This document shows positions 1 to 64,000 of a stretch of DNA of 64,000 bases, piece after piece. The notes beneath the pieces are model-generated. The model searched no databases. It was not told where the DNA came from and saw nothing but the letters and a program-made list of their open reading frames with translations. This DNA is from Cyanobacteriota bacterium SRBZ.bins.94.201705 (GTDB lineage: Bacteria > Cyanobacteriota > Cyanobacteriia > Cyanobacteriales > Cyanobacteriaceae). The position numbers and the translations under genes are program-made. The stretch lies in contig JAUQQP010000046.1 of the NCBI GenBank assembly GCA_030549855.1, positions 62,001 to 126,000 on the forward strand, given 5' to 3'. Each line of letters starts with the position of its first letter. Positions within the stretch are counted from its first letter, which is position 1.

Positions 1-64
1 AAAAAGGCAAAAAGGGGCACAATAGATTACAATAGGCTCATTGACGCCACTTAAGCCGAGAAAA

Positions 65-1378
65 ATGAACTCCCAGTTGTTGATAAAAGAGGCACTGATG
101 GTACTTTCCCAGGGGGAAATGCTAGTGGGGGATTTATTGGTAAGGGAAGGGAAAATAGCAGCCATTGGCACTGATTTGGTGTCGGACTGTGGTAGGATTA
201 TAGATGCTAGGGGTTTAGTACTATTACCAGGTGTAATTGACCCTCAAGTACATTTTAGAGAGCCTGGACTGGAGCATAAGGAAGATTTATTTACGGCTAC
301 CTGTGCCTGTGCCAAGGGAGGAGTAACATCCTTTCTAGAGATGCCTAATACCATCCCTCCCACCACCACCCAAGAGGCTTTGAATGAAAAGTTGGAGTTG
401 GCAAGACAGAAATGCCTAGTAAATTACGGCTTTTTCCTAGGCGCCACGCCAGAGAATTCAGAGGATTTACGCACTGCTAATCCCGTCTGTGGCATTAAGG
501 TGTTTATGGGCTCAGGCCATGGTAGTCTATTAGTAAGTAAGGAGGAGGACTTAGAAAGGATTTTTGCCACCAATAACCGCCTCATTGCGGTGCATGCGGA
601 GAATCAAGAAAGGATACTACAGAGGAGAAAACTGTTTGCCGGTAACACCAATCCCGCTGTCCATTCCCAAATCCAAGATGAAGAAACCGCCCTAATAGCC
701 ACCAAACTGGCGGTTAAACTATCCCATAAATACCAACGTCGTCTACATATACTGCATTTGAGCACAGGGGTGGAAGCGGAATACCTGCGCCTCCATAAAA
801 CTCCCCTAATTACAACTGAAGTTACCCCGCAACACCTATTGTTGAACACGACGGCCTATGAGAAACTAGGCACATTAGCACAGATGAATCCGCCGTTGCG
901 ATCGCCAGAAAACAATGAGATGTTATGGAGGGCGTTGAAGGACGGTGTAATCGATTGTATAGCGACTGACCATGCGCCTCATACCCTCCAGGAGAAGGCC
1001 AAACCTTATCCGGAAAGTCCATCGGGGATGCCGGGGGTGGAAACCAGTCTGCCATTGATGTTAACCCAAGCCAAACAAGGACGTTGTAGCCTTGCCGAGG
1101 TAGTAAAATGGATGTGTACCAATCCCGCCAAAATCTATAAAATCCCCAACAAGGGGGAGTTAAAAGTAGGCTATGATGCAGACTTAGTGTTAGTAGATTG
1201 GGAAAACTGGCGCCCTGTATTACGGGAGAATCTGGCTACCAAGTGTGGTTGGAGTCCTTTTGAAGGATGGAATCTTACCGGCTGGCCAGTCTATACCATA
1301 GTCAATGGGGAGGTAGTGTTGGACAATGGCAGAATCAACACCCAGGTAAGGGGTAAACCACTTTTCTTTTCCCCCTGA
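65..1378 (+). CDS. pyrC: Dihydroorotase, cyanobacterial PyrC type
   Basis: Amidohydrolase-fold protein of 437 aa that should interconvert carbamoyl-aspartate and dihydroorotate in pyrimidine synthesis. I start it at the ATG at 65; an in-frame TTG at 41 would add eight residues. Visible are the metal-site segment DPQVHFREPG (residues 59-68), MPNT (93-96), HILHLS, VTPQH and the catalytic-aspartate motif CIATDHAPH (about 297-305). Odd: the usual HxH pair reads QVH and the usual TPHH reads TPQH, so two common metal ligands are glutamine. From memory the Q-V-H form occurs in other cyanobacterial PyrC proteins, so this is probably a lineage trait. The gene ends 2 bp before the stop of convergent rbfA. 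Family assignment is firm; full catalytic competence is inferred. Confidence 0.9.
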   Translation: MNSQLLIKEALMVLSQGEMLVGDLLVREGKIAAIGTDLVSDCGRIIDARGLVLLPGVIDPQVHFREPGLEHKEDLFTATCACAKGGVTSFLEMPNTIPPTTTQEALNEKLELARQKCLVNYGFFLGATPENSEDLRTANPVCGIKVFMGSGHGSLLVSKEEDLERIFATNNRLIAVHAENQERILQRRKLFAGNTNPAVHSQIQDEETALIATKLAVKLSHKYQRRLHILHLSTGVEAEYLRLHKTPLITTEVTPQHLLLNTTAYEKLGTLAQMNPPLRSPENNEMLWRALKDGVIDCIATDHAPHTLQEKAKPYPESPSGMPGVETSLPLMLTQAKQGRCSLAEVVKWMCTNPAKIYKIPNKGELKVGYDADLVLVDWENWRPVLRENLATKCGWSPFEGWNLTGWPVYTIVNGEVVLDNGRINTQVRGKPLFFSP

Positions 1379-1380
1379 GG

Positions 1381-1812
1381 TTATTCCTCCTCCTCGCCAC
1401 TGACTTCTATTTCTGTTTCCTCTTCCGTGTCTTCCCCCCCTTGTTGAGATTTTCTGGCACTTTCCGCGGAAAGCCTATTGATTAGACTTATCACTCTATC
1501 TCCCTTTTCCAGAGACGGGTCATAGATAAACTGTATTTCAGGAGTATGACGAAGACGAATCCGTTGTCCTAATTCCCGTCTTACAAAGGGAGTACAGGCT
1601 TTAAGGCCTTCCATAGTCTCGGCTTTAGCTTCCTCTGTGCCATAGATGCTGACAAACACCTTGGCATGTTGCAAATCCCTTGACATCTCCACATCTACCA
1701 CACTCACCATCCCCGCACCTACTCTATCATCTTTAATGCCATTGATAAGCATTTGACTTATTTCCCGGCGAATTAGGGATGATACCCTTTCCACACGACG
1801 ACTGCTGGCCAT
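1381..1812 (-). CDS. rbfA: 30S ribosome-binding factor RbfA
   Basis: Small KH-like ribosome maturation factor of 143 aa, needed for 16S rRNA 5'-end processing and 30S assembly, especially in the cold. The N-terminal segment with [18 protein letters not shown] and [14 protein letters not shown] is typical of cyanobacterial RbfA. The C-terminus (from about residue 118) is a very acidic Glu-rich tail. The start is the ATG at 1812, preceded by AAGGAGG about 12 nt upstream; a longer frame upstream (to 1860) lacks similarity. It follows the ycf33-like gene in the same direction (about 70 bp gap), a likely small operon. Confidence 0.93.
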
Positions 1813-1881
1813 AATATTATCATTCCTCCTTATACCACTAGTTTTTTTAAAACAGCCCATTTATTCTGGTTTTATTATTAG

Positions 1882-2085
1882 TTAAAAGAGGGGCAATCCC
1901 AACATAGCCCTTATGGTAAAATAGAAAAAGGCAATCATCCCCAGGATAAAAACAATTAAAATGGTGGCGGTGAGGGGGTTATTAAGGAGGGGTTTTACTG
2001 TCTGTGCCAGGAAGAAAAAAATGCCTAAAATCAGACTAAGCAAATAACGAGGATAACGGGCAACATTTTCCCAAAAATCATCCAT
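1882..2085 (-). CDS. DUF751 / Ycf33-type small membrane protein
   Basis: A 67-aa protein with two hydrophobic segments (about residues 14-32 and 39-58). It begins MDDFWENVARYPRYLLS, the signature of the DUF751 family, which includes plastid Ycf33. Function is unknown; it presumably sits in the thylakoid or plasma membrane. GGGGGTGA precedes the ATG. It lies directly upstream of rbfA on the same strand. Confidence 0.8.
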   Translation of the reverse strand: MDDFWENVARYPRYLLSLILGIFFFLAQTVKPLLNNPLTATILIVFILGMIAFFYFTIRAMLGLPLF

Positions 2086-2172
2086 GAAAAATCACCCCCA
2101 AGGAACAATGGTTCCTATAATTGTAACCCCCCGAAAACGGTTTAGCAACAACCCTGTCGGCGGCTATGAGGG

Positions 2173-2976
2173 TTAGTCTTTAAATTTGATGGGACAAGGC
2201 AAATCAGGCACATCTATCAAGTCAATTAATCCCAACTGGATATAGGGTAACATAGAACGAGTCATCCTGGTCAGGTCTTGATTCAGTTGCAGACTTAAAT
2301 CTCTAAGGGTGTTTTTCCCATTGAATAGTTTGACCATCATCTGGAAGGCTTTTGGGGAAACCCTTTCTTGTAACTTGTCTGCTAATTTAATAATAGGACA
2401 CTGGTCAGGATAACGGTCAGCCAGTTTCGCATTCTGCCAACTTTGCCATATTTGCCACGCTTCTGCTATAACCTGTTCTGGATCTAAAAATACCAACTGG
2501 GTAGAGAGAGGCTGGGTGGCGTCTAACTGGAAGACTACTTCCATTCGCTGGGTAATATCAAAGAGGATTTCCACTACACTGGCGCGGATGATAGAATTGA
2601 GTTGTTGTCTAGTGACTTCTTCTTTTTTCAGCCAGTAACATAGCAATTCATATTCCCAGAATTGGCGGAAACTAGGTTGATTAACTACTTCATCATCTAG
2701 GGTAGAGATTTGGGTGATTAAAGCTGGTGCGAAGCGAGATACATTTCTAATCCATCTCCTCACGGTGTGTCTTCCACCGGTGGCAAAAATGATTCTGCCC
2801 ATGTAAAAATAAAAAGTCCACTTCTCCCCTTTTGCTGACTGAAAGGTTAACTCGCCGGTAAATTGAGGTTGTTTCAGACTTTGAAACAGGGTAGACTGTC
2901 TAGTACCGATAAATTCCTTTATGGGGATTTTTGGTGCTTTTGCCTTGCCTTGTTGGTTGGAGTCTGTCATTATCAT
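2173..2976 (-). CDS. PATAN (DUF4388) domain protein, PatA/PixG-like without receiver
   Basis: About 267 aa. The N-terminal half carries the PATAN-type segment GELTFQSAKGEKWTFYF with MGRIIFATGGRHTVRRW. The C-terminal half carries TLRDLSLQL and RSMLPYIQLGLIDL, as in PatA, PixG and TaxP1-type proteins. In those proteins a CheY-like receiver normally follows; here the protein stops right after PDLPCPIKFKD, so no phosphorylatable domain is encoded. It may act as a stand-alone regulator of pilus or type IV motility systems, which is inference from the family. Start is uncertain: GTG 2979, ATG 2976 and ATG 2970 are in frame with no clear ribosome site. Divergent from the next gene with about 150 bp between them. 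Confidence 0.75.
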   Translation of the reverse strand: MIMTDSNQQGKAKAPKIPIKEFIGTRQSTLFQSLKQPQFTGELTFQSAKGEKWTFYFYMGRIIFATGGRHTVRRWIRNVSRFAPALITQISTLDDEVVNQPSFRQFWEYELLCYWLKKEEVTRQQLNSIIRASVVEILFDITQRMEVVFQLDATQPLSTQLVFLDPEQVIAEAWQIWQSWQNAKLADRYPDQCPIIKLADKLQERVSPKAFQMMVKLFNGKNTLRDLSLQLNQDLTRMTRSMLPYIQLGLIDLIDVPDLPCPIKFKD

Positions 2977-3128
2977 CACACAATTTCAATGGTGGATTTT
3001 ATAATTGCTTACAATAATACCAGGGCAAATGACGCTATCATATAAGAACAACGAGATTAGATTTCCATTTTGCCCCCCTTTTTTAATGTTAAACAATTCA
3101 GGCGGAAAAATAAATAGCCCATAGGAAG

Positions 3129-3740
3129 ATGAGTCAGGATTGCCACAACCACGTAAAAAACACCCTGCGTCGTTGGCGGGAGAAAATAAACTGTGACAGT
3201 TACCGGCAGTGGAGTCAAAAAAGCCATGTTCCCGAGTTACAATTTTACCGTTTGGAGAATGGACTGTTGGAACAGACGCCATTGGGGGTGATAAGGAAAA
3301 TTGCCGATTCCGTGGGGTTACCGCTAGATGTAGCCATTCGTCAGTTAACCCAACCTCAACAAGGGGGGGAGACTTATCCTTCGGAAGCCTATCAGCAATT
3401 CCAACAAGAGACTTTGGCCATATTAGAATCCCTGTTATTACAACTGCCCACCTTCACTGATGCCATTAGCCGTCATCCAGACTTACCAGCCTCACGACTT
3501 TTGCCCTTCCTACAACCATTGTATCAGCTATTAAAGACCTGGGGCATTGAGCCCATTGGCCAAGTAGGAGAAATTGTGAGGTATAATCCCCAAGAGCATG
3601 AATTGATGGAAGACTCTTCTTCCCCCGCCAAGGAGATAGAATGGGTGAGGATACGCTACGTGGGATACCGTCAAGGGGATCGTCTTTTGTATCGCGCCAG
3701 AGTCAGCCCAGTAGAGTCTACACCTCATCCCACTCACTAA
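3129..3740 (+). CDS. HTH protein with GrpE-like C-terminus
   Basis: 203 aa. Residues about 10-75 look like a lambda-repressor/XRE-type helix-turn-helix (TLRRWREKINCDSY, then VPELQFYRLENG and IRKIADSVGLPLDVAIRQL). The C-terminal 25 or so residues (WVRIRYVGYRQGDRLLYRAR) resemble the beta-domain end of the nucleotide-exchange factor GrpE (GYRLGDRVLRPA pattern). The long coiled-coil of true GrpE is not evident. I recall similar cyanobacterial proteins being annotated as GrpE-like, but a real exchange-factor role is not shown by sequence. AGGAAG lies just before the ATG. Its 3' end overlaps the convergent FHA gene by 23 bp. Confidence 0.65.
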   Translation: MSQDCHNHVKNTLRRWREKINCDSYRQWSQKSHVPELQFYRLENGLLEQTPLGVIRKIADSVGLPLDVAIRQLTQPQQGGETYPSEAYQQFQQETLAILESLLLQLPTFTDAISRHPDLPASRLLPFLQPLYQLLKTWGIEPIGQVGEIVRYNPQEHELMEDSSSPAKEIEWVRIRYVGYRQGDRLLYRARVSPVESTPHPTH

Positions 3741-4212
3741 CCATCATAGCAGGATCTATAAGGGTAATGTCAAAGGGATCATCTGGTGGCAGGGAGGGGA
3801 ATATATCTCGCTGACAGTGTTGATATATCATATAAACCTGAGGGCCAAAAACCACCTTATCCCCGTGTTTAAGAGGATGACTGAGGACCTTTCTGCCATT
3901 TACAATAATACCGTTGGCACTGAAGTGGGTGTGGCCATCCCCGTCACAAATCTCGTAGTATAGATACCCATCCTCATCGAATTTGCGGGAGAGGGTGGCA
4001 TGGTAACGGGAGACAAAGGGGGAGTGGATACGTATATCACACTGTTGTGCCCTGCCTATACTATAGCGACTTTTTCTCAGCAATAGTTCCCGTCTGCCCT
4101 TATCATCCTCTACAATAAGAATATGGGCTTTATGAGGTTGGGCGGAGGGGTATTCTGTCATTTCTCGGCTTTCGTTGACCATATTCTGTGGGAGTGAGTT
4201 GGACAATCTCAT
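3718..4212 (-). CDS. FHA domain protein
   Basis: 164 aa with a single forkhead-associated domain at about residues 45-125: YSIGRAQQCDIRI, SPFVSRYHATL and SANGIIVNGRKV supply the GR, SxxH and NG signatures of phosphothreonine recognition. FHA proteins dock onto Ser/Thr-phosphorylated partners; the partner here is unknown. A pseudokinase-like gene lies 3 kb away. The start at 4212 has an AAAAGGGA-like ribosome site; an ATG at 4161 would remove 17 unmatched residues. The 3' end overlaps the convergent HTH/GrpE-like gene by 23 bp. Confidence 0.85.
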   Translation of the reverse strand: MRLSNSLPQNMVNESREMTEYPSAQPHKAHILIVEDDKGRRELLLRKSRYSIGRAQQCDIRIHSPFVSRYHATLSRKFDEDGYLYYEICDGDGHTHFSANGIIVNGRKVLSHPLKHGDKVVFGPQVYMIYQHCQRDIFPSLPPDDPFDITLIDPAMMVSEWDEV

Positions 4213-4292
4213 GGTTTTCCCTTTTATTTTGCTCTTGGGGGATAATGTTTCTATTATGCCATCTAATCTTTATTTTATCTTTAAAAAAACAC

Positions 4293-6572
4293 TTAAGTGT
4301 AGTCTTGGGAAAAGGAAGATGACTGCCACAGGAGTAAAAGGGAATTAGTGACTACAAAAAGGGAACTAAAAGCCATCAAAGCCGCAGCAGTACTGGGATT
4401 GAGCCACCAGTGTCGCCAAGGTAAGAAAACCCCTGCGGCTAGAGGGAGGGCAATAGTATTATAACTGAGGGCCCAGAAGAGATTTTGTTTAATTTTGTTA
4501 AAGATAGCCCTACTTAGACGGAATAAAGACAACAAATCGGGGAGATGTCCATGAAGCAAGACTACATCAGCGGCTGCCACTGCCACCTGGGTTTTCTCCC
4601 CCATGGCAACAGCTACAAAAGCCTCACTCATGGCAGGGGCATCATTAATCCCATCCCCCACCATGGCTACGGCTGGCCATGCCGCCAACACCCTCCCCTT
4701 CTCTAAAGCTGTAAGCCCTCCGTAGTATTCTGTTATCTGCAGTTGTTGGGCAATGGTTTTAACAACCGTGGGATTATCGCCACTGAGAATAGCCAAGGAG
4801 AAGCCCATTTGCCTTAGTTGTGCTACCGTTTCCCGGGCATGGGGTTTGAGTGGGTCAGCTAGGGCTATAAGGCCTATTATAGCATCGTCTTGTGCTAGAT
4901 ATAAGACAGTTTTACCCTCTTGTTGGAGGCAGTCTGCCAGATGGGCAACCTGGGGAGGGATGGTATTGCAGTGTTTCTCTAGCCAGGTAGCATTACCCAG
5001 GTAGTAAGGGCAGTTAGCTAAAATACCCTTTACCCCAAAACCGGTTTCCTCCGTGGCGGTAATGGGTAACGGGAATAATTCCAATGCCTTTGCCTTGGCC
5101 AAAATAGCCTCAGCAAGGGGGTGATTACTGTTGATTTCAAGACTGGCGGCTATTTGTAGGATTTGTTTTTCGTCAAGGGCGTCATGGAAACTGATAATAT
5201 TAGTAATTGTCGGTTTACCCTGGGTAAGGGTGCCAGTTTTGTCAAATACTATAGTCTTCACCCGTTGTAATTTCTCTAAGACATCTCCCCCCTTAATCAG
5301 TATACCCCTGCGGGCGGCAAGGGTGGTACCAACCAGAATGGCGGTGGGGGTGGCCAATCCTAAGGCACAAGGACATGCTACCACTAAAACACTGATGGCC
5401 AGTTTCAGGCTGAAGGAAATTTTGCTACTAGCCAGAGGTGGCCAAAACTGGAAACCCCAAAAATACCAAAAACAGAGGGTTAACAGCGACAACAACAGTA
5501 TGCCATAAACAAAATAACCAGCCACCCAGTCTGCCCATTTTTCCACTGGTGCCTTTCGGGTTTGTGCCTCCTGGACAGCCCGAACAATTTGTCCTACAAT
5601 AGTGTCACCCCCGACATGGGTAGTTTCCACGGTGACGACATTTCCCAAATTAATACTTCCCGCCGCAACGGCATCCCCCTGTTTCTTTACCACTGGGATA
5701 GACTCTCCTGTAAGATAAGACTCGTCTACTACCGTTTCCCCCGCCACCACCACCCCGTCTGTAGGAAACTTTTCCCCCTTTAACACTTTAACCCACTCCC
5801 CCACCCTCACCTGAGAAGCCGGTATCATTACCCCGTCGTCTTCCTGTTTACCATAAGCCACCAAACGGGCATAAGTTGGAGTAAGGGTAAGGAGGGTTTC
5901 CATAGATTCCATGGCCTTGTTTCTCGCTTCCCCCTCCAACACCCTTCCCAAAAACACAAAACCCAGTAACATCACCGGTTGGTCAAAAAAACACTCCCAC
6001 TGGGGCATAATTAAGGCTAGACAACTAGTAACATAGGCACTAATAGTCCCCAAGGCTATCAAACTGTTCATATTAGGCTGTCTATGCCACAATCCCCGCC
6101 AGCCATCCAACATTATTTCCCTTCCCGGCAAGAGAATAGCGAGGGTTGCCAAAGCCCAGTGGAAGGGGGAATGGGGGGCATAATGGTTTAAATGAGCCAC
6201 AAAAGATAAAAACAGGAGTAAAAAGGCAAAAATCAGCTCCAACTGCCTTTTTTTTCTCTCTTCCTCCCTCTTTCTCTGCCACAACTCCCTTTGTTCCTTC
6301 TCCCAGTCTTTTCCTTCCCTCACCCGGCTGGGAAACCCTAAGGCAGTCAACCTCTCTGCCAACGCCTCCGGTTTTACCTCTTCCGGTTTGTATTGAACCG
6401 TAGCTACAGAAGTAAATAAATTAACCTGGGCAGAAACCACCCCCTTTTGTCGGATAAGCTGTCTTTCCACCGCCTTAACACAGGCACTACACTTCATCCC
6501 CTCTATGTCTAATACTGCCCTTTCTATATTTAGGTTGGGGGGGGTGGAGGTGTCAAAACGGGGGTATATCAT
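4293..6572 (-). CDS. ctaA: Copper-transporting P1B-type ATPase (CtaA/PacS type)
   Basis: 759 aa. N-terminal heavy-metal-associated domain with GMKCSAC (Cys28, Cys31), then membrane helices, the actuator loop (TGES), the intramembrane metal site VVACPCALG (about residue 399), the phosphorylation motif DKTGTLT (about 444) and GDGINDAPA (about 637). CPC plus one HMA domain indicates a Cu(I) exporter or importer. GMKCSACV looks closer to CtaA, the plasma-membrane importer, than to PacS, the thylakoid pump, but I cannot separate them without a tree. The gene starts only 9 bp after the stop of the comFB-like gene, so the two are probably cotranscribed. Confidence 0.9.
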   Translation of the reverse strand: MIYPRFDTSTPPNLNIERAVLDIEGMKCSACVKAVERQLIRQKGVVSAQVNLFTSVATVQYKPEEVKPEALAERLTALGFPSRVREGKDWEKEQRELWQRKREEERKKRQLELIFAFLLLFLSFVAHLNHYAPHSPFHWALATLAILLPGREIMLDGWRGLWHRQPNMNSLIALGTISAYVTSCLALIMPQWECFFDQPVMLLGFVFLGRVLEGEARNKAMESMETLLTLTPTYARLVAYGKQEDDGVMIPASQVRVGEWVKVLKGEKFPTDGVVVAGETVVDESYLTGESIPVVKKQGDAVAAGSINLGNVVTVETTHVGGDTIVGQIVRAVQEAQTRKAPVEKWADWVAGYFVYGILLLSLLTLCFWYFWGFQFWPPLASSKISFSLKLAISVLVVACPCALGLATPTAILVGTTLAARRGILIKGGDVLEKLQRVKTIVFDKTGTLTQGKPTITNIISFHDALDEKQILQIAASLEINSNHPLAEAILAKAKALELFPLPITATEETGFGVKGILANCPYYLGNATWLEKHCNTIPPQVAHLADCLQQEGKTVLYLAQDDAIIGLIALADPLKPHARETVAQLRQMGFSLAILSGDNPTVVKTIAQQLQITEYYGGLTALEKGRVLAAWPAVAMVGDGINDAPAMSEAFVAVAMGEKTQVAVAAADVVLLHGHLPDLLSLFRLSRAIFNKIKQNLFWALSYNTIALPLAAGVFLPWRHWWLNPSTAAALMAFSSLFVVTNSLLLLWQSSSFSQDYT

Positions 6573-6581
6573 AGGGGAAAA

Positions 6582-7133
6582 CTACTCCTCGTTTTGGCTA
6601 GGGGTTTCGTAGCGAGAAGCCTGGGAAGAAAGAAGACGACTGACTTGTTCAAAAACGGTGGCAGTGTTAGAATGACCTAAAGCCTTTCTTTCAGGATAGA
6701 AGCGAGGACAGTTGAGATAACGCTCAATAGCTTCCTCTACCCGTTGGACAATGAGGGATTGTAATTCCTGTTTTGCCTTTTGTCGTTGGAAAGAAGCCCC
6801 CTCTTCCGTGGTAGCATAAAGAGGAGGGAGTCGATTAAGGGCATAGGCGGCTATATCTCCCACATCCAGTGTAACATCAGTGGTGGTCTCGATTTCTGCC
6901 ACCCTGTTGATTACCTCAGTCACCACCAACTCCTCCATGACGTTGATAAACCGCTTCTTGGGGGAGGCGGTGATTTCCCCTGCCAAAAGGGCTTCCATTA
7001 GTCTGTCTAACGCCTTATACTCCGCCGCCGTCAACTCCTCGGAAGCCTCACATATCCTGCTAATCTCCGCTTCCATGCTAGGAGTTAAATACCCCGTTTT
7101 GATGGCCTGTTCGACTATTTCCTCCAGAGTCAT
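6582..7133 (-). CDS. ComFB-domain protein (late competence ComFB family)
   Basis: 183 aa. The central region (about residues 60-140) contains VMEELVVTEVINRV, LDVGDIAAYALNRLPPLY and LIVQRVEEAIERYL, the pattern of the late-competence ComFB family. Cyanobacterial ComFB-type proteins have been reported as cyclic dinucleotide receptors, so a second-messenger link is plausible here but not shown. An extra alpha-helical N-terminus (residues 1-55) precedes the domain. It heads an apparent two-gene unit with the copper ATPase 9 bp downstream, an unexpected pairing. The region to 7239 separates it from the divergent kinase-like gene. Confidence 0.8.
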   Translation of the reverse strand: MTLEEIVEQAIKTGYLTPSMEAEISRICEASEELTAAEYKALDRLMEALLAGEITASPKKRFINVMEELVVTEVINRVAEIETTTDVTLDVGDIAAYALNRLPPLYATTEEGASFQRQKAKQELQSLIVQRVEEAIERYLNCPRFYPERKALGHSNTATVFEQVSRLLSSQASRYETPSQNEE

Positions 7134-7239
7134 TATATCTCTTCTTGTTGTAGGTATTCTCCACTATTCACTATTGTAGGCGATAATCGGAACTTAAGAC
7201 GAATTCTCACAGTCAATGGTATGATGGTCTAGGATGCCT

Positions 7240-9084
7240 ATGAGCAGCAGTTGGAAAAAAGGAAAAACCCTCAATAAAGGCCAATTCGTCATCGAGTCTA
7301 TCCTCAGAGGGGGGGTTGGTGTATTCTACCGCGCCCGAGAAACCACTAGTAACAAAATAGTTACAATTGTAGCGACAGAGACAGCAGACTTGATGGGTGC
7401 GGAAAAGGCGGATTTGACAAAGAAACTAATCCAACAGGCACAACAGGTGGCAAATAACTGTCAGAATCCCTACATAGTCAGACTCTATCCTCAGGTATTT
7501 ATCGAAGAAGACAGCGTCTACATGGTGATGGATTACCCCCAGGGAGTAGATTTGGCAAGTTATCTAGACAACCAGGGAAAATTCACCCCCCCCGAGGCTT
7601 TAGGATTAATCAGGAAAATAGCAGGCGCCATCAATACTCTCCACCAGCATCGCTGTCTTCACCTGAATATTAAACCCCAATATATTATCCTAGAACAGGA
7701 AACAAAAGAACCTATTATCATAGACTATGGTTGGGCAATTAAACTGTTTGCCTTTGCCCAGAGGAAAAAACCCCAACAGACTCTAGACTGTTTCTCCCCC
7801 CCCGAAAGATGGCAGGAAAATGGTAAACTGGGAGTCTACAGCGACGTCTACTCCCTGGCAGCTACCCTTTATGTATTGGTAACTGGCCAATTGCCTACAC
7901 CCCCCAATTTACGCCACCTTCAACCCCTCATCCCCCCCAAACAATATAACCCCAACATGAGTGACGTCTTTAACGAGGCTATCCTCAAAGGCATGGCAGT
8001 AGACATAAAACAACGTCCCAAATGTCTTAAAGACTGGTTAGAATTGTTCAAAGACTCCCCAGAAATGGCAGCCATTGGGCAAACTGCAGTGGAATTGCCT
8101 TCCACCCCTACCCTCACACCCCCAGAAGAGGAAATAACAGAGAAAAACGAAGAAACAGTAGTACAACCCGTGGATTTGACTGCCCCCCTGCCTACTCTCA
8201 CTAAACCTAGATATAACTATCCTAACATCGAAAAGTTCACCTTTGAAACCATTACCCTTTCCCGCAAGAAAACCTTTCTAGGTTTGATTTCCAAGGTAGA
8301 GAAAAAATTGATCACCAGAGAGGCACAATTTTTTGTAGAATACCTAGGAGAGGGTGTTAACCTGGAAATGGTCTTTATCCCTGCCGGTAAATTCCTGATG
8401 GGCTCCAACAACAATGAAGAAGGTAGGGATAATGACGAAGGCCCACAGCATCTAGTCTCCCTACGTTCCTTCTATATTAGCAAATATCCCATCACTCAGC
8501 TACAATGGAAGGTAGTCTCCCGTTTTCCCAAAATTGTCCGTCCACTTAAACCTAAACCGGCGGCTTTTAAGGGGGATAACCTGCCTGTAGAAAGAGTCTC
8601 CTGGTTTGACGCCCAGGAATTCTGTAAACGCCTAAGCAAATATACTGGTAGGACTTACCGTCTCCCCACCGAGGCGGAGTGGGAGTATGCCTGTCGCGGT
8701 GACACCCAAACCCCCTACTCCTTCGGCGATATCATCACCCCCGAGGTAGCCAATTATAATCCGCAAAAACAAGGCAGTGGAAATACTAATCCCCGGGAAA
8801 GAAAAACCACCCCCGTAGACAACTTCTATCCCAATCCCTTCGGCTTATACGACTGTCATGGCAACGTTTGGGAATGGTGTGAGGACCATTATACCAGTAG
8901 TTATAACCTTACCCCCAGAGATGGTTCCCCCTATTATTCTCCCATGACTAACCAAAACCGAGTTGTTAGGGGTGGGTCTTTTGCGCTACCTGCTAGATAC
9001 TGTCGTAGTGCAAAACGCAACAGTTACCCCCCCGAAGCTTGTTACAACTTCATCGGCTTTAGGGTAGTTTGTGTTTTGGATTAA
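7240..9084 (+). CDS. Protein pseudokinase fused to formylglycine-generating-enzyme-like domain
   Basis: 614 aa. Residues about 10-265 fold like a Hanks-type Ser/Thr kinase ([13 protein letters not shown] loop, [18 protein letters not shown]). However the VAIK lysine region reads [12 protein letters not shown] is replaced by HLN (HLNIKPQYI) and DFG by DYG. Catalytic Lys and Asp therefore appear lost and this is probably a pseudokinase. A linker with PT/EE-rich sequence leads to a C-terminal FGE-sulfatase/SUMF domain (about 375-614: [58 protein letters not shown]). An in-frame ATG at 7234 exists, but AGGA overlaps it and is well spaced for 7240. The 3' end overlaps the convergent rluE-like gene by 26 bp. 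Confidence 0.88.
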
Positions 9085-9748
9085 TGGGGGGTTTAGCCAC
9101 CAGGGAGACTAGAGTTTTCTCTTCTTGGGGGGTGAGGAATCGCCACTGGCCTGGTTGTAACCCCTCCAGGGTAAAATGGAGGGAGGGGGTAACTCCTATT
9201 TTAACTCTTACCAGACGTAGGGTTGGGTAGCCTACTGCCGCCGTCATCCTTCTTACTTGTCTGTTTCTGCCTTCAGTGAGGGTTATCTCCAGCCAGGCGG
9301 TGGGGATGCTTTTCCGATAGCGGATGGGAGGGTTTCTGGGGGGTAATTCTGGTTCTGATTCTAGCATACGTACTATAGCCCTTCTTGTTTTTTTTCCCTG
9401 GATTATCACTCCTCTTTCCAGTTGTCTTAGGGCTTCCTCATCCGGTATATTTTCTACTTGTACCCAATAGGTGCGTGGGTGGGCATTTTTGGGTTCACAA
9501 AGACGGTGTTGTATTCTACCATCATCGGTTAACAGCAGCAACCCCTCACTATCCAAATCTAGTCTCCCCACTGGGTAGACATTAGGTATTGGGATATAGT
9601 CTTTGAGGGTTTCTCTTTCTCCTCTCTTTGGGCTATTATCGGTAAACTGACACAACACATTATAGGGTTTATAAAACAGAATGTAGGTGTATCCCACTTG
9701 CCTCTTCTCCCTAGAATGCCAGTCATAATCCTGTCTTACTCTTTCCAT
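9059..9748 (-). CDS. rluE: 23S rRNA pseudouridine synthase, RluE type
   Basis: 229 aa without an S4 domain. It has the RsuA/RluE family signatures [10 protein letters not shown] near residues 26-35 and [14 protein letters not shown] (catalytic Asp64), then [10 protein letters not shown] near residue 175. The expected role is pseudouridylation of 23S rRNA (position 2457 in E. coli numbering, by analogy). AGGGGG precedes the ATG. It is divergent from the DUF2079 gene with only 26 bp between starts, and its 3' end overlaps the pseudokinase gene by 26 bp. Confidence 0.88.
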
Positions 9749-9774
9749 CCCCCTAGCGAATTATAAAGGACATC

Positions 9775-11199
9775 ATGGTGAAATTCAAGAGATATTTTAC
9801 TGGATTTAATCTCTATCTTTTGTTAGGTTTTTTTATCCTATTCATCTCTAGTATAACTCGTCATTTGTTGTTTCACTCTGGGGCTTACGATTTAGGGATT
9901 TTTGACAATGCAGTCTATCTAATCTCCCAGAGGGAATATCCCTATATAACTTTCAGAGGATTGCATATAATGGGAGACCATGCAGCCTTTATCTTCTACC
10001 CGATAGCCCTATTATACTCCCTATATCCCTCAGTATATTGGCTGTTTTTTATTCAATCTTTATCCCTGTCGTTGGCCGTTTTGCCAATAAGAAAACTCTG
10101 TGAAATATTTGGCATTAAGGCAGAAAAAGCCAAAACAATATGCCTAGTTTATTTACTCTATCCAGTTATATTCAACGTAAATCTATTCGACTTCCATCCG
10201 GAAACAATAGCCACGCCATTATTTTTCCTTGCTGTCTTAACCAGCAATGCCTTTGGAAACAATAAACCCCCTGGAAGATGGTATTTGTTTGCGGCTAGTA
10301 TCATTTTAATCCTGGGATGTAAGGCAGTATTGTCTTTAAATGTGGCGGCGATGGGATTATGGTTATTGCTATTTAGAAACAGGAGGATTGAAGGATTAGT
10401 GGCAACATCTACAGGGTTATTTTGGTTTATAGTCGCTTCTCAGATAGTTATACCCAAATTCAGTGGCGGGGAAGCCGCAGCAGTCAGCAGGTATGCCTAC
10501 TTGGGAGATAGCGTTACAGAGATTATCTTAAATATCTTCACCAAACCACAAGCAGTTTTGTCTCATCTTTTCACTTTACCCAACCTAGAGTATCTAATTC
10601 TTCTATTTATCCCCGTTATACCTATTATTTCCTGGAGAGAATTAGATAATTTGTTTCCTGCAATTCCCACTATTGTGATTAACTTACTGGCAGATTATCA
10701 ACCACAAAAAGATTTGGTGCACCAGTATTCTCTTCCTATAGTTCCTTTTTTGATTATAACGGCCATTGCTAGTTTGAGTAGACAGAAAACTTTATTATCA
10801 AAAGACATAAAAATAAGACTTTGGGCGTTGATAATGTTTATAGCCTTGACAAGATGGACAAAATTCTTGCCTGTTATCCCAAAATCCTACTGGCGAGATG
10901 TTTACCAGTGGCAGGCAACTAGACAAGCCATAGAATTAATCAACGGCAAGGATACTGTATTTACTAACCATAGATATGCGTCTCATCTCACCCATCGTAA
11001 AATCCTTTATCTTGCCAACGAGACTATAGACTACCAGCAGGTTTTTGCCAGCAAGTATATCCTCCTCAATGTCAAAAATCCCGGCTATCCCACCTCCAGA
11101 GAGGATATGGAAAAGCTGATTAGTCTTCTGCTAGCCGATAATAATTTCACCCTAGCATACCGAAGGGATGATATATTCCTTTTTATCCGCAAAAACTAG
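9775..11199 (+). CDS. DUF2079 family polytopic membrane protein
   Basis: 474 aa and very hydrophobic, with roughly nine to ten predicted membrane segments from residue 12 onward. AYDLGIFDNAVYLIS and GDHAAFIFYPIALLY near the N-terminus are typical of DUF2079, a family related in topology to GT-C glycosyltransferases. Function is unknown; a role with the polymer-handling glycosyltransferase at 12.8-14.5 kb is only a neighbourhood guess. AAAGGA sits 5 nt before the ATG. Immediately after its stop begins a repeat-filled spacer shared with the convergent glycosyltransferase gene. Confidence 0.8.
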   Translation: MVKFKRYFTGFNLYLLLGFFILFISSITRHLLFHSGAYDLGIFDNAVYLISQREYPYITFRGLHIMGDHAAFIFYPIALLYSLYPSVYWLFFIQSLSLSLAVLPIRKLCEIFGIKAEKAKTICLVYLLYPVIFNVNLFDFHPETIATPLFFLAVLTSNAFGNNKPPGRWYLFAASIILILGCKAVLSLNVAAMGLWLLLFRNRRIEGLVATSTGLFWFIVASQIVIPKFSGGEAAAVSRYAYLGDSVTEIILNIFTKPQAVLSHLFTLPNLEYLILLFIPVIPIISWRELDNLFPAIPTIVINLLADYQPQKDLVHQYSLPIVPFLIITAIASLSRQKTLLSKDIKIRLWALIMFIALTRWTKFLPVIPKSYWRDVYQWQATRQAIELINGKDTVFTNHRYASHLTHRKILYLANETIDYQQVFASKYILLNVKNPGYPTSREDMEKLISLLLADNNFTLAYRRDDIFLFIRKN

Positions 11200-11340
11200 G
11201 CAGTAGATAATGATAAACCCCTTTATTTAACCCCTCGGCTACACCCCATCCCTATCTACCAAATCTATCTGCCTACCCCCCAACCTAACCAAATACCTAT
11301 CCGCCTCACCCACCTGCCTACCCCAACTCCTTCCCGCCTA

Positions 11341-11880
11341 CCCATCTATCTGTCTACTTATCCGCCTAACCCTCTATCTGCCATATATCTATTCACCTAT
11401 CCACCCGTATACCTACACCACCTCCTACCTACCCATCTATCTGTCTACTTATCTGCCTAACTATCTACCTTTCCACCATATATCTATCCGCCTATCTACC
11501 CGTATACCTACACCACCTCCTGCCTACCCGTCTGTCTGTCTACTTATCCGCCTAACTACCTACCTTTCCACCATATATCTATCCGCCTATCTACCCGTAT
11601 ACCTACACCACCTCCTACCTACCCGTCTATCTGTCTACTTATCTGCCTAACTACCTACCTTTCCACCATATATCTATCCGCCTATCTACCCGTATACCTA
11701 CACCACCTCCTACCTACCCATCTATCTGTCTACTTATCTGCCTAACTATCTACCTTTCTGCCATATATCTATCCACCTATCTACCCGTATACCTACACCA
11801 CCTCCTACCTACCCATCTATCTGTCTACTTATCTGCCTAACTATCTATCCCCCCACCTATTTACCCATCTACCCGTATAT
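11341..11880. repeat. 95-bp tandem repeat, about five units
   Basis: The marker CCCGTATACCTACACC recurs at 11404, 11499, 11594, 11689 and 11784, an exact 95-bp spacing each time. A diverged unit lies before the first one (from 11341, 91-bp spacing) and a broken one after (about 11871). Units also share CCATCTATCTGTCTAC and CCATATATCTATCC. One strand is nearly free of G: in 11461-11520 I count 26 C and 2 G. Units are close to identical, so this array is younger or better homogenised than the other spacers. Confidence 0.95.
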
Positions 11881-12086
11881 CTACCTACCCATCTATCTGT
11901 CTACAAGTATCTCCAGTTAGTGTGTCAAAATTTGGCCTAACCCTAGTGGTTAATCTCATTGACTAAGGGAAATTATAAGGGACTTTTTATACAACAAGGA
12001 GGCAGCCGAAAGATTAAATTGCCGTAAGCCACACCAAGCATAGACAGTCTACGAAACAAAGACAATGAAATCCCAATCGCCAGGGG

Positions 12087-12570
12087 TAAACAACGATAAA
12101 GTTAATAGGGTACACTGAAGGAAATAATAACACTGAGAGTCGATAAGACAAATACTAGGGGGAGGGAAAGACAAAGAGAAAGGCAAATACTGGCGACAAC
12201 CGGCATTACCTATTACTGGTAACGGGATTATCTAGGTTTGATAAAGCTGCCACCACAGATAGGCGGAGACTGGGGTTGTATATACGACTTTAACGCAAAT
12301 TCAAAACCTAAAGGGGCAATCTGTTGACATGCCGTAACCAGGGATAACTATTAAGGGTTTTTCTGCTTATGAATTCAAATTCCCTGCCACCAAACAGCAA
12401 GTTAGCTGATAAATTAATTGGATTATTGTCAGCCACATCCTTTGAAGGCAATAGTTGGATGGTGAGGGGAGTGGGTGCGATAATAATGCTGGGAGTCGAT
12501 AGGGGAGATAATAGAAGGAGAATGAGGAAGAGAAATCCTGAAGCCGGGATTATCTATAAACCTGCCTAGT
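12087..12570 (-). pseudogene. Decayed copies of the glycosyltransferase 3' end
   Basis: 12087-12410 aligns along its length with 12835-13190, the 3' part of the neighbouring glycosyltransferase gene, in the same orientation. Shared words include ATAAGACAAATA, CTGGCGACA/TTGGCGACG, GGGGCAATCT/AGGGCAATCT, AACTATTAAGGGTTTTTCTG/GACTATTAATGGCTTTTCTG and CAGCCACCAA/CTGCCACCAA variants. A second partial copy, 12440-12570, matches 12865-12950 (ATAATGCTGGGAGTCGATA against GTAATGATGGTGGGTATCAATA). Both carry indels that destroy the frame. Confidence 0.8.
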
Positions 12571-12819
12571 AATTATCTAGGGGAAAATTTTAACACAAAA
12601 CTACACTTGTTTTGGGCAACCAGCAGTCTGGTAATTTTTCGAGATACGCTTTCACAGTAACTAAATATAGCTGCTTTTATAACAGCTGATTTCTGGTTGG
12701 CAAAACAAAACATTATTCCACAATTACCTTCATAGCAGACAGTAGATTCGCGTGTATATGCCACCTTGGAAACCCTTCGTCGGTGGCTAGATGGAAAGAC
12801 AGACAAAAACAGGCAGATT

Positions 12820-14535
12820 TTATTTACTGGAAGGCAAACAGCGATAGAGTTGATAAGGGATACCAATGCGGTAATGATGGTGGGTATCAATAAGACAAAT
12901 ATTGGAAGAAGAGAGAGACAGAGAAGGAGGAAAATCTTGGCGACGCAACCCAGGCGCGATTAGCCACAGATTGGGGGATTTTTTAGCTACAGAATTGTCT
13001 AGATTTGAGAGGAATTGCCATACAGTATGATAGCCATTTTTGGTATTGACAAATGACCAAAACGTTGACGAAGATTGGCGCCGCTTGTACAATTCCAAGG
13101 CAAATCCTAAGCCTAGGGCAATCTCCTGGTATTTGCTGTAGCCAGAAACGACTATTAATGGCTTTTCTGCTTCTAAATTCAAGTTACCAGCCACCAATTC
13201 TGGCTTATAAGGTTTTTCAAATACCAACCCATAAACCACACACAGACTACTCAACAATCCCATCAAAAAAACAGTTAAGTATGACAGTTTTATTCCCTCT
13301 TTTCCTTTGTCTTGCCTTGGATTTTTGGGGAAGGTAAAACAGGCAGCTAGGAGAAGACAAATGGCAGGGTAGTAAACGAAATGATAACGAATAGCTGAGG
13401 TTATATCTTTGCCCAGTAAGTATATTATTAGCAAAAATTGAACCAGATTCAAGACAATAAACCCACAGAAGATAATAGTAGATTGTTGGTAGACTAAATT
13501 CCGATTGGAAAATAATTGGGGGAGTCTCTGCCAAACATCTCTGCCTAAAAAAAAGGCAAATATAAGCATCAACAAGGCGGAGGGGATAGTAAGCCAGAGA
13601 TAGGGGGTTTCCACAGGCAATGCTATAACCATCAAAACCCAACCTATCAAAATTTGGTACAAAGGAATGATATAATTGAGGAGAGTGGGTTCAAAGGGTT
13701 TAAACCACTCAGTCTCAGGGCGGGTGGAATGTTGTAACAACACCGACAGCCAAGGGGAAAATAAAATTGGAGGCAAAACACAAATATAAAAATGTCGAAT
13801 CCAAGACAATAAACACTTGACTTTTTGCCGCTGCCAATACTGCCAAAAAAACCAGAATAATAGGGCGCCAATCTGGGAAAGATATACTAGAATAAAAAAG
13901 TAGTGGGTATAGAAACCAAGAGTGGTAAAAACAACCCAAGCTAGCCAGTTTTCCGGTTTAATTTTTCCCAAACGACTGTAGTCTTGTTGCATTGATATTA
14001 GCTTAATCAGAGAAAGAATAATCAGTAGTATAGCGAGGGTGTAATGGCGGGTTTCCTGAGACAGGTAAACAGCAAAAGGGGAGACTGCCATAAATGCCGA
14101 CGCCATTAAACCAGTGGTGGCGGAAAAAGCTATCCTCCCCAAACAATACATGGAAAAAGTGGCAGCTACCCCAAATAATGCCGGTAAGAAACGCGCCTGC
14201 CATACTGTTTCCTCGAAAGACGCATTTGGCTTTATCCCTCCTAACCAAGCATGTAATAGACAAAAAAATAACGGTGGATGGGTAGATTCCCTGGATACCG
14301 TCTCCGCCACAAAAGCACAACCTTTGGGAGTAAAGGTGAAAATACCCGGCAAAAAGTCTAGGGGAAACACCTCTCCCAACGGCAGATGATTAAAACTATG
14401 TCCTAGACTAAATATAACTGTTAAAATTTCATCCCCCCAGAGGGGTTTTTTTGCTAATTCAGTCAACCTCAAAAGCAGACTTAAAATAACAACTAATCCC
14501 AGGAGTAGTACGTGTTGTTGTCTAGGCTTAGTCAT
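12820..14535 (-). CDS. GT39-like (GT-C fold) membrane glycosyltransferase
   Basis: 571 aa with about ten hydrophobic segments. Near the N-terminus KPLWGDEILTV (Asp35, Glu36) is the acidic pair found in the first lumenal loop of GT-C transferases (ArnT/PMT-like), followed by STHPPLFFCLLH, the conserved HPPL motif. It likely moves a sugar from a lipid-linked donor onto an acceptor; neither is identifiable. I start at 14535 because AAGGA lies 5 nt upstream; the frame extends to 14610 without support. Its own 3' end is duplicated and decayed just downstream (12087-12570). Divergent from speB. Confidence 0.83.
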   Translation of the reverse strand: MTKPRQQHVLLLGLVVILSLLLRLTELAKKPLWGDEILTVIFSLGHSFNHLPLGEVFPLDFLPGIFTFTPKGCAFVAETVSRESTHPPLFFCLLHAWLGGIKPNASFEETVWQARFLPALFGVAATFSMYCLGRIAFSATTGLMASAFMAVSPFAVYLSQETRHYTLAILLIILSLIKLISMQQDYSRLGKIKPENWLAWVVFTTLGFYTHYFFILVYLSQIGALLFWFFWQYWQRQKVKCLLSWIRHFYICVLPPILFSPWLSVLLQHSTRPETEWFKPFEPTLLNYIIPLYQILIGWVLMVIALPVETPYLWLTIPSALLMLIFAFFLGRDVWQRLPQLFSNRNLVYQQSTIIFCGFIVLNLVQFLLIIYLLGKDITSAIRYHFVYYPAICLLLAACFTFPKNPRQDKGKEGIKLSYLTVFLMGLLSSLCVVYGLVFEKPYKPELVAGNLNLEAEKPLIVVSGYSKYQEIALGLGFALELYKRRQSSSTFWSFVNTKNGYHTVWQFLSNLDNSVAKKSPNLWLIAPGLRRQDFPPSLSLSSSNICLIDTHHHYRIGIPYQLYRCLPSSK

Positions 14536-14671
14536 ATATTCCTTGTGCAATTCCAAGAAAGCTTCCCATACAGAAATTAGTTTATCTTCTTCCTCTCCGC
14601 CTATACACAAAATACTCCGGCTTTTCCGTGATTACATTTCTAGATTTTTCTGGATAAAGGAGATAGAATTG

Positions 14672-14680
14672 TGTTATAAT
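14672..14680 (+). promoter_or_regulatory. Extended -10 promoter element for speB
   Basis: TGTTATAAT is an extended -10 (TGn plus TATAAT at 14675-14680); no good -35 is seen 17 bp upstream. It overlaps the upstream in-frame ATG at 14679, so transcription would begin near 14687 and that ATG would not be in the message. This supports ATG 14727 as the speB start. Confidence 0.5.
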
Positions 14681-14726
14681 GCCTCGGTTAAACAGAGAGA
14701 AAAAAATAGATATTTTAAGGGAGAAA

Positions 14727-15611
14727 ATGAAACAATTTCTAGGCTCAGAAACCACATCCACCTACGAAAAGGCACATGTAGTTATTTTACCAATTCCCTA
14801 CGAAGCCACCACTACCTACAGAAAAGGATGTGAAAATGGGCCAGGGGCTATACTAACCGCCTCAGATCAGTTAGAATGTTATGATGAGGAGTTAGGCATT
14901 GAAACCTGCTTCCAGACACCCATCTACACCCACGAATACATAGCCGACACCCGCGTCAACCCCCACCTCACCCCCGAGGAAATGCTAGATGTCACCACCG
15001 CCACCGTCAAAAGACTCATCCGAGACGGCAAGTGGGTTGTTGCCCTTGGCGGAGAACACGCTATAACTACTGGTGTAGTGAGAGCTTATAGAGAAAGCAT
15101 ACCTGAAACATTCACAGTAGTACAAATAGATGCCCACGGAGACATGAGGCATGAGTATGAAAATTCCATACACAATCATGCTTGTGTGATGAGGAGGGTG
15201 TTAGAATTGGGATTACCGACACTGCCGGTAGCTATTAGGGCAATTTGCAAGGAGGAGGCGGAGTTAATCAAAGCAAAGAATATACCGGTGATTTGGGCAA
15301 GGGAGATACATTGTAACCCCCATTGGATGGCAGAGGCAATAAGTAAAATCACCACTAGGAAGATTTTTATCACCATAGACTTGGATGGCATTGACCCTAG
15401 TATAATACCAGGAGTAGGTACACCTGAGCCAGGGGGTTTAGACTGGTATCAAACGTTGGCATTTTTGCGTCTGTTATGTCGTCACTTTGAGGTAATTGGC
15501 TGTGATATTATGGAATTAGCCCCCATCAAGGATTCCGTTGTCTCCGAATTCACTGCAGCCAAACTAGTCTATAAACTAATAGGCTACTGGCATACAGGCA
15601 AACAAAAATAA
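14727..15611 (+). CDS. speB: Agmatinase / ureohydrolase family
   Basis: 294 aa ureohydrolase. Manganese-site motifs are visible: GGEHAI (108-113), DAHGD (135-139), a His-rich segment SIHNHA, and TIDLDGIDPS followed by PGVGTPEPGG. This is the agmatinase/arginase pattern, closest to agmatinase SpeB, which gives putrescine and urea. Guanidine or other guanidino substrates cannot be excluded, since several cyanobacterial paralogues differ in substrate. AAGGGAG lies 4 nt before ATG 14727. A longer frame to 14679 exists, but a promoter element overlaps that ATG. An 8.7-kb gene-free stretch follows. Confidence 0.85.
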   Translation: MKQFLGSETTSTYEKAHVVILPIPYEATTTYRKGCENGPGAILTASDQLECYDEELGIETCFQTPIYTHEYIADTRVNPHLTPEEMLDVTTATVKRLIRDGKWVVALGGEHAITTGVVRAYRESIPETFTVVQIDAHGDMRHEYENSIHNHACVMRRVLELGLPTLPVAIRAICKEEAELIKAKNIPVIWAREIHCNPHWMAEAISKITTRKIFITIDLDGIDPSIIPGVGTPEPGGLDWYQTLAFLRLLCRHFEVIGCDIMELAPIKDSVVSEFTAAKLVYKLIGYWHTGKQK

Positions 15612-15969
15612 ACCATCTTTCCCCGGTATTTCAATCTTATAAACTACAACTATATCGTTGCCCCTTTTCAGGGGGGAGGGGGGTTTTCCTGTTATCTTGC
15701 TAGCCACCCCGGGGAGATTATCCGATTACATTCAGCTAACTTTCCTGGGAAAATCAGCTTGTTGTATTTCTGGCAGCCTAGGAAGAGAAGTCATGTTATC
15801 ATATACGCCGAAGTAAAGTATTGTGGCATTTCTTCTGTATACCCCATTCCACTGTGGGGGAGTAACCCTGTTATCTTTCCTGCCACTGTTTGTTATCCAA
15901 TCACCGTGATTTCTGACTACCCTTTTCCACTCCGAGTCATATTCTGGTATTCCTCCCCACTCCCCAAGA

Positions 15970-16860
15970 CGGCTAAACACATAAAACCAATACAAGGCAA
16001 CCCCCTAGCTGCCAGTCACAAAAAAAACTACTCAGCAACAATCACCACCTGCCAGAAAACAAGACTCTCTAACACGGTTAATAACAGAGACTGGTGTAGA
16101 CGTCAACTACAACACGGCTGCAGAGGGGAGTATAACCATCAACATTAGCTGCTAACAACGAGACTAGTAGTTTAGTTTAACAATCCAGGAAGGAAGACTA
16201 AACCTATAAAACCAACACTCCCTTATTTTAGTAGCAAGTCACAACCACAACTGGGTAATCCCCTACAACATGGCATTAACTACAGACACTAGTATTACCC
16301 TAAAAACTGGTGGCTGACAACAAGACTGGTAGTTTGGCTTGACAATCCGGGAAGAGTGAATACATAAAACCAACTTCCCACCATAGTAGTCAGTCACAAA
16401 AACGACTCTAACTCCCCCTTGCTAGAAGTATCCACGGGTTAACGACAGAAGGCAGTATGACTGTCAAAGCCAGTAGCCGACAACAAAACTGCTAGTTTAA
16501 CAATCCGGAAAGACTAAGCCGATAAAACCAATACCCCGGCAATTCATTCTGGCAGCAAGTAACAAAGACAATTCGACAACCACTAACAGAAAAAACACCA
16601 ATGAAACAGTTGATGACAGACAGTCAGTCAGTGAGTGGTGTAACCGTCAACTATAACATAGCAGCCGAGGCTTGTATAACCAATCAATACCAGTAGCCAA
16701 CAATAAGACTAAAAGTTTGGTTAGTATTTTGGTTTGACAACCCAGACAGTCAACCAATATGCCGGCAACTCCCTCTAGTGTATATTTGATAGATAACTGA
16801 CAGCAGTGGCTTCTCAAGAAAGCTAAAACGCCATTGGTGGATGCCATAAACTGTCACCTC
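15970..16860. repeat. Degenerate ~165-bp tandem repeat family
   Basis: A recurring block reads approximately CAACAAGACTGGTAGTTT, then GACAATCCGG, ATAAAACCAA, and AGCAAGTCACAA. Its starts fall near 16157, 16318, 16482 and 16699, spacings of 161, 164 and about 217 bp. A further partial unit with ACATAAAACCAATAC lies near 15978. Units are clearly related but differ at many positions and by indels. No encoded product is apparent and I could not trace this family to a neighbouring gene. Confidence 0.7.
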
Positions 16861-19064
16861 CTGCAAAAAAACCTATGACAGAGACTACTACCCACCCTCT
16901 CACCAGTAACAAATACTTTTGACTACCAGCCACATTTAACAGAGACTACTATCCCCCCCATGAATCCCCCACTCACAACCAACAATTTTGACTACCTGCC
17001 ATATCTGTTGTGGGGAGACTTATGACAAAAATTACTATCCACCCCCTCACCAGTCACAATTAATGCTACTATAGTTTATGCCGTAGATTACTACAAACAG
17101 TCACTGGTGGCTGATGATTGCCAAAACCCCCAACTGATGACATCAACCACCATTCCAAAAATCCACTCATTTGGTTGGTGGCAATGGCAACAACAGTTGT
17201 AACCAGTCTGGCAATTGCTGCCGGTGTTAGGCAATTGAATTTTGAATAACCCCATCTGACGGCTAACAAAAATTTTTCCAACCCCAATTACTAACCCTAG
17301 CAACTGATAGTTATCTCTGACAGGATAATAATAGCAACTGGTGGTGCCCGTAGCCAACAGGAGTAACTAGTGGTAGAAGAATCTAGTAGCATTCTGGTGG
17401 CTGACAGAGAAAGTCTTTGACAGTCAAACAAAACTAACCAGTTTCAAAACCTTTTGCAGTTTTTAGAGGAAGCAAACCATCAGTCTGGAGTAAAGACTAG
17501 TAACTGATGGGAAACAATAGACTGCTGTAATAACTCAATTATTCGAGTCATCGCTGGCAGCCATTTCTCCGCCTTACCGACAACTGATGGCAATGACAGT
17601 CAGTTTTGCAAACACTGGCAGCTACGGAAAAACACCGACAAACTGTTGTTTATTACGACTGCCGGTGGCTTATGACAGAAACCCAATAGTTAGCAACTCG
17701 TGGGCTTATTATAATTCCCCACCTCTATTACAGTCAACGTCAGCAACCAACCAGCCAACAGTCAAAAAACTCTCTTAGTCTGTTATGACAACCATATCTA
17801 TTAACTGACAACAACCACCCCCATTCCCGTGACTAATACTAGCCAACAACACACACAATTAATCCGGCAACCAACAACGACAGGCGGTGACAAGAAGACT
17901 GGCAAAAATGATAACGTAGATTGGTGGTTTAACAGTTTATCCTCACAGACAAAATTAACCCTGTAAGCCTACGCCTATTCCCCTTATGTTTTTTGCTAGT
18001 TACTTCATGTTTGCCACTTATCTCTACTAATCACGACAACTGGAAACAACCATTCTGACGGCTAATGGCAGTGGCTAGTGATAAAAACCATCCTCAGCAA
18101 CAATCATTTTAAATACATTTAGCCGGTAACAGTAACAGTGACTCAGCTATCATGACTGACAATGACAACTATTGCGGGGATGAGACTTACAACTGGCAAC
18201 AGTAACAACTAGTCAGTCAACCAATATTAGTTGGAAGCCAATGACATGGATGCTGCCGTCAAAAAACAAACTGTGAGTATGGCATGGATGACAAACAACC
18301 AGCATGACAATCTTTTCTACCGGTTTGACATTGACTAGCTTTGGGGAAAAAGTGGACTACTATGGCAATGACTGATATGATAATCACCACTAGAGGGATA
18401 ACCATGGCAATAACTAATGGTAATAACTGTTGTAGGGATGACTGGCATGATAGCTTTCCCTTCCACATACCGCCAGTGGTTGGGAATAACAACAGTCATT
18501 TAGATGACAACCTCCACTGGTAGCTAACAAAAGTAACAACAATCCCCTGCTAGGGGGTGACTATGACAATCATTCTGACAACCAATACCAGCAAATGGTG
18601 GCATCCGACAATTTGTCTGGCAACCAATACCACTAGAAACCACTTATCCAGCTAGACTACTTGCTAACAGTAGTAGCAATACCAATAAGCCAGAGGTAAA
18701 GCCAACCTCACTAGGCTATAGCTATCCTCTTTTTTCCCCGACAACCCAAGGGAGGTAACGGCAGACTAGACTATATAGACAGCCAATAGCATGCCACTTC
18801 TGGGTGTCAGAAACCGCCAACAACAATGGCAACTGTTGTGATAATTTAGCCTTAGTTTCTTCTTATATCTGGTTAACGCCACTCACATGGATGCCTACTG
18901 CCAACCTACAGTGTCAAAGGATAGCAATGGCATAACACCCCCATTTTCCCAGCCAAATAGACTAGTTTTTTATTGTTATCCACCACTACTCCCATGATAT
19001 TCTTGTCAGCCACTAGACTAGTCTCTTTATTGTTTGTGTTTTTCACTTTCCCGGCGTCACCCAA

Positions 19065-19440
19065 CTGGCTTGTTATTTCTTTTTCTGACCACTTTTATGG
19101 CAGCCTAGGGGCTTATAATTGTTGTAGACTTATACTCTCCTTTCCATGCCATTACTGTTAGACTGGTGGATGACTAATATCACCTCCCCTCCGCTACTGG
19201 CTAGTCTACAATAAAACCTATATCTTTTACAGACGCCGTAAGTGTTTTTAAATCCAAAATCTCTACCCTCATCTAATGGTTGAAAGCCACTGCCAACGGT
19301 GTAGGAAAACAACAGGTGGGGGATACCGTTACCCCTGTTGTCAACGGTAATGTCAATATTACCAACATTTGTGAACAACAGTACGATTTTTGCCTCTTCT
19401 GAGGAGAAAAAGACAGCCATAGGCTTTCCCTACAACGCGG
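19065..19440 (+). pseudogene. Decayed fragment of cofH start with its upstream spacer
   Basis: From about 19065 this matches the DNA before and into cofH at about 35585-36010. The coding part from 19277 reads in the cofH frame for 41 codons, 28 of them identical to cofH residues 34-74, including VGDTVT and NICEQ. It then hits TGA at 19400 beside a roughly 9-bp deletion, and matching resumes through GGCTTTCCCTACAAC. The radical-SAM cysteine motif is broken (CEQQYDFC for CEQHCGFC). The surrounding spacer is A/C-rich, whereas this block is T/C-rich like the spacer before the intact cofH. Confidence 0.88.
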
Positions 19441-21287
19441 AGTGACAAACACACACCAATAATCCAGAAGGGGAATAAACCACTCCAACAACAAGGTAGA
19501 TACCAATAAACCGGGGTTAGTAGATTGTAACAAGGGTTAACAGGGGTAACTGTAACTGTAAGTGAATTTCACAGGCAGACTGGTATAACAAGCCAACGTT
19601 ACAACGCCGGTATGACAACAAGAAACTACCTAGAAGGCAATCCACGGGGGTAGTGGCTTAAAACGCTGGTATCCTGGCATACACCGGCATCAAAGTCAAT
19701 CAGTGGTTGTGGCTTTTTCCCCCATGACAGACGACTAACGGCAAAAGCAAACTAATATCACAAGACAATTCCTAGAAACAGAAACGACAACTAACTACAA
19801 TACAATCTTCTGAAAAGACTACTTTGACAAATGAAGGATTATTGAAAGACACTATCCATGGAGAATACAAATTCAAGGAGATAATAGTGGCAACGACAAA
19901 ATACAAGTTACATAACCATTCTCAAAGACAAATGCAATGACATACTGATGAGGGAAAATGCCAGTGGCAGATGGGAAAACCCACCAGGGGGAAGAGATTA
20001 TTCTGGCAACTGGCAACAACACCGGCAACAACCAACAGGAAGAAACAATCAAAAAAAAGGGAATAATTAACCTGTCAAATAGCCTTTAGCCACTACCGGG
20101 AAACACAATTAACCCATGACATAGGCATAACAATCAACCTCAGCGACTTTTAGCAAGAAGAAACTGGTGTCACGACAAGCCACCGGGAAGACAATTATAG
20201 TAACTAATGGCCAACACTACTGGCAACCAGTGTGACTACTGACAACCCCTGACAAACAATAGATAGACAATTACAACACTTCCGACTGACAACTATAGAC
20301 AGTCTGATGAATAAATGATAAACTAGCACCAAGAAACTGCTATGAGAATAGACGTCAATTGGCTAGCAGTCTGATAAGACAACACTAAGACGCCTACATG
20401 AAAACCCCTGTGGCTGACAACAGAAATAACCGAGACATTGATATGACAGTCAGTCTGTTGTGAGTGGTTGATGATAGAAACAAGTAGGAGACGTCTATGT
20501 ATACAACAAATCAACCCCCGGCAAAGAATATACTGGCATAACAGTTACTCCATCTGTGGGAGTTGGTGGAAACAAACAACTAAAAAGGGTAACAGTCAAT
20601 AGTTGTTAGTTATAGCCAAGACAACCAACTATAGACAGACATTATTGACATTGACAGGCGACTGACGGCAAAAGCCAACTAACACCATACCAATAGACAC
20701 CTCCATAACGGTTAGTGTTGGTAATCAGTAGCTAGTGAGGGTAATTAGCAGTGTGAGAAGTCATCTCCCAGGCAACAACGGAAGAGAATTATCATTAAAC
20801 CTCCACTCACTGGCTGCCGACTCTAAACACTAATGACAACTCAAGAAGAGTTATTAGCCTACTTCCCAGTAGCCGACAAGAGACACCAGTGACAAAGAAA
20901 ACGGTGGCTACCAGAAAATATCAATGGCAGGGGAAACAACTTATTGGCAAACCACCACTTTTCCATGAAAAAAACACCAGTGGCAGCCAGCATAAGAGGG
21001 AGAAATGGCAAGCTGTAGACAATGCCAAAAACCAATACAATCATAATGAGAAAACAAACACACAAAAGTAGCCAAAAAACAAGCATGCCAACCAACAAAC
21101 AACAGACAACCCCACTGATAAAAAACAAGCCAACAGACGTGGATAACAGGCAACAGTAGATGACTTAATAGGTAAACACATAGCCTGTAAGCAGAGACAA
21201 CAATTAACCCCAAATGGCTGCCTGCATTAGTAAACAGACAGTCAGAAAGCAGAGACAAACAGATAGACGGAGGGGATGACAATTTTT

Positions 21288-21720
21288 AATAGCTTAGGTA
21301 GAATTAGACTCCATCAAGCTACCCCCCATCTTATCCCATCTGTAAGACAATAAAGGGTTAGAAAGGCAATGGTTGAAGCCTCGACTACCAGACATAAAAA
21401 CAAACAAAAACAGATGTCTGCCAACAAACAGACAAGCCACCCCCGGGTAAGTAACAAGCCACAGAGGATAACCAAATCAGTAAACACATAGCCTGCAGAG
21501 GAAAACAAACACCTACGGGAAACAGACAACAACCAACCGCAGCCAGCTGACGCCTGCAAGCAAACGGGTAGCCGGAAGACGGAGTGGAAATTGTTAACAT
21601 TCTAGGGAGAATAAGACTCATAGTTAGCAACAATAGTCTTGATTTCCCATCGGCTGCAAGACAGTAATTCGAGAGTGAGAAAGACAATGGTTGAAGTCTT
21701 GACTCAACACCATAAACATA
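21288..21720 (+). pseudogene. Two tandem decayed copies of the aminopeptidase HEAT segment
   Basis: 21288-21400 and 21602-21720 each match about 110 bp of the M1 aminopeptidase gene near 27500-27620, in the HEAT-repeat coding part. Shared words include CAAGACA, AGTCTTGATTTCCCAT against AGTCTTAATTTCCCAT, GAAAGGCAATGGTTGAAGCC against GAAAGGCAATAGTTAAAGCC, and CTTGACTCAACA. The copies sit in larger tandem units that also share AGTAAACACATAGCCTG (21172, 21479; diverged at 21877) and AACAGATGTCTGCCAA (21410, 21795). Frames are broken by indels. Confidence 0.8.
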
Positions 21721-23456
21721 TTCCCCTATAATTCCCTTGGGAGTATTATCCCTCGCGGAAATAAGAGTTACCCTGTCAGGTGGATGACAGACAAAAACAG
21801 ATGTCTGCCAATAAACAGAAATAAACAGATAGGCAATAGGCTTAGGTGAAAGGCAAGGGAAGATACTCAAATTGAGTAAACAGATAGCCGGTGGGTGGGG
21901 GTAACAACCACTGATAAATGCCTGCAAATAAGTATATAGCCGCAAAGCCAAGACGACAACCAACGACAGATGCCTGGGTGTATTGGCGGCTTTGGCTGAG
22001 GCGACAAGGGGGTAGGGGTGACAACAAACTAGTATGATGGAGAAGGTGATGCCACTAACGGCTGATGGGGATAATAACGGAAATAAGTGAAATGGCAAGC
22101 AAACAACACTAGTAGGCAAGACAGACAAGACACGTCGTTGGCAGTAACCAGTGGCATGCTAATTTAGCATTTTTTTTGTTAGTCACACCGCGGCTTCTGC
22201 TGACAGATGCAGTTTTGAGTAAAGAAACAAAAACAAATTATCTGACATCTGAAAAAGCTATGCCACTGACGGGGAAAGCCAGTGTAGAAGTCGATGGGGA
22301 AATAGATAGAAGATACATATGGTTGGCAATGAGTGGCAGCAGTGACGCAAAAAGAGGCAAGCTTTTTAACAAAATACTGATACAGTGGGTGGGATAAAAA
22401 CCAATTTCTTGTAGCATACCACTGGAAATAAAAACCACCTTCATGGGGAAGCCAGTATAAAAACCCATTCTAAACAATACACCGCTTTGACAATCCACAT
22501 CATTCCGGCTATGATTACAGCTGACAACTCCAACAACCCCTTGGCAATTCTTTTTTCTCCGCAGCCAGTGTGTGTCGGGGGGTTGACAGACATCTCTAAC
22601 AACAAATACAAAAGGCTAACAAAATAATAGGCATATGAATAGCCGGTGACAGAAAGTGGTGACTTAAAAGCGGGAAAGTCAGATAAAGGTAATAAAATTA
22701 CTAACCCACCCCACTGGAAATAGCCAGTAAGAGAAAAAGACTAGTTGACTGACACAACAAATCAATCACCCAATAAGATGGCAAGACACACGGTTAACCA
22801 CAGACACTGGCATGACAGTCAGTCAGTATTCTATACCAGGGGTGACACCCATGACGACAGGCAACCACCGTGAAGGCAATTCCAGTAACCAGTAACAGAC
22901 ACTAATGGCAACCATTTAATTTTTGACAACGCACAAGTATAATTATAGGCCCCTTTTCACAAACAACAGACAGAGGATTACCACACTGTCGAATTGTAGC
23001 CATAGATGGTATATTCTGACAACTCTCCCTCCGACAAAACAAACCTAAGACACTGCCATTACAATCCACACCAGTCGCCAGTCTTATAGGGTAATATTAG
23101 CCCATGGAAAGGGGGTTGATAACAGGGACAACTAGAGTTAGTATGAAAATATGTGCCATGTGGGGTTAATAACAGAAGCAAGCGATACAATGGCATGACA
23201 TAAAAGTCTGTGCTATACATGGTTGTGGATAACAAAAAAACAAATAAGATGCTGGCAGGTGTGTGGAGGTTGGTGGAAAGAAACTACTGACAAAACACTG
23301 ACAAGAAAGTCAATGGTTGTGGTTTAGCTGTTGGCAAGACAACCACAAAAAACAAATATTATTAATGACTAACTGGCGGCAAAAGCAAACCAACCCAGAC
23401 AACAACAAACTAATCTTCGGATACTGGTATAGAAATATACTTCTCGGCTGACAAAT

Positions 23457-23985
23457 CTAGCCACTGGTATGCAGCGATAATCAACACTACTAGTCTGTGA
23501 TGAGAATGACTCATTCTGACAACCTACAAAAACCATCGACAGAAGATGCCATTGACAGGGTAAACACACAGTAGTCAGTCTTCTGCCACTGACAAAGCCT
23601 ACGAAGCAATCCACTGTCACGGCTGATAGATTCCACGCCAGTCGCAACCCCTCTACCGCCGCCACAATAGTCAACACCACTAGTCGGTGGGAATAAATTA
23701 TTTTGACAACCCACACACCAACACATTGGATGCTGGCGACAGGATAAAAACACCTCTGACTGGCAATAAATTTCCAAGACAGCCAACAAAACAAAGACAC
23801 TGCTGGAAATAAGTAGCAACTGAGACAAACTACAAAATAGTTGTCGCCAAACCCACTCTGCCTGCAGTAAGTGGGAGTAAAACTCGGCAATACAAGTTGC
23901 CTTGGTGACTGTAGTAATCAACAATCTGACAACCACTGAGACAAACGGGAAAAAGATACAAAACAGTTGTCGCAACCAACTATTA
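23457..23985. repeat. Degenerate direct repeats upstream of sqr
   Basis: Two related blocks begin near 23460 and 23658 (ATAATCAACACTACTAGTC / ATAGTCAACACCACTAGTC, then a run ending TTCTGACAACC / TTTTGACAACC), about 200 bp apart. A second pair, TACAAAATAGTTGTCGC near 23831 and TACAAAACAGTTGTCGC near 23957, is about 126 bp apart. No gene is visible. Confidence 0.6.
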
Positions 23986-24232
23986 GCTAGCCTGACAACC
24001 ACGATGGCTTATGGGGGATACAAGGCTGTCTGTTGTGACTAACAATAACTGATACCTGATGGAAATAGTAAACAAATACTGATGGCAGAGAAAACACACA
24101 AACCAACGGTGGTTGATAACAGGTTGTGGGGTAATCCTCTTTTTTCCCTCAACCGACTGGCAGATGACAAATTCTAATTCAACCCCCCTATGGTTGCAAC
24201 AACCCCCCACTGACAGCCATTATAACCTCCCT

Positions 24233-24299
24233 TGTACATCTAGTACACAACCATAACCTGCCCCTGACACTTGCTTAAAATATCATATAGTAATATAAT
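24233..24299 (+). promoter_or_regulatory. sqr promoter with upstream inverted repeat
   Basis: TTGCTT (24271-24276), a 17-bp spacer and TATAAT (24294-24299) form a near-consensus sigma-70 promoter 43 bp before the sqr start. An inverted repeat TGTAC-ATCTA-GTACA at 24233-24247 lies about 24 bp upstream of the -35 and could bind an activator or a sulfide-responsive regulator. The regulator is not identifiable from sequence. Confidence 0.6.
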
Positions 24300-24341
24300 C
24301 AAATGATAAGAAATGTTAAAAAGCTGAAAAGGAGAAAAACA

Positions 24342-25622
24342 ATGGAAAATATCATCTATAGCCATCAAATAGTAATAGTAGGTGGTGGTAGCGGCGGGAT
24401 TACAACAGCTGCCCAACTGTTAAGAAAAGATAAGAATTTAGACATTGCTATAATAGAACCCTCAGAAAAGCACTATTATCAACCAGGATGGACACTAATG
24501 AGTGGCGGGTTGATGAAACCCGAAGAGATGGTAAAAGACAAAAAAGACGTAATCCCCAAGGGGGTAAACTGGATTAAAGACTATGCTGTATCCTTCGACA
24601 CCGATAAGAATCTCATTATCACCGCCTCGGGCATAGGGGTACAATATCAGTATCTCATTCTCTGTCCAGGAATTCAACTGGATTTACACCTAATAAAAGG
24701 GTTAAAGGAAACCCTGGGCAAAAATGGTGTTACTAGTAATTATGCCGGCTTAGGCGCCTATAGTTGGGAGTTGATTAAAAACTTTAAGGGGGGTAATGCT
24801 ATTTTCACCTATCCCGCCACTCCCATCAAGTGTGGTGGTGCTGCCCAAAAAGTCATGTATATGGCAGATGATGTATTCAAGAGTAAAAGTGGCGTCGGCG
24901 TAAACACCAAAGTAATGTTCTGTACCGCAGGAACTAAACTCTTTGCAGTACCAGCCTACTCTAAAGCCCTAGAAGAGATTGTAGAAAGAAGGGGCATTGA
25001 AGTCAAGTATCAACATAACCTCAAGGAAATTAAGCCGGAAACCAGAGAAGCAATATTTGACGTCACCACCCCCGAAGGTGTCAAAGAGGTAAGCATTAAA
25101 TATGACTTACTACACGTAGCACCCCCCATGAGTGCCCCCGATTTTATCAAAAAAAGTCCCTTTGCGCAACAAAATGGCGACGGTGGCGGCTGGATAGATG
25201 TAGATCAATACACTTTACAACATAAACGTTACGCGAATGTTTTCGGGTTGGGAGACGCCACCTCCCTCCCCACTTCCAAAACTGCAGCGGCGGTGCGCGC
25301 CCAAGTCCCAGTTGTGGTAGAAAATTTATTAGCGTTAATGAAAGGCAAACCCCTCACTGCCCGTTATGACGGTTATACCTGTTGTCCTATTATAACGGGC
25401 TACAACTCTGCTATCTTCGCTGAATTCGACTACGAGAATATTCCTATTTCCTCTTTCTTTATTGACCCCACTAAGGAACGTTATAGCATGTTTTTGGTCA
25501 AACGTTATCTCCTCCCCTGGTTATACTGGAATCGCATGCTAAAAGGAAAACCCCTTGAAACCGAGATGTACAAGAAACTGGGATTGCGTCAGTGGCGACA
25601 AAAGGCACCATCTTTTGCATAA
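24342..25622 (+). CDS. sqr: Sulfide:quinone oxidoreductase, type II
   Basis: 426 aa FAD-dependent disulfide oxidoreductase. It has an N-terminal dinucleotide fold VIVGGGSGGI (11-20), the segment YYQPGWTLMSGG typical of SQR, and a second FAD contact VFGLGDATSLPTSKTAAA (from residue 300). Cys164 (IKCGGAAQK) and Cys347/348 (GYTCCP) are placed as the redox pair of type II (mitochondrial SQOR-like) enzymes. It oxidises sulfide and passes electrons to plastoquinone at the membrane, giving sulfide detoxification or electron input. AAGGAG lies 7 nt before ATG 24342; a longer frame from 24303 lacks similarity. It has its own promoter and a terminator hairpin, so it is probably monocistronic. Confidence 0.9.
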   Translation: MENIIYSHQIVIVGGGSGGITTAAQLLRKDKNLDIAIIEPSEKHYYQPGWTLMSGGLMKPEEMVKDKKDVIPKGVNWIKDYAVSFDTDKNLIITASGIGVQYQYLILCPGIQLDLHLIKGLKETLGKNGVTSNYAGLGAYSWELIKNFKGGNAIFTYPATPIKCGGAAQKVMYMADDVFKSKSGVGVNTKVMFCTAGTKLFAVPAYSKALEEIVERRGIEVKYQHNLKEIKPETREAIFDVTTPEGVKEVSIKYDLLHVAPPMSAPDFIKKSPFAQQNGDGGGWIDVDQYTLQHKRYANVFGLGDATSLPTSKTAAAVRAQVPVVVENLLALMKGKPLTARYDGYTCCPIITGYNSAIFAEFDYENIPISSFFIDPTKERYSMFLVKRYLLPWLYWNRMLKGKPLETEMYKKLGLRQWRQKAPSFA

Positions 25623-25642
25623 CGGAGGCCATCAGTTATACT

Positions 25643-25680
25643 AGAGGAAATCCATCATACCAAGTGGGTTTCCTCTCTTT
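25643..25680 (+). terminator. Terminator hairpin after sqr
   Basis: AGAGGAAATCC (25643-25653) pairs with GGGTTTCCTCT (25666-25676) and is followed by CTTT. It lies between the sqr stop and the ATG of the aminopeptidase gene, touching the latter, so it can also act as a leader structure over that start. Confidence 0.65.
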
Positions 25681-28284
25681 ATGAATTACTCTTTATACCC
25701 CGATGCCGACGACAAGAGGAATTTTGAGTTACCCGGTAGTAAGCCTCATTATAACCCAGACCTCTACGGCAAGGTACAACACATTTCCCTTCATTTAGAC
25801 TTAGACATCCCCCGTCAGAGTCTAAGCGGCATCTGTCACATTACCCTCACCCCCATCCGCCATTTCACCCATCTAACCCTTGATGCTGTCGACTTACACA
25901 TCCAATCAGTATTTGTAGATAATGTTAGTCATCCCTTTGACTACGACGGCAAAACCCTCACCCTCCACCTTCCTTCCCCCCCATCCCTCTCCCAAGACTT
26001 AACCATTACCATCTCCTATCATAAGGAAAAACCACAACGGGGGATTTATTTTATCTCTCCTGATGAATATTATCCCCATAAACCTACTCAGGTTTGGACT
26101 CAGGGGGAAGATGAAGATTCCCGTTATTGGTTTCCCTGTTTTGATTTCCCTGGACAATTAGCTACCTCCGAAATTATAGTACAAGTCCCCCCCGATTATA
26201 TTGCTATCTCCAATGGCGAGTTGATCAAAACAGAAGAAAAAGACGGCAAAACTGTCTACCACTGGCTACAACCACAACCTCATCCCCCATACCTAATAGC
26301 TTTAGCTGTAGGGAAATTTGCCATAATTGAAGAACAATGGCAGGATATTCCCGTGGTTTATTATGTGGAAAAAGGCAGGGAGAAGCAAGCAAAAATAAGT
26401 CTTGGAAAAACTCCCAGGATGATTCAATTCTTCAGTGAGAGATATGGCTACCCCTATCCCTACGAAAAATATGCCCAAACATGTGTAGAAGACTTCATAT
26501 TCGGAGGTATGGAAAATACCTCTGCTACCATTCTAACAGCCCGTTGTCTTCTGGATGAAAAAGCCTCCCTTGATGATCGTAACACGGAAACTCTCGTTGC
26601 CCACGAATTGGCCCATCAGTGGTTTGGCAACCTAGTAGCCATCAAACACTGGAGTCATGCCTGGATAAAAGAAGGCGCCGCTTCCTATGCAGAAGTATTA
26701 TGGATAGAACACGAATACGGGCAACAGGAAGGGTTATACTATCTATTCCAACAGGCGGCTAGCTACCTAGAAGAAGACTCCTCCCGTTACCGTCGTCCCA
26801 TTGTAACAAATGTTTACCGTGAGGCTATTGAATTATATGACCGTCATCTTTACGAAAAAGGCTCTTGTGTTTATCATATGATTAGGGGAATTTTGGGGGA
26901 GGAATTATTCACTAAGTTTCTCCATACTTTTGTCAACGATAACGCCTATAAGACTGTAGAAACAGTGGATTTGTTAAGGGCAATAGAAAAAGCTACTGGT
27001 TATAATTTAGCACCTCTGTTTGAACAATACGTCTTCCGCGGAGGGCACCCTGACTTTAAAATTACCTACCATTGGGACAATGATACCAATATTGCCTCTG
27101 TCACCGTTAAACAAAAGCAGGCTAGGGAAGAAAACGGTAAGCCTCTCCACTTGTTTTCTCTCAAAATCCCCCTGGCTTTCGGTTATATCCAACCAGACAA
27201 TAAACCTCAATTAAAAACCTTTATTTTAAAACTGGAAAAACCTGAACAAACCTTCTACTTCTCCCTAGATAAAAAGCCAGACTTTATCTCCTTTGATGTG
27301 GGCAACTACCACCTCAAAACCGTAGAATTGGATTATGGTTTTGCCCAATTGAAGGCACAACTGTTATATGATCCTGATATAATATCTCGTATCTATGCGG
27401 CGAGGGCCATCGGCAAAAAAAACAACATAGAGGCTGTAAACACCCTTAAAGAGGCATTGGCAAAAGAGACATTTTGGGGAGTTAAAGTAGAAATCATTGA
27501 CAGCCTAGGCAAAATCAGACTCAATCAGGCAACAACAGTCTTAATTTCCCATATGCAAGACAATAATCCCAGAGTAAGAAAGGCAATAGTTAAAGCCTTG
27601 ACTCAACATAAGAACATCTCTAGCTATAATACCCTCAAGAATATTATTGTTCAGGGAGATGAAAGTTATTTTGTAGAGGCAGAGGCTATTAGTGGCATTG
27701 GGAAAATTGTCGCCACTGGCAGTCTACAAGACAAACAAGAAGAAGTTATTTCCCTTCTCCAAAGCATTCTCATAGAAAGAGACAGTTGGAATGAAATCAT
27801 ACGTAGTGCGGCTGTCAGGGGATTAAGTTATCTCAACACCAATCCCAAAGCCGCTGACATTATTAGTCAATACACCAGCCTCGGCATCCCCCAACCCCTA
27901 CGTCAGACAGCCATCCGTTGTCTTGGAGAAGTAGCCACTGCCCAAACCCCTGATAAAATTACTTCTATTCTCGACACCCTAGAGTCTATTCTCCCAGAAA
28001 CCTTCTTTTTTACCCAGATGTCCCTTATAGATGCCTTGGGTAAAATAGAACATCCAAAAGCTGTGTCTATGTTAACAGATTTACTAGCCAATGCTACTGA
28101 CGGCAGGGTTAGACGTCACGGAGAAGAAACTCTCCTTCGTCTGCAGGAAAAACTGGGTAAGGATAAGACTCTTCGTCAACTACAAGAGGAAGTGGAAAAG
28201 CTTAAACAGGAGAATCAGGAATTACAAAGTCGTCTTGCATTACTAGAAACGAAAAATAAACAAGCCTCAATGCCGGTAACATGA
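25681..28284 (+). CDS. M1 family aminopeptidase with C-terminal HEAT repeats
   Basis: 867 aa zinc peptidase. FGGMENTSAT (exopeptidase GxMEN motif, about 276-285) and HELAHQWFGN (His308, Glu309, His312) with the third ligand in KEGAASYAE give a complete active site. Residues about 575-825 are HEAT-like helical repeats (SLGKIRLNQATTVLISHM, ALGKIEHPKAVSMLTDLL). The end is a coiled coil (about 830-860: LRQLQEEVEKLKQENQEL). Cytosolic, as no signal peptide is seen. It probably trims peptides; the HEAT region may dock a partner. The ATG is next to a terminator hairpin with no clear ribosome site. Its stop overlaps the next start (ATGA). Fragments of its HEAT part are found, decayed, at 21.3-21.7 kb. 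Confidence 0.88.
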   Translation: MNYSLYPDADDKRNFELPGSKPHYNPDLYGKVQHISLHLDLDIPRQSLSGICHITLTPIRHFTHLTLDAVDLHIQSVFVDNVSHPFDYDGKTLTLHLPSPPSLSQDLTITISYHKEKPQRGIYFISPDEYYPHKPTQVWTQGEDEDSRYWFPCFDFPGQLATSEIIVQVPPDYIAISNGELIKTEEKDGKTVYHWLQPQPHPPYLIALAVGKFAIIEEQWQDIPVVYYVEKGREKQAKISLGKTPRMIQFFSERYGYPYPYEKYAQTCVEDFIFGGMENTSATILTARCLLDEKASLDDRNTETLVAHELAHQWFGNLVAIKHWSHAWIKEGAASYAEVLWIEHEYGQQEGLYYLFQQAASYLEEDSSRYRRPIVTNVYREAIELYDRHLYEKGSCVYHMIRGILGEELFTKFLHTFVNDNAYKTVETVDLLRAIEKATGYNLAPLFEQYVFRGGHPDFKITYHWDNDTNIASVTVKQKQAREENGKPLHLFSLKIPLAFGYIQPDNKPQLKTFILKLEKPEQTFYFSLDKKPDFISFDVGNYHLKTVELDYGFAQLKAQLLYDPDIISRIYAARAIGKKNNIEAVNTLKEALAKETFWGVKVEIIDSLGKIRLNQATTVLISHMQDNNPRVRKAIVKALTQHKNISSYNTLKNIIVQGDESYFVEAEAISGIGKIVATGSLQDKQEEVISLLQSILIERDSWNEIIRSAAVRGLSYLNTNPKAADIISQYTSLGIPQPLRQTAIRCLGEVATAQTPDKITSILDTLESILPETFFFTQMSLIDALGKIEHPKAVSMLTDLLANATDGRVRRHGEETLLRLQEKLGKDKTLRQLQEEVEKLKQENQELQSRLALLETKNKQASMPVT

Positions 28285-30647
28285 AACTCGTCTCCATCAA
28301 ATTGGGAAAGGGGGATTGGTATCAAGGCATCCCCACCATCCAAATACAACTCTGGTTAAACCCCCATCTTTTACCCATCCAATTTTTTGCCTCTCTGCCT
28401 CCCAATCCTACTCTTGCCTCCCTTTATTCCCACTGGCAAACCCTCTATAAACATCTCATTAAATTAAACCTTCCCCGTGGTTTACCCCCTGAAGACATTG
28501 AATTTGAAGAAGAGGATTTATCCCACATCTCAACACAGGATTTTGAGGAGGCGTCAACAAAATTAAAATTGGAATTTAACTGTTGGTTAGACTCTCCTTC
28601 TTTTGCCTCCACAGAGGCTAAAATAAGATCTCATCTAGACGTCCATGAGGAGATTAATCTCATTCTAGAAACCGACAATGACGAATTTCGCAGTTTCCCC
28701 TGGATTATCTGGGATTTTTTTGATGACTACCCCCAAGCAGAAATTGCCATCAGTAACCTAGAATACAACCGGCCTATTTTAACAAAAAGAAATCCTCGTA
28801 GATACGTTAAAATACTGGCTATCATAGGTGACAGTAGAGGTATCGACGTGGAAGAAGACAAGGAATTACTGGAGAAAATTCCCTGGGCAAAAATTAGATT
28901 TCTAATCCAGCCATCTCGCCGGGAATTAGAAGAAAATCTGTGGGAAAAGGGATGGGATATAATATTTTTTGCTGGCCATAGTCGGCGGGGGAATCAAGAG
29001 GAGAATTATAAGGGTTATCTGGCTATTAATAGTCATGAGTATATCTCCGTATTTCAACTGAAAAATGCCCTAAAAAGGGCGATTCAATTAGGCCTAAAAA
29101 TGGCTATTTTTAACTCCTGTGATGGCTTGGGTTTGGCTAAACAATTGGCAGAATTAAACCTACCGCAAATAATTGTAATGCGTTTTGAAGTACCAGATGT
29201 GGTAGCCCAGGAATTCCTAAAACACTTCCTCTCAGGTTATAGTCGGGGGAAGTCATTCTATTTGGCAGTGAGGGAGGCAAGGGAAAGATTGGAAGGTTTA
29301 GAAGACAAATTCCCCGCAGCCACCTGGCTACCTGTTATCTGTCAAAACCCCTCCTGCCTACCCTTATCCTGGTTTGACTTGTTTGAAACCACCACCACAC
29401 TCCCCAATCCCTACCCAAATCCTCCCCTCCACACCTTAATCCCCACCCCCGGTTTTCATAAAACAAAACTAATTCACCTTACCACTGGCCTACTGGTCAG
29501 TATACTGGTTTTCGCCCTGAAAAGTCTAGGCTATCTACAGGCAATAGAATTAAAAACCCTTGATTGGCTACAAAAACATAAACCCCCCTCCCCCCCAGAC
29601 AGTCGTCTTTTAATTGTGGGAATAGATGAGGAGGATATTAGACGCTATGGCTATCCCATTGCTGATAAAACCCTTCTACTGCTGCTACAACGACTGCAAT
29701 CCTATCATCCCACTGCCATTGGTATTGATATATTCCGAGACCAACCTACCCATTCCCCACAAGAATATCATGACCTCGTCTCTTTTATAGCCAACAACCC
29801 AAACATTGTAACAGTATGTAATAGGGGAAATGGCCTCCATAAGAGTGTAAGTCAGCCAAAAAAGATTACAATGGAACAAACGGGTTATGCCGATTTGTAC
29901 AACGATTCGGATATTAGCGGCGATTATACCATCCGTCGTTATCTTTTGAGTCGGAGTCAAAATCCCATCGAAACACCTAACTATTGTCAGACTAACTACT
30001 CTCTTGCCTGGCATCTGATATATCGTCATCTTTCCCATCAACTTTTACCAGTATCTGTAACGGGGGATAGTTGGCAATTTGGCAATGTAATTATTCCTCC
30101 CCTGAAACCCGGCGGCGGCTATCAAAGATTCGATGCAAGAGGCAATCAAATCCTCATAAACTACCGTAACACCCCGCAAATCTCACAACAACTCACCCTT
30201 AGGGATATTCTCGAGGCTACTGATTACCTCAACCCCCACTGGCTTGAAAATAAAATTATCCTGGTGGGGATGGTGGCAGACAGTATCCCTGATATTCATG
30301 ATACTCCCCTGGGGAAAATGCGGGGAATCTATATTCACGCCCATGTCATATCTCAAATTCTAGATGCAGTGGAGACTGATGGCAAGAATCTCATCTGGTG
30401 GTTACCAGCCTGGGGAGATTTTCTAGTAATCCTTTTTTCCACCACGACGGGTTTATTTTTCTTACGCTTCCCCTTCCCAAGAAAAATACCTCTCCCTTTT
30501 GCTATTATTCTCTTCCTATTAATTCTCTATCTCTGCTGTCTCTTGGCTTTTCGTTTTTATCTCTGGTTACCCCTAATCCCTGCTGGAGGAGGCTTTTTCC
30601 TCTCTGCTACTATAGTCACACTATTAGACAGCCAGTCAAAATCCTAA
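28281..30647 (+). CDS. CHAT-CHASE2 membrane sensor protein
   Basis: 788 aa. The N-terminal part (to about residue 375) ends in a CHAT domain, a caspase-like fold, with the catalytic pair His233 (IIFFAGHSRRG) and Cys280 (FNSCDGLG) both present. A membrane segment (about 397-417) leads to an extracytoplasmic CHASE2 domain (RLLIVGIDEEDIRRYG onward, about 435-690). Two or three membrane helices close the protein (about 705-785). No kinase or cyclase output follows, so the CHAT protease-like domain is the likely effector. The start overlaps the aminopeptidase stop by 4 bp (ATGA), indicating translational coupling. Its last 100 bp recur as decayed units across the next 5 kb. Confidence 0.85.
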   Translation: MKLVSIKLGKGDWYQGIPTIQIQLWLNPHLLPIQFFASLPPNPTLASLYSHWQTLYKHLIKLNLPRGLPPEDIEFEEEDLSHISTQDFEEASTKLKLEFNCWLDSPSFASTEAKIRSHLDVHEEINLILETDNDEFRSFPWIIWDFFDDYPQAEIAISNLEYNRPILTKRNPRRYVKILAIIGDSRGIDVEEDKELLEKIPWAKIRFLIQPSRRELEENLWEKGWDIIFFAGHSRRGNQEENYKGYLAINSHEYISVFQLKNALKRAIQLGLKMAIFNSCDGLGLAKQLAELNLPQIIVMRFEVPDVVAQEFLKHFLSGYSRGKSFYLAVREARERLEGLEDKFPAATWLPVICQNPSCLPLSWFDLFETTTTLPNPYPNPPLHTLIPTPGFHKTKLIHLTTGLLVSILVFALKSLGYLQAIELKTLDWLQKHKPPSPPDSRLLIVGIDEEDIRRYGYPIADKTLLLLLQRLQSYHPTAIGIDIFRDQPTHSPQEYHDLVSFIANNPNIVTVCNRGNGLHKSVSQPKKITMEQTGYADLYNDSDISGDYTIRRYLLSRSQNPIETPNYCQTNYSLAWHLIYRHLSHQLLPVSVTGDSWQFGNVIIPPLKPGGGYQRFDARGNQILINYRNTPQISQQLTLRDILEATDYLNPHWLENKIILVGMVADSIPDIHDTPLGKMRGIYIHAHVISQILDAVETDGKNLIWWLPAWGDFLVILFSTTTGLFFLRFPFPRKIPLPFAIILFLLILYLCCLLAFRFYLWLPLIPAGGGFFLSATIVTLLDSQSKS

Positions 30648-33600
30648 AGCGTCACTATATCCTTCACCGAGTAAACTAGCTTTTCGTTTCCGTCTTCCGT
30701 TATTTCTGCCGTCAGCCTCCCTCTTCCTGCCGTCGCGGTGGAGTCAATAAACATCCCAATATCCCCCCATCAGGTAAACTGGTTTCCCGTTTCCCTATCC
30801 AGTCAAACCCATCCGACTAACCCCTCTTTGAAGATGTAACTACACTAAATCCCAAGTATGAGGAAAAACCAGTAATAATGCCAATCCTGTTTTTATTTTT
30901 CCCCCTGTTTATGATTATCCCCTCTGATGGGGACTTTTTCCTACCCACTACTGCCGTAGACTGGTGGATGCCTAATAGCAACCCCAGGTGTTAGAAAAGA
31001 TGGGTGACAACATCAATCCCTCTGTAGTCTATGCCAGGCAAACTGTGGTTTCGTTTCCCTCCCTATTTACCCCCTAGTATCCTCATCTTTTTTCCTACAA
31101 ATGGTACTAACAGCCTAGCGATTGTATCGCAAAACCCCTCCCTAGTAAACCTGCTTCCCTCTGCCGGAAAAGTCAAACCAATAGACAGCGTCAGTGAAAA
31201 TTCCAATCTCACTCGAGTTTCCACCTCCATACCCTGCCGCGTGACTAGCATCTGTCTATTGCTATTTTTCTTCCTTTGGCTTAGCTTTTTTTTGCCACCA
31301 AAGCCAACAGACATTTAATAACACATCATGTGGCAATGTCAATCCCCCTTCGTTTTCATCTCTGCCTTTTCTCTCCAGTTAACCCTATGGTTTTGGCTTT
31401 TTTCCTCTTGCCAGGAAGGAGAGTAAAATCACCAGGTGTCTGGCTGCGGGGGTGTGGGAAACGCCAGTGAGAATCCTAATATCTCTTTAATCACCGCAAG
31501 TTTTTAGTTTACCTTATTCTATTGGCATTCTCTGTCGCCACTGCCACCTTCTGCAGACTAGTAGAAGCGTTTCGGCAATTGGTATTGGCTTCTTTTTCCG
31601 TCACTCACTGGGGTTGAATCGGTGGATACCCAGGAAGGAGTGGCAAACCCATCCGATGTCACCTCGCCTCCGAAAAAACTAGCCTTTACCCTTGCCTTCA
31701 ACCTCCTTCTTCCTGCCACTGCGGTTGATTCAATAGACATGCTAATATCCTCCTCATCAAGTAAACCATTTTTCTGTTTCCCCATCCAGTCAAACCTCAT
31801 TTCCAGCTTATGGCAGAGACAACAGTGACATTTATGGAGGCTTTTTCTTCCCTGCCACTAATGCTATAGACTGGTAGTCAGTAACTCCAAATATCAACAA
31901 AAGTCAGCTGCCTACCTACCTCCATCGCTTCTTCCTGTTTACTCCTTGTTGGCTTTACTGTTTTCTGCTACTAATGGATGCCTAGTAGGAATCGGAGGGG
32001 AAACGGCAATTCCATTGCTAACCAAAAACTAGTATTGGCTTTTTCCCCATGTAAACCGGCAGACATCTACACCATTGCACACTATAACAAAATACACTCC
32101 TCTTCTGTCCATGATTCCCCTTAATCTCCCCCTTTTTCCTGTCTGCCACTGAAGCCTAACAACGCCAACTTCACTTTCATTCCTCCGTTTCTGTTGCTGT
32201 TTTTTTTTATCCCCTTTTCTGCTATCCCGGCAGACAGCTGAATGTTTGTATTTTTGTTTTAATACTTTGTGTTATGGGCTTCAACCAATAGACACAGTGG
32301 CAATTCCCGAGACGGCAACCTCCCCAGTTTTACGCCTGTTTCCCTGGCATCCTATTTTCTTGTATCCAGTTACTCCCTCTTTTCTCCCCTCCTCCCCATC
32401 GCCTCAGTCAGACTATGCCTGGTGGTGATTCCAACTATTAAGAAACCCCAACTACCATATTGACTCCCCCCTAGTCTTCATGGTTGTCTTCATCTTCGTC
32501 TTTGTCTTTGGTTATCTCCTCTCCCGGGTATTCCCCTTGCCGTTATTGGTGTAAAACAAACCTGGTGAGTAACAATACTTATCTACCCCCTTGGCAAAAT
32601 AGCCTTTCTTCTCTACCGCTGTTTGATTCTTCCGGGTTGACTTTAACTGTTTTTTTTTTGCGAATAAGTAGATACCCAGTGACAATCCCAACCGATTGTC
32701 TGAATTCTCTTTTTTTCCCCCGGAAAAGTAGTCTTTTTTCCTGTTTTCGGCCACATTTTCGGTGTCAGTTTTACTTTTTTTTGCCAATCATAGACAACTG
32801 ACAACCCCCCTTTCCCCCAACCAGTAGACATCAAACATCAATAGCAAGCAAATGTCGATACCCCTTTATTCTTCCCTTTCCCCTGTGGCTACTTTTTAGC
32901 ATTTTCTTGTCCTTTTTACCACCATTACGACTAAACCAACAGACACCATAGCAATCCTTCTGTTAACAACAACAGTGACGCCAATCTCCTGTGAGTCTTC
33001 ACTTCAGTCTCTCTCTACCCCTTCCGTCATGTCGACATATTTTCTTTCTTGCCACTCAGGATAAGCCAATAGCCATCCAGAATGTAAGATAGCCAAGCAT
33101 ACCAGTCTTTCCCTCTCGTCTTTGTTTACCCTTAATATCCACATCTTTTTCTCCCGTCACTGTGGTTAAACCAATAGACATGACAATACTAATTTTCTTA
33201 GTGTCTTTGTCTCATTATCCCCTCATTGTCGGTTTCTTTCCCTCTGCCACTAACTGACGGATAGCCGGTGTAGTGACGTCAAGCATCAGAAAACTCAAAC
33301 CACAATACCCTTAGTTTTACTCCCCCTAGCAACACCCCTTTTGGTTTCACTCTTTTCTGCCACCAGCCAAAACTAATTAATAAGTCTCAGAATTGCAAAA
33401 CTCATTCCTCTAGTCTCCATCAGCAGTTTTCTGTTAACCCCTTTCCCGGTGTTGACTTTTTTACTGCAGCCACCGTGGTTGTAAAAAACCAATAGATAAC
33501 CCAATGGCATACCACAAATCATGAATATAAGTGGCTGATGGTAAGCCTTGTGACAACAATGACAATCTAGCCTTTTGTTTCCTCCAATGCATCCTATCCA

Positions 33601-35741
33601 GTTGCCAACAGGTGTCTACTGGCAATCCAATGGTATAAGAAAATCCCAATAACAACACTAATTCTTTTTCGTTTTCTTTGTAGTGGTTATTCCATCACTG
33701 TTGGCAAGACTAGTCTTTTGTTTCCATCTACCTCTAGACACCAGGCAATAATTCCAAAGTGTTAGACAATCGCCTCAACGACAATCAACCCCTCCCTAGT
33801 TTCTGTCTGGCGGTTATTCCTCTTCCCAGTGTCGGCTTTTTCCCACAGCTGGTGGCAATGCTAAGTATCAAAAACCCTAATAACAAGGCAAGGCTAATTT
33901 TTTGTTGGTATTCGCCGACAGTCTCTGGTTATCTCTCTTTCTAGCATCCACATCCCACCTATTTAAAGACTTACGCCTTAGCCAGCCTCCTCAGCGGATT
34001 ATTCCTGTCTATGGCTAAACCTCACGCCTGCTGGAGGAGGTATCCTCTTTTTTCTGCCACCGCAGTCACATCAATATCAACTCTATCCATCTCTAGTATG
34101 ATAAAAAACTAGCCTTGTTTAACCCTCCACCGGGTAAACTAGCCTCTTGTTTTTGTCTGCGATTGTCTTTCTACTGTCGACTTTTTTCTCTCTACCACCA
34201 CAGATACCCAGAAAGTGGTAACGCCAAGCATCATAAGACTACAATTACAACTTTTATCCCCCTTGGTATTCTTTAACGGTTTTTCCCCATCCCCCTTGCT
34301 TTCACCCCTTTCTGCCACTAACTAATACCAACAGACAGTTAGTAGCAGTATTGAGTCTCAGACAAAGAATTTCAATGACAACATTCATTCCCTTTTAGTA
34401 GTCTTTTCCTTTTCCGACAGTTTTTTGTTGACTTTCCTTGCCTTCCCACACCAAAAAGACTCTCCCCATCTCCCGTCTTTGCTTTTCTCTAGACACCCGG
34501 CAACTCTTACGATTCCAAAATGTTAGACAACTACCTCGGTGACAACACCCTTTTTCTGGCAATTATTCTACCACTGTTGGCCAATTCCGCCACTAGTCTT
34601 TTGTTTCCCTTTTTGCCTAACCTAGTAATGTCGGCAGGGGATAGCCGTATGGCATTACTTCTTTTTTTTGCTTTCTCAGCCTCCCCCTTCGTCGGTGGCT
34701 TACTCTTACTAATTCCCACTGGCAAACCACGACAATACCAACCCTTTTTTGTTTCCGCTTCTGATTATCCCCATGGCGACGCCAGACATCATAAAACGGG
34801 GGGTAGCAACACCCACCTTTTATTCTCTACCATCCCCCTTCGCTTACTTGTAGATACTCCGCAAATTTAAAGCTTCTTTAGTCTGTCTTAGCCATTTTCC
34901 TCCAGTCACTCACTCCCCTCTGTGTCGGCATCCTTTTCTGCTACTGTGGTTGGATTTGCCTACACCTGCCAACATCCCGTGGTTTCCATCTGGTTATTAT
35001 CCCGCCACTGTTGTTTTTCTCCAACCCACTTTAGACTGGCTTTTTACTTACCCTTGTGCTTACCCTTCCCCTTCTAATATATCCTCTTTTTTGCCACTGT
35101 AGTCCAACTAATAGACACCCAGAGTGACAATCCACCCGTTATCAGACTTCCAACCCCAACACCAATCCCCCATTTTCCACCAGTAGACAGGTTATCTCCC
35201 CGTTTTCCCATCTCTAGATGCCTGTTAACAGTAGTCAGTAACAATCCAAAATGTCAAACAACCCCTCCAACCCCCCTAACTTCCTTTGAGTTTATGTATC
35301 TGATTATTCTCCCTGGCGTTTACCCCTTTTTCCGCACCACAATTGTTAGACTAATAATAGCCTAGCATGCCATAATGTTTTTAGAGGCTGCTAATGGCAA
35401 CCCCTGTGATAATGCCAGGCTGTGATAGTCTGGCTTCTAATCTCCTACCACATGCCTACTGGTAACTCACAGCGTAAAAGGTGGGTAGTTGTTGCTGTCT
35501 CCCGGTGTTTCCATGGTATTTTTCCCTCGGATTCTTGTCTATGTTTCCCGGGTTATCCCCACCCTTAGTATTACCCAGTAGACGGGTTTGTTGTTTATAC
35601 TTCTGACTAATCCCATGGCCGTCGTATAGGCCTATAATTATAAGCCACCATTATTTCTTATCCTTTGCTGCTAGAGTTAGACTAGGGGATGACTGTTGTA
35701 TTTTCTTCCTACCTACACACAGGCAATCCAGATTTAAACCC
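30648..35741. repeat. 5.1-kb pyrimidine-rich degenerate array derived from the CHASE2 gene 3' end
   Basis: No credible gene. Units resemble the last ~110 bp of the upstream gene (30541-30643: CTTGGCTTTTCG, CTGGAGGAGGCTTTTTCC, CTGCTACTATAGTCA, TATTAGACAGCCAG, AAAATCC). The first unit, 30672-30760, follows that order closely. Later marks are TTTCTGCCACTG-type plus AATAGACA-type words near 31180, 31305, 31733, 32290, 32936, 33173, 33489, 34332 and 35110. CTGGAGGAGG recurs at about 34030, and the lead-in GTAAACTAGCNTTTNGTTTCC recurs near 30670, 30774, 31037, 31760, 33705, 34134 and 34590. Units are irregular, roughly 100-250 bp. Confidence 0.8.
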
Positions 35742-36884
35742 ATGATGAATGGTAACCCTTCAACTGCCTCCCTTCCCATTTTATCCTTCAGTGAGGCTGT
35801 CAGTTTGCTCAAATCCTCAAAGCCTACCGACATTCAATGGTTGAAAACCACTGCCGATAGAATGCGGAAACAACAGGTGGGAGACACTGTCACCTATGTT
35901 GTCAACCGCAACATCAATTTTACCAACATTTGTGAACAACACTGCGGTTTTTGCGCCTTCCGACGAGACTTGGGGGAAAAAGATAGCTTTTGGCTTTCCC
36001 TACAACAAATCCTAGAAAAGGCAGAAGAGGCAGTGAAAAATGGTGCTACCGAAATATGCTTGCAGGGGGGATTAAATCCCCATGCCAAAATCCAGGGTAG
36101 CACCCTTAGATATTATACCTGTCTGGTGAGAGAAATTAAACAAGCCTTCCCCCAACTCCACCTCCATGCCTTCTCTCCCCAGGAAATCCAATTCATCGCC
36201 CGTCAGGACAGTCTAAGCTATGATCATGTTATCTTATCCTTACAAGAGGCCGGCGTTGCTTCCTTGCCTGGTACTGCCGCCGAGATACTAGATGATACCA
36301 TAAGGAAAATTATCTGTCCAGAGAAAATTAATACCCAAACCTGGATGGAAATAGTTTCTTGTGCCCATCGTTATGGTTTATATACTACTAGTACTATTTT
36401 GTCTGGCCATGTTGAAAAACCAGAACATCAAGTACTACACCTGCAGAGGATAAGATACCTCCAAGAATTGGCAATAGAAAAAGACTATCCTGGGAGAATT
36501 ACTGAGTTTATCATACTACCTTTTGTAGGAGAGAAGGCTCCAGCCTCCCTGAAAAAAAGAGTGGGAAGACTACAACCAGATTTACAGGCGACTTTGAAAC
36601 TTACTGCCGTGGCACGCATACTGCTGGGTGATATAATAGTCAACCATCAACCTAGTTGGGTAAAACTGGGGATAGATGGGGCTAAGGAGGCTTTAGACTG
36701 GGGTTGTAATGACTTCGGTGGCACTCTAATGGAAGAACATATTACCACAATGGCGGGGGCAAAAGGAGGCACTTGTCTATCCGTATCACAAATACAACAG
36801 GCCATCGCATCAAAAAACCGTCCCTATGCTCAAAGGGACACCCTCTACAATCTTATCACATCTCCGGCTAAAGGGGACATCTAA
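35742..36884 (+). CDS. cofH: FO synthase subunit 2 (radical SAM)
   Basis: 380 aa radical SAM enzyme. The iron-sulfur motif CEQHCGFC (Cys64, Cys68, Cys71) has the CX3CX2C spacing, followed by CAFRRD and ICLQGGLNP, and a C-terminal [13 protein letters not shown]. These identify CofH, which joins a tyrosine-derived unit to the CofG substrate to make the deazaflavin FO, used by cyanobacterial photolyases. cofG is not in this window. Two adjacent ATGs (35742, 35745) lie without a clear ribosome site. The gene is isolated between two gene-free arrays, and a decayed copy of its 5' part lies at 19065-19440. Confidence 0.9.
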
Positions 36885-39800
36885 TCCTACCCTTTTACAG
36901 AGACGTGTTATACCCCTAGTCCAATCATACACCTTTTAGGCTAAAGGACAATTTCAAGGGGCATAAGGGTATGTGTTTATAACCCCCCCCCGGGATGCTA
37001 ATACTATGAGTAACCTCCACCTTCCAACACACACTGTCACGTCTACCTCCACGGAGAAATTTCTTTATAGAATCTCCATAACAAGGGCATAATGTCTCCA
37101 GAAACCCCTATACCCAATTATCCCCACATCCAGCCGCATTTCTTATTACCAGATGTCTTCCTATACCCCTCGCTATGGTTTATTCTCTTAAACCCCACTG
37201 GAAGCATATTGCCAACTTTCTCCTCAGTAACATTCTCTTATAATGCTTCCAAGGATATACTGGCATTCTTCACCACAAGCAGATGTCTTGATGTATATCC
37301 TACACTTTGTCTATCCCCACTTCGGGCATTTCTCTATACATCCCAAAGAGGTATACTGTTATGTCACCTGTAGCAAACACTCGCCAGGCATGTGTTTACA
37401 TAACCTTACACGGCCATAGTATTATCCCCTCCCCAACTTCCCCACCTACATCTTATACAATCTTGCCACGGAAATGTCTTCATAAATCACAACTTTAATC
37501 TCCTCTTAGTCACTAGGGTATTTTTCTCTACGCCTTTTTTTAAGAAGCAAACTATCCCCCAAGTCGTCTTGATATACCTCCCACCCAAAATCAAAGCTGT
37601 GTTTCCCTATACCCCCGGAAGATGTCTTGACATATACCTGACTGTTGTATCCCCCTTTCCCTTTTCCTTTCCCCAAAGGCGTGGTTTCCTCTGCCACTTT
37701 TACCCATACATAGGTGTTTGTCTTTATACCCCTTGAATAAACCCACTGTCACATCCCGTCACGGAAGCATGTCTTTGCCTTTCCCCAGCCATACCTCATT
37801 CTTTATACTTCCCCACGGGTAAATACTGTTATCCTTCGCTATGGGGTATGTTTTTATACCCACCTTGCAAACCTTATTTGTATATTCCAACCAGTTTTCC
37901 ATCTCCCTCAATCAAGCCTAGAGGAAAAACTCTCTTATGCCTTCCCCTTCTATTCCCAGTCTCCCCATGGTAAAACCCTAAACAGGCATGCTATATATCT
38001 ATCCTCCTTCAGATACTCCACAGCCATAACCACCCTTCCCCGAAGCAGTGACAAGTCTTTACAGAGGTGTCTTTTCTTGATAAATACCCTACCTTTTACT
38101 CTAACAAACCCTCCACAGGTTACTGAGTTGAGTTTCGGATTTGTCTTTGCTGCTACAGGGATAAATACTGCTAACCTTCCGGCGGCATGTGTTAAAAGAT
38201 GTCTTTATAAACCTCTTACCGCAGTCTAACCTAGTATATGTCTTCCTCATACCCAGAGAGAGGCATACTGCTAACTATCTTTCCCGCCGCCTCCCCTTAT
38301 ATTCCTATATACTGGCATCCTTCACTATAGGAAGATGTCTTGAGACATACCCCACTGTTATCTACTCCCACCCCGGCTATGTTTCTGTCTAAAGAAGGTA
38401 TCCTATTCCCCGCTACCCAGAAGACAAGTCATCATCCACCTCCATAGAAAGTCAACTATTTCTCCGACGTATTTTTGCGCAACTATGAAACATAGTCTAA
38501 TCCACTCTATGGGTTTGTCTTTATAATACCCCCAAAAGTTACGCAACTATGATGCATAGTCTTTATTTACTCCACCAGTTTGTCTTTATGTTTCCAACAC
38601 TGTCAACCCTGTCACTGTTATTTCTACCACATACAAGTCTTTATAAATGCCAAGCAGGCAAGTTTTTACCTATAAGGCATGTCTTTCCTTCACACACCCC
38701 AGGGAAATTTATTGTCACAGCTTAGCCACAACGAAAGGCATTGCTTCCCCCTTTAAACCCTAAAAAGGCGTGTTTTTTTTTATATCTCTTTACAGTAACC
38801 CCCTAGGTTTGTCTTTGTATTCCTGGGAATACCACCCACCATATCTGTCTCCACCACAGACATGTCTTTATAAACCTCAACTGTTATCCACTGCTACTTG
38901 CTGAGGTATTCCTCCATACCCCTTTGCTAAAAAGGCAAACTCCCCCACATGTTGTCTACCCCAAAAGAAATTTCTTTATACACCCCCTAATCCCATAGGG
39001 GTATTCCCTATATATCCGGGGAAAGACATTGTTACCTATTTCTCCAAGGATATTCGTTTATACCTGCCAAATACACAAACTATTATCCCCTAGGCATTTC
39101 TCCATAAACCCCCCCTTTATCCCCTCCTACATAAACATCTTTTTATAAACCATGGGGAGGCAGTTTGTTGTTGGTCACTCTAAGGTATATTAGACAACCG
39201 AAAGAGGCACACTGTCAAAGGGTAACTACAGAGGTGTGTCTTCATACAACCCCCATGTCTCCTCCCATATCCCATTTCTCCCCCCAAAGGGGCATAATTG
39301 TCAACCCCCTCACAGTCAGTGGCATGTCTTTATATTCAGAGGCATATGCCTATCGTCTTCCTAGAATCATTCCCTTATACTCCTGAAACGGATATATTGT
39401 TACCCCCCACAGCTGTCTTGATATACCTTACTGGAAAAAGTATCCTGTTACCTGTCACCTACAGGGAAAGGCAAACTTCTTATCCCTCTCCACAAAAAGT
39501 AACCCACTAAGCATAGCCTCCGCCAATATACATAGTCTTATACCCCTTTCCCCCCATCACATATACTTCCACCATCCACATGTCTTTCCCAACCCAATGG
39601 GTATACTGTCAGTGTCTGTTACAATAAACCTCCACTTTCTGTCACACTCCTAGGGGGATGCTGTTGCCTACCCCTAGACAGTATATATCCCCCCGGCACA
39701 TTTTTACCCACTAGGCATGCTGTCACACGCCTCCACTCTCTATACACCCCCACTGCTGTCTACTCCCCCTCTAGACATGCCGCCACCCCCACCCCTTTGT

Positions 39801-40165
39801 ATTTTGTATTATTCCTAAACCTAAAGAGGCATATTAGACACCCCAGCCACAGAGATGCCTGTTGACATACACCCTGCTGTCATACCCTCCCACAAAATCA
39901 TGTCTTTGCCCCTCCGATAGTATACTATTACTCCCGCCCCTCCATACTATAATACTCCCAAAAGACATGTACCCCTCCCGCTGAGGGATACCACTTTCCC
40001 TCCCAGAGATGTTTTTATACACCTTCACACACCCCTTTTACCCCACCTACAACACTTATCTGCCTCAAAGCCATAGTCTTATCCCCCTTCCTCCTAACAC
40101 TGTCACCCCTATCCCTTTACCCCCAACCTGGTTTCCTGCTATAAGTATATAGGCGGGACATGGTT
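36885..40165. repeat. 3.3-kb degenerate array with recurrent TGTCTTTATA words
   Basis: Gene-free spacer between convergent cofH and the SucD-like gene. It is C/T-rich and built of loose units of about 50-100 bp around GGCATGTCTTTATA, CCCC runs and ACTGTTATC. Examples of TCTTTATA lie near 37069, 37724, 38205, 38517, 38639, 38869, 38969 and 39327. Longer echoes are GGAAGATGTCTTGACATATACC (split: GGAAGATGTCTTGA then CATATACC) at 37615 against GGAAGATGTCTTGAGACATACC at 38330. Some units may come from the end of cofH, but I could not establish this. Frames such as 37092-37373 are low-complexity and rejected. Confidence 0.7.
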
Positions 40166-41065
40166 CTAAACCACAACCCCCTGCAGCCATTGTGGAATAA
40201 CAAGTAGATTGTCAGTCACTACAGTCTTTTCATCATTTCCCAACCCCTCAGTTATAGACTGCCAAGACTGTTGGGGGTTAAGGTGTGCCTCTATTTGATC
40301 ACAAACCACCTTCCCTTTGTTCTTGTATTTTAACCTCCTTTGTATCCCTTTGACATCAAAACAATAAACTATCTTCGGTTTGTTGATTTTCCCAAGTAGG
40401 GTGGCTAATTGTTTTACCTGTCCCCCTACCAGCCCTTTTAGGCTTACAATAACAGCATGGGTGTCTTTATCCTCCTCACACCATTCAAACCATACATGTG
40501 AATTTTTGAAGGCTAAGCCTCCCTCCCCAAAACTAACTACTAGAGACACCCCCAACCCAGCCTCCCTTAAAATATGGGCAATCTCTGCGGCAACTATTTG
40601 CTCACAGTAGTTGATTATAGCAACATTGCCCCCGGAAAAAAGACTAGCATAATTCATGCCACAATAAAAACGGCCAGGAATCAAAATCCCCCCACCACAA
40701 ACCCCTACTATCTTGATACCCCTTTTCTCTCCCGTCTCATACACCTTCAGCAAATCTAGGGGGGGTATCCCCTCAGAGTGAATGACAATCTGACTTATGC
40801 CACTGTCAATGGCTTCCCTAGTAGCATCTAACACCCGGTAGGGATGACTGCAAATAATACTAGTCACAATTTGGGGATGACTGGCTACTGCCTCTGTCAC
40901 TAAGTCAAAAACGGGTATTCCCTCTATACTCCCCCCACCACAACCCTCCTCCACCACACCAGCTACCACCTGCCGCCGAGAATCGGGAAACCCCCTCAAG
41001 TACAGTCTAGCACAGTCCTGATCTATACCCTGTATGAGAAATTGAGGCGAAAAATCCCACGTCAT
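40166..41065 (-). CDS. SucD-like CoA-binding protein, no phosphohistidine site seen
   Basis: 299 aa. The N-terminal half follows succinyl-CoA synthetase alpha: FLIQGID, QVVAGVVEEGCGGGSIEG, IPVFDLVTEAV, then a domain with IVIHSEGIPPLD and VGVCGGGILIPG. The C-terminal half should hold the phosphorylated histidine in a GHAG-type motif; I see only SFGEGGLAFKNSHVWFEW and no such motif. No sucC-like beta subunit is adjacent. It may be a CoA-binding regulator or a diverged ligase subunit rather than a citric acid cycle enzyme. I use ATG 41065; the frame extends to a TTG at 41098. Confidence 0.65.
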   Translation of the reverse strand: MTWDFSPQFLIQGIDQDCARLYLRGFPDSRRQVVAGVVEEGCGGGSIEGIPVFDLVTEAVASHPQIVTSIICSHPYRVLDATREAIDSGISQIVIHSEGIPPLDLLKVYETGEKRGIKIVGVCGGGILIPGRFYCGMNYASLFSGGNVAIINYCEQIVAAEIAHILREAGLGVSLVVSFGEGGLAFKNSHVWFEWCEEDKDTHAVIVSLKGLVGGQVKQLATLLGKINKPKIVYCFDVKGIQRRLKYKNKGKVVCDQIEAHLNPQQSWQSITEGLGNDEKTVVTDNLLVIPQWLQGVVV

Positions 41066-41122
41066 AACTAACCTACTATTTGTAGGGAAAGGGGGCAATA
41101 GTAATACCCCTATCCCCCTATT

Positions 41123-42292
41123 TTAGGCAGAAACGGAGACTTGCTGTTGGACAAATCTCCTTGCCCATCGGTCAGCCCACAAAATTTCCTCTAAACTAGG
41201 ATTAGATTTATTCTGCCCAACAAAACTCTCACAGGCTTCTTCTATCAAACGGGGAATATCCAAAAAACCTATTCTTTCTTGTAAAAACAAGGCTACAGCC
41301 TCCTCATTGGCGGCATTCAACACCGCCGGCATGCTGCCTCCTGCCCTTCCTGCCGCGTATGCTAATTTCATACATGGATACTTCTGATGGTCAGGGGCGC
41401 GAAAGGTAAGACTGCCTACCGCCACTAAGTCTAGGGGTTTCCAATCGGTGGCTATTCTTTCAGGATAAGATAGGGCATACAATAGTGGCAGACGCATGTC
41501 AGCCCACCCTAACTGTGCTAATACCGAAGTATCTTGTAATTCTACCAGGGAATGAACAATACTCTGAGGATGGATTACAATATCAATGTGGTCGTAGTCT
41601 AGGGAAAACAAAAAATGGGCTTCGATAACCTCTAATCCTTTATTCATTAGGGTAGCAGAGTCGATGGTGATTTTTTGTCCCATCGACCAGTTAGGATGTT
41701 TTAAGGCATCAGCTACAGTAACATGCTTTAATGCCTCCACTGGCAAGTCACGAAAGGCACCACCCGAGGCAGTCAGAATTATCCTCTTCAACCCACCAGG
41801 AGGTACACCCTGCAAGCATTGGAAAATAGCAGAGTGTTCTGAATCCGCCGGTAGTAATTTTACCCCATGCTCCTTAACTAATGGTAGCACAACTGGTGCC
41901 CCGGCAATCAAAGTTTCCTTATTAGCTAAGGCAATATTCTTCTTGGCTTTGATAGCAGCTATAGTAGGCAGTAATCCCGCACAACCAACAATCCCTGTTA
42001 CCACCGTTTCCGCATCCCCATAGGCTGCTACCTCCTCAATAGCCGCCTCCCCCCCTAATAATATCGGCTGTGGTGATACCCCCGCAATTGCCTCCTTCAA
42101 CTCTAACAACTTCCCCGGATTGCGAATGGCTACAATCTCCGGTTTAAACTCTTTTATCTGCTCCGCCAACAAGCTAATATTGTTACCAGCGGCTAATCCC
42201 ACCACCCTGAAGAGGGAGGGATGGTTTCTTACAATGTCTAAAGTCTGAGTGCCAATAGAACCAGTAGAGCCTAATATGGTAATTGGCTTCAT
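41123..42292 (-). CDS. dxr: 1-deoxy-D-xylulose 5-phosphate reductoisomerase
   Basis: 389 aa. It converts DXP to 2-C-methylerythritol 4-phosphate with NADPH, the committed step of the MEP isoprenoid pathway feeding carotenoids and chlorophyll side chains. It begins [18 protein letters not shown] (NADPH fold). [23 protein letters not shown] and [18 protein letters not shown] are the active-site and metal loop motifs, and the length is typical. I start at ATG 42292 because the motif begins there; the frame runs to 42325. It precedes the SucD-like gene on the same strand with a gap of about 57 bp. Confidence 0.96.
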
Positions 42293-42360
42293 ATACCCAT
42301 ATCTTATCAGTATTAGAATTGTCAATATCTTAACCGAATAAATGGCCTCCTGTGGCCTCC

Positions 42361-43554
42361 CTATGGTATATTCTTCAGATAGGCCACGTCTGTCTGAATC
42401 CCAAAACTACTTAATACCCTTGCTGCCTCTTCTAGGGTTACTGGTTTTTGCGGCTGGAAGATGGTAATATAGCCAAAGGCTTTCCTTACATTGGACAATT
42501 CCCCATTCTGCCAGTCTAGATACAATTGAGGCCATACTTGTGGATTTATCTTTTCTGCATCTTTAAACCCCCACGTGTTTTTAATGGCATCCAGGGTTAC
42601 ATTGGGTAGAGGCTGACGGAAGTCTAAAGGCGTCTTCCAGGCTATCAAATCCTCCCTCAACAGGGGTTTGTCTGGGTGGAAATTTAAATACTTGCTATCC
42701 TGGTGGGTTAACGGGGAAGGGATTATTCCTGCTTCTGCCAATCCCTGAATAATACCAAAATCTGGATCTTTTGGCCTCACATCGTTGAAAACCGGTTTGC
42801 TGTCGCGGCTGGCTAGGCGGATAATTTTCCCGCTACTGTCTTTGAATAGAAGATTGTTTACTGTCACTAGCCAACGGGCATATTCTCTCCTAGTAATTAT
42901 TCTATTGGGATTTAAGTGGTAACAATACCCCTCCTTACACTGAGAGTCTCTAATAATCCCCAGTCTTATCAATTCCCCCAAGGCAGTGTCAAGGGGAGGA
43001 TTATTGTCTTTAACAGTGATACTGTTGCCGACAGCATTGTCGTCGCTGTTGCCAGTTTCACTGTTAGTCTCGCTGGGTGTATCGTTAGTCTGACTAGTTT
43101 GATTAGTTTGATTAGTTTGATTAGTCAGACTGGTTTGAGTGGTTGGATTAGTTTGACTAGTCTGGTAGGTGAGGGTAAATTCTGTATTCCCACCCCTGCC
43201 AATGGCAGTTAAAACTACCTCCACCCCCTGTTTCTCATCTCTAGCCTTGATGGTATTTTCTGTCTTCTCCTCTATTACCCACCCTCTTTTCTCCAACTGT
43301 TCCCCATAATAACTCAAAATCACATCGGTAGCATCTGGAGTCATCCCCACAACTCTATTGCCTTCTATCGTGTTTAGGGTAATAGAGGGGTGTATAGGGA
43401 AATCAAAGGGAAGCGTTACTGTTTCGCTTTTATTCTTATTGGCGGCAGTCAACTGAGGGTTGGCGGCGAAACGAGACTCTAAAGCCTTATTCCCCTTACA
43501 ACCTGATAAGGCTAGGAGAATTAGTAGGTAAAGACAGAGGATAATTCTAGACAT
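42361..43554 (-). CDS. SLH-domain lipoprotein
   Basis: 397 aa. Signal peptide with lipobox LALSGC (Cys19), so it is probably a lipoprotein in the cell envelope. Residues about 40-130 form a domain with [15 protein letters not shown] Thr/Asn/Gln linker follows ([15 protein letters not shown]), and then an S-layer-homology-like half (about 190-397: [60 protein letters not shown]). Cyanobacterial SLH proteins tether the outer membrane to peptidoglycan. The linker DNA is a short minisatellite (about 43085-43165). Separated from dxr by about 68 bp on the same strand. Confidence 0.8.
43085..43165 (-). repeat. In-frame minisatellite coding a TNQ-type linker
   Basis: TTAGTTTGA-type 9-mers repeat about eight times inside the SLH lipoprotein gene, encoding Thr-Asn-Gln/Ser triplets. 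The period is a multiple of 3, so length changes would keep the frame. Confidence 0.75.
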
Positions 43555-43616
43555 TATCTGCCTTACGGTGAAAACCTTTTTATTCTATCCTAAGAAAGGG
43601 GAATATACTTTCGAGG

Positions 43617-44345
43617 ATGATGCTAGCAGAAGTTTCTCTACCACTATACCAACTACAACGGATGGCTGACAGTCTCGTCTCCTCCCAACTTTTACAACTC
43701 TCCCCTGTCAGTCTCCTGATTATTTACCTCACCGGTTTGATTACCAGTCTCACTCCCTGCATGTTATCAATGCTGCCCCTAATAGTTGCCTACATTGGCG
43801 GCTATGATAAAGGGGGGAGGTTGTCTGCTTTTCTCCAGTCAATTTTCTTTACCCTAGGCTTAGCCACCACCCTCTCCGCCTTAGGTATTTTCGCCGCCTT
43901 GTTTGGTAAGGTATATGGACAAGTTGGCAAGGGTTTACCCCTTCTAGTTAGCATCATCGCCATCTTAATGGGTTTAAATCTCCTGGAAGTCATCCCCCTG
44001 CCACTTCCTCAAGGCAACATTCCCCTTCCTCCTAACCTCCATCTCCCCAAAAGTCTTCAATCCTACCTTCTAGGCGTCAGTTTTGGTTTCATCGCTTCTC
44101 CCTGTAGTACACCAGTACTAATAACCCTCTTAGCCTATGTAGGCAGTAGTGGCAATATTCTCCTCAGTAGTCTTTTTCTTGGCAGTTATGCCTTAGGTTA
44201 TGTATCCCCTTTAATTGTAGCTGGTACTTTCACTGGCCTTATTAGGAGTATACTATCCCTCAAAAGTGCCACTCAGTGGCTAAACCCCATCAGTGGCATG
44301 ATTCTAGTTACCTTTGGCGTTTATTCTCTCCTTTCCCGTCTTTAG
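43617..44345 (+). CDS. ccdA: Cytochrome c biogenesis protein CcdA
   Basis: 242 aa, about six membrane helices. Cys48 (SLTPCMLSMLP) and Cys163 (ASPCSTPVL) are the two membrane-embedded redox cysteines of CcdA/DsbD-beta proteins. It carries reductant across the thylakoid membrane for haem attachment to c-type cytochromes (system II with CcsA/CcsB). Two adjacent ATGs (43617, 43620) are possible, with GAGG immediately before. The 3' end overlaps the convergent DUF2227 gene by 38 bp. Confidence 0.88.
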   Translation: MMLAEVSLPLYQLQRMADSLVSSQLLQLSPVSLLIIYLTGLITSLTPCMLSMLPLIVAYIGGYDKGGRLSAFLQSIFFTLGLATTLSALGIFAALFGKVYGQVGKGLPLLVSIIAILMGLNLLEVIPLPLPQGNIPLPPNLHLPKSLQSYLLGVSFGFIASPCSTPVLITLLAYVGSSGNILLSSLFLGSYALGYVSPLIVAGTFTGLIRSILSLKSATQWLNPISGMILVTFGVYSLLSRL

Positions 44346-44892
44346 TCTTACACCCTTTTACCCTTTTTCTCCCCTTTTTTATCTTCTTCTCAGCCAGACG
44401 TCTTTGCCGCCAATTTTCTCCTAAATCTGCTAGATAATGACTCATTGCACCTAATTCTAATCCCAAAAATACTGCTATACCCTCTTGCCAATAATCCTCT
44501 TTCACTCTTGTGTAACCTTCTCTCAACCATCCCCAATCCCAAGACACCCCCACTATTAGTCTTCCCACTATCCCTAACAACACCCCCAACACTACAACCA
44601 CTGAAGTTAAATACACTATCCTCCCCATTGTACCTATTAGTATGCCGTGGGAAAAAAAGGATCTGTGTTTTAATAGTCTCTGATAAGGCAGCCAAATAAC
44701 CCTCAGAAAACCCCAGCGTTTGTATTGTAGCGAATAAATATCCAAATCCGGCCCAAACATCAATCCGCTAAACATAAAAGCCACACTACTACATAGTGTC
44801 AAAACCACATCCCTTGTCACTACCAAACCCCCCACCACCACCCCCGGCAAACACATCCAGGTAATTCTGTCGTGAATTTTCCCCGATGGCAT
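44308..44892 (-). CDS. DUF2227 putative metal-binding membrane protein
   Basis: 194 aa. MPSGKIHDRITW, then SGLMFGPDLDIYSLQYKRWG and LKHRSFFSHG, give the His/Asp pattern of the DUF2227 family (related to YdjM-type integral membrane metal-dependent hydrolases). About four membrane segments and a Lys/Arg-rich tail of about 25 residues follow. Function unknown. The start codon overlaps the -35 box of the tRNA-Val promoter on the other strand, and the 3' end overlaps ccdA. Confidence 0.8.
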   Translation of the reverse strand: MPSGKIHDRITWMCLPGVVVGGLVVTRDVVLTLCSSVAFMFSGLMFGPDLDIYSLQYKRWGFLRVIWLPYQRLLKHRSFFSHGILIGTMGRIVYLTSVVVVLGVLLGIVGRLIVGVSWDWGWLREGYTRVKEDYWQEGIAVFLGLELGAMSHYLADLGENWRQRRLAEKKIKKGRKRVKGCKTKDGKGENKRQR

Positions 44893-44920
44893 TGCATTTC
44901 TCTTCTCTTTTTGCTATAAT
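44892..44920 (+). promoter_or_regulatory. Promoter of tRNA-Val
   Basis: TTGCAT (44892-44897), 17-bp spacer, TATAAT (44915-44920) with an extended TG. It lies 17 bp before the tRNA, so the primary transcript leader is about 10 nt. Confidence 0.7.
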
Positions 44921-44936
44921 ATTCTAACGTGAGTCA

Positions 44937-45008
44937 GGGCGATTAGCTCAGCGGTAGAGCGCCTGCCTTACAAGCAGGATGCCAGTAGTTCGAATCTACT
45001 ATCGCCCA
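44937..45008 (+). tRNA. trnV-TAC: tRNA-Val (anticodon TAC)
   Basis: Cloverleaf with acceptor GGGCGAT/ATCGCCC, D-arm GCTCAGCGGTAGAGC, anticodon arm CTGCC-TTACAAG-CAGG (anticodon TAC) and T-arm with GTTCGAATC. Discriminator A; CCA is not encoded. Confidence 0.97.
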
Positions 45009-45697
45009 TCTCTTTCCCCTCGGGAATCGAAGGCTTGAGGGGGTCGTTGGCTCGCCCTTTTTGAGGCTAGTCTCCAGTTCATTCTCATTTCTCCTTTTTA
45101 TAGCCCCGTGGCTCCAGTTTGTCAAGGGGAATGGGGCTGCCCGTATTTATTTGTTGTGTCCTACTCCTAGTATCCTACTGCCATAACGCCACAACTATGG
45201 TTTTCCCCTGTGGAAATTCATTCTACACCCCCGAGGTTGAGGGTAGCTTTAAAACTTCTCTAAGGGGTGGCCATCACACCACTTAATCCTTCAAAATGCC
45301 TTCCAATGCGCCAGCCGAGGACTTACTTTTTCGGGTTTTAGAGTTCTGCATTCCCCAACCACCGCCCTCATTCTAGCAGTATATCCCATTAAAGTCAAGA
45401 AAGACTTTCACGACAAAATACCTACAATCCATAAGTATCCATTCAGTAAGATACTAACCCCAACACTTCATATCTTCCATATTTCCGGGTGTAATGACAA
45501 ACATTCCTTTGCCAAAACAAGGGGTAGACTATAGGGAAAGTGGTGTAAAGAAACCCGTGTGGCATTGCCTCGTTTGTGCTTTAATTAGGCCAGATTGTCT
45601 TCTAACAATTAATTGGATTTATTCCCCTGTAGCGGTTTTCTTTCCCTGTAACCTTCCTCCCCCCGCCACTTTTCTTTGATTCTTCTCCTTACAGGTC

Positions 45698-45795
45698 TTG
45701 ACAAGGCCGGTGCTTTTTTGTTAGAATGGGGACGTTGGACGGCAGGAAGTAGTGACTGCCAGGGGCGTTGCTGCGCATTTTTTATTTGAAATTTT
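45698..45795 (+). ncRNA. Candidate small RNA with strong promoter
   Basis: TTGACA (45698-45703), an 18-bp spacer and TAGAAT (45722-45727) predict a start near 45734. The following 60 nt can form a hairpin GGCAG-N10-CTGCC and a small GCG/CGC stem followed by ATTTTTTATTT, which looks like a weak terminator. No known family motif (Yfr1, Yfr2, 6S, SRP) is recognised. It could instead be a leader of the downstream peptidase gene. Confidence 0.35.
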
Positions 45796-45818
45796 TTATC
45801 AATTCAATCATTGTTCCA

Positions 45819-45847
45819 TTGACATTTACAAAGGTGGCAAATATGGT
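45819..45847 (+). promoter_or_regulatory. Promoter just before the M15-like gene
   Basis: TTGACA (45819-45824), 17-bp spacer, TATGGT (45842-45847). The start would be near 45854, leaving about 9 nt before the ATG at 45863. Confidence 0.45.
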
Positions 45848-45862
45848 TAGGACGCCGTTGTA

Positions 45863-46171
45863 ATGGGTTTTAGCGGTAATATTGTTGTCATCACTTCCGG
45901 CTGTCGGTCCCCTATGTTGAACAGACATGTAGGTGGTGCCCCTAACAGTCAGCATATTACCGGCGAAGCCGCCGACTTCTATGTCCCTGGCATAGATAAT
46001 CTTACAGTTGCTATTTGGATAAGGGACAATTTAGTTTTCGACCAATTGATTCTAGAATATTATCAGGGAGGAAATTCTGGTTGGATTCACGTCTCCTACT
46101 CCGACAGCAACCGTAAGCAAGTCTTAACCATCAATTATTCTGGTCGTTATAATGGATTAAGGGGAGTATAG
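45863..46171 (+). CDS. M15A-type peptidase domain, N-terminally short
   Basis: 102 aa. IVVITSGCRSPMLNRHVGG, SQHITGEAADFYVPG and GWIHVSYSD give the three zinc ligands (His, Asp, His) of the peptidase M15A/VanY-like fold, which cleaves peptidoglycan cross-links. Family members normally have 40 or more residues before the SGxRSP motif. Here an in-frame TAG at 45848 limits the protein to starting just before it, and no signal peptide is present. Either a minimal active domain with its own promoter or a truncated remnant. Two terminator hairpins follow. Confidence 0.65.
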   Translation: MGFSGNIVVITSGCRSPMLNRHVGGAPNSQHITGEAADFYVPGIDNLTVAIWIRDNLVFDQLILEYYQGGNSGWIHVSYSDSNRKQVLTINYSGRYNGLRGV

Positions 46172-46214
46172 TCCAGTCTTAGGGTTTTCTTCCGCCCAAC
46201 CGTATAGCCTACTA

Positions 46215-46246
46215 ACCCGCCTATTCGGCGGGTCTTAATTTTTTTA
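46215..46246 (+). terminator. Rho-independent terminator after the M15-like gene
   Basis: ACCCGCC-TATTC-GGCGGGT stem-loop (46215-46233) followed by CTTAATTTTTTT. Confidence 0.9.
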
Positions 46247-46294
46247 TCCCCAAGTTTTATTTTATCTTTTGACCGTTTTCTAAAAATTACTACC

Positions 46295-46318
46295 ACCCCC
46301 TACCAGGGGGTATCTTTT
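46295..46318 (+). terminator. Second terminator hairpin
   Basis: ACCCCC-TACCA-GGGGGT (46295-46311) followed by ATCTTTTT. It lies 60 bp after the first terminator and may back it up, or shield the promoter-like element at 46355. Confidence 0.75.
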
Positions 46319-46354
46319 TCTCAGTTGCCCATAAAAATTTTTTTTTATTCCATC

Positions 46355-46389
46355 TTGACAAACAACCCCTGTTGTGGTTATAACAGGGG
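46355..46389 (+). promoter_or_regulatory. Promoter-like element overlapped by a perfect inverted repeat
   Basis: TTGACA (46355-46360) is followed after 17-18 bp by TTATAA/TATAAC (46378-46384). A perfect 8-bp inverted repeat CCCCTGTT (46366-46373) / AACAGGGG (46382-46389) covers the spacer and the -10. It could be an operator. On the minus strand the hairpin could end the tRNA-His transcript. No obvious rightward gene lies between here and tRNA-His on the other strand. Confidence 0.45.
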
Positions 46390-46473
46390 GTAATGAGAAA
46401 CACTTGAGAAACTTGAATAGGCTTTTACTGGGTATGGAGAGTGAAATTCTTGATTTTAGACAATATCACCCCG

Positions 46474-46547
46474 GGCGAGCGATGGGATTCGAACCCACGA
46501 ATGGTGGAACCACAATCCACTGCCTTAACCGCTTGGCTACGCTCGCC
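46474..46547 (-). tRNA. trnH-GTG: tRNA-His (anticodon GTG)
   Basis: Reads GGCGAGCG/CGCTCGCC, an 8-bp acceptor including the encoded G-1 opposite C73, as expected for tRNA-His. Anticodon arm TGGATTGTGGTTCCA has GTG; T-arm GTGGGTTCGAATCCCAT. CCA not encoded. Confidence 0.97.
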
Positions 46548-46610
46548 GAACACTGTTAGAATTATAACAAGTTTTAGACCAAAAGTCCAGAGGGTGTTAA
46601 AATTTTTTGC

Positions 46611-47021
46611 ATGGAGCCGTTACTATTAGAACAGAAAAAGTCGTCTTCTTGCCTCTCCTGTTTGTCTATTATATTCCTGTTAGTGGCGGGGGGGATACTG
46701 GCGGCAACTAATCCGGGGATGGAAAAATATCAAAAATACGCCACGGAGGCTTTAATCCGCTACGCCAAGGAAAAGGTTTGCCTCCCAGCTTCTAAAAGCC
46801 TAGAGGAATTAGTAAAAAGTCAACTATGTAATGTCTTACTGGAAACGGGGAGACAAGAGGCAATCCCCGCAATAATTGCTAGCAACACCAGGAGAGACAA
46901 TTATTTGCTGTTGAGTATATATCGGACTAACCTTTACCTATACAGCTTTGAGACAGTGGGCATTCTAAACAATTTTTATGTCTACAGGGCAAAACAGATA
47001 CCCCCCCAGGGCCAAGAATAG
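46611..47021 (+). CDS. DUF4359 protein
   Basis: 136 aa. N-terminal membrane anchor (about residues 17-33) followed by an extracytoplasmic part: ATNPGMEKYQKYATEAL, KEKVC, LVKSQLCNVLL, NTRRDNYLLLSIYRTNLYLY and VGILNNFYVY. This is the DUF4359 pattern seen across cyanobacteria, with paired cysteines (about 61 and 77). Function unknown. Followed by the cupin gene in the same direction with a gap of about 58 bp. Confidence 0.75.
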   Translation: MEPLLLEQKKSSSCLSCLSIIFLLVAGGILAATNPGMEKYQKYATEALIRYAKEKVCLPASKSLEELVKSQLCNVLLETGRQEAIPAIIASNTRRDNYLLLSIYRTNLYLYSFETVGILNNFYVYRAKQIPPQGQE

Positions 47022-47079
47022 TTATAATCGGAGGAGAAAGAAAAACTAGCTGACCTGGTTTTGTCTTGCCCGTTTATCC

Positions 47080-47457
47080 ATGGACAACAACCCTTCTAGT
47101 GCTAATCCTAACACAATCGTCCGCAACCCGCCATGGGGTACTGTCACCCTCTTGGAAGAAGGCCCCAATTATCGTATAAATAAGATTGTAATCAAGCCTA
47201 AACACCATATAAGTACCCAACTCCACTACCACCGCAGTGAACATTGGGTGGTATTATCGGGCACTGCAAAGGTAACTTGTGACGGAAAAGAACAACTTTT
47301 ACTACCCAGACAGTCAACCTATGTGCCGATGAATACCCGTCATAGGGTGGAGAATCCGGGAGTAATACCCCTAGTGATGATTGAAATTCAAAATGGGGAG
47401 TATTTAGGAGAAGATGACATAGTACGTTTCCCGGATTCCGCTGAAGCTAACCCCTAG
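47080..47457 (+). CDS. Cupin, mannose-6-phosphate isomerase type II-like
   Basis: 125 aa single cupin. It carries NPPWGTVTLLEEG, IKPKHHISTQLHYHRSEHW (metal-binding His residues), VVLSGTAKV and PMNTRHRVENPG, followed by a C-terminal VMIEIQNGEYLGEDDIVR. This matches the C-terminal isomerase domain of bifunctional GDP-mannose pyrophosphorylase/phosphomannose isomerase, here stand-alone. It probably interconverts mannose-6-P and fructose-6-P, or acts on a related sugar. Its stop is 4 bp from the stop of the convergent GTPase gene. Confidence 0.85.
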   Translation: MDNNPSSANPNTIVRNPPWGTVTLLEEGPNYRINKIVIKPKHHISTQLHYHRSEHWVVLSGTAKVTCDGKEQLLLPRQSTYVPMNTRHRVENPGVIPLVMIEIQNGEYLGEDDIVRFPDSAEANP

Positions 47458-47461
47458 ACGC

Positions 47462-48886
47462 CTAGCTTTGCCTTTTGGGGCTTCTCTTTCTTAGTAGTTT
47501 TGCCCTTAATTCTCCCTTGAGGCGGTGGAGAATGGAAGTCTCATCAAGGGAGTTAATTATATTTTCTACCACGGCTAGAGGCCCATTTTCCCCCCAGGAT
47601 GCCCCCTTAGCCAGGTATACCTTTGTAATCTGCCCTATGGTGTAGGTGGACACCCCGGCTACTGCCCCTTGGGTAATTGCTACTGAAGTATACGGTAGCA
47701 AGGATAAACCGCCAGAAACGGGGGAAGCAATTCCTAGAATGCCTTTGAGGGAACTAAGTCCCAATGTTACTAGTATATCACTTAGGCTAATACCACCAAG
47801 GGTAAATGCGATTTTTTGAAGTAGTTGGATGGCCCCCTCCTTGGTCATGGGGATATGATACAATTGGGAGAGGTTGAGAATCATGGCCACATCGATAAGG
47901 GCACCGGTGAACAGATCGATAGCGGTTACCGGGTTGAGGGCAATGGCTGTGGCTTTGGTTAGGGCGGTTTTTTGAATTATCCTTTCAGCAATTTTATCCC
48001 GGTACAGTAGCTTTTGTTGTACCAGTTTTTGGTTGATTTCCCCCACTGACAGCATGGCGTTTAAGGCCACCAGGGACTTCCCCTCCCTGTATAATATCTC
48101 TAGGATTTTTTGTCTTAAAGGCTCAATTTGTGGTTTTCCCCTCTTCTTGACAATGCGAATTTTCCCGGTGGAGTCTTTAACCGCCATGGTAACCAGAGGG
48201 GAAGCCGCTACCATCACTATCTCGTCTGGGGATAGCAATTGCTTCACTCTAACATTGCTAATTGTCTCATAAATTTCCTGGCGGTCTGCAAGGGGATATT
48301 GGTCGATTTTGTTGAATACTAGAATGATAGGCTTGCCAACCTCCCGCAGTTGACATAAGGCTTGGTATTCTACCCTTGTTATATCCCCGGCTATGACAAA
48401 GAGAATCAAATCCACCTGAGAGGCAATTTCTTTTGCCAATTTTTCTCTGGCTTCCCCGTTTATCTCGTCTATGCCGGGGGTGTCAATTAATTGGATTTGT
48501 ACCTCCTCTGTTTCCCTAACCAGTCGTTGGATGTTACCACTGCCTTCCCCAAAAGTCTCTGTTGTCAGCCGCCAGTTAGTCTGTTTGATGTCTCGAGTTA
48601 CGCCATGTAGTGGCCCAGTAGCAAAAATTTCTTCTCCTATTAGGGCATTTAAGACACTAGATTTTCCCTTACCTACCATGCCAAAGGCGGCAATTTGAAC
48701 TACCGAGTTTTCTAATTTCTGTAAAATAAGTTGTAGACGCTCGATTTCCGCCTCTAATCCCCTCTTTTCTTCTTCTTTTAAGTCCAGATTCAATAGTACA
48801 TGCCTCAGAGACTCCTGTGCCTTCTGATAATTAATTTCCGCTTGCCACCTGTTTAGACTATCTATAGTAGCTTGCCAATCATCCAT
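47462..48886 (-). CDS. Era/dynamin-like GTPase with C-terminal membrane-associated domain
   Basis: 474 aa. An N-terminal coiled coil (to about residue 62) is followed by a complete G domain: P-loop GMVGKGKSS (69-77), DTPGIDEING, NKIDQYP. The C-terminal 170 residues are hydrophobic and helical (GALIDVAMILNLSQLYHIP, ILVTLGLSSLKGILG), as in DUF697/YcjF-type GTPases. It probably acts on membranes; cyanobacterial members are annotated as HSR1-related GTP-binding proteins. Start ATG 48886 lacks a strong ribosome site. Confidence 0.83.
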   Translation of the reverse strand: MDDWQATIDSLNRWQAEINYQKAQESLRHVLLNLDLKEEEKRGLEAEIERLQLILQKLENSVVQIAAFGMVGKGKSSVLNALIGEEIFATGPLHGVTRDIKQTNWRLTTETFGEGSGNIQRLVRETEEVQIQLIDTPGIDEINGEAREKLAKEIASQVDLILFVIAGDITRVEYQALCQLREVGKPIILVFNKIDQYPLADRQEIYETISNVRVKQLLSPDEIVMVAASPLVTMAVKDSTGKIRIVKKRGKPQIEPLRQKILEILYREGKSLVALNAMLSVGEINQKLVQQKLLYRDKIAERIIQKTALTKATAIALNPVTAIDLFTGALIDVAMILNLSQLYHIPMTKEGAIQLLQKIAFTLGGISLSDILVTLGLSSLKGILGIASPVSGGLSLLPYTSVAITQGAVAGVSTYTIGQITKVYLAKGASWGENGPLAVVENIINSLDETSILHRLKGELRAKLLRKRSPKRQS

Positions 48887-48948
48887 GGCGTTTCAAGGGA
48901 ATTGTCTTTTATGGTATGATGTCTCAGCTTTCAGTATACCTTGATTGC

Positions 48949-49656
48949 CTATGGGACTGTTTTGCGGCGAGAAGACTTCAGTTGCCGGCTTAACTCTTCT
49001 CGGAGAAAACGTTGATAAACCTGGGGGAGGTATTTACTCATGCTGTTGTCTTCAATGCCATAGCCCAAACTAGTCCAGACAGGAGATAAGATTTTTAAAA
49101 CCCTGTCTATTTTTCCTTCCCGTAACAGTTGGGGTATATCTTCTCCCCAGGCCGTCTTATCCGTTAGCCAATTATACAACACCAGGTCCTGGTATTTTGG
49201 CTCAAAGCTATACTCTTTCCAGAAAAGAAATTTAGAGGGATGGGGATGATACTTAGCCGCTTTTTCCTGCCAGGTGGTGTTTAAAAACTGATAGCGCCCG
49301 GAAGCTGTAGTACACTTGCCTCTATTTGGACCACTTTCTATTTCCACACACAGGTTGGGGTGACGACTCAAATCTTTCACATACCTCCCCCCGTAAATCA
49401 CATGATAGGGGTTGGGATAATTGGACTCACTGAAACTAATTGTACGCATTAATGCCCTTATATAAGGGTCTCCCCCTTCCATCACTAAAGGTGGGCTACC
49501 ATATATACTAGTGAGTAAATATTTGCCTGCACCTCTCCAGTCTATTTTTTTTCCCCCCAAAATCACCCTTCCCATCCCCAGCAGGATAATTACCACCATT
49601 GTTATCTTCAACCATTCTCCCACCCTTAGGCTTTGTGTTTTTTTGCAATTTACCAT
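48949..49656 (-). CDS. GH104-type lysozyme / muramidase with N-terminal anchor
   Basis: 235 aa. A membrane anchor at about residues 17-35 is followed by RALMRTISFSESNYPNPYH (catalytic Glu77), YGGRYVKDLSRHPN, GKCTTASGRYQFLNTTW and LGYGIEDNSMSKYLPQVY. This is the phage-like GH24/GH104 lytic enzyme pattern common in cyanobacteria. Likely cleaves peptidoglycan at the periplasmic face. It is 62 bp downstream of the GTPase gene, same strand. Confidence 0.85.
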   Translation of the reverse strand: MVNCKKTQSLRVGEWLKITMVVIILLGMGRVILGGKKIDWRGAGKYLLTSIYGSPPLVMEGGDPYIRALMRTISFSESNYPNPYHVIYGGRYVKDLSRHPNLCVEIESGPNRGKCTTASGRYQFLNTTWQEKAAKYHPHPSKFLFWKEYSFEPKYQDLVLYNWLTDKTAWGEDIPQLLREGKIDRVLKILSPVWTSLGYGIEDNSMSKYLPQVYQRFLREELSRQLKSSRRKTVP

Positions 49657-49821
49657 ATTCTCTCTTTTTTACCGCCTTCCCTATGATAGGGCATTCCTAC
49701 TCCCTCTGCATCGCCAGAAGCACAAGCCAAGGGGGGAGACAAAATAAACCCCAAAACACCCCCGGGATAGATACAAGCCCTATCCCTATTATCCCTACAA
49801 ATCCGAATTCAAAAAAAAAAA

Positions 49822-49893
49822 AGCGGGCAACGCGATTCGAACGCGCGACATTCACCTTGGCAAGGTGACGCTCTACCACTGAGCTATGCCCGC
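49822..49893 (-). tRNA. trnG-GCC: tRNA-Gly (anticodon GCC)
   Basis: Acceptor GCGGGCA/TGCCCGC, D-arm GCTCAGTGGTAGAGC, anticodon arm CACCTTGCCAAGGTG (GCC), T-arm with GTTCGAATC. CCA not encoded. The minus-strand sequence just after the 3' end is a T-run (A12 on the plus strand), a likely processing or termination point. Confidence 0.97.
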
Positions 49894-49989
49894 AGGGAGT
49901 AGAGTGGGAACTGATGGCGCTCTAGGCAACCACAACTACAATTATAAGGAGAAAAAAGGAAAAAGTCAAGGGGGAGGCGGGGGGATGAA

Positions 49990-50172
49990 CTATTTTTTCT
50001 GGGGAGATACTTCTTCCAACTCCGAGAGGTTAAAGGTTACTAACTTATCCCAATTGCCTCCCTCAAACAAGACGGCGGCTTTACCGTCGGTTACTCTTTG
50101 CACTATTCCTTGAAAGCGATAGTAAATGTCGTCGGGATTTTTGACTATGACTGTTGCTCCTGGTAGAATCAT
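49990..50172 (-). CDS. ndhS: NDH-1 complex subunit S
   Basis: 60 aa. [40 protein letters not shown] and NLSELE match NdhS (CRR31-like, DUF3252), the SH3-like subunit that docks ferredoxin on photosynthetic NDH-1 for cyclic electron flow. I prefer ATG 50172, which gives the family N-terminus; a GTG at 50181 with AGGA before it would add three residues. It lies downstream of lepA's end on neither shared frame nor obvious operon. Confidence 0.85.
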
Positions 50173-50229
50173 GGTTTTCACTGTCCTATAGGGGGTATTA
50201 GGATTTTAGCAGTAAGGGAGTCTGTGGCA

Positions 50230-52038
50230 CTAGGTGTCTAGTTTTAATACTGCCATAAAGGCTTCCTGAGGTACTTCCACGGTGCCAATGGCTTTCATTC
50301 GTTTTTTGCCTTTTGCTTGTTTTTCTAGGAGTTTTTTCTTGCGGGTTACGTCGCCGCCATAGCATTTGGCTAACACGTCTTTTCTCAAGGCTGGGATGCT
50401 TTCACTGGCGATAACTCTTGAGCCTATTGCGGCTTGAATTGGCACTGTAAATTGGTGGCGCGGGATCAATTCTTTTAGTTTTTCCACTAAGGAGCGTCCA
50501 ACCTGATAGGCTTTATCTCTATGTACTATTACTGCCAAAGCGTCTACTGGCTCCTTGTTTACGAGAATATCTAATTTTACTAAATCGTTTTCTCGGTAGC
50601 CAATAAACTGATATTCCATGCTAGCATAGCCACGAGAACGAGACTTTAATTGGTCGAAAAAGTCAGTTACCACCTCCGCCAGGGGCAGTTCATAAATCAA
50701 ACTAGTACGGCTTTGGGTAAAATAACGCATGTCTATGAATATCCCCCGACGATTCTGACAAAGGTCCATCAAAGGCCCTACATAGGTTTCTGGGGTGATA
50801 ATTTCTACCTTTACATAGGGCTCTTCAATTTTAACCCGTTTTTGTGGCGGTGGTAGGGCACTAGGGTTATCAATTTCCAACACCTTGCCATCAGTACAGG
50901 TTACCCGGTATACCACCGAGGGGGCAGTGGCTATCAGGTCCAAATTATACTCCCTTTCCAGACGCTCCTGGACGATTTCCATGTGTAGCAAGCCCAAAAA
51001 GCCACAACGGAAACCAAACCCCATGGCGGTGGAGTTTTCCGGCTCAAAATGAAGGGCAGCATCGTTCAGCTTTAGTTTTTCCAATGCTTCCTTCAAATCG
51101 GGGTATTTTTCGGAATCAGTGGGGAAAAGTCCACAGAATACCATCGGTTTAGCTTCGGCATAACCTGGTAGAGGCTGTGATGCCGGTTTTTTAGCTAGGG
51201 TTATGGTGTCGCCTACTCTGGCATCTCCCACACTCTTGATGGCTGCCGCTAAATAACCCACCTCTCCGGCATGTAATTCTTCCACTGGTACCTGATAAGG
51301 CGACAACACCCCTATCTCATCCAATTCATACTCTTTCCCCGTGGACATCAACAGAATGCGATCTCCTTTTTTGAGACTCCCATCCATCACCCGGAAGTAT
51401 ACTACCACCCCTCGGTAAGAGTCATAGTAGCTGTCAAAAATTAATGCCCGCAAAGGTTCATTTACTGTATCCCTTGGTGGTGGTATCCTTTTAACTATGG
51501 CCTCTAGAATGTCCTCTATGCCCACCCCCGTTTTAGCTGACGCCAGTATTATGTCACTACAGTCCAACCCTATAACATCCTCAATTTCGCGGATAACACG
51601 CTCTGGTTCGGCACTGGGCAGGTCAATCTTATTGAGTACAGGGATTATTTCCAGGTTGTTTTCCAAAGCCAGATAGACGTTAGCTAGGGTTTGTGCCTCT
51701 ACCCCCTGAGAAGCATCTACTACCAGTAATGCTCCCTCACAGGCTGCCAAAGACCGTGAAACCTCGTAGGAGAAATCCACATGGCCGGGGGTGTCTATCA
51801 GGTTTAAAACGTATTCCTGGCCGTCTTTGGCCTTATATTTCATCCTAGCCGCCTGGAGTTTGATGGTAATCCCCCTTTCCCTTTCTAACTCCATGTTATC
51901 CAGGAACTGTTCCTTCATCTCCCGTTCTGTAACAGTCCCTGTCACCTGTAGTAATCTGTCTGCTAGTGTTGACTTCCCATGGTCTATGTGGGCTATTATA
52001 CAGAAGTTGCGGATTAAGTGTACGGGAGCCTCAGTCAT
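50230..52038 (-). CDS. lepA: Elongation factor 4 (LepA)
   Basis: 602 aa, the usual LepA length. It carries [16 protein letters not shown] (G1), RERGITIK (G2), DTPGHVDF (G3), NKIDLP (G4) and the LepA-specific C-terminal domain with [16 protein letters not shown] and KRMKAIG. It back-translocates stalled ribosomes, important under stress. The frame continues to 52161, but the family start is [14 protein letters not shown] at ATG 52038. Confidence 0.96.
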
Positions 52039-52178
52039 ATATGTAGTTGGTCTCGGAATAGGGTTATAAGTAGTTTTAATGTTTCTTAACTTATTGTAAT
52101 ATTTAGAGGTGAAGATCTGTATTTTTTGAGGAAAATAGAATAAGAGAAACAGTACCCACAAATACAGGCGGTAACTAT

Positions 52179-52409
52179 ATGAATGATAACACCTTGTATG
52201 GAGAAACTGACGGGGAAAAGGTGGAAATTTCCGTCCATCTGGATTCGGAGTTGGTGGAAAAAATCAGACACCTCACCAACGACCCTAGTAGAATAATAGA
52301 ATTGGCACTAAAACAGTGGCTTAGGGGGGAAAAAGCGGAAGACAATGAACTTACCCGTCGTCTTCGTCGCAACCCTCCTGTACCCCCCAGGGGTGAGTGG
52401 AATGATTAA
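52179..52409 (+). CDS. Small ribbon-helix-helix-like protein
   Basis: 76 aa. The centre ([18 protein letters not shown], then [15 protein letters not shown]) looks like a CopG/CcdA-type beta-strand plus two helices. The C-terminus [15 protein letters not shown] is basic and Pro-rich. This resembles an antitoxin or small DNA-binding protein, but no toxin gene is adjacent: the next frame is a histidine kinase. Function unknown; divergent from lepA. Confidence 0.6.
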
Positions 52410-52468
52410 AGCCTCCCTTTGGAGAGGAAAACCTCGCTGGATGAGGATAAACAGCGTCAAGACAATCT

Positions 52469-54160
52469 ATGAAACCATATTGTCTCTGTTATAATGGGGG
52501 TGACAGATTCTCCCATCTAGGTGCGGAGATAGTATTTACCCAAAACCGTGATGGGGAGTATCTCTCTTTCTACTGGCAGATTCCCCCCGATTTTCTGCCG
52601 GCAGACGTTTTATCCTCTCTCCCAGAAACGCCCCCCCTTTCCCCGCCACCGCTAAAACCCCTTTTGCCACACAGCTATCTGGAAAGACTACAAAAGGTCA
52701 TCACCAGAAAGATACCCCAGCAATTAAGTACTGTCTTCTGTTTCAACGGCATTGAAATCCCTTTCCAATTGTATATTAGTCCTCTGGTCAACTCTAAAGG
52801 GGAGGCGGAGTCGGTTATTGTCACGGGGTACCATCTAAAACAACCAAAGTCAACCCTTGAGGAAGATTGTAGCCTTTCCCCCTCTGAAGGGGCTGAATTT
52901 TACCATAAACTCCTCACCAGTATTGCCCGCAAAATCCGTCGCACTCTCAATCTGGACGTCATAGGCCAACAGACAGTAGACTGTATTGGGGAAGCCTTAG
53001 GGGTAAGCCGTTGTCTGTTATTGACTCCCACCAGTGACAAGAAAAGACTAAAAGTCCAGTCAGAATACCGTCAACCTCAATATCCCTCCTTCCTGGGCTT
53101 TGAGTTTGACTTTAATGACTATCAGGAGGTAAAAGAAGCCATAGGGAAGAGACAAGCAGTAGCCTTTTCCCCCCAATACCCCCACTGTGACGCCCTTTCT
53201 GTATTACTGGTGCCTACCTTCTATCAGGGGGAACTAAATGGCATAATCTGTCTACAGCAGTGTGACCATCAGCGGGTGTGGAGTGAGGCGGAATGGGAGT
53301 TGATGGAGGAATTGGCAGACCAAGTGGGCACAGCTATGGCCCATGCTAGTCTCTATCATAAACTAGAAGAGGCAACTAGGCAAGCAGAAGAAGCCTCCCG
53401 TCTCAAAAGTGAATTTTTGGCCACCACCAGTCATGAATTAAGAACTCCCCTAAATGGGATTATAGGCTTTTTAAAACTAGTCCTAGATGGCATGGCCGAT
53501 GATCCAGAAGAAGCCCAACAGTTCATCCAGCAAGCCTATGACTCTGCTATTCACCTGCTCAATCTCATCAACGACATCCTAGACATAGCCAAGATAGAGG
53601 CGGGGAAGATGGAATTCTCCTTTGCCCCCATCTCCCTTCAGCAAATTCTCCAAGAAATCTCTAAATTCGCCCTCCCCCAAGCCCAAAAGAAAAATCTCTA
53701 TTTCCACGTCATCCTCCCCCCTACCTATGACGAAATCCTCCTATATGCCGACTATCAAAGGGTGCTACAGGTAATGTTAAACATAGTAGGCAACGCCCTA
53801 AAGTTTACCCATGAGGGGGGAGTGGAGGTAAGGGCAGAAATCATCGCCAAGGAAATAATGTTTCACGGCGAAAAGTTACCAGGGATGGTGAAAATCTGCG
53901 TGGAAGACACCGGTATTGGGGTGCCTTTGGAAAAACAAGAGCGTCTCTTTGAAACATTCTACCAGGTAGATGGGTCTAGGACTAGGGCCTATGGTGGCAC
54001 CGGTTTGGGTTTAGCCATCTCCAAACGGCTGGTGGAAGCCATGGGTGGCCAAATTTCCTTCTATAGCATGGGGGAAGACTTGGGTGCTACTGTCACCATT
54101 ACCCTCCCCCTATTTCAGTTACCTGTGTTAAAAATGGAAAACAGTCCATCCCTTAGCTAG
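52469..54160 (+). CDS. GAF-domain sensor histidine kinase
   Basis: 563 aa, apparently soluble. An N-terminal region of about 130 residues has no clear family (LCYNGGDRFSHLGAEI; a PAS-like fold is possible). A GAF domain follows (about 145-295: VIGQQTVDCIGEALGVSRCLLL, LLVPTFYQGELNGIICLQQ), then a coiled-coil signalling helix, HisKA with His322 (TSHELRTPLNGIIGF), and HATPase_c (VLQVMLNIVGNALKF, VEDTGIGVP, GGTGLGLAISKRLV). No receiver or response regulator is adjacent. The ligand is unknown; I see no clear chromophore cysteine context. The GHL10 hydrolase gene starts 8 bp after its stop. Confidence 0.9.
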   Translation: MKPYCLCYNGGDRFSHLGAEIVFTQNRDGEYLSFYWQIPPDFLPADVLSSLPETPPLSPPPLKPLLPHSYLERLQKVITRKIPQQLSTVFCFNGIEIPFQLYISPLVNSKGEAESVIVTGYHLKQPKSTLEEDCSLSPSEGAEFYHKLLTSIARKIRRTLNLDVIGQQTVDCIGEALGVSRCLLLTPTSDKKRLKVQSEYRQPQYPSFLGFEFDFNDYQEVKEAIGKRQAVAFSPQYPHCDALSVLLVPTFYQGELNGIICLQQCDHQRVWSEAEWELMEELADQVGTAMAHASLYHKLEEATRQAEEASRLKSEFLATTSHELRTPLNGIIGFLKLVLDGMADDPEEAQQFIQQAYDSAIHLLNLINDILDIAKIEAGKMEFSFAPISLQQILQEISKFALPQAQKKNLYFHVILPPTYDEILLYADYQRVLQVMLNIVGNALKFTHEGGVEVRAEIIAKEIMFHGEKLPGMVKICVEDTGIGVPLEKQERLFETFYQVDGSRTRAYGGTGLGLAISKRLVEAMGGQISFYSMGEDLGATVTITLPLFQLPVLKMENSPSLS

Positions 54161-54168
54161 TCCACCCT

Positions 54169-55608
54169 ATGAGGCGGTATTCCTGGTTTAGCACCATTGT
54201 TTTTCTTCTCCCCCTGCTTACCCCTTGGTTGTCTGCTTCAGCGGTTGTCGGCGCTTATTGTCAATTAAACCCCCAAGCTATCACCCTCAAAGACAATCTC
54301 AGAAAAAAAGCTATAGCCGGGGATACAAATGCACAACGGGAATACGACAAAATCCTCAAACAACACGCAGACTGGCTATACAACTGTCGTCGCCAACACT
54401 GGTTAAAAGAGCAAGCTATTTGGTTACGACTGTACCCCTGTGATGTAAAACCAGGCGCCCTAGACGAGGTTTTAGACCAAATTGTCAACATGGGCTACAA
54501 TACCGTCTACCTGGAAGTCTTCTTTGACGGAAGGGTACTACTGCCCAAAAGCCAAAATACCACAGTATGGCCCAGTGTCATTGATATGCCAGGCTATGAA
54601 AACCGAGATTTGTTGGCAGAAACCCTCGAAAAAGGAAGAAAAAGGGGCTTAAAAGTATATGCCTGGCTATTCTCCCTCAATTTCGGCTATCTTTACGCCC
54701 AACGCCCCGATAGACAACATGTACTCGCCCGTAATGGCCGTAATCAAACCAGCATTGAATTCGTCCATGACCAATCTCAAGCCTTTGTAGACCCCTATAA
54801 TCGTCAAGCACTACAAGATTATAGTCAGATGTTACAGTTGGTATTGCAGAGAAGACCAGATGGAGTACTGTTCGACTACATACGTTATCCAAGGGGCACA
54901 GGGCAAGATTCAGTGGTAGGCAAGGTGAAGGATTTGTGGATATATAGTCCAGCGTCTAGGGAAGCCCTTTTACAACGGGCAAGGAATAAGCAGGGGCGAT
55001 GGCTGTTGGAAACCTACATAGACAAGGGATTTATCACCGCCGAGGATTTGAATCAAATGAGGCAACTGTTTCCCGATGAGATAACCCCCCTCTGGCAGGG
55101 AAGAAATCCCACCTCCCCCGAGTCAGATACCCTGGCTAACTTACAGATAGAACTATGGTACTTCACTGTAGCCCATGCTGCCCAGGGGGTAATTGACTTT
55201 TTGGACTTTGTTACCAGTCAGGTAAGACAACGAGGCATCCCAGCTGGTGCAGTTTTCTTCCCCGAAGGCAATCAGGCAGTGGGAGATATAGGCTTCGACT
55301 CCCGTCTGCAACCTTGGGATAGTTTCTCTCAAACCCTAGAATGGCATCCCATGTCCTATGCCCTCTGTGGTAATCCTATTTGTATAGTGGAACAAGTAAA
55401 GCGGGTTACAGAGGTAGCCCAAAACCGGCGCAATGTGAAACCGGTGTTGGCAGGCTTCTGGGGAAGAAATGATGGCCAAAGGCCGTCTCTAGAATCGCAA
55501 ATGGAGGCCATCCGCAGCCGCATCCCAGACATCCAGTCCATCAGCCACTTCGCCTACTCCTGGATTCAACCTGAACATACCCGGAAAAGACAAAGTTGTA
55601 GCTTTTAA
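54169..55608 (+). CDS. GHL10/DUF187-type glycoside-hydrolase-like protein, secreted
   Basis: 479 aa with a signal peptide (about 1-25). A TIM-barrel of the family-10-like (GHL10) type follows: VNMGYNTVYLEVFFDGRVLLP, RGLKVYAWLFSLNF, RPDGVLFDYIRYPRGTG and WDSFSQTLEWHPMSYALCG. Family members are thought to act on cell-wall or extracellular glycans. Located 8 bp after the histidine kinase stop, so cotranscribed. Confidence 0.82.
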   Translation: MRRYSWFSTIVFLLPLLTPWLSASAVVGAYCQLNPQAITLKDNLRKKAIAGDTNAQREYDKILKQHADWLYNCRRQHWLKEQAIWLRLYPCDVKPGALDEVLDQIVNMGYNTVYLEVFFDGRVLLPKSQNTTVWPSVIDMPGYENRDLLAETLEKGRKRGLKVYAWLFSLNFGYLYAQRPDRQHVLARNGRNQTSIEFVHDQSQAFVDPYNRQALQDYSQMLQLVLQRRPDGVLFDYIRYPRGTGQDSVVGKVKDLWIYSPASREALLQRARNKQGRWLLETYIDKGFITAEDLNQMRQLFPDEITPLWQGRNPTSPESDTLANLQIELWYFTVAHAAQGVIDFLDFVTSQVRQRGIPAGAVFFPEGNQAVGDIGFDSRLQPWDSFSQTLEWHPMSYALCGNPICIVEQVKRVTEVAQNRRNVKPVLAGFWGRNDGQRPSLESQMEAIRSRIPDIQSISHFAYSWIQPEHTRKRQSCSF

Positions 55609-55693
55609 AAAGTGTGGAGTTTTATTACACCCTCGCCCCGGGAAGCCGGAAAAAAACTAAGATGATCCTAAGAGCCTACACCAAGGGACAATT

Positions 55694-56032
55694 ATGCAAG
55701 AATTCTCGGACTTTTTACGTCACCGCTGTGCCTATGTGGCTACTGCCAAGTTTAAACCCGGTAAATTCCCGGAAGCCCAAAAACTCTTTGAAAAGGCAGT
55801 GGCAACCTACAAAACCGGCTTCAAGGGGGCATATTTATTCCAAAAACCCAACACCGACGAGGGCATTGCCTTCATCATCTGGGACAAAATTGACGATATG
55901 GAAGACAACCGTAACCCCATCCATGACCAAATCTTAGAGGAAATGAAACACCTGTTTGCTGCACCCCCAGAAACCAACTTCTACGAAGTGCTAACGGAAA
56001 TCACCATCCCCCCTAACCCCCTTTCTCCTTAA
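55694..56032 (+). CDS. Dimeric alpha/beta-barrel (ABM-like) protein
   Basis: 112 aa. AYVATAKFKPGKFPEAQKLF, then FQKPNTDEGIAFIIWDKIDDM, resembles the ferredoxin-like ABM/YgiN fold. AAGGGA lies 5 nt before the ATG. Activity unknown. It lies between the GHL10 gene and psaD. Confidence 0.65.
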   Translation: MQEFSDFLRHRCAYVATAKFKPGKFPEAQKLFEKAVATYKTGFKGAYLFQKPNTDEGIAFIIWDKIDDMEDNRNPIHDQILEEMKHLFAAPPETNFYEVLTEITIPPNPLSP

Positions 56033-56060
56033 TACATTTGTAACAAAAAAATAACAAACT

Positions 56061-56111
56061 GTTACAGTTCATAACAAAGATGCACAGGAGAGGGGCTATC
56101 AGTGGTAGTAT
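56061..56111 (+). promoter_or_regulatory. psaD upstream region with HLR1-like element
   Basis: GTTACAGTTCATAACA (56061-56076) resembles the HLR1 box of RpaB, (G/T)TTACA-N4-(G/T)TTACA, with two mismatches in the second half. A weak -10 TAGTAT lies at 56106-56111, placing the box near -57 to -42, a position where RpaB is reported to activate PSI genes. A further GTTA-T7-GTTACA on the minus strand (56039-56055) has the wrong spacing. Confidence 0.4.
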
Positions 56112-56151
56112 GGCCTAGATAGCAAATATCACTAAAAAAAGCCAGAAATAT

Positions 56152-56586
56152 ATGAGCGAAACCATCCAATTAACCGGGAAAACCCCCAAATTCGGCGGAA
56201 GCACCGGTGGCCTCCTCTCCGCTGCCGACAGGGAAGAAAAATATGCTATCACCTGGACTAGCCCCAAAGAGCAAGTTTTTGAAATGCCTACCGGCGGCGC
56301 CGCCATCATGCACGAAGGGGAGAACATACTGTATTTTGCCCGTAAAGAACAATGTCTAGCCCTGGGCACCCAACTACGCACTAAATTTAAGCCCAAAATC
56401 GAAAACTACAAAATCTACCGCATCTACCCCAACGGCGAAATCCAATATCTCCACCCCGCCGATGGTGTCTTCCCCGAAAAGGTAAACGAAGGCAGACAAT
56501 ACCACGGTAAAAAAGACAGAAGAATCGGCCAAAATCCTGAGCCTGCCACCCTCAAGTTTTCTGGTAAGGCTCCCTACGATGTTTAA
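56152..56586 (+). CDS. psaD: Photosystem I subunit II (PsaD)
   Basis: 144 aa. [59 protein letters not shown] and [19 protein letters not shown] are diagnostic. Stromal-side PSI subunit that docks ferredoxin and stabilises PsaC. Single gene with its own leader of about 35 nt. Confidence 0.98.
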
Positions 56587-56719
56587 TAGTGCTATAATGC
56601 AGTAATCATACCTGAACTATACCTATCAGTACCTCTGTACAACCAGTCCATGGGGATGTTAGGATGGGGACAGGCTTAGGACGGACGGCCCTATCCCTCC
56701 ATCCCCTGCTTATAGCCAG

Positions 56720-58036
56720 ATGATGAAGGAAAGACCTAAAATTATTGTCCTGGATGACGATCCCACTGGCAGTCAAACAGTCCACAGTTGTCTACTATTA
56801 TTGCGGTGGGATGTGGATACCCTGGTGGAGGCACTGCAAGACAACTGCCCCATTTTCTTTGTCCTCACCAACACCCGTGCCCTCCCCCCAGAACAAGCAG
56901 AACAGGTTATCCGTGAAGTATGTCGTAACCTGAAAAAAGCTATACCAAAGGCCTCTGTGTCAGATTATCTGATTGTAAGTCGCTCAGACTCCACCCTAAG
57001 AGGCCATTATCCCCTGGAAACAGATGTAATAGCAGAAGAATTAGGGCCCTTTGCCGCCCACTTCCTCATCCCAGCCTTCTTTGAGGGGGGCAGAATCACC
57101 CGTAACTCTACCCATTATCTTATCATAGACGGCAAGGAAACCCCAGTCCACGAAACTGAATTCGCTAAAGATTCCGTCTTCGGCTACCACCACAGTTATC
57201 TGCCTTTGTATGTGGAAGAAAAAACTAAGGGGAAAATTAAGGCAGAACAAGTGGAAAGATTTCTATTAGATGACATCCGTAAGGGCGTCCAAAACCGTCT
57301 CCGTCAGCTAGAAAATAACCAATGTGTGGTAGTGGATGGGGAAACTCAAGAGGATTTTGACAGGTTTGCCCAAGACATCCTTACAGTGGCTTTTGAGGGC
57401 AAAAAATTCCTCCTCCGTAGTGCCGCAAGTATCCTCACCTCCCTGGCAGCCTTAGGCCCACAACCTATCCCCCCCACGGAAATGGCTAAGTATAAACCTA
57501 ATAATAACAGGGGGGTGGTCATAGTAGGCTCCCACGTCAAAAAAACTACCCAACAACTACATAAACTCCTCTCCCTCCCCGATACCTATGGCATTGAAGT
57601 AGATGTGGCTATCCTCAAAGAGGACCTACAGCAAAGAGACAATATTATTACAAAAACCCTGGCAGAAGTAAAATTGGCCCTAGAAAAAGACAAAACCCCC
57701 GTCGTCTACACCAGTAGGGAAGAGTTGACCTTCCCCTCTGTCCACTCCCGTCTCCAATTCGGCAAACAAGTCTCCTCTGTACTGATGGATATTGTCCGGG
57801 GTTTGCCCCGTCACATCGGCTTTCTCATCAGCAAGGGGGGTATCACCTCCAATGACATCCTCAGTGATGGCCTCAGTCTGAGAGTCGCCAGATTGTTAGG
57901 CCAGATAATACCAGGATGTTCTGTTGTTACTACCCCCGACGACCACCCTCTCTTCCCCCGTCTCCCAGTTGTCCTATTCCCCGGTAATGTGGGCGACGAA
58001 AACTCCCTGGTAACCGTCTATCAACGTCTGACATAA
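56720..58036 (+). CDS. Four-carbon acid sugar kinase family (OtnK-like)
   Basis: 438 aa. IIVLDDDPTGSQTVHSC, SRSDSTLRGHYPLETDVIAE, and C-terminal RHIGFLISKGGITSNDIL with FPGNVGDENSLV match the OtnK/DUF1537 ATP-dependent sugar-acid kinases. Substrates of the family are erythronate, threonate or related acids; the cyanobacterial substrate is unknown. Start may be 56720 or 56723 (adjacent ATGs). A TATAAT at about 56592 and a G/C-rich potentially folded leader (about 56650-56705) precede it. Confidence 0.85.
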   Translation: MMKERPKIIVLDDDPTGSQTVHSCLLLLRWDVDTLVEALQDNCPIFFVLTNTRALPPEQAEQVIREVCRNLKKAIPKASVSDYLIVSRSDSTLRGHYPLETDVIAEELGPFAAHFLIPAFFEGGRITRNSTHYLIIDGKETPVHETEFAKDSVFGYHHSYLPLYVEEKTKGKIKAEQVERFLLDDIRKGVQNRLRQLENNQCVVVDGETQEDFDRFAQDILTVAFEGKKFLLRSAASILTSLAALGPQPIPPTEMAKYKPNNNRGVVIVGSHVKKTTQQLHKLLSLPDTYGIEVDVAILKEDLQQRDNIITKTLAEVKLALEKDKTPVVYTSREELTFPSVHSRLQFGKQVSSVLMDIVRGLPRHIGFLISKGGITSNDILSDGLSLRVARLLGQIIPGCSVVTTPDDHPLFPRLPVVLFPGNVGDENSLVTVYQRLT

Positions 58037-58108
58037 AACCCCTTCCTCCCTACCTTTTTATGATTTCATGACTACATAATAGGACTGGTTTAGTTACCAG
58101 GGAGGATT

Positions 58109-58537
58109 ATGTTGCAAGTTACGGAGAGTCTGGCTATTGGCAATGCTTCCAAAGAGGCAGAGTTGAAAACTGTCCGAGAAAAAGGTTATCAAACCCTCAT
58201 TGACTTGTGCCCCAGTAGCGAAGGCAATAAACTGGACGAAAATCTGGTGACATCCCAGGGACTACAATATGTAAATGTGCCAGTCAACCCCAAAAACCTC
58301 TCGGAAGAAGTGTTGGACACCTTTAAACAAACTCTGGCACAATACCCCTCCCCTACCTACCTCCGTTGCGCCTCCGGCCTTAGGGCGGCAGTCCTTACCC
58401 TGCTCACTCTAGCAGACCAACAACAGTGGAGTCAAGCAGAATACGAACAAAAATTGGCCTCCCTGGGATTACAACACCGCCCTAACTGTCCTCTCAAAGA
58501 ATTCGTCCAACAACACTTTGAAAAACGCGGGATGTAA
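58109..58537 (+). CDS. DUF442-type dual-specificity phosphatase-like protein
   Basis: 142 aa. ESLAIGNASKEAELKTVREKGY and VPVNPKNLSEE lead to the active-site-like loop LRCASGLRAAVL (Cys87, Arg92), with the CX4R spacing of DUF442/beta-lactamase-hydrolase-like phosphatases. The usual His before Cys is Arg. GGGAGGATT sits just before the ATG. Substrate unknown; independent of rimO, which has its own promoter. Confidence 0.75.
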   Translation: MLQVTESLAIGNASKEAELKTVREKGYQTLIDLCPSSEGNKLDENLVTSQGLQYVNVPVNPKNLSEEVLDTFKQTLAQYPSPTYLRCASGLRAAVLTLLTLADQQQWSQAEYEQKLASLGLQHRPNCPLKEFVQQHFEKRGM

Positions 58538-58547
58538 CAAATTGTAG

Positions 58548-58577
58548 TTGCCTACCAGCCCCTGGATTTGTTATGAT
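58548..58577 (+). promoter_or_regulatory. Promoter of the rimO-crhR unit
   Basis: TTGCCT (58548-58553), an 18-bp spacer and extended -10 TGTTATGAT (TATGAT 58572-58577). It lies 30 bp before rimO ATG 58608, inside the longer frame from 58548, supporting the shorter start. Confidence 0.6.
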
Positions 58578-58607
58578 CGAGGGGTTGTTTTCCACTCCCG
58601 TTTATGT

Positions 58608-59921
58608 ATGGGCAACAAGCCAACCATCGCCATCACTCACCTCGGCTGTGAAAAAAATCGTATTGATACTGAACACATGCTGGGATTACTCGCCCAGGCT
58701 GGCTATGGGGTTGATACTAACGAGGAATTGGCTGATTATGTTATTGTAAATACTTGTAGTTTTATAGAAGACGCTCGTAGAGAATCGGTAAGAACCTTAG
58801 TAGAATTAGCGGAAAACAATAAGAAAATTATTATAGCCGGGTGCATGGCACAACATTTTAAAGAGATACTGTTGGCAGAAATCCCCGAAGCAGTAGCTAT
58901 AGTAGGCACCGGTGACTATCAGAATATAGTAGACATCATCGAAAGGGTAGAAGCTGGAGAAAGAGTTAAGGCAGTATCTGAAAACCCCACCTTCATCGCC
59001 GACGAAACTATACCCCGCTACCGCACCACCACCGAGGGAGTGGCCTACCTGAGAATCGCTGAAGGGTGCGACTATAACTGCTCCTTTTGCATTATACCCC
59101 AGCTGAGAGGTAAACAAAGATCCCGCCCCATGGAGTCCATCGTCAGAGAAGCCCAACAACTGGCCGATGAAGGGGTACAAGAATTAATCCTTATCTCCCA
59201 AATTACCACTAATTACGGCATAGACCTCTACGGGGAACCAAAACTGGCAGAATTGTTAAAAGCCCTCGGAAAAGTAGATATCCCCTGGATTAGACTTTTG
59301 TACTGCTACCCCACCGGCATCACCGATAAGGTAATTGAAGCTATCGCCACTACCAAAAATGTACTCCCCTACCTGGATTTGCCCCTCCAACACTCCCACC
59401 CGGAAATCCTCAAACGGATGAATCGCCCCTGGCAAGGGAGAGTTAATGACGAAATCATCGAACGCATTAAAACCGCCCTGCCAAATGCTATACTAAGAAC
59501 TACTTTTATCGTCGGCTTCCCCGGGGAAACCGAACAACATTTCCAACATCTGTTACAATTTGTAAAAAGACATCAATTTGACCATGTCGGGGTTTTCACC
59601 TTCTCCCCAGAAGAGGGCACTAAAGCCTATAACATGACTGAACAAGTGCCCGAAAAAGTAAAGGAGGAAAGGCGTAACCGATTAATGGAAGTACAACAAC
59701 CCATCGCCGCCGCCAAAAATCAAGCGGAAGTGGGTAAGGTAGTGCCAGTGTTGATCGAACAGGAAAACCCCGCTACCGGTGAAATGATAGGACGTTCACC
59801 TCGTTTCGCCCCTGAAGTGGATGGCCTCGTCTACGTCAAAGGGGTGGCAAATCTCGGGCAAATAACCCCCGTCCTCATCACCGCCGCTGATGTCTATGAC
59901 CTCTACGGTGAGACTGTATAA
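58608..59921 (+). CDS. rimO: Ribosomal protein S12 methylthiotransferase
   Basis: 437 aa. An N-terminal MTTase domain with conserved Cys ([31 protein letters not shown]) is followed by the radical SAM core CDYNCSFC with IPQLRG, and a C-terminal TRAM domain ([13 protein letters not shown]). Methylthiolates Asp of S12. Start at ATG 58608, which gives the family N-terminus. It is 29 bp upstream of the DEAD-box helicase gene; the same rimO-crhR order is known in Synechocystis (slr0082-slr0083). Confidence 0.94.
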
Positions 59922-59950
59922 TACAAAATTGTCTGAAACACACAGTACAC

Positions 59951-61342
59951 ATGACTACATCCTTCGCAAGTTTAGGACTGTCCCCCTCTCTGGTTAACCG
60001 ACTGGAAAACATAGGCTTTGTAACCCCCACCAAAATCCAGTCCCTGGCCATACCCCAAATCCTATCAGGCCATGATGTGGTAGGACAATCCCAAACGGGC
60101 ACCGGTAAAACGGCCGCCTACTCCCTCCCTATTATAGAACTAATCGACCGGGCTAACAAACAAGTCCAAGCCCTTATCCTTACCCCCACCAGAGAATTGG
60201 CTCAACAGGTGGCTGAATTCCTCCAAGATGTCATCGGCGACGAGAAAATCTATGTCCTAACCGTCTACGGTGGCCAGTCCATCGAAAGACAAATCAGATG
60301 GCTGGAAAAGGGCGTCCATATCGTGGTGGGTACCCCCGGGCGAATTATTGACCTACTCAATAGGGGTAATCTGCGCCTCCACTGCCTCCGCTATGTGGTG
60401 TTGGATGAGGCAGACGAAATGTTGAGTATGGGCTTCATCGACGACGTGAAACAAATCCTCTCCCAAACGCCCCCCTCCCGTCAAACTACCTGCTTCTCCG
60501 CCACCATGCCCAAGGAAATCCAACAACTCGTCCAGGATTTCCTCCGTAACCCTGTCTATGTTACCGGCGATCAGCCCCAAACTACCCCCTCCCAAATCGA
60601 ACAATACGTCTATTTTGTCCCCCGCGGCTGGACTAAAACCAAAGCCCTCCTCCCCATCCTGGAAATTGAAGACCCTCAATCAGGTATTATTTTTGTCCGC
60701 ACGAAAAAAACAGCTTCCCAACTGACGGCAAGGCTACAAGAAGCCGGCTTGAGTGTGGACGAATACCACGGGGATTTGAGTCAGGCCCAACGGGAAAGGC
60801 TTATCCAACGCTGGCGGGAAGGCAAAATTCAGCTGGTGGTGGCCACCGACATCGCCGCCCGCGGTTTGGATGTCTCTGACTTAAGCCATGTATTTAACTT
60901 TGACTTGCCAGATAACACAGAAACCTACATCCATCGCATCGGACGCACCGGCAGGGCAGGAAAAGAAGGAAAGGCTGTATCCCTGGTGGAAGCCAGTGAA
61001 CGTCGTCTGTTGAGGCAAATAGAACACCGTCTCAATAAAACCCTCAAAGTGGCCTCCATCCCCACTAGGGCTCAGGTGGAAAACAAGCGCATGCAAAAAC
61101 TCATGGCACAGGTTAAAGATACCCTGGCCGGCGAAAGACTCGCCTCCTTCCTCCCTCTGGTCAAGGAACTACAAGGAGAATACGAGCCCACCGCCATCGC
61201 CGCCGCCGCCCTCCAATTACTCTACGATCGCGATTGCCCCTCCTGGCTACAAGAAGACTGGGAAGTGCCCCCCTCCCTGCCCCCCAAGCCCTCCCTTAAG
61301 GGCAATTTCCGCAAGCCTAAGCGCTCAGTTTCCTCTCTCTAA
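59951..61342 (+). CDS. crhR: DEAD-box RNA helicase, CrhR type
   Basis: 463 aa. Q-motif (PTKIQSLAIPQIL), SQTGTGKT, PTRELA, TPGR, DEAD, SAT, ATDIAARGLDV and HRIGRTGRAG are all present, with a short basic C-terminal extension. Placement directly after rimO argues for CrhR, the redox- and cold-regulated helicase that remodels RNA duplexes. The 3' end overlaps a convergent hypothetical gene by 18 bp. Confidence 0.88.
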   Translation: MTTSFASLGLSPSLVNRLENIGFVTPTKIQSLAIPQILSGHDVVGQSQTGTGKTAAYSLPIIELIDRANKQVQALILTPTRELAQQVAEFLQDVIGDEKIYVLTVYGGQSIERQIRWLEKGVHIVVGTPGRIIDLLNRGNLRLHCLRYVVLDEADEMLSMGFIDDVKQILSQTPPSRQTTCFSATMPKEIQQLVQDFLRNPVYVTGDQPQTTPSQIEQYVYFVPRGWTKTKALLPILEIEDPQSGIIFVRTKKTASQLTARLQEAGLSVDEYHGDLSQAQRERLIQRWREGKIQLVVATDIAARGLDVSDLSHVFNFDLPDNTETYIHRIGRTGRAGKEGKAVSLVEASERRLLRQIEHRLNKTLKVASIPTRAQVENKRMQKLMAQVKDTLAGERLASFLPLVKELQGEYEPTAIAAAALQLLYDRDCPSWLQEDWEVPPSLPPKPSLKGNFRKPKRSVSSL

Positions 61343-61912
61343 CGGCGGTGGACATAGCCTCGTCTCCTCTGTGGGGGTTTCAGGGGTGTACTCCACATAG
61401 GGCAGATTCGCCCCCCTCAACCCCTTTCTTATCCTCTCCGGCGTCTGCGGGAAAACCACAAACAAGGGGTGGAGCTCCTCCGCTATATCGCTAAACATGT
61501 GTGCTTCAGTCCCTGGCATAATCCACTCGTACTCCTTGTTGAGATACACCTGACACTTCCGCCAACGTCTCAGCAAGTCAGAAAAATCCTCCCCAGGGCG
61601 ATGGATAAACACTAGTATCTCCACCCCTACCTTGATTTTCCACTCTGGATCACACATTAAAATGGCTATGTCACAGGGAATTGGCGTTACCTCGTTGCTG
61701 GATGACGGCGATAACTCCTCCACCCCGTAAAGTGTCCTTAGATTCTTCACCCTCGCCACCGGTAAGGGAATCGTTATCACACTCTCCGCTGGCCTCCTCA
61801 TGCTGGGAATCATTTCCAGGTATTGTCTATAAGACCCCAATAAGGATACTATCCTGTGACGATTGCTGTAATCCGCTAATGCCGTCTCATAGTCCGATTT
61901 TCTTACTGACAT
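61325..61912 (-). CDS. Hypothetical protein, cyanobacterial
   Basis: 195 aa, soluble, and I do not recognise the family. Features seen are a well-behaved protein composition, the central block PCDIAILMCDPEWKIKVGVE followed by a region with FIHRPGEDFSDLLRRWRK and YEWIMPGTEAHMF, and a Pro-rich end. Convergent with crhR (18-bp overlap) and divergent from fabG (about 110 bp). Confidence 0.65.
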   Translation of the reverse strand: MSVRKSDYETALADYSNRHRIVSLLGSYRQYLEMIPSMRRPAESVITIPLPVARVKNLRTLYGVEELSPSSSNEVTPIPCDIAILMCDPEWKIKVGVEILVFIHRPGEDFSDLLRRWRKCQVYLNKEYEWIMPGTEAHMFSDIAEELHPLFVVFPQTPERIRKGLRGANLPYVEYTPETPTEETRLCPPPLERGN

Positions 61913-62025
61913 GCCCCACCTTTTGTTTTCCAGTTCCCATCTTTAGTATAACAATCAATCCCTATAAACCAAGAGTATCCTTTGCGCTAAACTATCCTCT
62001 GCACCTGTTTTTACCCTATAATATC

Positions 62026-62790
62026 ATGCTCCAATTATTACCTCCTGAACTACAAAAACTACAAGGACAAGTAGCCATCATTACCGGTGCTTCCAGAGGT
62101 ATCGGCAAGGCAACTGCTTTCGCTTTAGCCTCTGAAGGGGCAAAAATCGTCGTTAACTACGCCACCAACAAGGAAGCCGCAGAAGCCGTAGTCAACACCA
62201 TCCTTGCCGCCGGCGGGGAAGCTATTGCCATCCAGGCAGACGTGTCAAAGGCTGAACAAGTAGAGGAAATGGTTAAAACTACCCTGGATAAGTGGGGCAG
62301 AATCGACATCCTCGTCAATAATGCCGGCATCACCCGCGATACCCTCCTTCTACGCCTGAAATTGGAAGACTGGCAGGCGGTTATCGATTTGAATCTCACC
62401 GGCGTCTTCCTCTGTTGCAAGGCCGTCAGTAAGGTTATGCTTAAACAAAAAAGCGGGGTTATTATCAACGTCTCCTCCGTGGCTGGACAAATGGGCAATC
62501 CCGGGCAAGCTAACTACAGTGCCGCTAAAGCCGGCGTCATCGGCCTTACTAAAACCCTCGCCAAAGAATTGGCCTCCCGGGGAATCCGAGTCAATGCCGT
62601 AGCCCCCGGTTTTATCGAAACTGACATGACTAGCGGCTTGCAAGCAGAGGAAATCCTAAAACTCATCCCCCTCAACCGTTTTGGCAAGCCGGAAGAGGTT
62701 GCCGGCATGATCCGCTTCCTCGCCGCTGATCCCGCCTCCCATTATATCACCGGCCAAGTCTTCAATGTAGATGGCGGTATGGTAATGTAA
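62026..62790 (+). CDS. fabG: 3-oxoacyl-ACP reductase
   Basis: 254 aa short-chain dehydrogenase. It carries TGASRGIGKATA (NADPH fold), NNAGITRDTLLLRLKLEDW, the catalytic Ser-Tyr-Lys in VSSVAGQMGNPGQANYSAAK, and the C-terminal GQVFNVDGGMVM. This is the cyanobacterial FabG pattern, the first reduction of fatty acid elongation. The N-terminus carries about 10 extra residues (MLQLLPPELQKLQGQ). A TATAAT (62017-62022) ends only 3 bp before this ATG, so a start at that element would be leaderless or within the gene. Confidence 0.93.
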   Translation: MLQLLPPELQKLQGQVAIITGASRGIGKATAFALASEGAKIVVNYATNKEAAEAVVNTILAAGGEAIAIQADVSKAEQVEEMVKTTLDKWGRIDILVNNAGITRDTLLLRLKLEDWQAVIDLNLTGVFLCCKAVSKVMLKQKSGVIINVSSVAGQMGNPGQANYSAAKAGVIGLTKTLAKELASRGIRVNAVAPGFIETDMTSGLQAEEILKLIPLNRFGKPEEVAGMIRFLAADPASHYITGQVFNVDGGMVM

Positions 62791-62799
62791 ATATTCTCC

Positions 62800-62834
62800 C
62801 GTACGGGTTATTATTGATCCCTTTAGCCCGTACG
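62800..62834. terminator. Bidirectional hairpin between convergent fabG and CSP41b-like gene
   Basis: CGTACGGG (62800-62807) pairs with CCCGTACG (62827-62834) across a 19-nt loop. It lies 10 bp after the fabG stop and 4 bp before the other stop, a plausible terminator on both strands, though without a long T-run. Confidence 0.6.
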
Positions 62835-62837
62835 CTT

Positions 62838-63773
62838 CTAGCATTGGGATAGAATCTCCTCATCTATGCTAAAATCCACCTCTGCTTTATCCCTCCCCTT
62901 GGCTAGGTAATCATTCTCAAAAGAGTCTCTTAACCCCGACACCAAGTCGTATTCCGGTTGCCAATTCAAATCCCTTTTAGCCTTGGTAATATCCGCAAAA
63001 AAGTGTTGTACCCTCAAAGGAAATGCCTTTCTTTTGCCAAAATTGAATTTCCTGGCCTCATAATACCTTATTTCCACCTCCTCTGGCTTTTTCCCCATCG
63101 CCTCCGCACAAGCCAAGGCCAAACCGGTAAAAGTAACGTATCTGTCACCGGATATGTTGTAAATCTGACCAATGGCTTTGGGGTTGCCCAGAATCATACT
63201 CATGGCGTTGGCCAAATCATACACATGTCCCAACTGGGTAATGTATAATCCCCCATCGGGAATAGGAATTGGCCTGTTGCGCACTAACCTGTCAAAAAAC
63301 CAGGCCTCCAGGTCATTATAGTTCCCTGGGCCGTATATGTAAACTGGACGCACCGAAGTAAACGGTACTCCCTGTGCTTGCAAATAGGCTTCGGTTTCGT
63401 ATTTACCTTTGTGGCGACTTTGTGGGTCAATAGCATCAGTCTCCCGGTGGGGCAGTTGGTGGGAGGGAAGATACACCCCTGCTGAACTTACGTACACAAA
63501 ATGAGCCACCTTATTGCCAAACATTTCTACTAACGGCTTGGTATCCTCCAATTCCCTCCCAGTGTTGTCGAAAATGGCATCAAAATCCATTCCCCCCAGT
63601 TTTTCCTTCAACTCAGAGACGTTTTTGCGATCGCCATGTATTTGTTCTACCCCCTCCACTGGTGGCGGATTATTACCTCTGTTAAACAGTACTACAGAAT
63701 GTCCTTGTGACACCAAAATTCTCGTTAGGGCAACCCCGATAAAACGAGTGCCCCCCATTATTAGTATTCGCAT
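62838..63773 (-). CDS. NAD-dependent epimerase-like protein, CSP41b homologue
   Basis: 311 aa atypical short-chain dehydrogenase. It carries ILIMGGTRFIGVALTRILV, FDAIFDNTGRELED, YVSSAGVYLPS and YIYGPGNYNDLEAWFFDRL, and ends in WQPEYDLVSGLRDSF. It matches the chloroplast CSP41b group, RNA-binding proteins that stabilise plastid transcripts. The catalytic YxxxK reads YETEA, consistent with loss of dehydrogenase activity. RNA binding in cyanobacteria is inferred. Confidence 0.85.
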   Translation of the reverse strand: MRILIMGGTRFIGVALTRILVSQGHSVVLFNRGNNPPPVEGVEQIHGDRKNVSELKEKLGGMDFDAIFDNTGRELEDTKPLVEMFGNKVAHFVYVSSAGVYLPSHQLPHRETDAIDPQSRHKGKYETEAYLQAQGVPFTSVRPVYIYGPGNYNDLEAWFFDRLVRNRPIPIPDGGLYITQLGHVYDLANAMSMILGNPKAIGQIYNISGDRYVTFTGLALACAEAMGKKPEEVEIRYYEARKFNFGKRKAFPLRVQHFFADITKAKRDLNWQPEYDLVSGLRDSFENDYLAKGRDKAEVDFSIDEEILSQC

Positions 63774-63808
63774 AAACCGTAACAGGCTAATATTACTGTT
63801 TACTGTTA

Positions 63809-64000
63809 TTATCCCCCAATGTAGCGAAAAGTGAGATTGATGCGGGGGGCTACAGCTTTAGCCGTCTTTGGGATTCCGTGTTGCCAATACTTTTGTGTCT
63901 CACCCCCCATTACCAGAAGACTTCCGTGACGTAGTAATATCTCTCCTCTTGTTGGATTTTTTTTATCTTTAGGTTTTAGTAAAAAGCGTCTTTCACCGCC
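63809..64000 (-). CDS. AlkB-like 2OG-Fe(II) dioxygenase, 3' part only
   Basis: The last 63 codons of a gene running off the right edge; stop TAA at 63809-63811. Translated by hand: RGEILLRHGSLLVMGGETQ, then YWQHGIPK and APRINLTFRYIGG. The HG...PK and final RxNLTFR motif (2OG-binding Arg) identify the AlkB family, which demethylates alkylated nucleic acid bases. The N-terminal HxD is outside the window. Its stop is about 35 bp upstream of the CSP41b-like start, same strand. Confidence 0.82.
   Translation of the reverse strand, partial: GGERRFLLKPKDKKNPTRGEILLRHGSLLVMGGETQKYWQHGIPKTAKAVAPRINLTFRYIGG

Follow-up and report, generated by a model that had tools for sequence, protein, structure and literature searches.

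How did a broken piece of cofH come to lie in a long spacer, 16.56 kb from the intact gene and in the same orientation? The piece was noticed in a window of 64,000 nucleotides (G000:C4:62001-126000) from a cyanobacterial genome of 2.87 Mb in 51 contigs. Intact cofH, at 35742-36884 on the plus strand of this window, encodes 380 aa and exceeds the NCBIfam cut-offs of NF005609, TIGR03551 and TIGR00423. The first-pass annotation had placed a decayed copy of its 5' end at 19065-19440. The copy is real, but it starts ~410 bases further left, at ~18652, and ends at 19436 (Table 1). For comparison we searched 40 genomes of relatives, one of which, G001, belongs to the same genus.

Table 1 Features around the decayed cofH copy, in window positions.
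Feature	Position	Strand	Basis and remarks
Decayed duplicate (~569 bases of cofH-upstream spacer plus cofH codons 15-88)	18652..19436	+	Source 35214-36006; alignments
Coding part of the decayed copy	19221..19436	+	Matches 35782-36006
Source of the copied spacer	35214..35741	+	Adjoins degenerate repeats; alignment and nhmmer
Left block, collinear with G001 C89 (rc 11-15376)	2140..18645	+	Its last parts are agmatinase (14679-15611) and the spacer that follows this gene downstream
Right block, collinear with G001 C108 (rc 55684-70710)	19859..36865	+	Spacer, SQR-like, aminopeptidase-HEAT, CHASE2, repeat spacer, cofH
Left joint	18640..18655		Blast collinearity ends at 18645; copy begins at 18646-18652
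Right joint	19437..19645		Copy ends at 19436; recognisable SQR-upstream spacer from 19646
Repeat stretch with 14 family A units of ~120 bases (E below 1e-3, ~1.3 kb in total)	30560..35170	+	Profile matches

In a whole-genome search the coding part matched its source at E 3.1e-33, with 165 of the 216 aligned bases the same as in cofH. The intact gene and the partial copy were the sole matches of the cofH region at E 0.001. Nhmmer tiles for the copy reached 7.9e-35, and 18765-19449 paired with 35336-36040. Sequence upstream of cofH had been copied too, as first noted: 18652-19218 aligned with 35214-35740 over 482 columns at 67.2% identity, with a score of 591 against at most 160 in six block shuffles. 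Under an alternative scoring the match reached 320, with none of 300 dinucleotide shuffles above 149, and the left edge moved to 18555. The right edge (19436, corresponding to 36006) falls just past cofH codon 88. This confirmed a decayed cofH copy far above chance. The difference in composition from the surrounding DNA, also pointed out in the first-pass annotation, was real: within the 8.7-kb spacer, T excess was largest in segment 18833-19401, which scored 79 where 500 shuffles reached at most 39. This segment covers only part of the copy.

The coding part has decayed in several ways. The start codon was lost within a 39-base deletion directly before the coding part, codon 32 is an in-frame TAA, and the copy reaches only codon 88 of cofH's 380. 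Two lesions had already been read correctly, namely the loss of the second iron-sulfur cysteine (Cys68 to Tyr, TGC to TAC) and a TGA beside a deletion, which we located at codon 74, next to 9 missing bases that held codons 75-77. Intact cofH has C64, C68 and C71, the three cysteines of the CX3CX2C motif. A functional CofH, a radical SAM protein of F420 biosynthesis, has the three cysteines and an open frame; the copy has neither. What had been given as 28 of 41 identical codons holds for residues: in codons 33-73, 28/41 residues are the same as in cofH, but only 23/41 codons. Over codons 15-88, the copy shares 34/71 codons and 46/71 residues with cofH.

The substitutions point to relaxed constraint. 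For codons 15-88, dN between the copy and its own cofH was 0.22, against 0.066 between the two functional genes, and pairwise dN/dS of the copy and its own cofH was 0.37. The copy had changed 18 of the 39 codons that are identical in both functional genes, 13 of these 18 to a nonsynonymous codon or a stop. Like other partial-gene-duplicate pseudogenes, it comes from a resident gene and has decayed. It is a dead duplicate of this known kind, and nothing was seen that would give it a separate function. An RNA element in the copied upstream region was considered and rejected; at Rfam gathering thresholds the window contained three tRNAs, and no match lay close to that region.

The first-pass annotation had called the copy dispersed and inserted, which is incomplete, as the fragment sits at the joint of two syntenic blocks that are separate in G001. 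At the left block, blast collinearity ends with 18607-18645, which matched C89rc 15338-15376 at 87% over 39 bases. The agmatinase-downstream spacer (15.76-18.65 kb) aligned with the agmatinase-pheT spacer of G001, with scores of 586, 288 and 276 against a null of at most 149. In the right block the identity to G001 C108 was 83% for 24271-30647 and 86% for 35779-36865. Its upstream spacer aligned with G001 from 19837-19859 (1275, 604 and 361, against at most 174 in shuffles), and a family C repeat unit marks the SQR-upstream spacer from 19646. The SQR-like gene of G001 (C108rc 58868-60140) was apparently frameshifted near its N-terminus, giving two tblastn pieces in different frames, which could be a sequencing error.

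Alignment of the two regions, as had been proposed, placed the edges of the copy at ~18652 and 19436, although not exactly. At the left joint nhmmer carries the left block to 18719, and the other scoring starts the copy at 18555; these alignments overlap, so that the left edge is uncertain by up to ~100 bases. The right joint is not tight, with 209 bases (19437-19645) between the copy and the recognisable SQR spacer. Target-site duplications, which had also been suggested, were not seen when the junction letters were inspected by eye. The repeat search (minimum length 30) listed no inverted arms at 18.6-19.5 kb, and no transposase was present among the 11 window proteins scanned. An origin of the fragment from an IS or transposon was rejected, since none of these three signs was seen around it.

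In G001, agmatinase is joined to pheT through a spacer, and comF to the SQR spacer. In G000, the agmatinase spacer is joined to the SQR spacer instead, and comF neighbours pheT on contig C25, 1.58 kb apart. The adjacencies are thus swapped: a reciprocal exchange separates the two genomes, and one of its two joints is where the copy is found. The comF-pheT spacer on C25 weakly resembles the break regions of G001 (199 against a null of 154, and 195 against 152). An inversion could account for the rearrangement. That the contig was misjoined in assembly is unlikely, given a copy that has diverged by about a quarter and the presence of the reciprocal joint.

Where the genes could be placed in relatives, their order gave no answer as to the ancestral arrangement. 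Leaving G000 aside, relatives in which both comF and pheT were found had them on different contigs or >300 kb apart. Agmatinase was placed in 8 genomes, and in the stretches of five relatives it stood beside none of pheT, comF and SQR. One relative, G011, had an SQR-like match of 58% identity on the opposite strand, 5.5 kb from comF. We took this match for the paralog that is present in G000 (59%) and G001 (58%) as well. We infer that the joint in G000 is derived.

The age of the copy bears on this point. The best matches of the copy among the 40 genomes were its own cofH (140 bits), the cofH of G001 (122) and, next, a match of 61.7 bits. A cofH of another organism closer to the fragment, named at the outset as the finding that would imply independent transfer, was therefore searched for and not found, and transfer was rejected, with the tree in agreement. 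With 12 outgroup genomes, the fragment grouped with its own cofH (UFBoot 93); in the AU test two alternative positions stayed acceptable (p 0.17 and 0.063). Dating by synonymous divergence, as had been advised, gave dS values for codons 15-88, from only ~45 synonymous sites, of 0.59 between fragment and own cofH, 0.91 between fragment and G001, and 1.08 between own cofH and G001. The two cofH genes differ at 38 sites; of these, the fragment agreed with its own gene at 20, with G001 at 14 and with neither at 4.

The spacer was less clear as a clock. Under the scoring that gave 591 for the own spacer, the copied spacer had no match to the cofH spacer of G001 above shuffles. With +5/-4 scoring, whose alignments are inflated by the skewed composition and usable only beside their controls, the copy weakly matched the cofH spacer of G001 (187 against at most 137 in reversed controls). 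The own spacer at 35082-35449 also weakly matched it (207 against at most 147). With the G001 spacer resembling both the copy and the own spacer, an age read from the spacer is blurred.

Copying after the split from G001 appears to be the better reading; dS and the tree favour it, and the alternatives are not rejected. It would place the origin of the joint in G000 as well, again as the better reading and short of proof. Derivation from the resident cofH is supported by these comparisons. Its direction, left undecided in the first-pass annotation, is clear: intact cofH comes after CHASE2 in both species, so that copying went from 35 kb to 19 kb.

It is very improbable, in our judgement, that the gene order of G000 is the ancestral one, that the fragment predates the split, and that G001 lost it in a rearrangement of its own. 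Such a history could draw on a polarity that the outgroup genomes leave unfixed, on the AU test, which does not reject the fragment outside both cofH genes (the p of 0.063), and on the G001 state at 14/38 informative sites. However, dS and the tree place the fragment with its own cofH, and only the own spacer matched the copied one above shuffles under the same scoring.

The joint at which the cofH fragment lies unites stretches that G001 keeps apart, and this position suggests copying during chromosome repair. The fragment may be a rearrangement scar, made by a template-switch insertion at a break and then left to decay, a reading on which our confidence is evenly balanced. A chromosome break would have been repaired by a switched-template process (MMBIR-like). 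The end from the agmatinase spacer would have copied ~790 bases at the cofH locus, from ~35214 to codon 88, before synthesis returned to the broken end on the SQR-spacer side. The copied piece contained no complete gene and went on to decay. Template switching would account in one event for the joint, for a copy in direct orientation and not far from its source, and for the absence of further duplicated genes, if the copy was indeed made together with the joint. A copy of nearby sequence at a novel junction, which this process predicts, is what we found between the two blocks, provided that the joint in G000 is the derived one. The junction letters were compared by eye, at ~65-76% identity, which is too low to read microhomology.

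The same order of parts would be left by a 16.57-kb unit (19437-36006) that was first duplicated in tandem and later cut by the rearrangement, a course of events we regard as rather unlikely. Copy 1 would have ended at cofH codon 88, followed by the start of the next unit; the break would have fallen just upstream of its cofH fragment, and the redundant copies of SQR, aminopeptidase and CHASE2 on the comF side would have been deleted. Such a history would yield the direct orientation and a copy cut off at codon 88 with SQR-upstream spacer behind it, and it fits the order of parts as well as a template switch does. Local direct duplication is also usual in the sampled DNA of the genus (63 direct against 2 inverted pairs). 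The 16.15-18.6 kb stretch resembles the SQR-upstream spacer with a score of 346, above 25/25 first-order and 25/25 second-order Markov nulls, but equalled by 1/25 third-order nulls. Nhmmer paired 22666-23070 with 16500-16896 (E 6e-4) and 17096-17426 with 20591-20933 (E 3.5e-4), yet the stretch aligns better with the agmatinase-pheT spacer of G001. A visible start of copy 1 of the 16.6-kb unit at 16.4-17.8 kb, which had looked suggestive against shuffles and low-order nulls, was rejected on these two grounds, the third-order null and the alignment with the agmatinase block.

A tandem duplication would further require that the deletion was complete, as no second SQR, aminopeptidase, CHASE2 or family A or C spacer was traced on C25. 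There, tblastn at E 1e-10 found none of the three genes, and families A and C had no match below E 0.18 in 4001-24000. A search of the own genome with 16100-24250 returned, besides itself, only cofH, the aminopeptidase gene and one 24-base match.

The fragment could also be an independent insertion, before or after the rearrangement, that shares the joint by chance or through a common fragile spacer. Two decayed aminopeptidase fragments in the same spacer, away from the joint (21254-21406 and 21575-21777), lend this some weight. In a spacer of 8.7 kb, however, the left edge of the cofH fragment lies within about ten bases of the end of the block (within ~100 by less favourable alignments), and no target-site duplication was seen by eye. 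We think such a coincidence quite unlikely, and retain copying during repair of the break as the preferred reading.

The spacer that holds the fragment (15612-24302) is 8.7 kb without ATG-started ORFs of at least 120 aa, and has a strong A-over-T excess; among the 383 kb sampled, no such stretch is longer. At 15.7-24.0 kb, six TTG/GTG/ATG ORFs (96-247 aa) had no Pfam match at E 0.1, and a coding reading of the spacer was rejected on this ground. DNA outside ATG-started ORFs of at least 120 aa makes up 37% of the window and 24% of the 383 kb sampled. The two aminopeptidase-HEAT pieces are decayed direct copies of 27466-27675. They sit in a local duplication of ~330 bases, between 21091 and 21745, where the main alignments with G001 break and one weak alignment crosses.

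Next to the source of the copied spacer, degenerate family A repeats lie between CHASE2 and cofH. The first unit (30560-30654) overlaps the 3' end of CHASE2, as it does in G001, where the family lies at C108rc 65082-69480, also between CHASE2 and cofH. Each genome had 14 matches at E below 1e-3, all on the plus strand and all in this spacer or the end of CHASE2, in a search that covered the window, its flanks, G001 C108 and 16 further stretches of G000.

To describe local duplication we compared non-coding DNA with itself and counted pairs at E below 1e-3, at most 20 kb apart and with at least one side less than half coding. On C4, 23 direct and 2 inverted pairs were counted out of 37 listed (29 direct, 8 inverted); left out were pairs between coding sequences, a single pair whose two sides were each over half coding, and pairs >20 kb apart, in which both orientations occur. 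Nine other contigs or stretches of G000 gave 25 direct pairs and no inverted one, including a C25 pair 13.3 kb apart (21066 with 7717) that looked spurious (score 147) yet remains in the count. G001 had 11 direct and 0 inverted pairs on C108, and 4 and 0 on C89 1-36000. Seven relatives, sampled in twelve stretches that total 193.9 kb and do not exceed 19.1 kb each, had 7 direct pairs and 10 inverted ones. Fisher's test for 63:2 against 7:10 gave p 5e-7, and for 31:0 against 3:3, at E below 1e-8, p 0.003; both values are indicative only, as pairs within one spacer are non-independent and a composition skewed between the strands can promote weak matches in direct orientation. The sample behind this pattern was about 14% of the genome.

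Several further repeats were seen. On C25, 11686-11889 and 27912-28174 are a coding piece and its decayed non-coding copy, direct and 16.2 kb apart across the comF-pheT joint. In the window, the 3' part of a mannosyltransferase-like gene (12815-13199) recurs nearby as a direct, non-coding copy at 12068-12395, at most 0.8 kb past the gene's stop codon. The top-scoring tandem array of the window (11337-11847) is young, consists of a C/T-rich unit of 95 bases repeated 5.4 times with 94% matches, and follows a DUF2079 gene. A dispersed family of ~150-250 bases at C4 10540, 55820, 107661, 126851 and 159259 occurs in both orientations, unlike the local direct duplicates; one copy is window 45661-45801.

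It is possible, though we hold it only tentatively, that duplication of the direct, local kind is unusually active in this genus, through backward template switching or unequal exchange. It would fill spacers with gene pieces and arrays and also mark joints, and the cofH fragment would be one of its products. Local duplicates in non-coding DNA, nearly all of them direct, together with repeats that begin at the end of a gene, offer a concrete route to long bacterial non-coding spacers.

As a pseudogene the cofH fragment belongs to a known kind; what is informative is its place. To our knowledge, old bacterial rearrangement joints rarely retain a readable record of their formation. This joint carries a pseudogene that can be roughly dated, its reciprocal joint is known and the source lies 16.6 kb off, which makes repair models testable. 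Open-access keyword searches, which are no proof of absence, returned no report that we recognised as matching, either for filler or templated insertions at rearrangement joints or for cyanobacterial or bacterial spacers built of duplicates or gene fragments.

Long intergenic DNA is known from another cyanobacterium, Trichodesmium, with 40% non-coding DNA (PMC4649490). The G000 spacers resemble that type of expansion in their length; what was seen in them are direct local duplicates and degenerate repeats. For the joint, the nearest likeness in the part of the literature drawn on here is with non-recurrent rearrangements in E. coli and human, where nearby sequence is inserted at junctions, and inversions and duplications are combined (PMC3161906). 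The MMBIR junction insertions of E. coli amplification and human rearrangements, as described in the same source, share with our case a nearby piece at a new junction. The cofH copy differs from those cases in being the presumed trace of an old, decayed event of ~790 bases, in direct orientation and too diverged for microhomology to be read. As a gene remnant, it resembles other pseudogenes from partial (5'-end) duplication in that a resident gene was copied incompletely and the copy has stops and indels and lacks an active-site residue. Unlike the usual ones, it brought its upstream spacer along and sits at a synteny joint.
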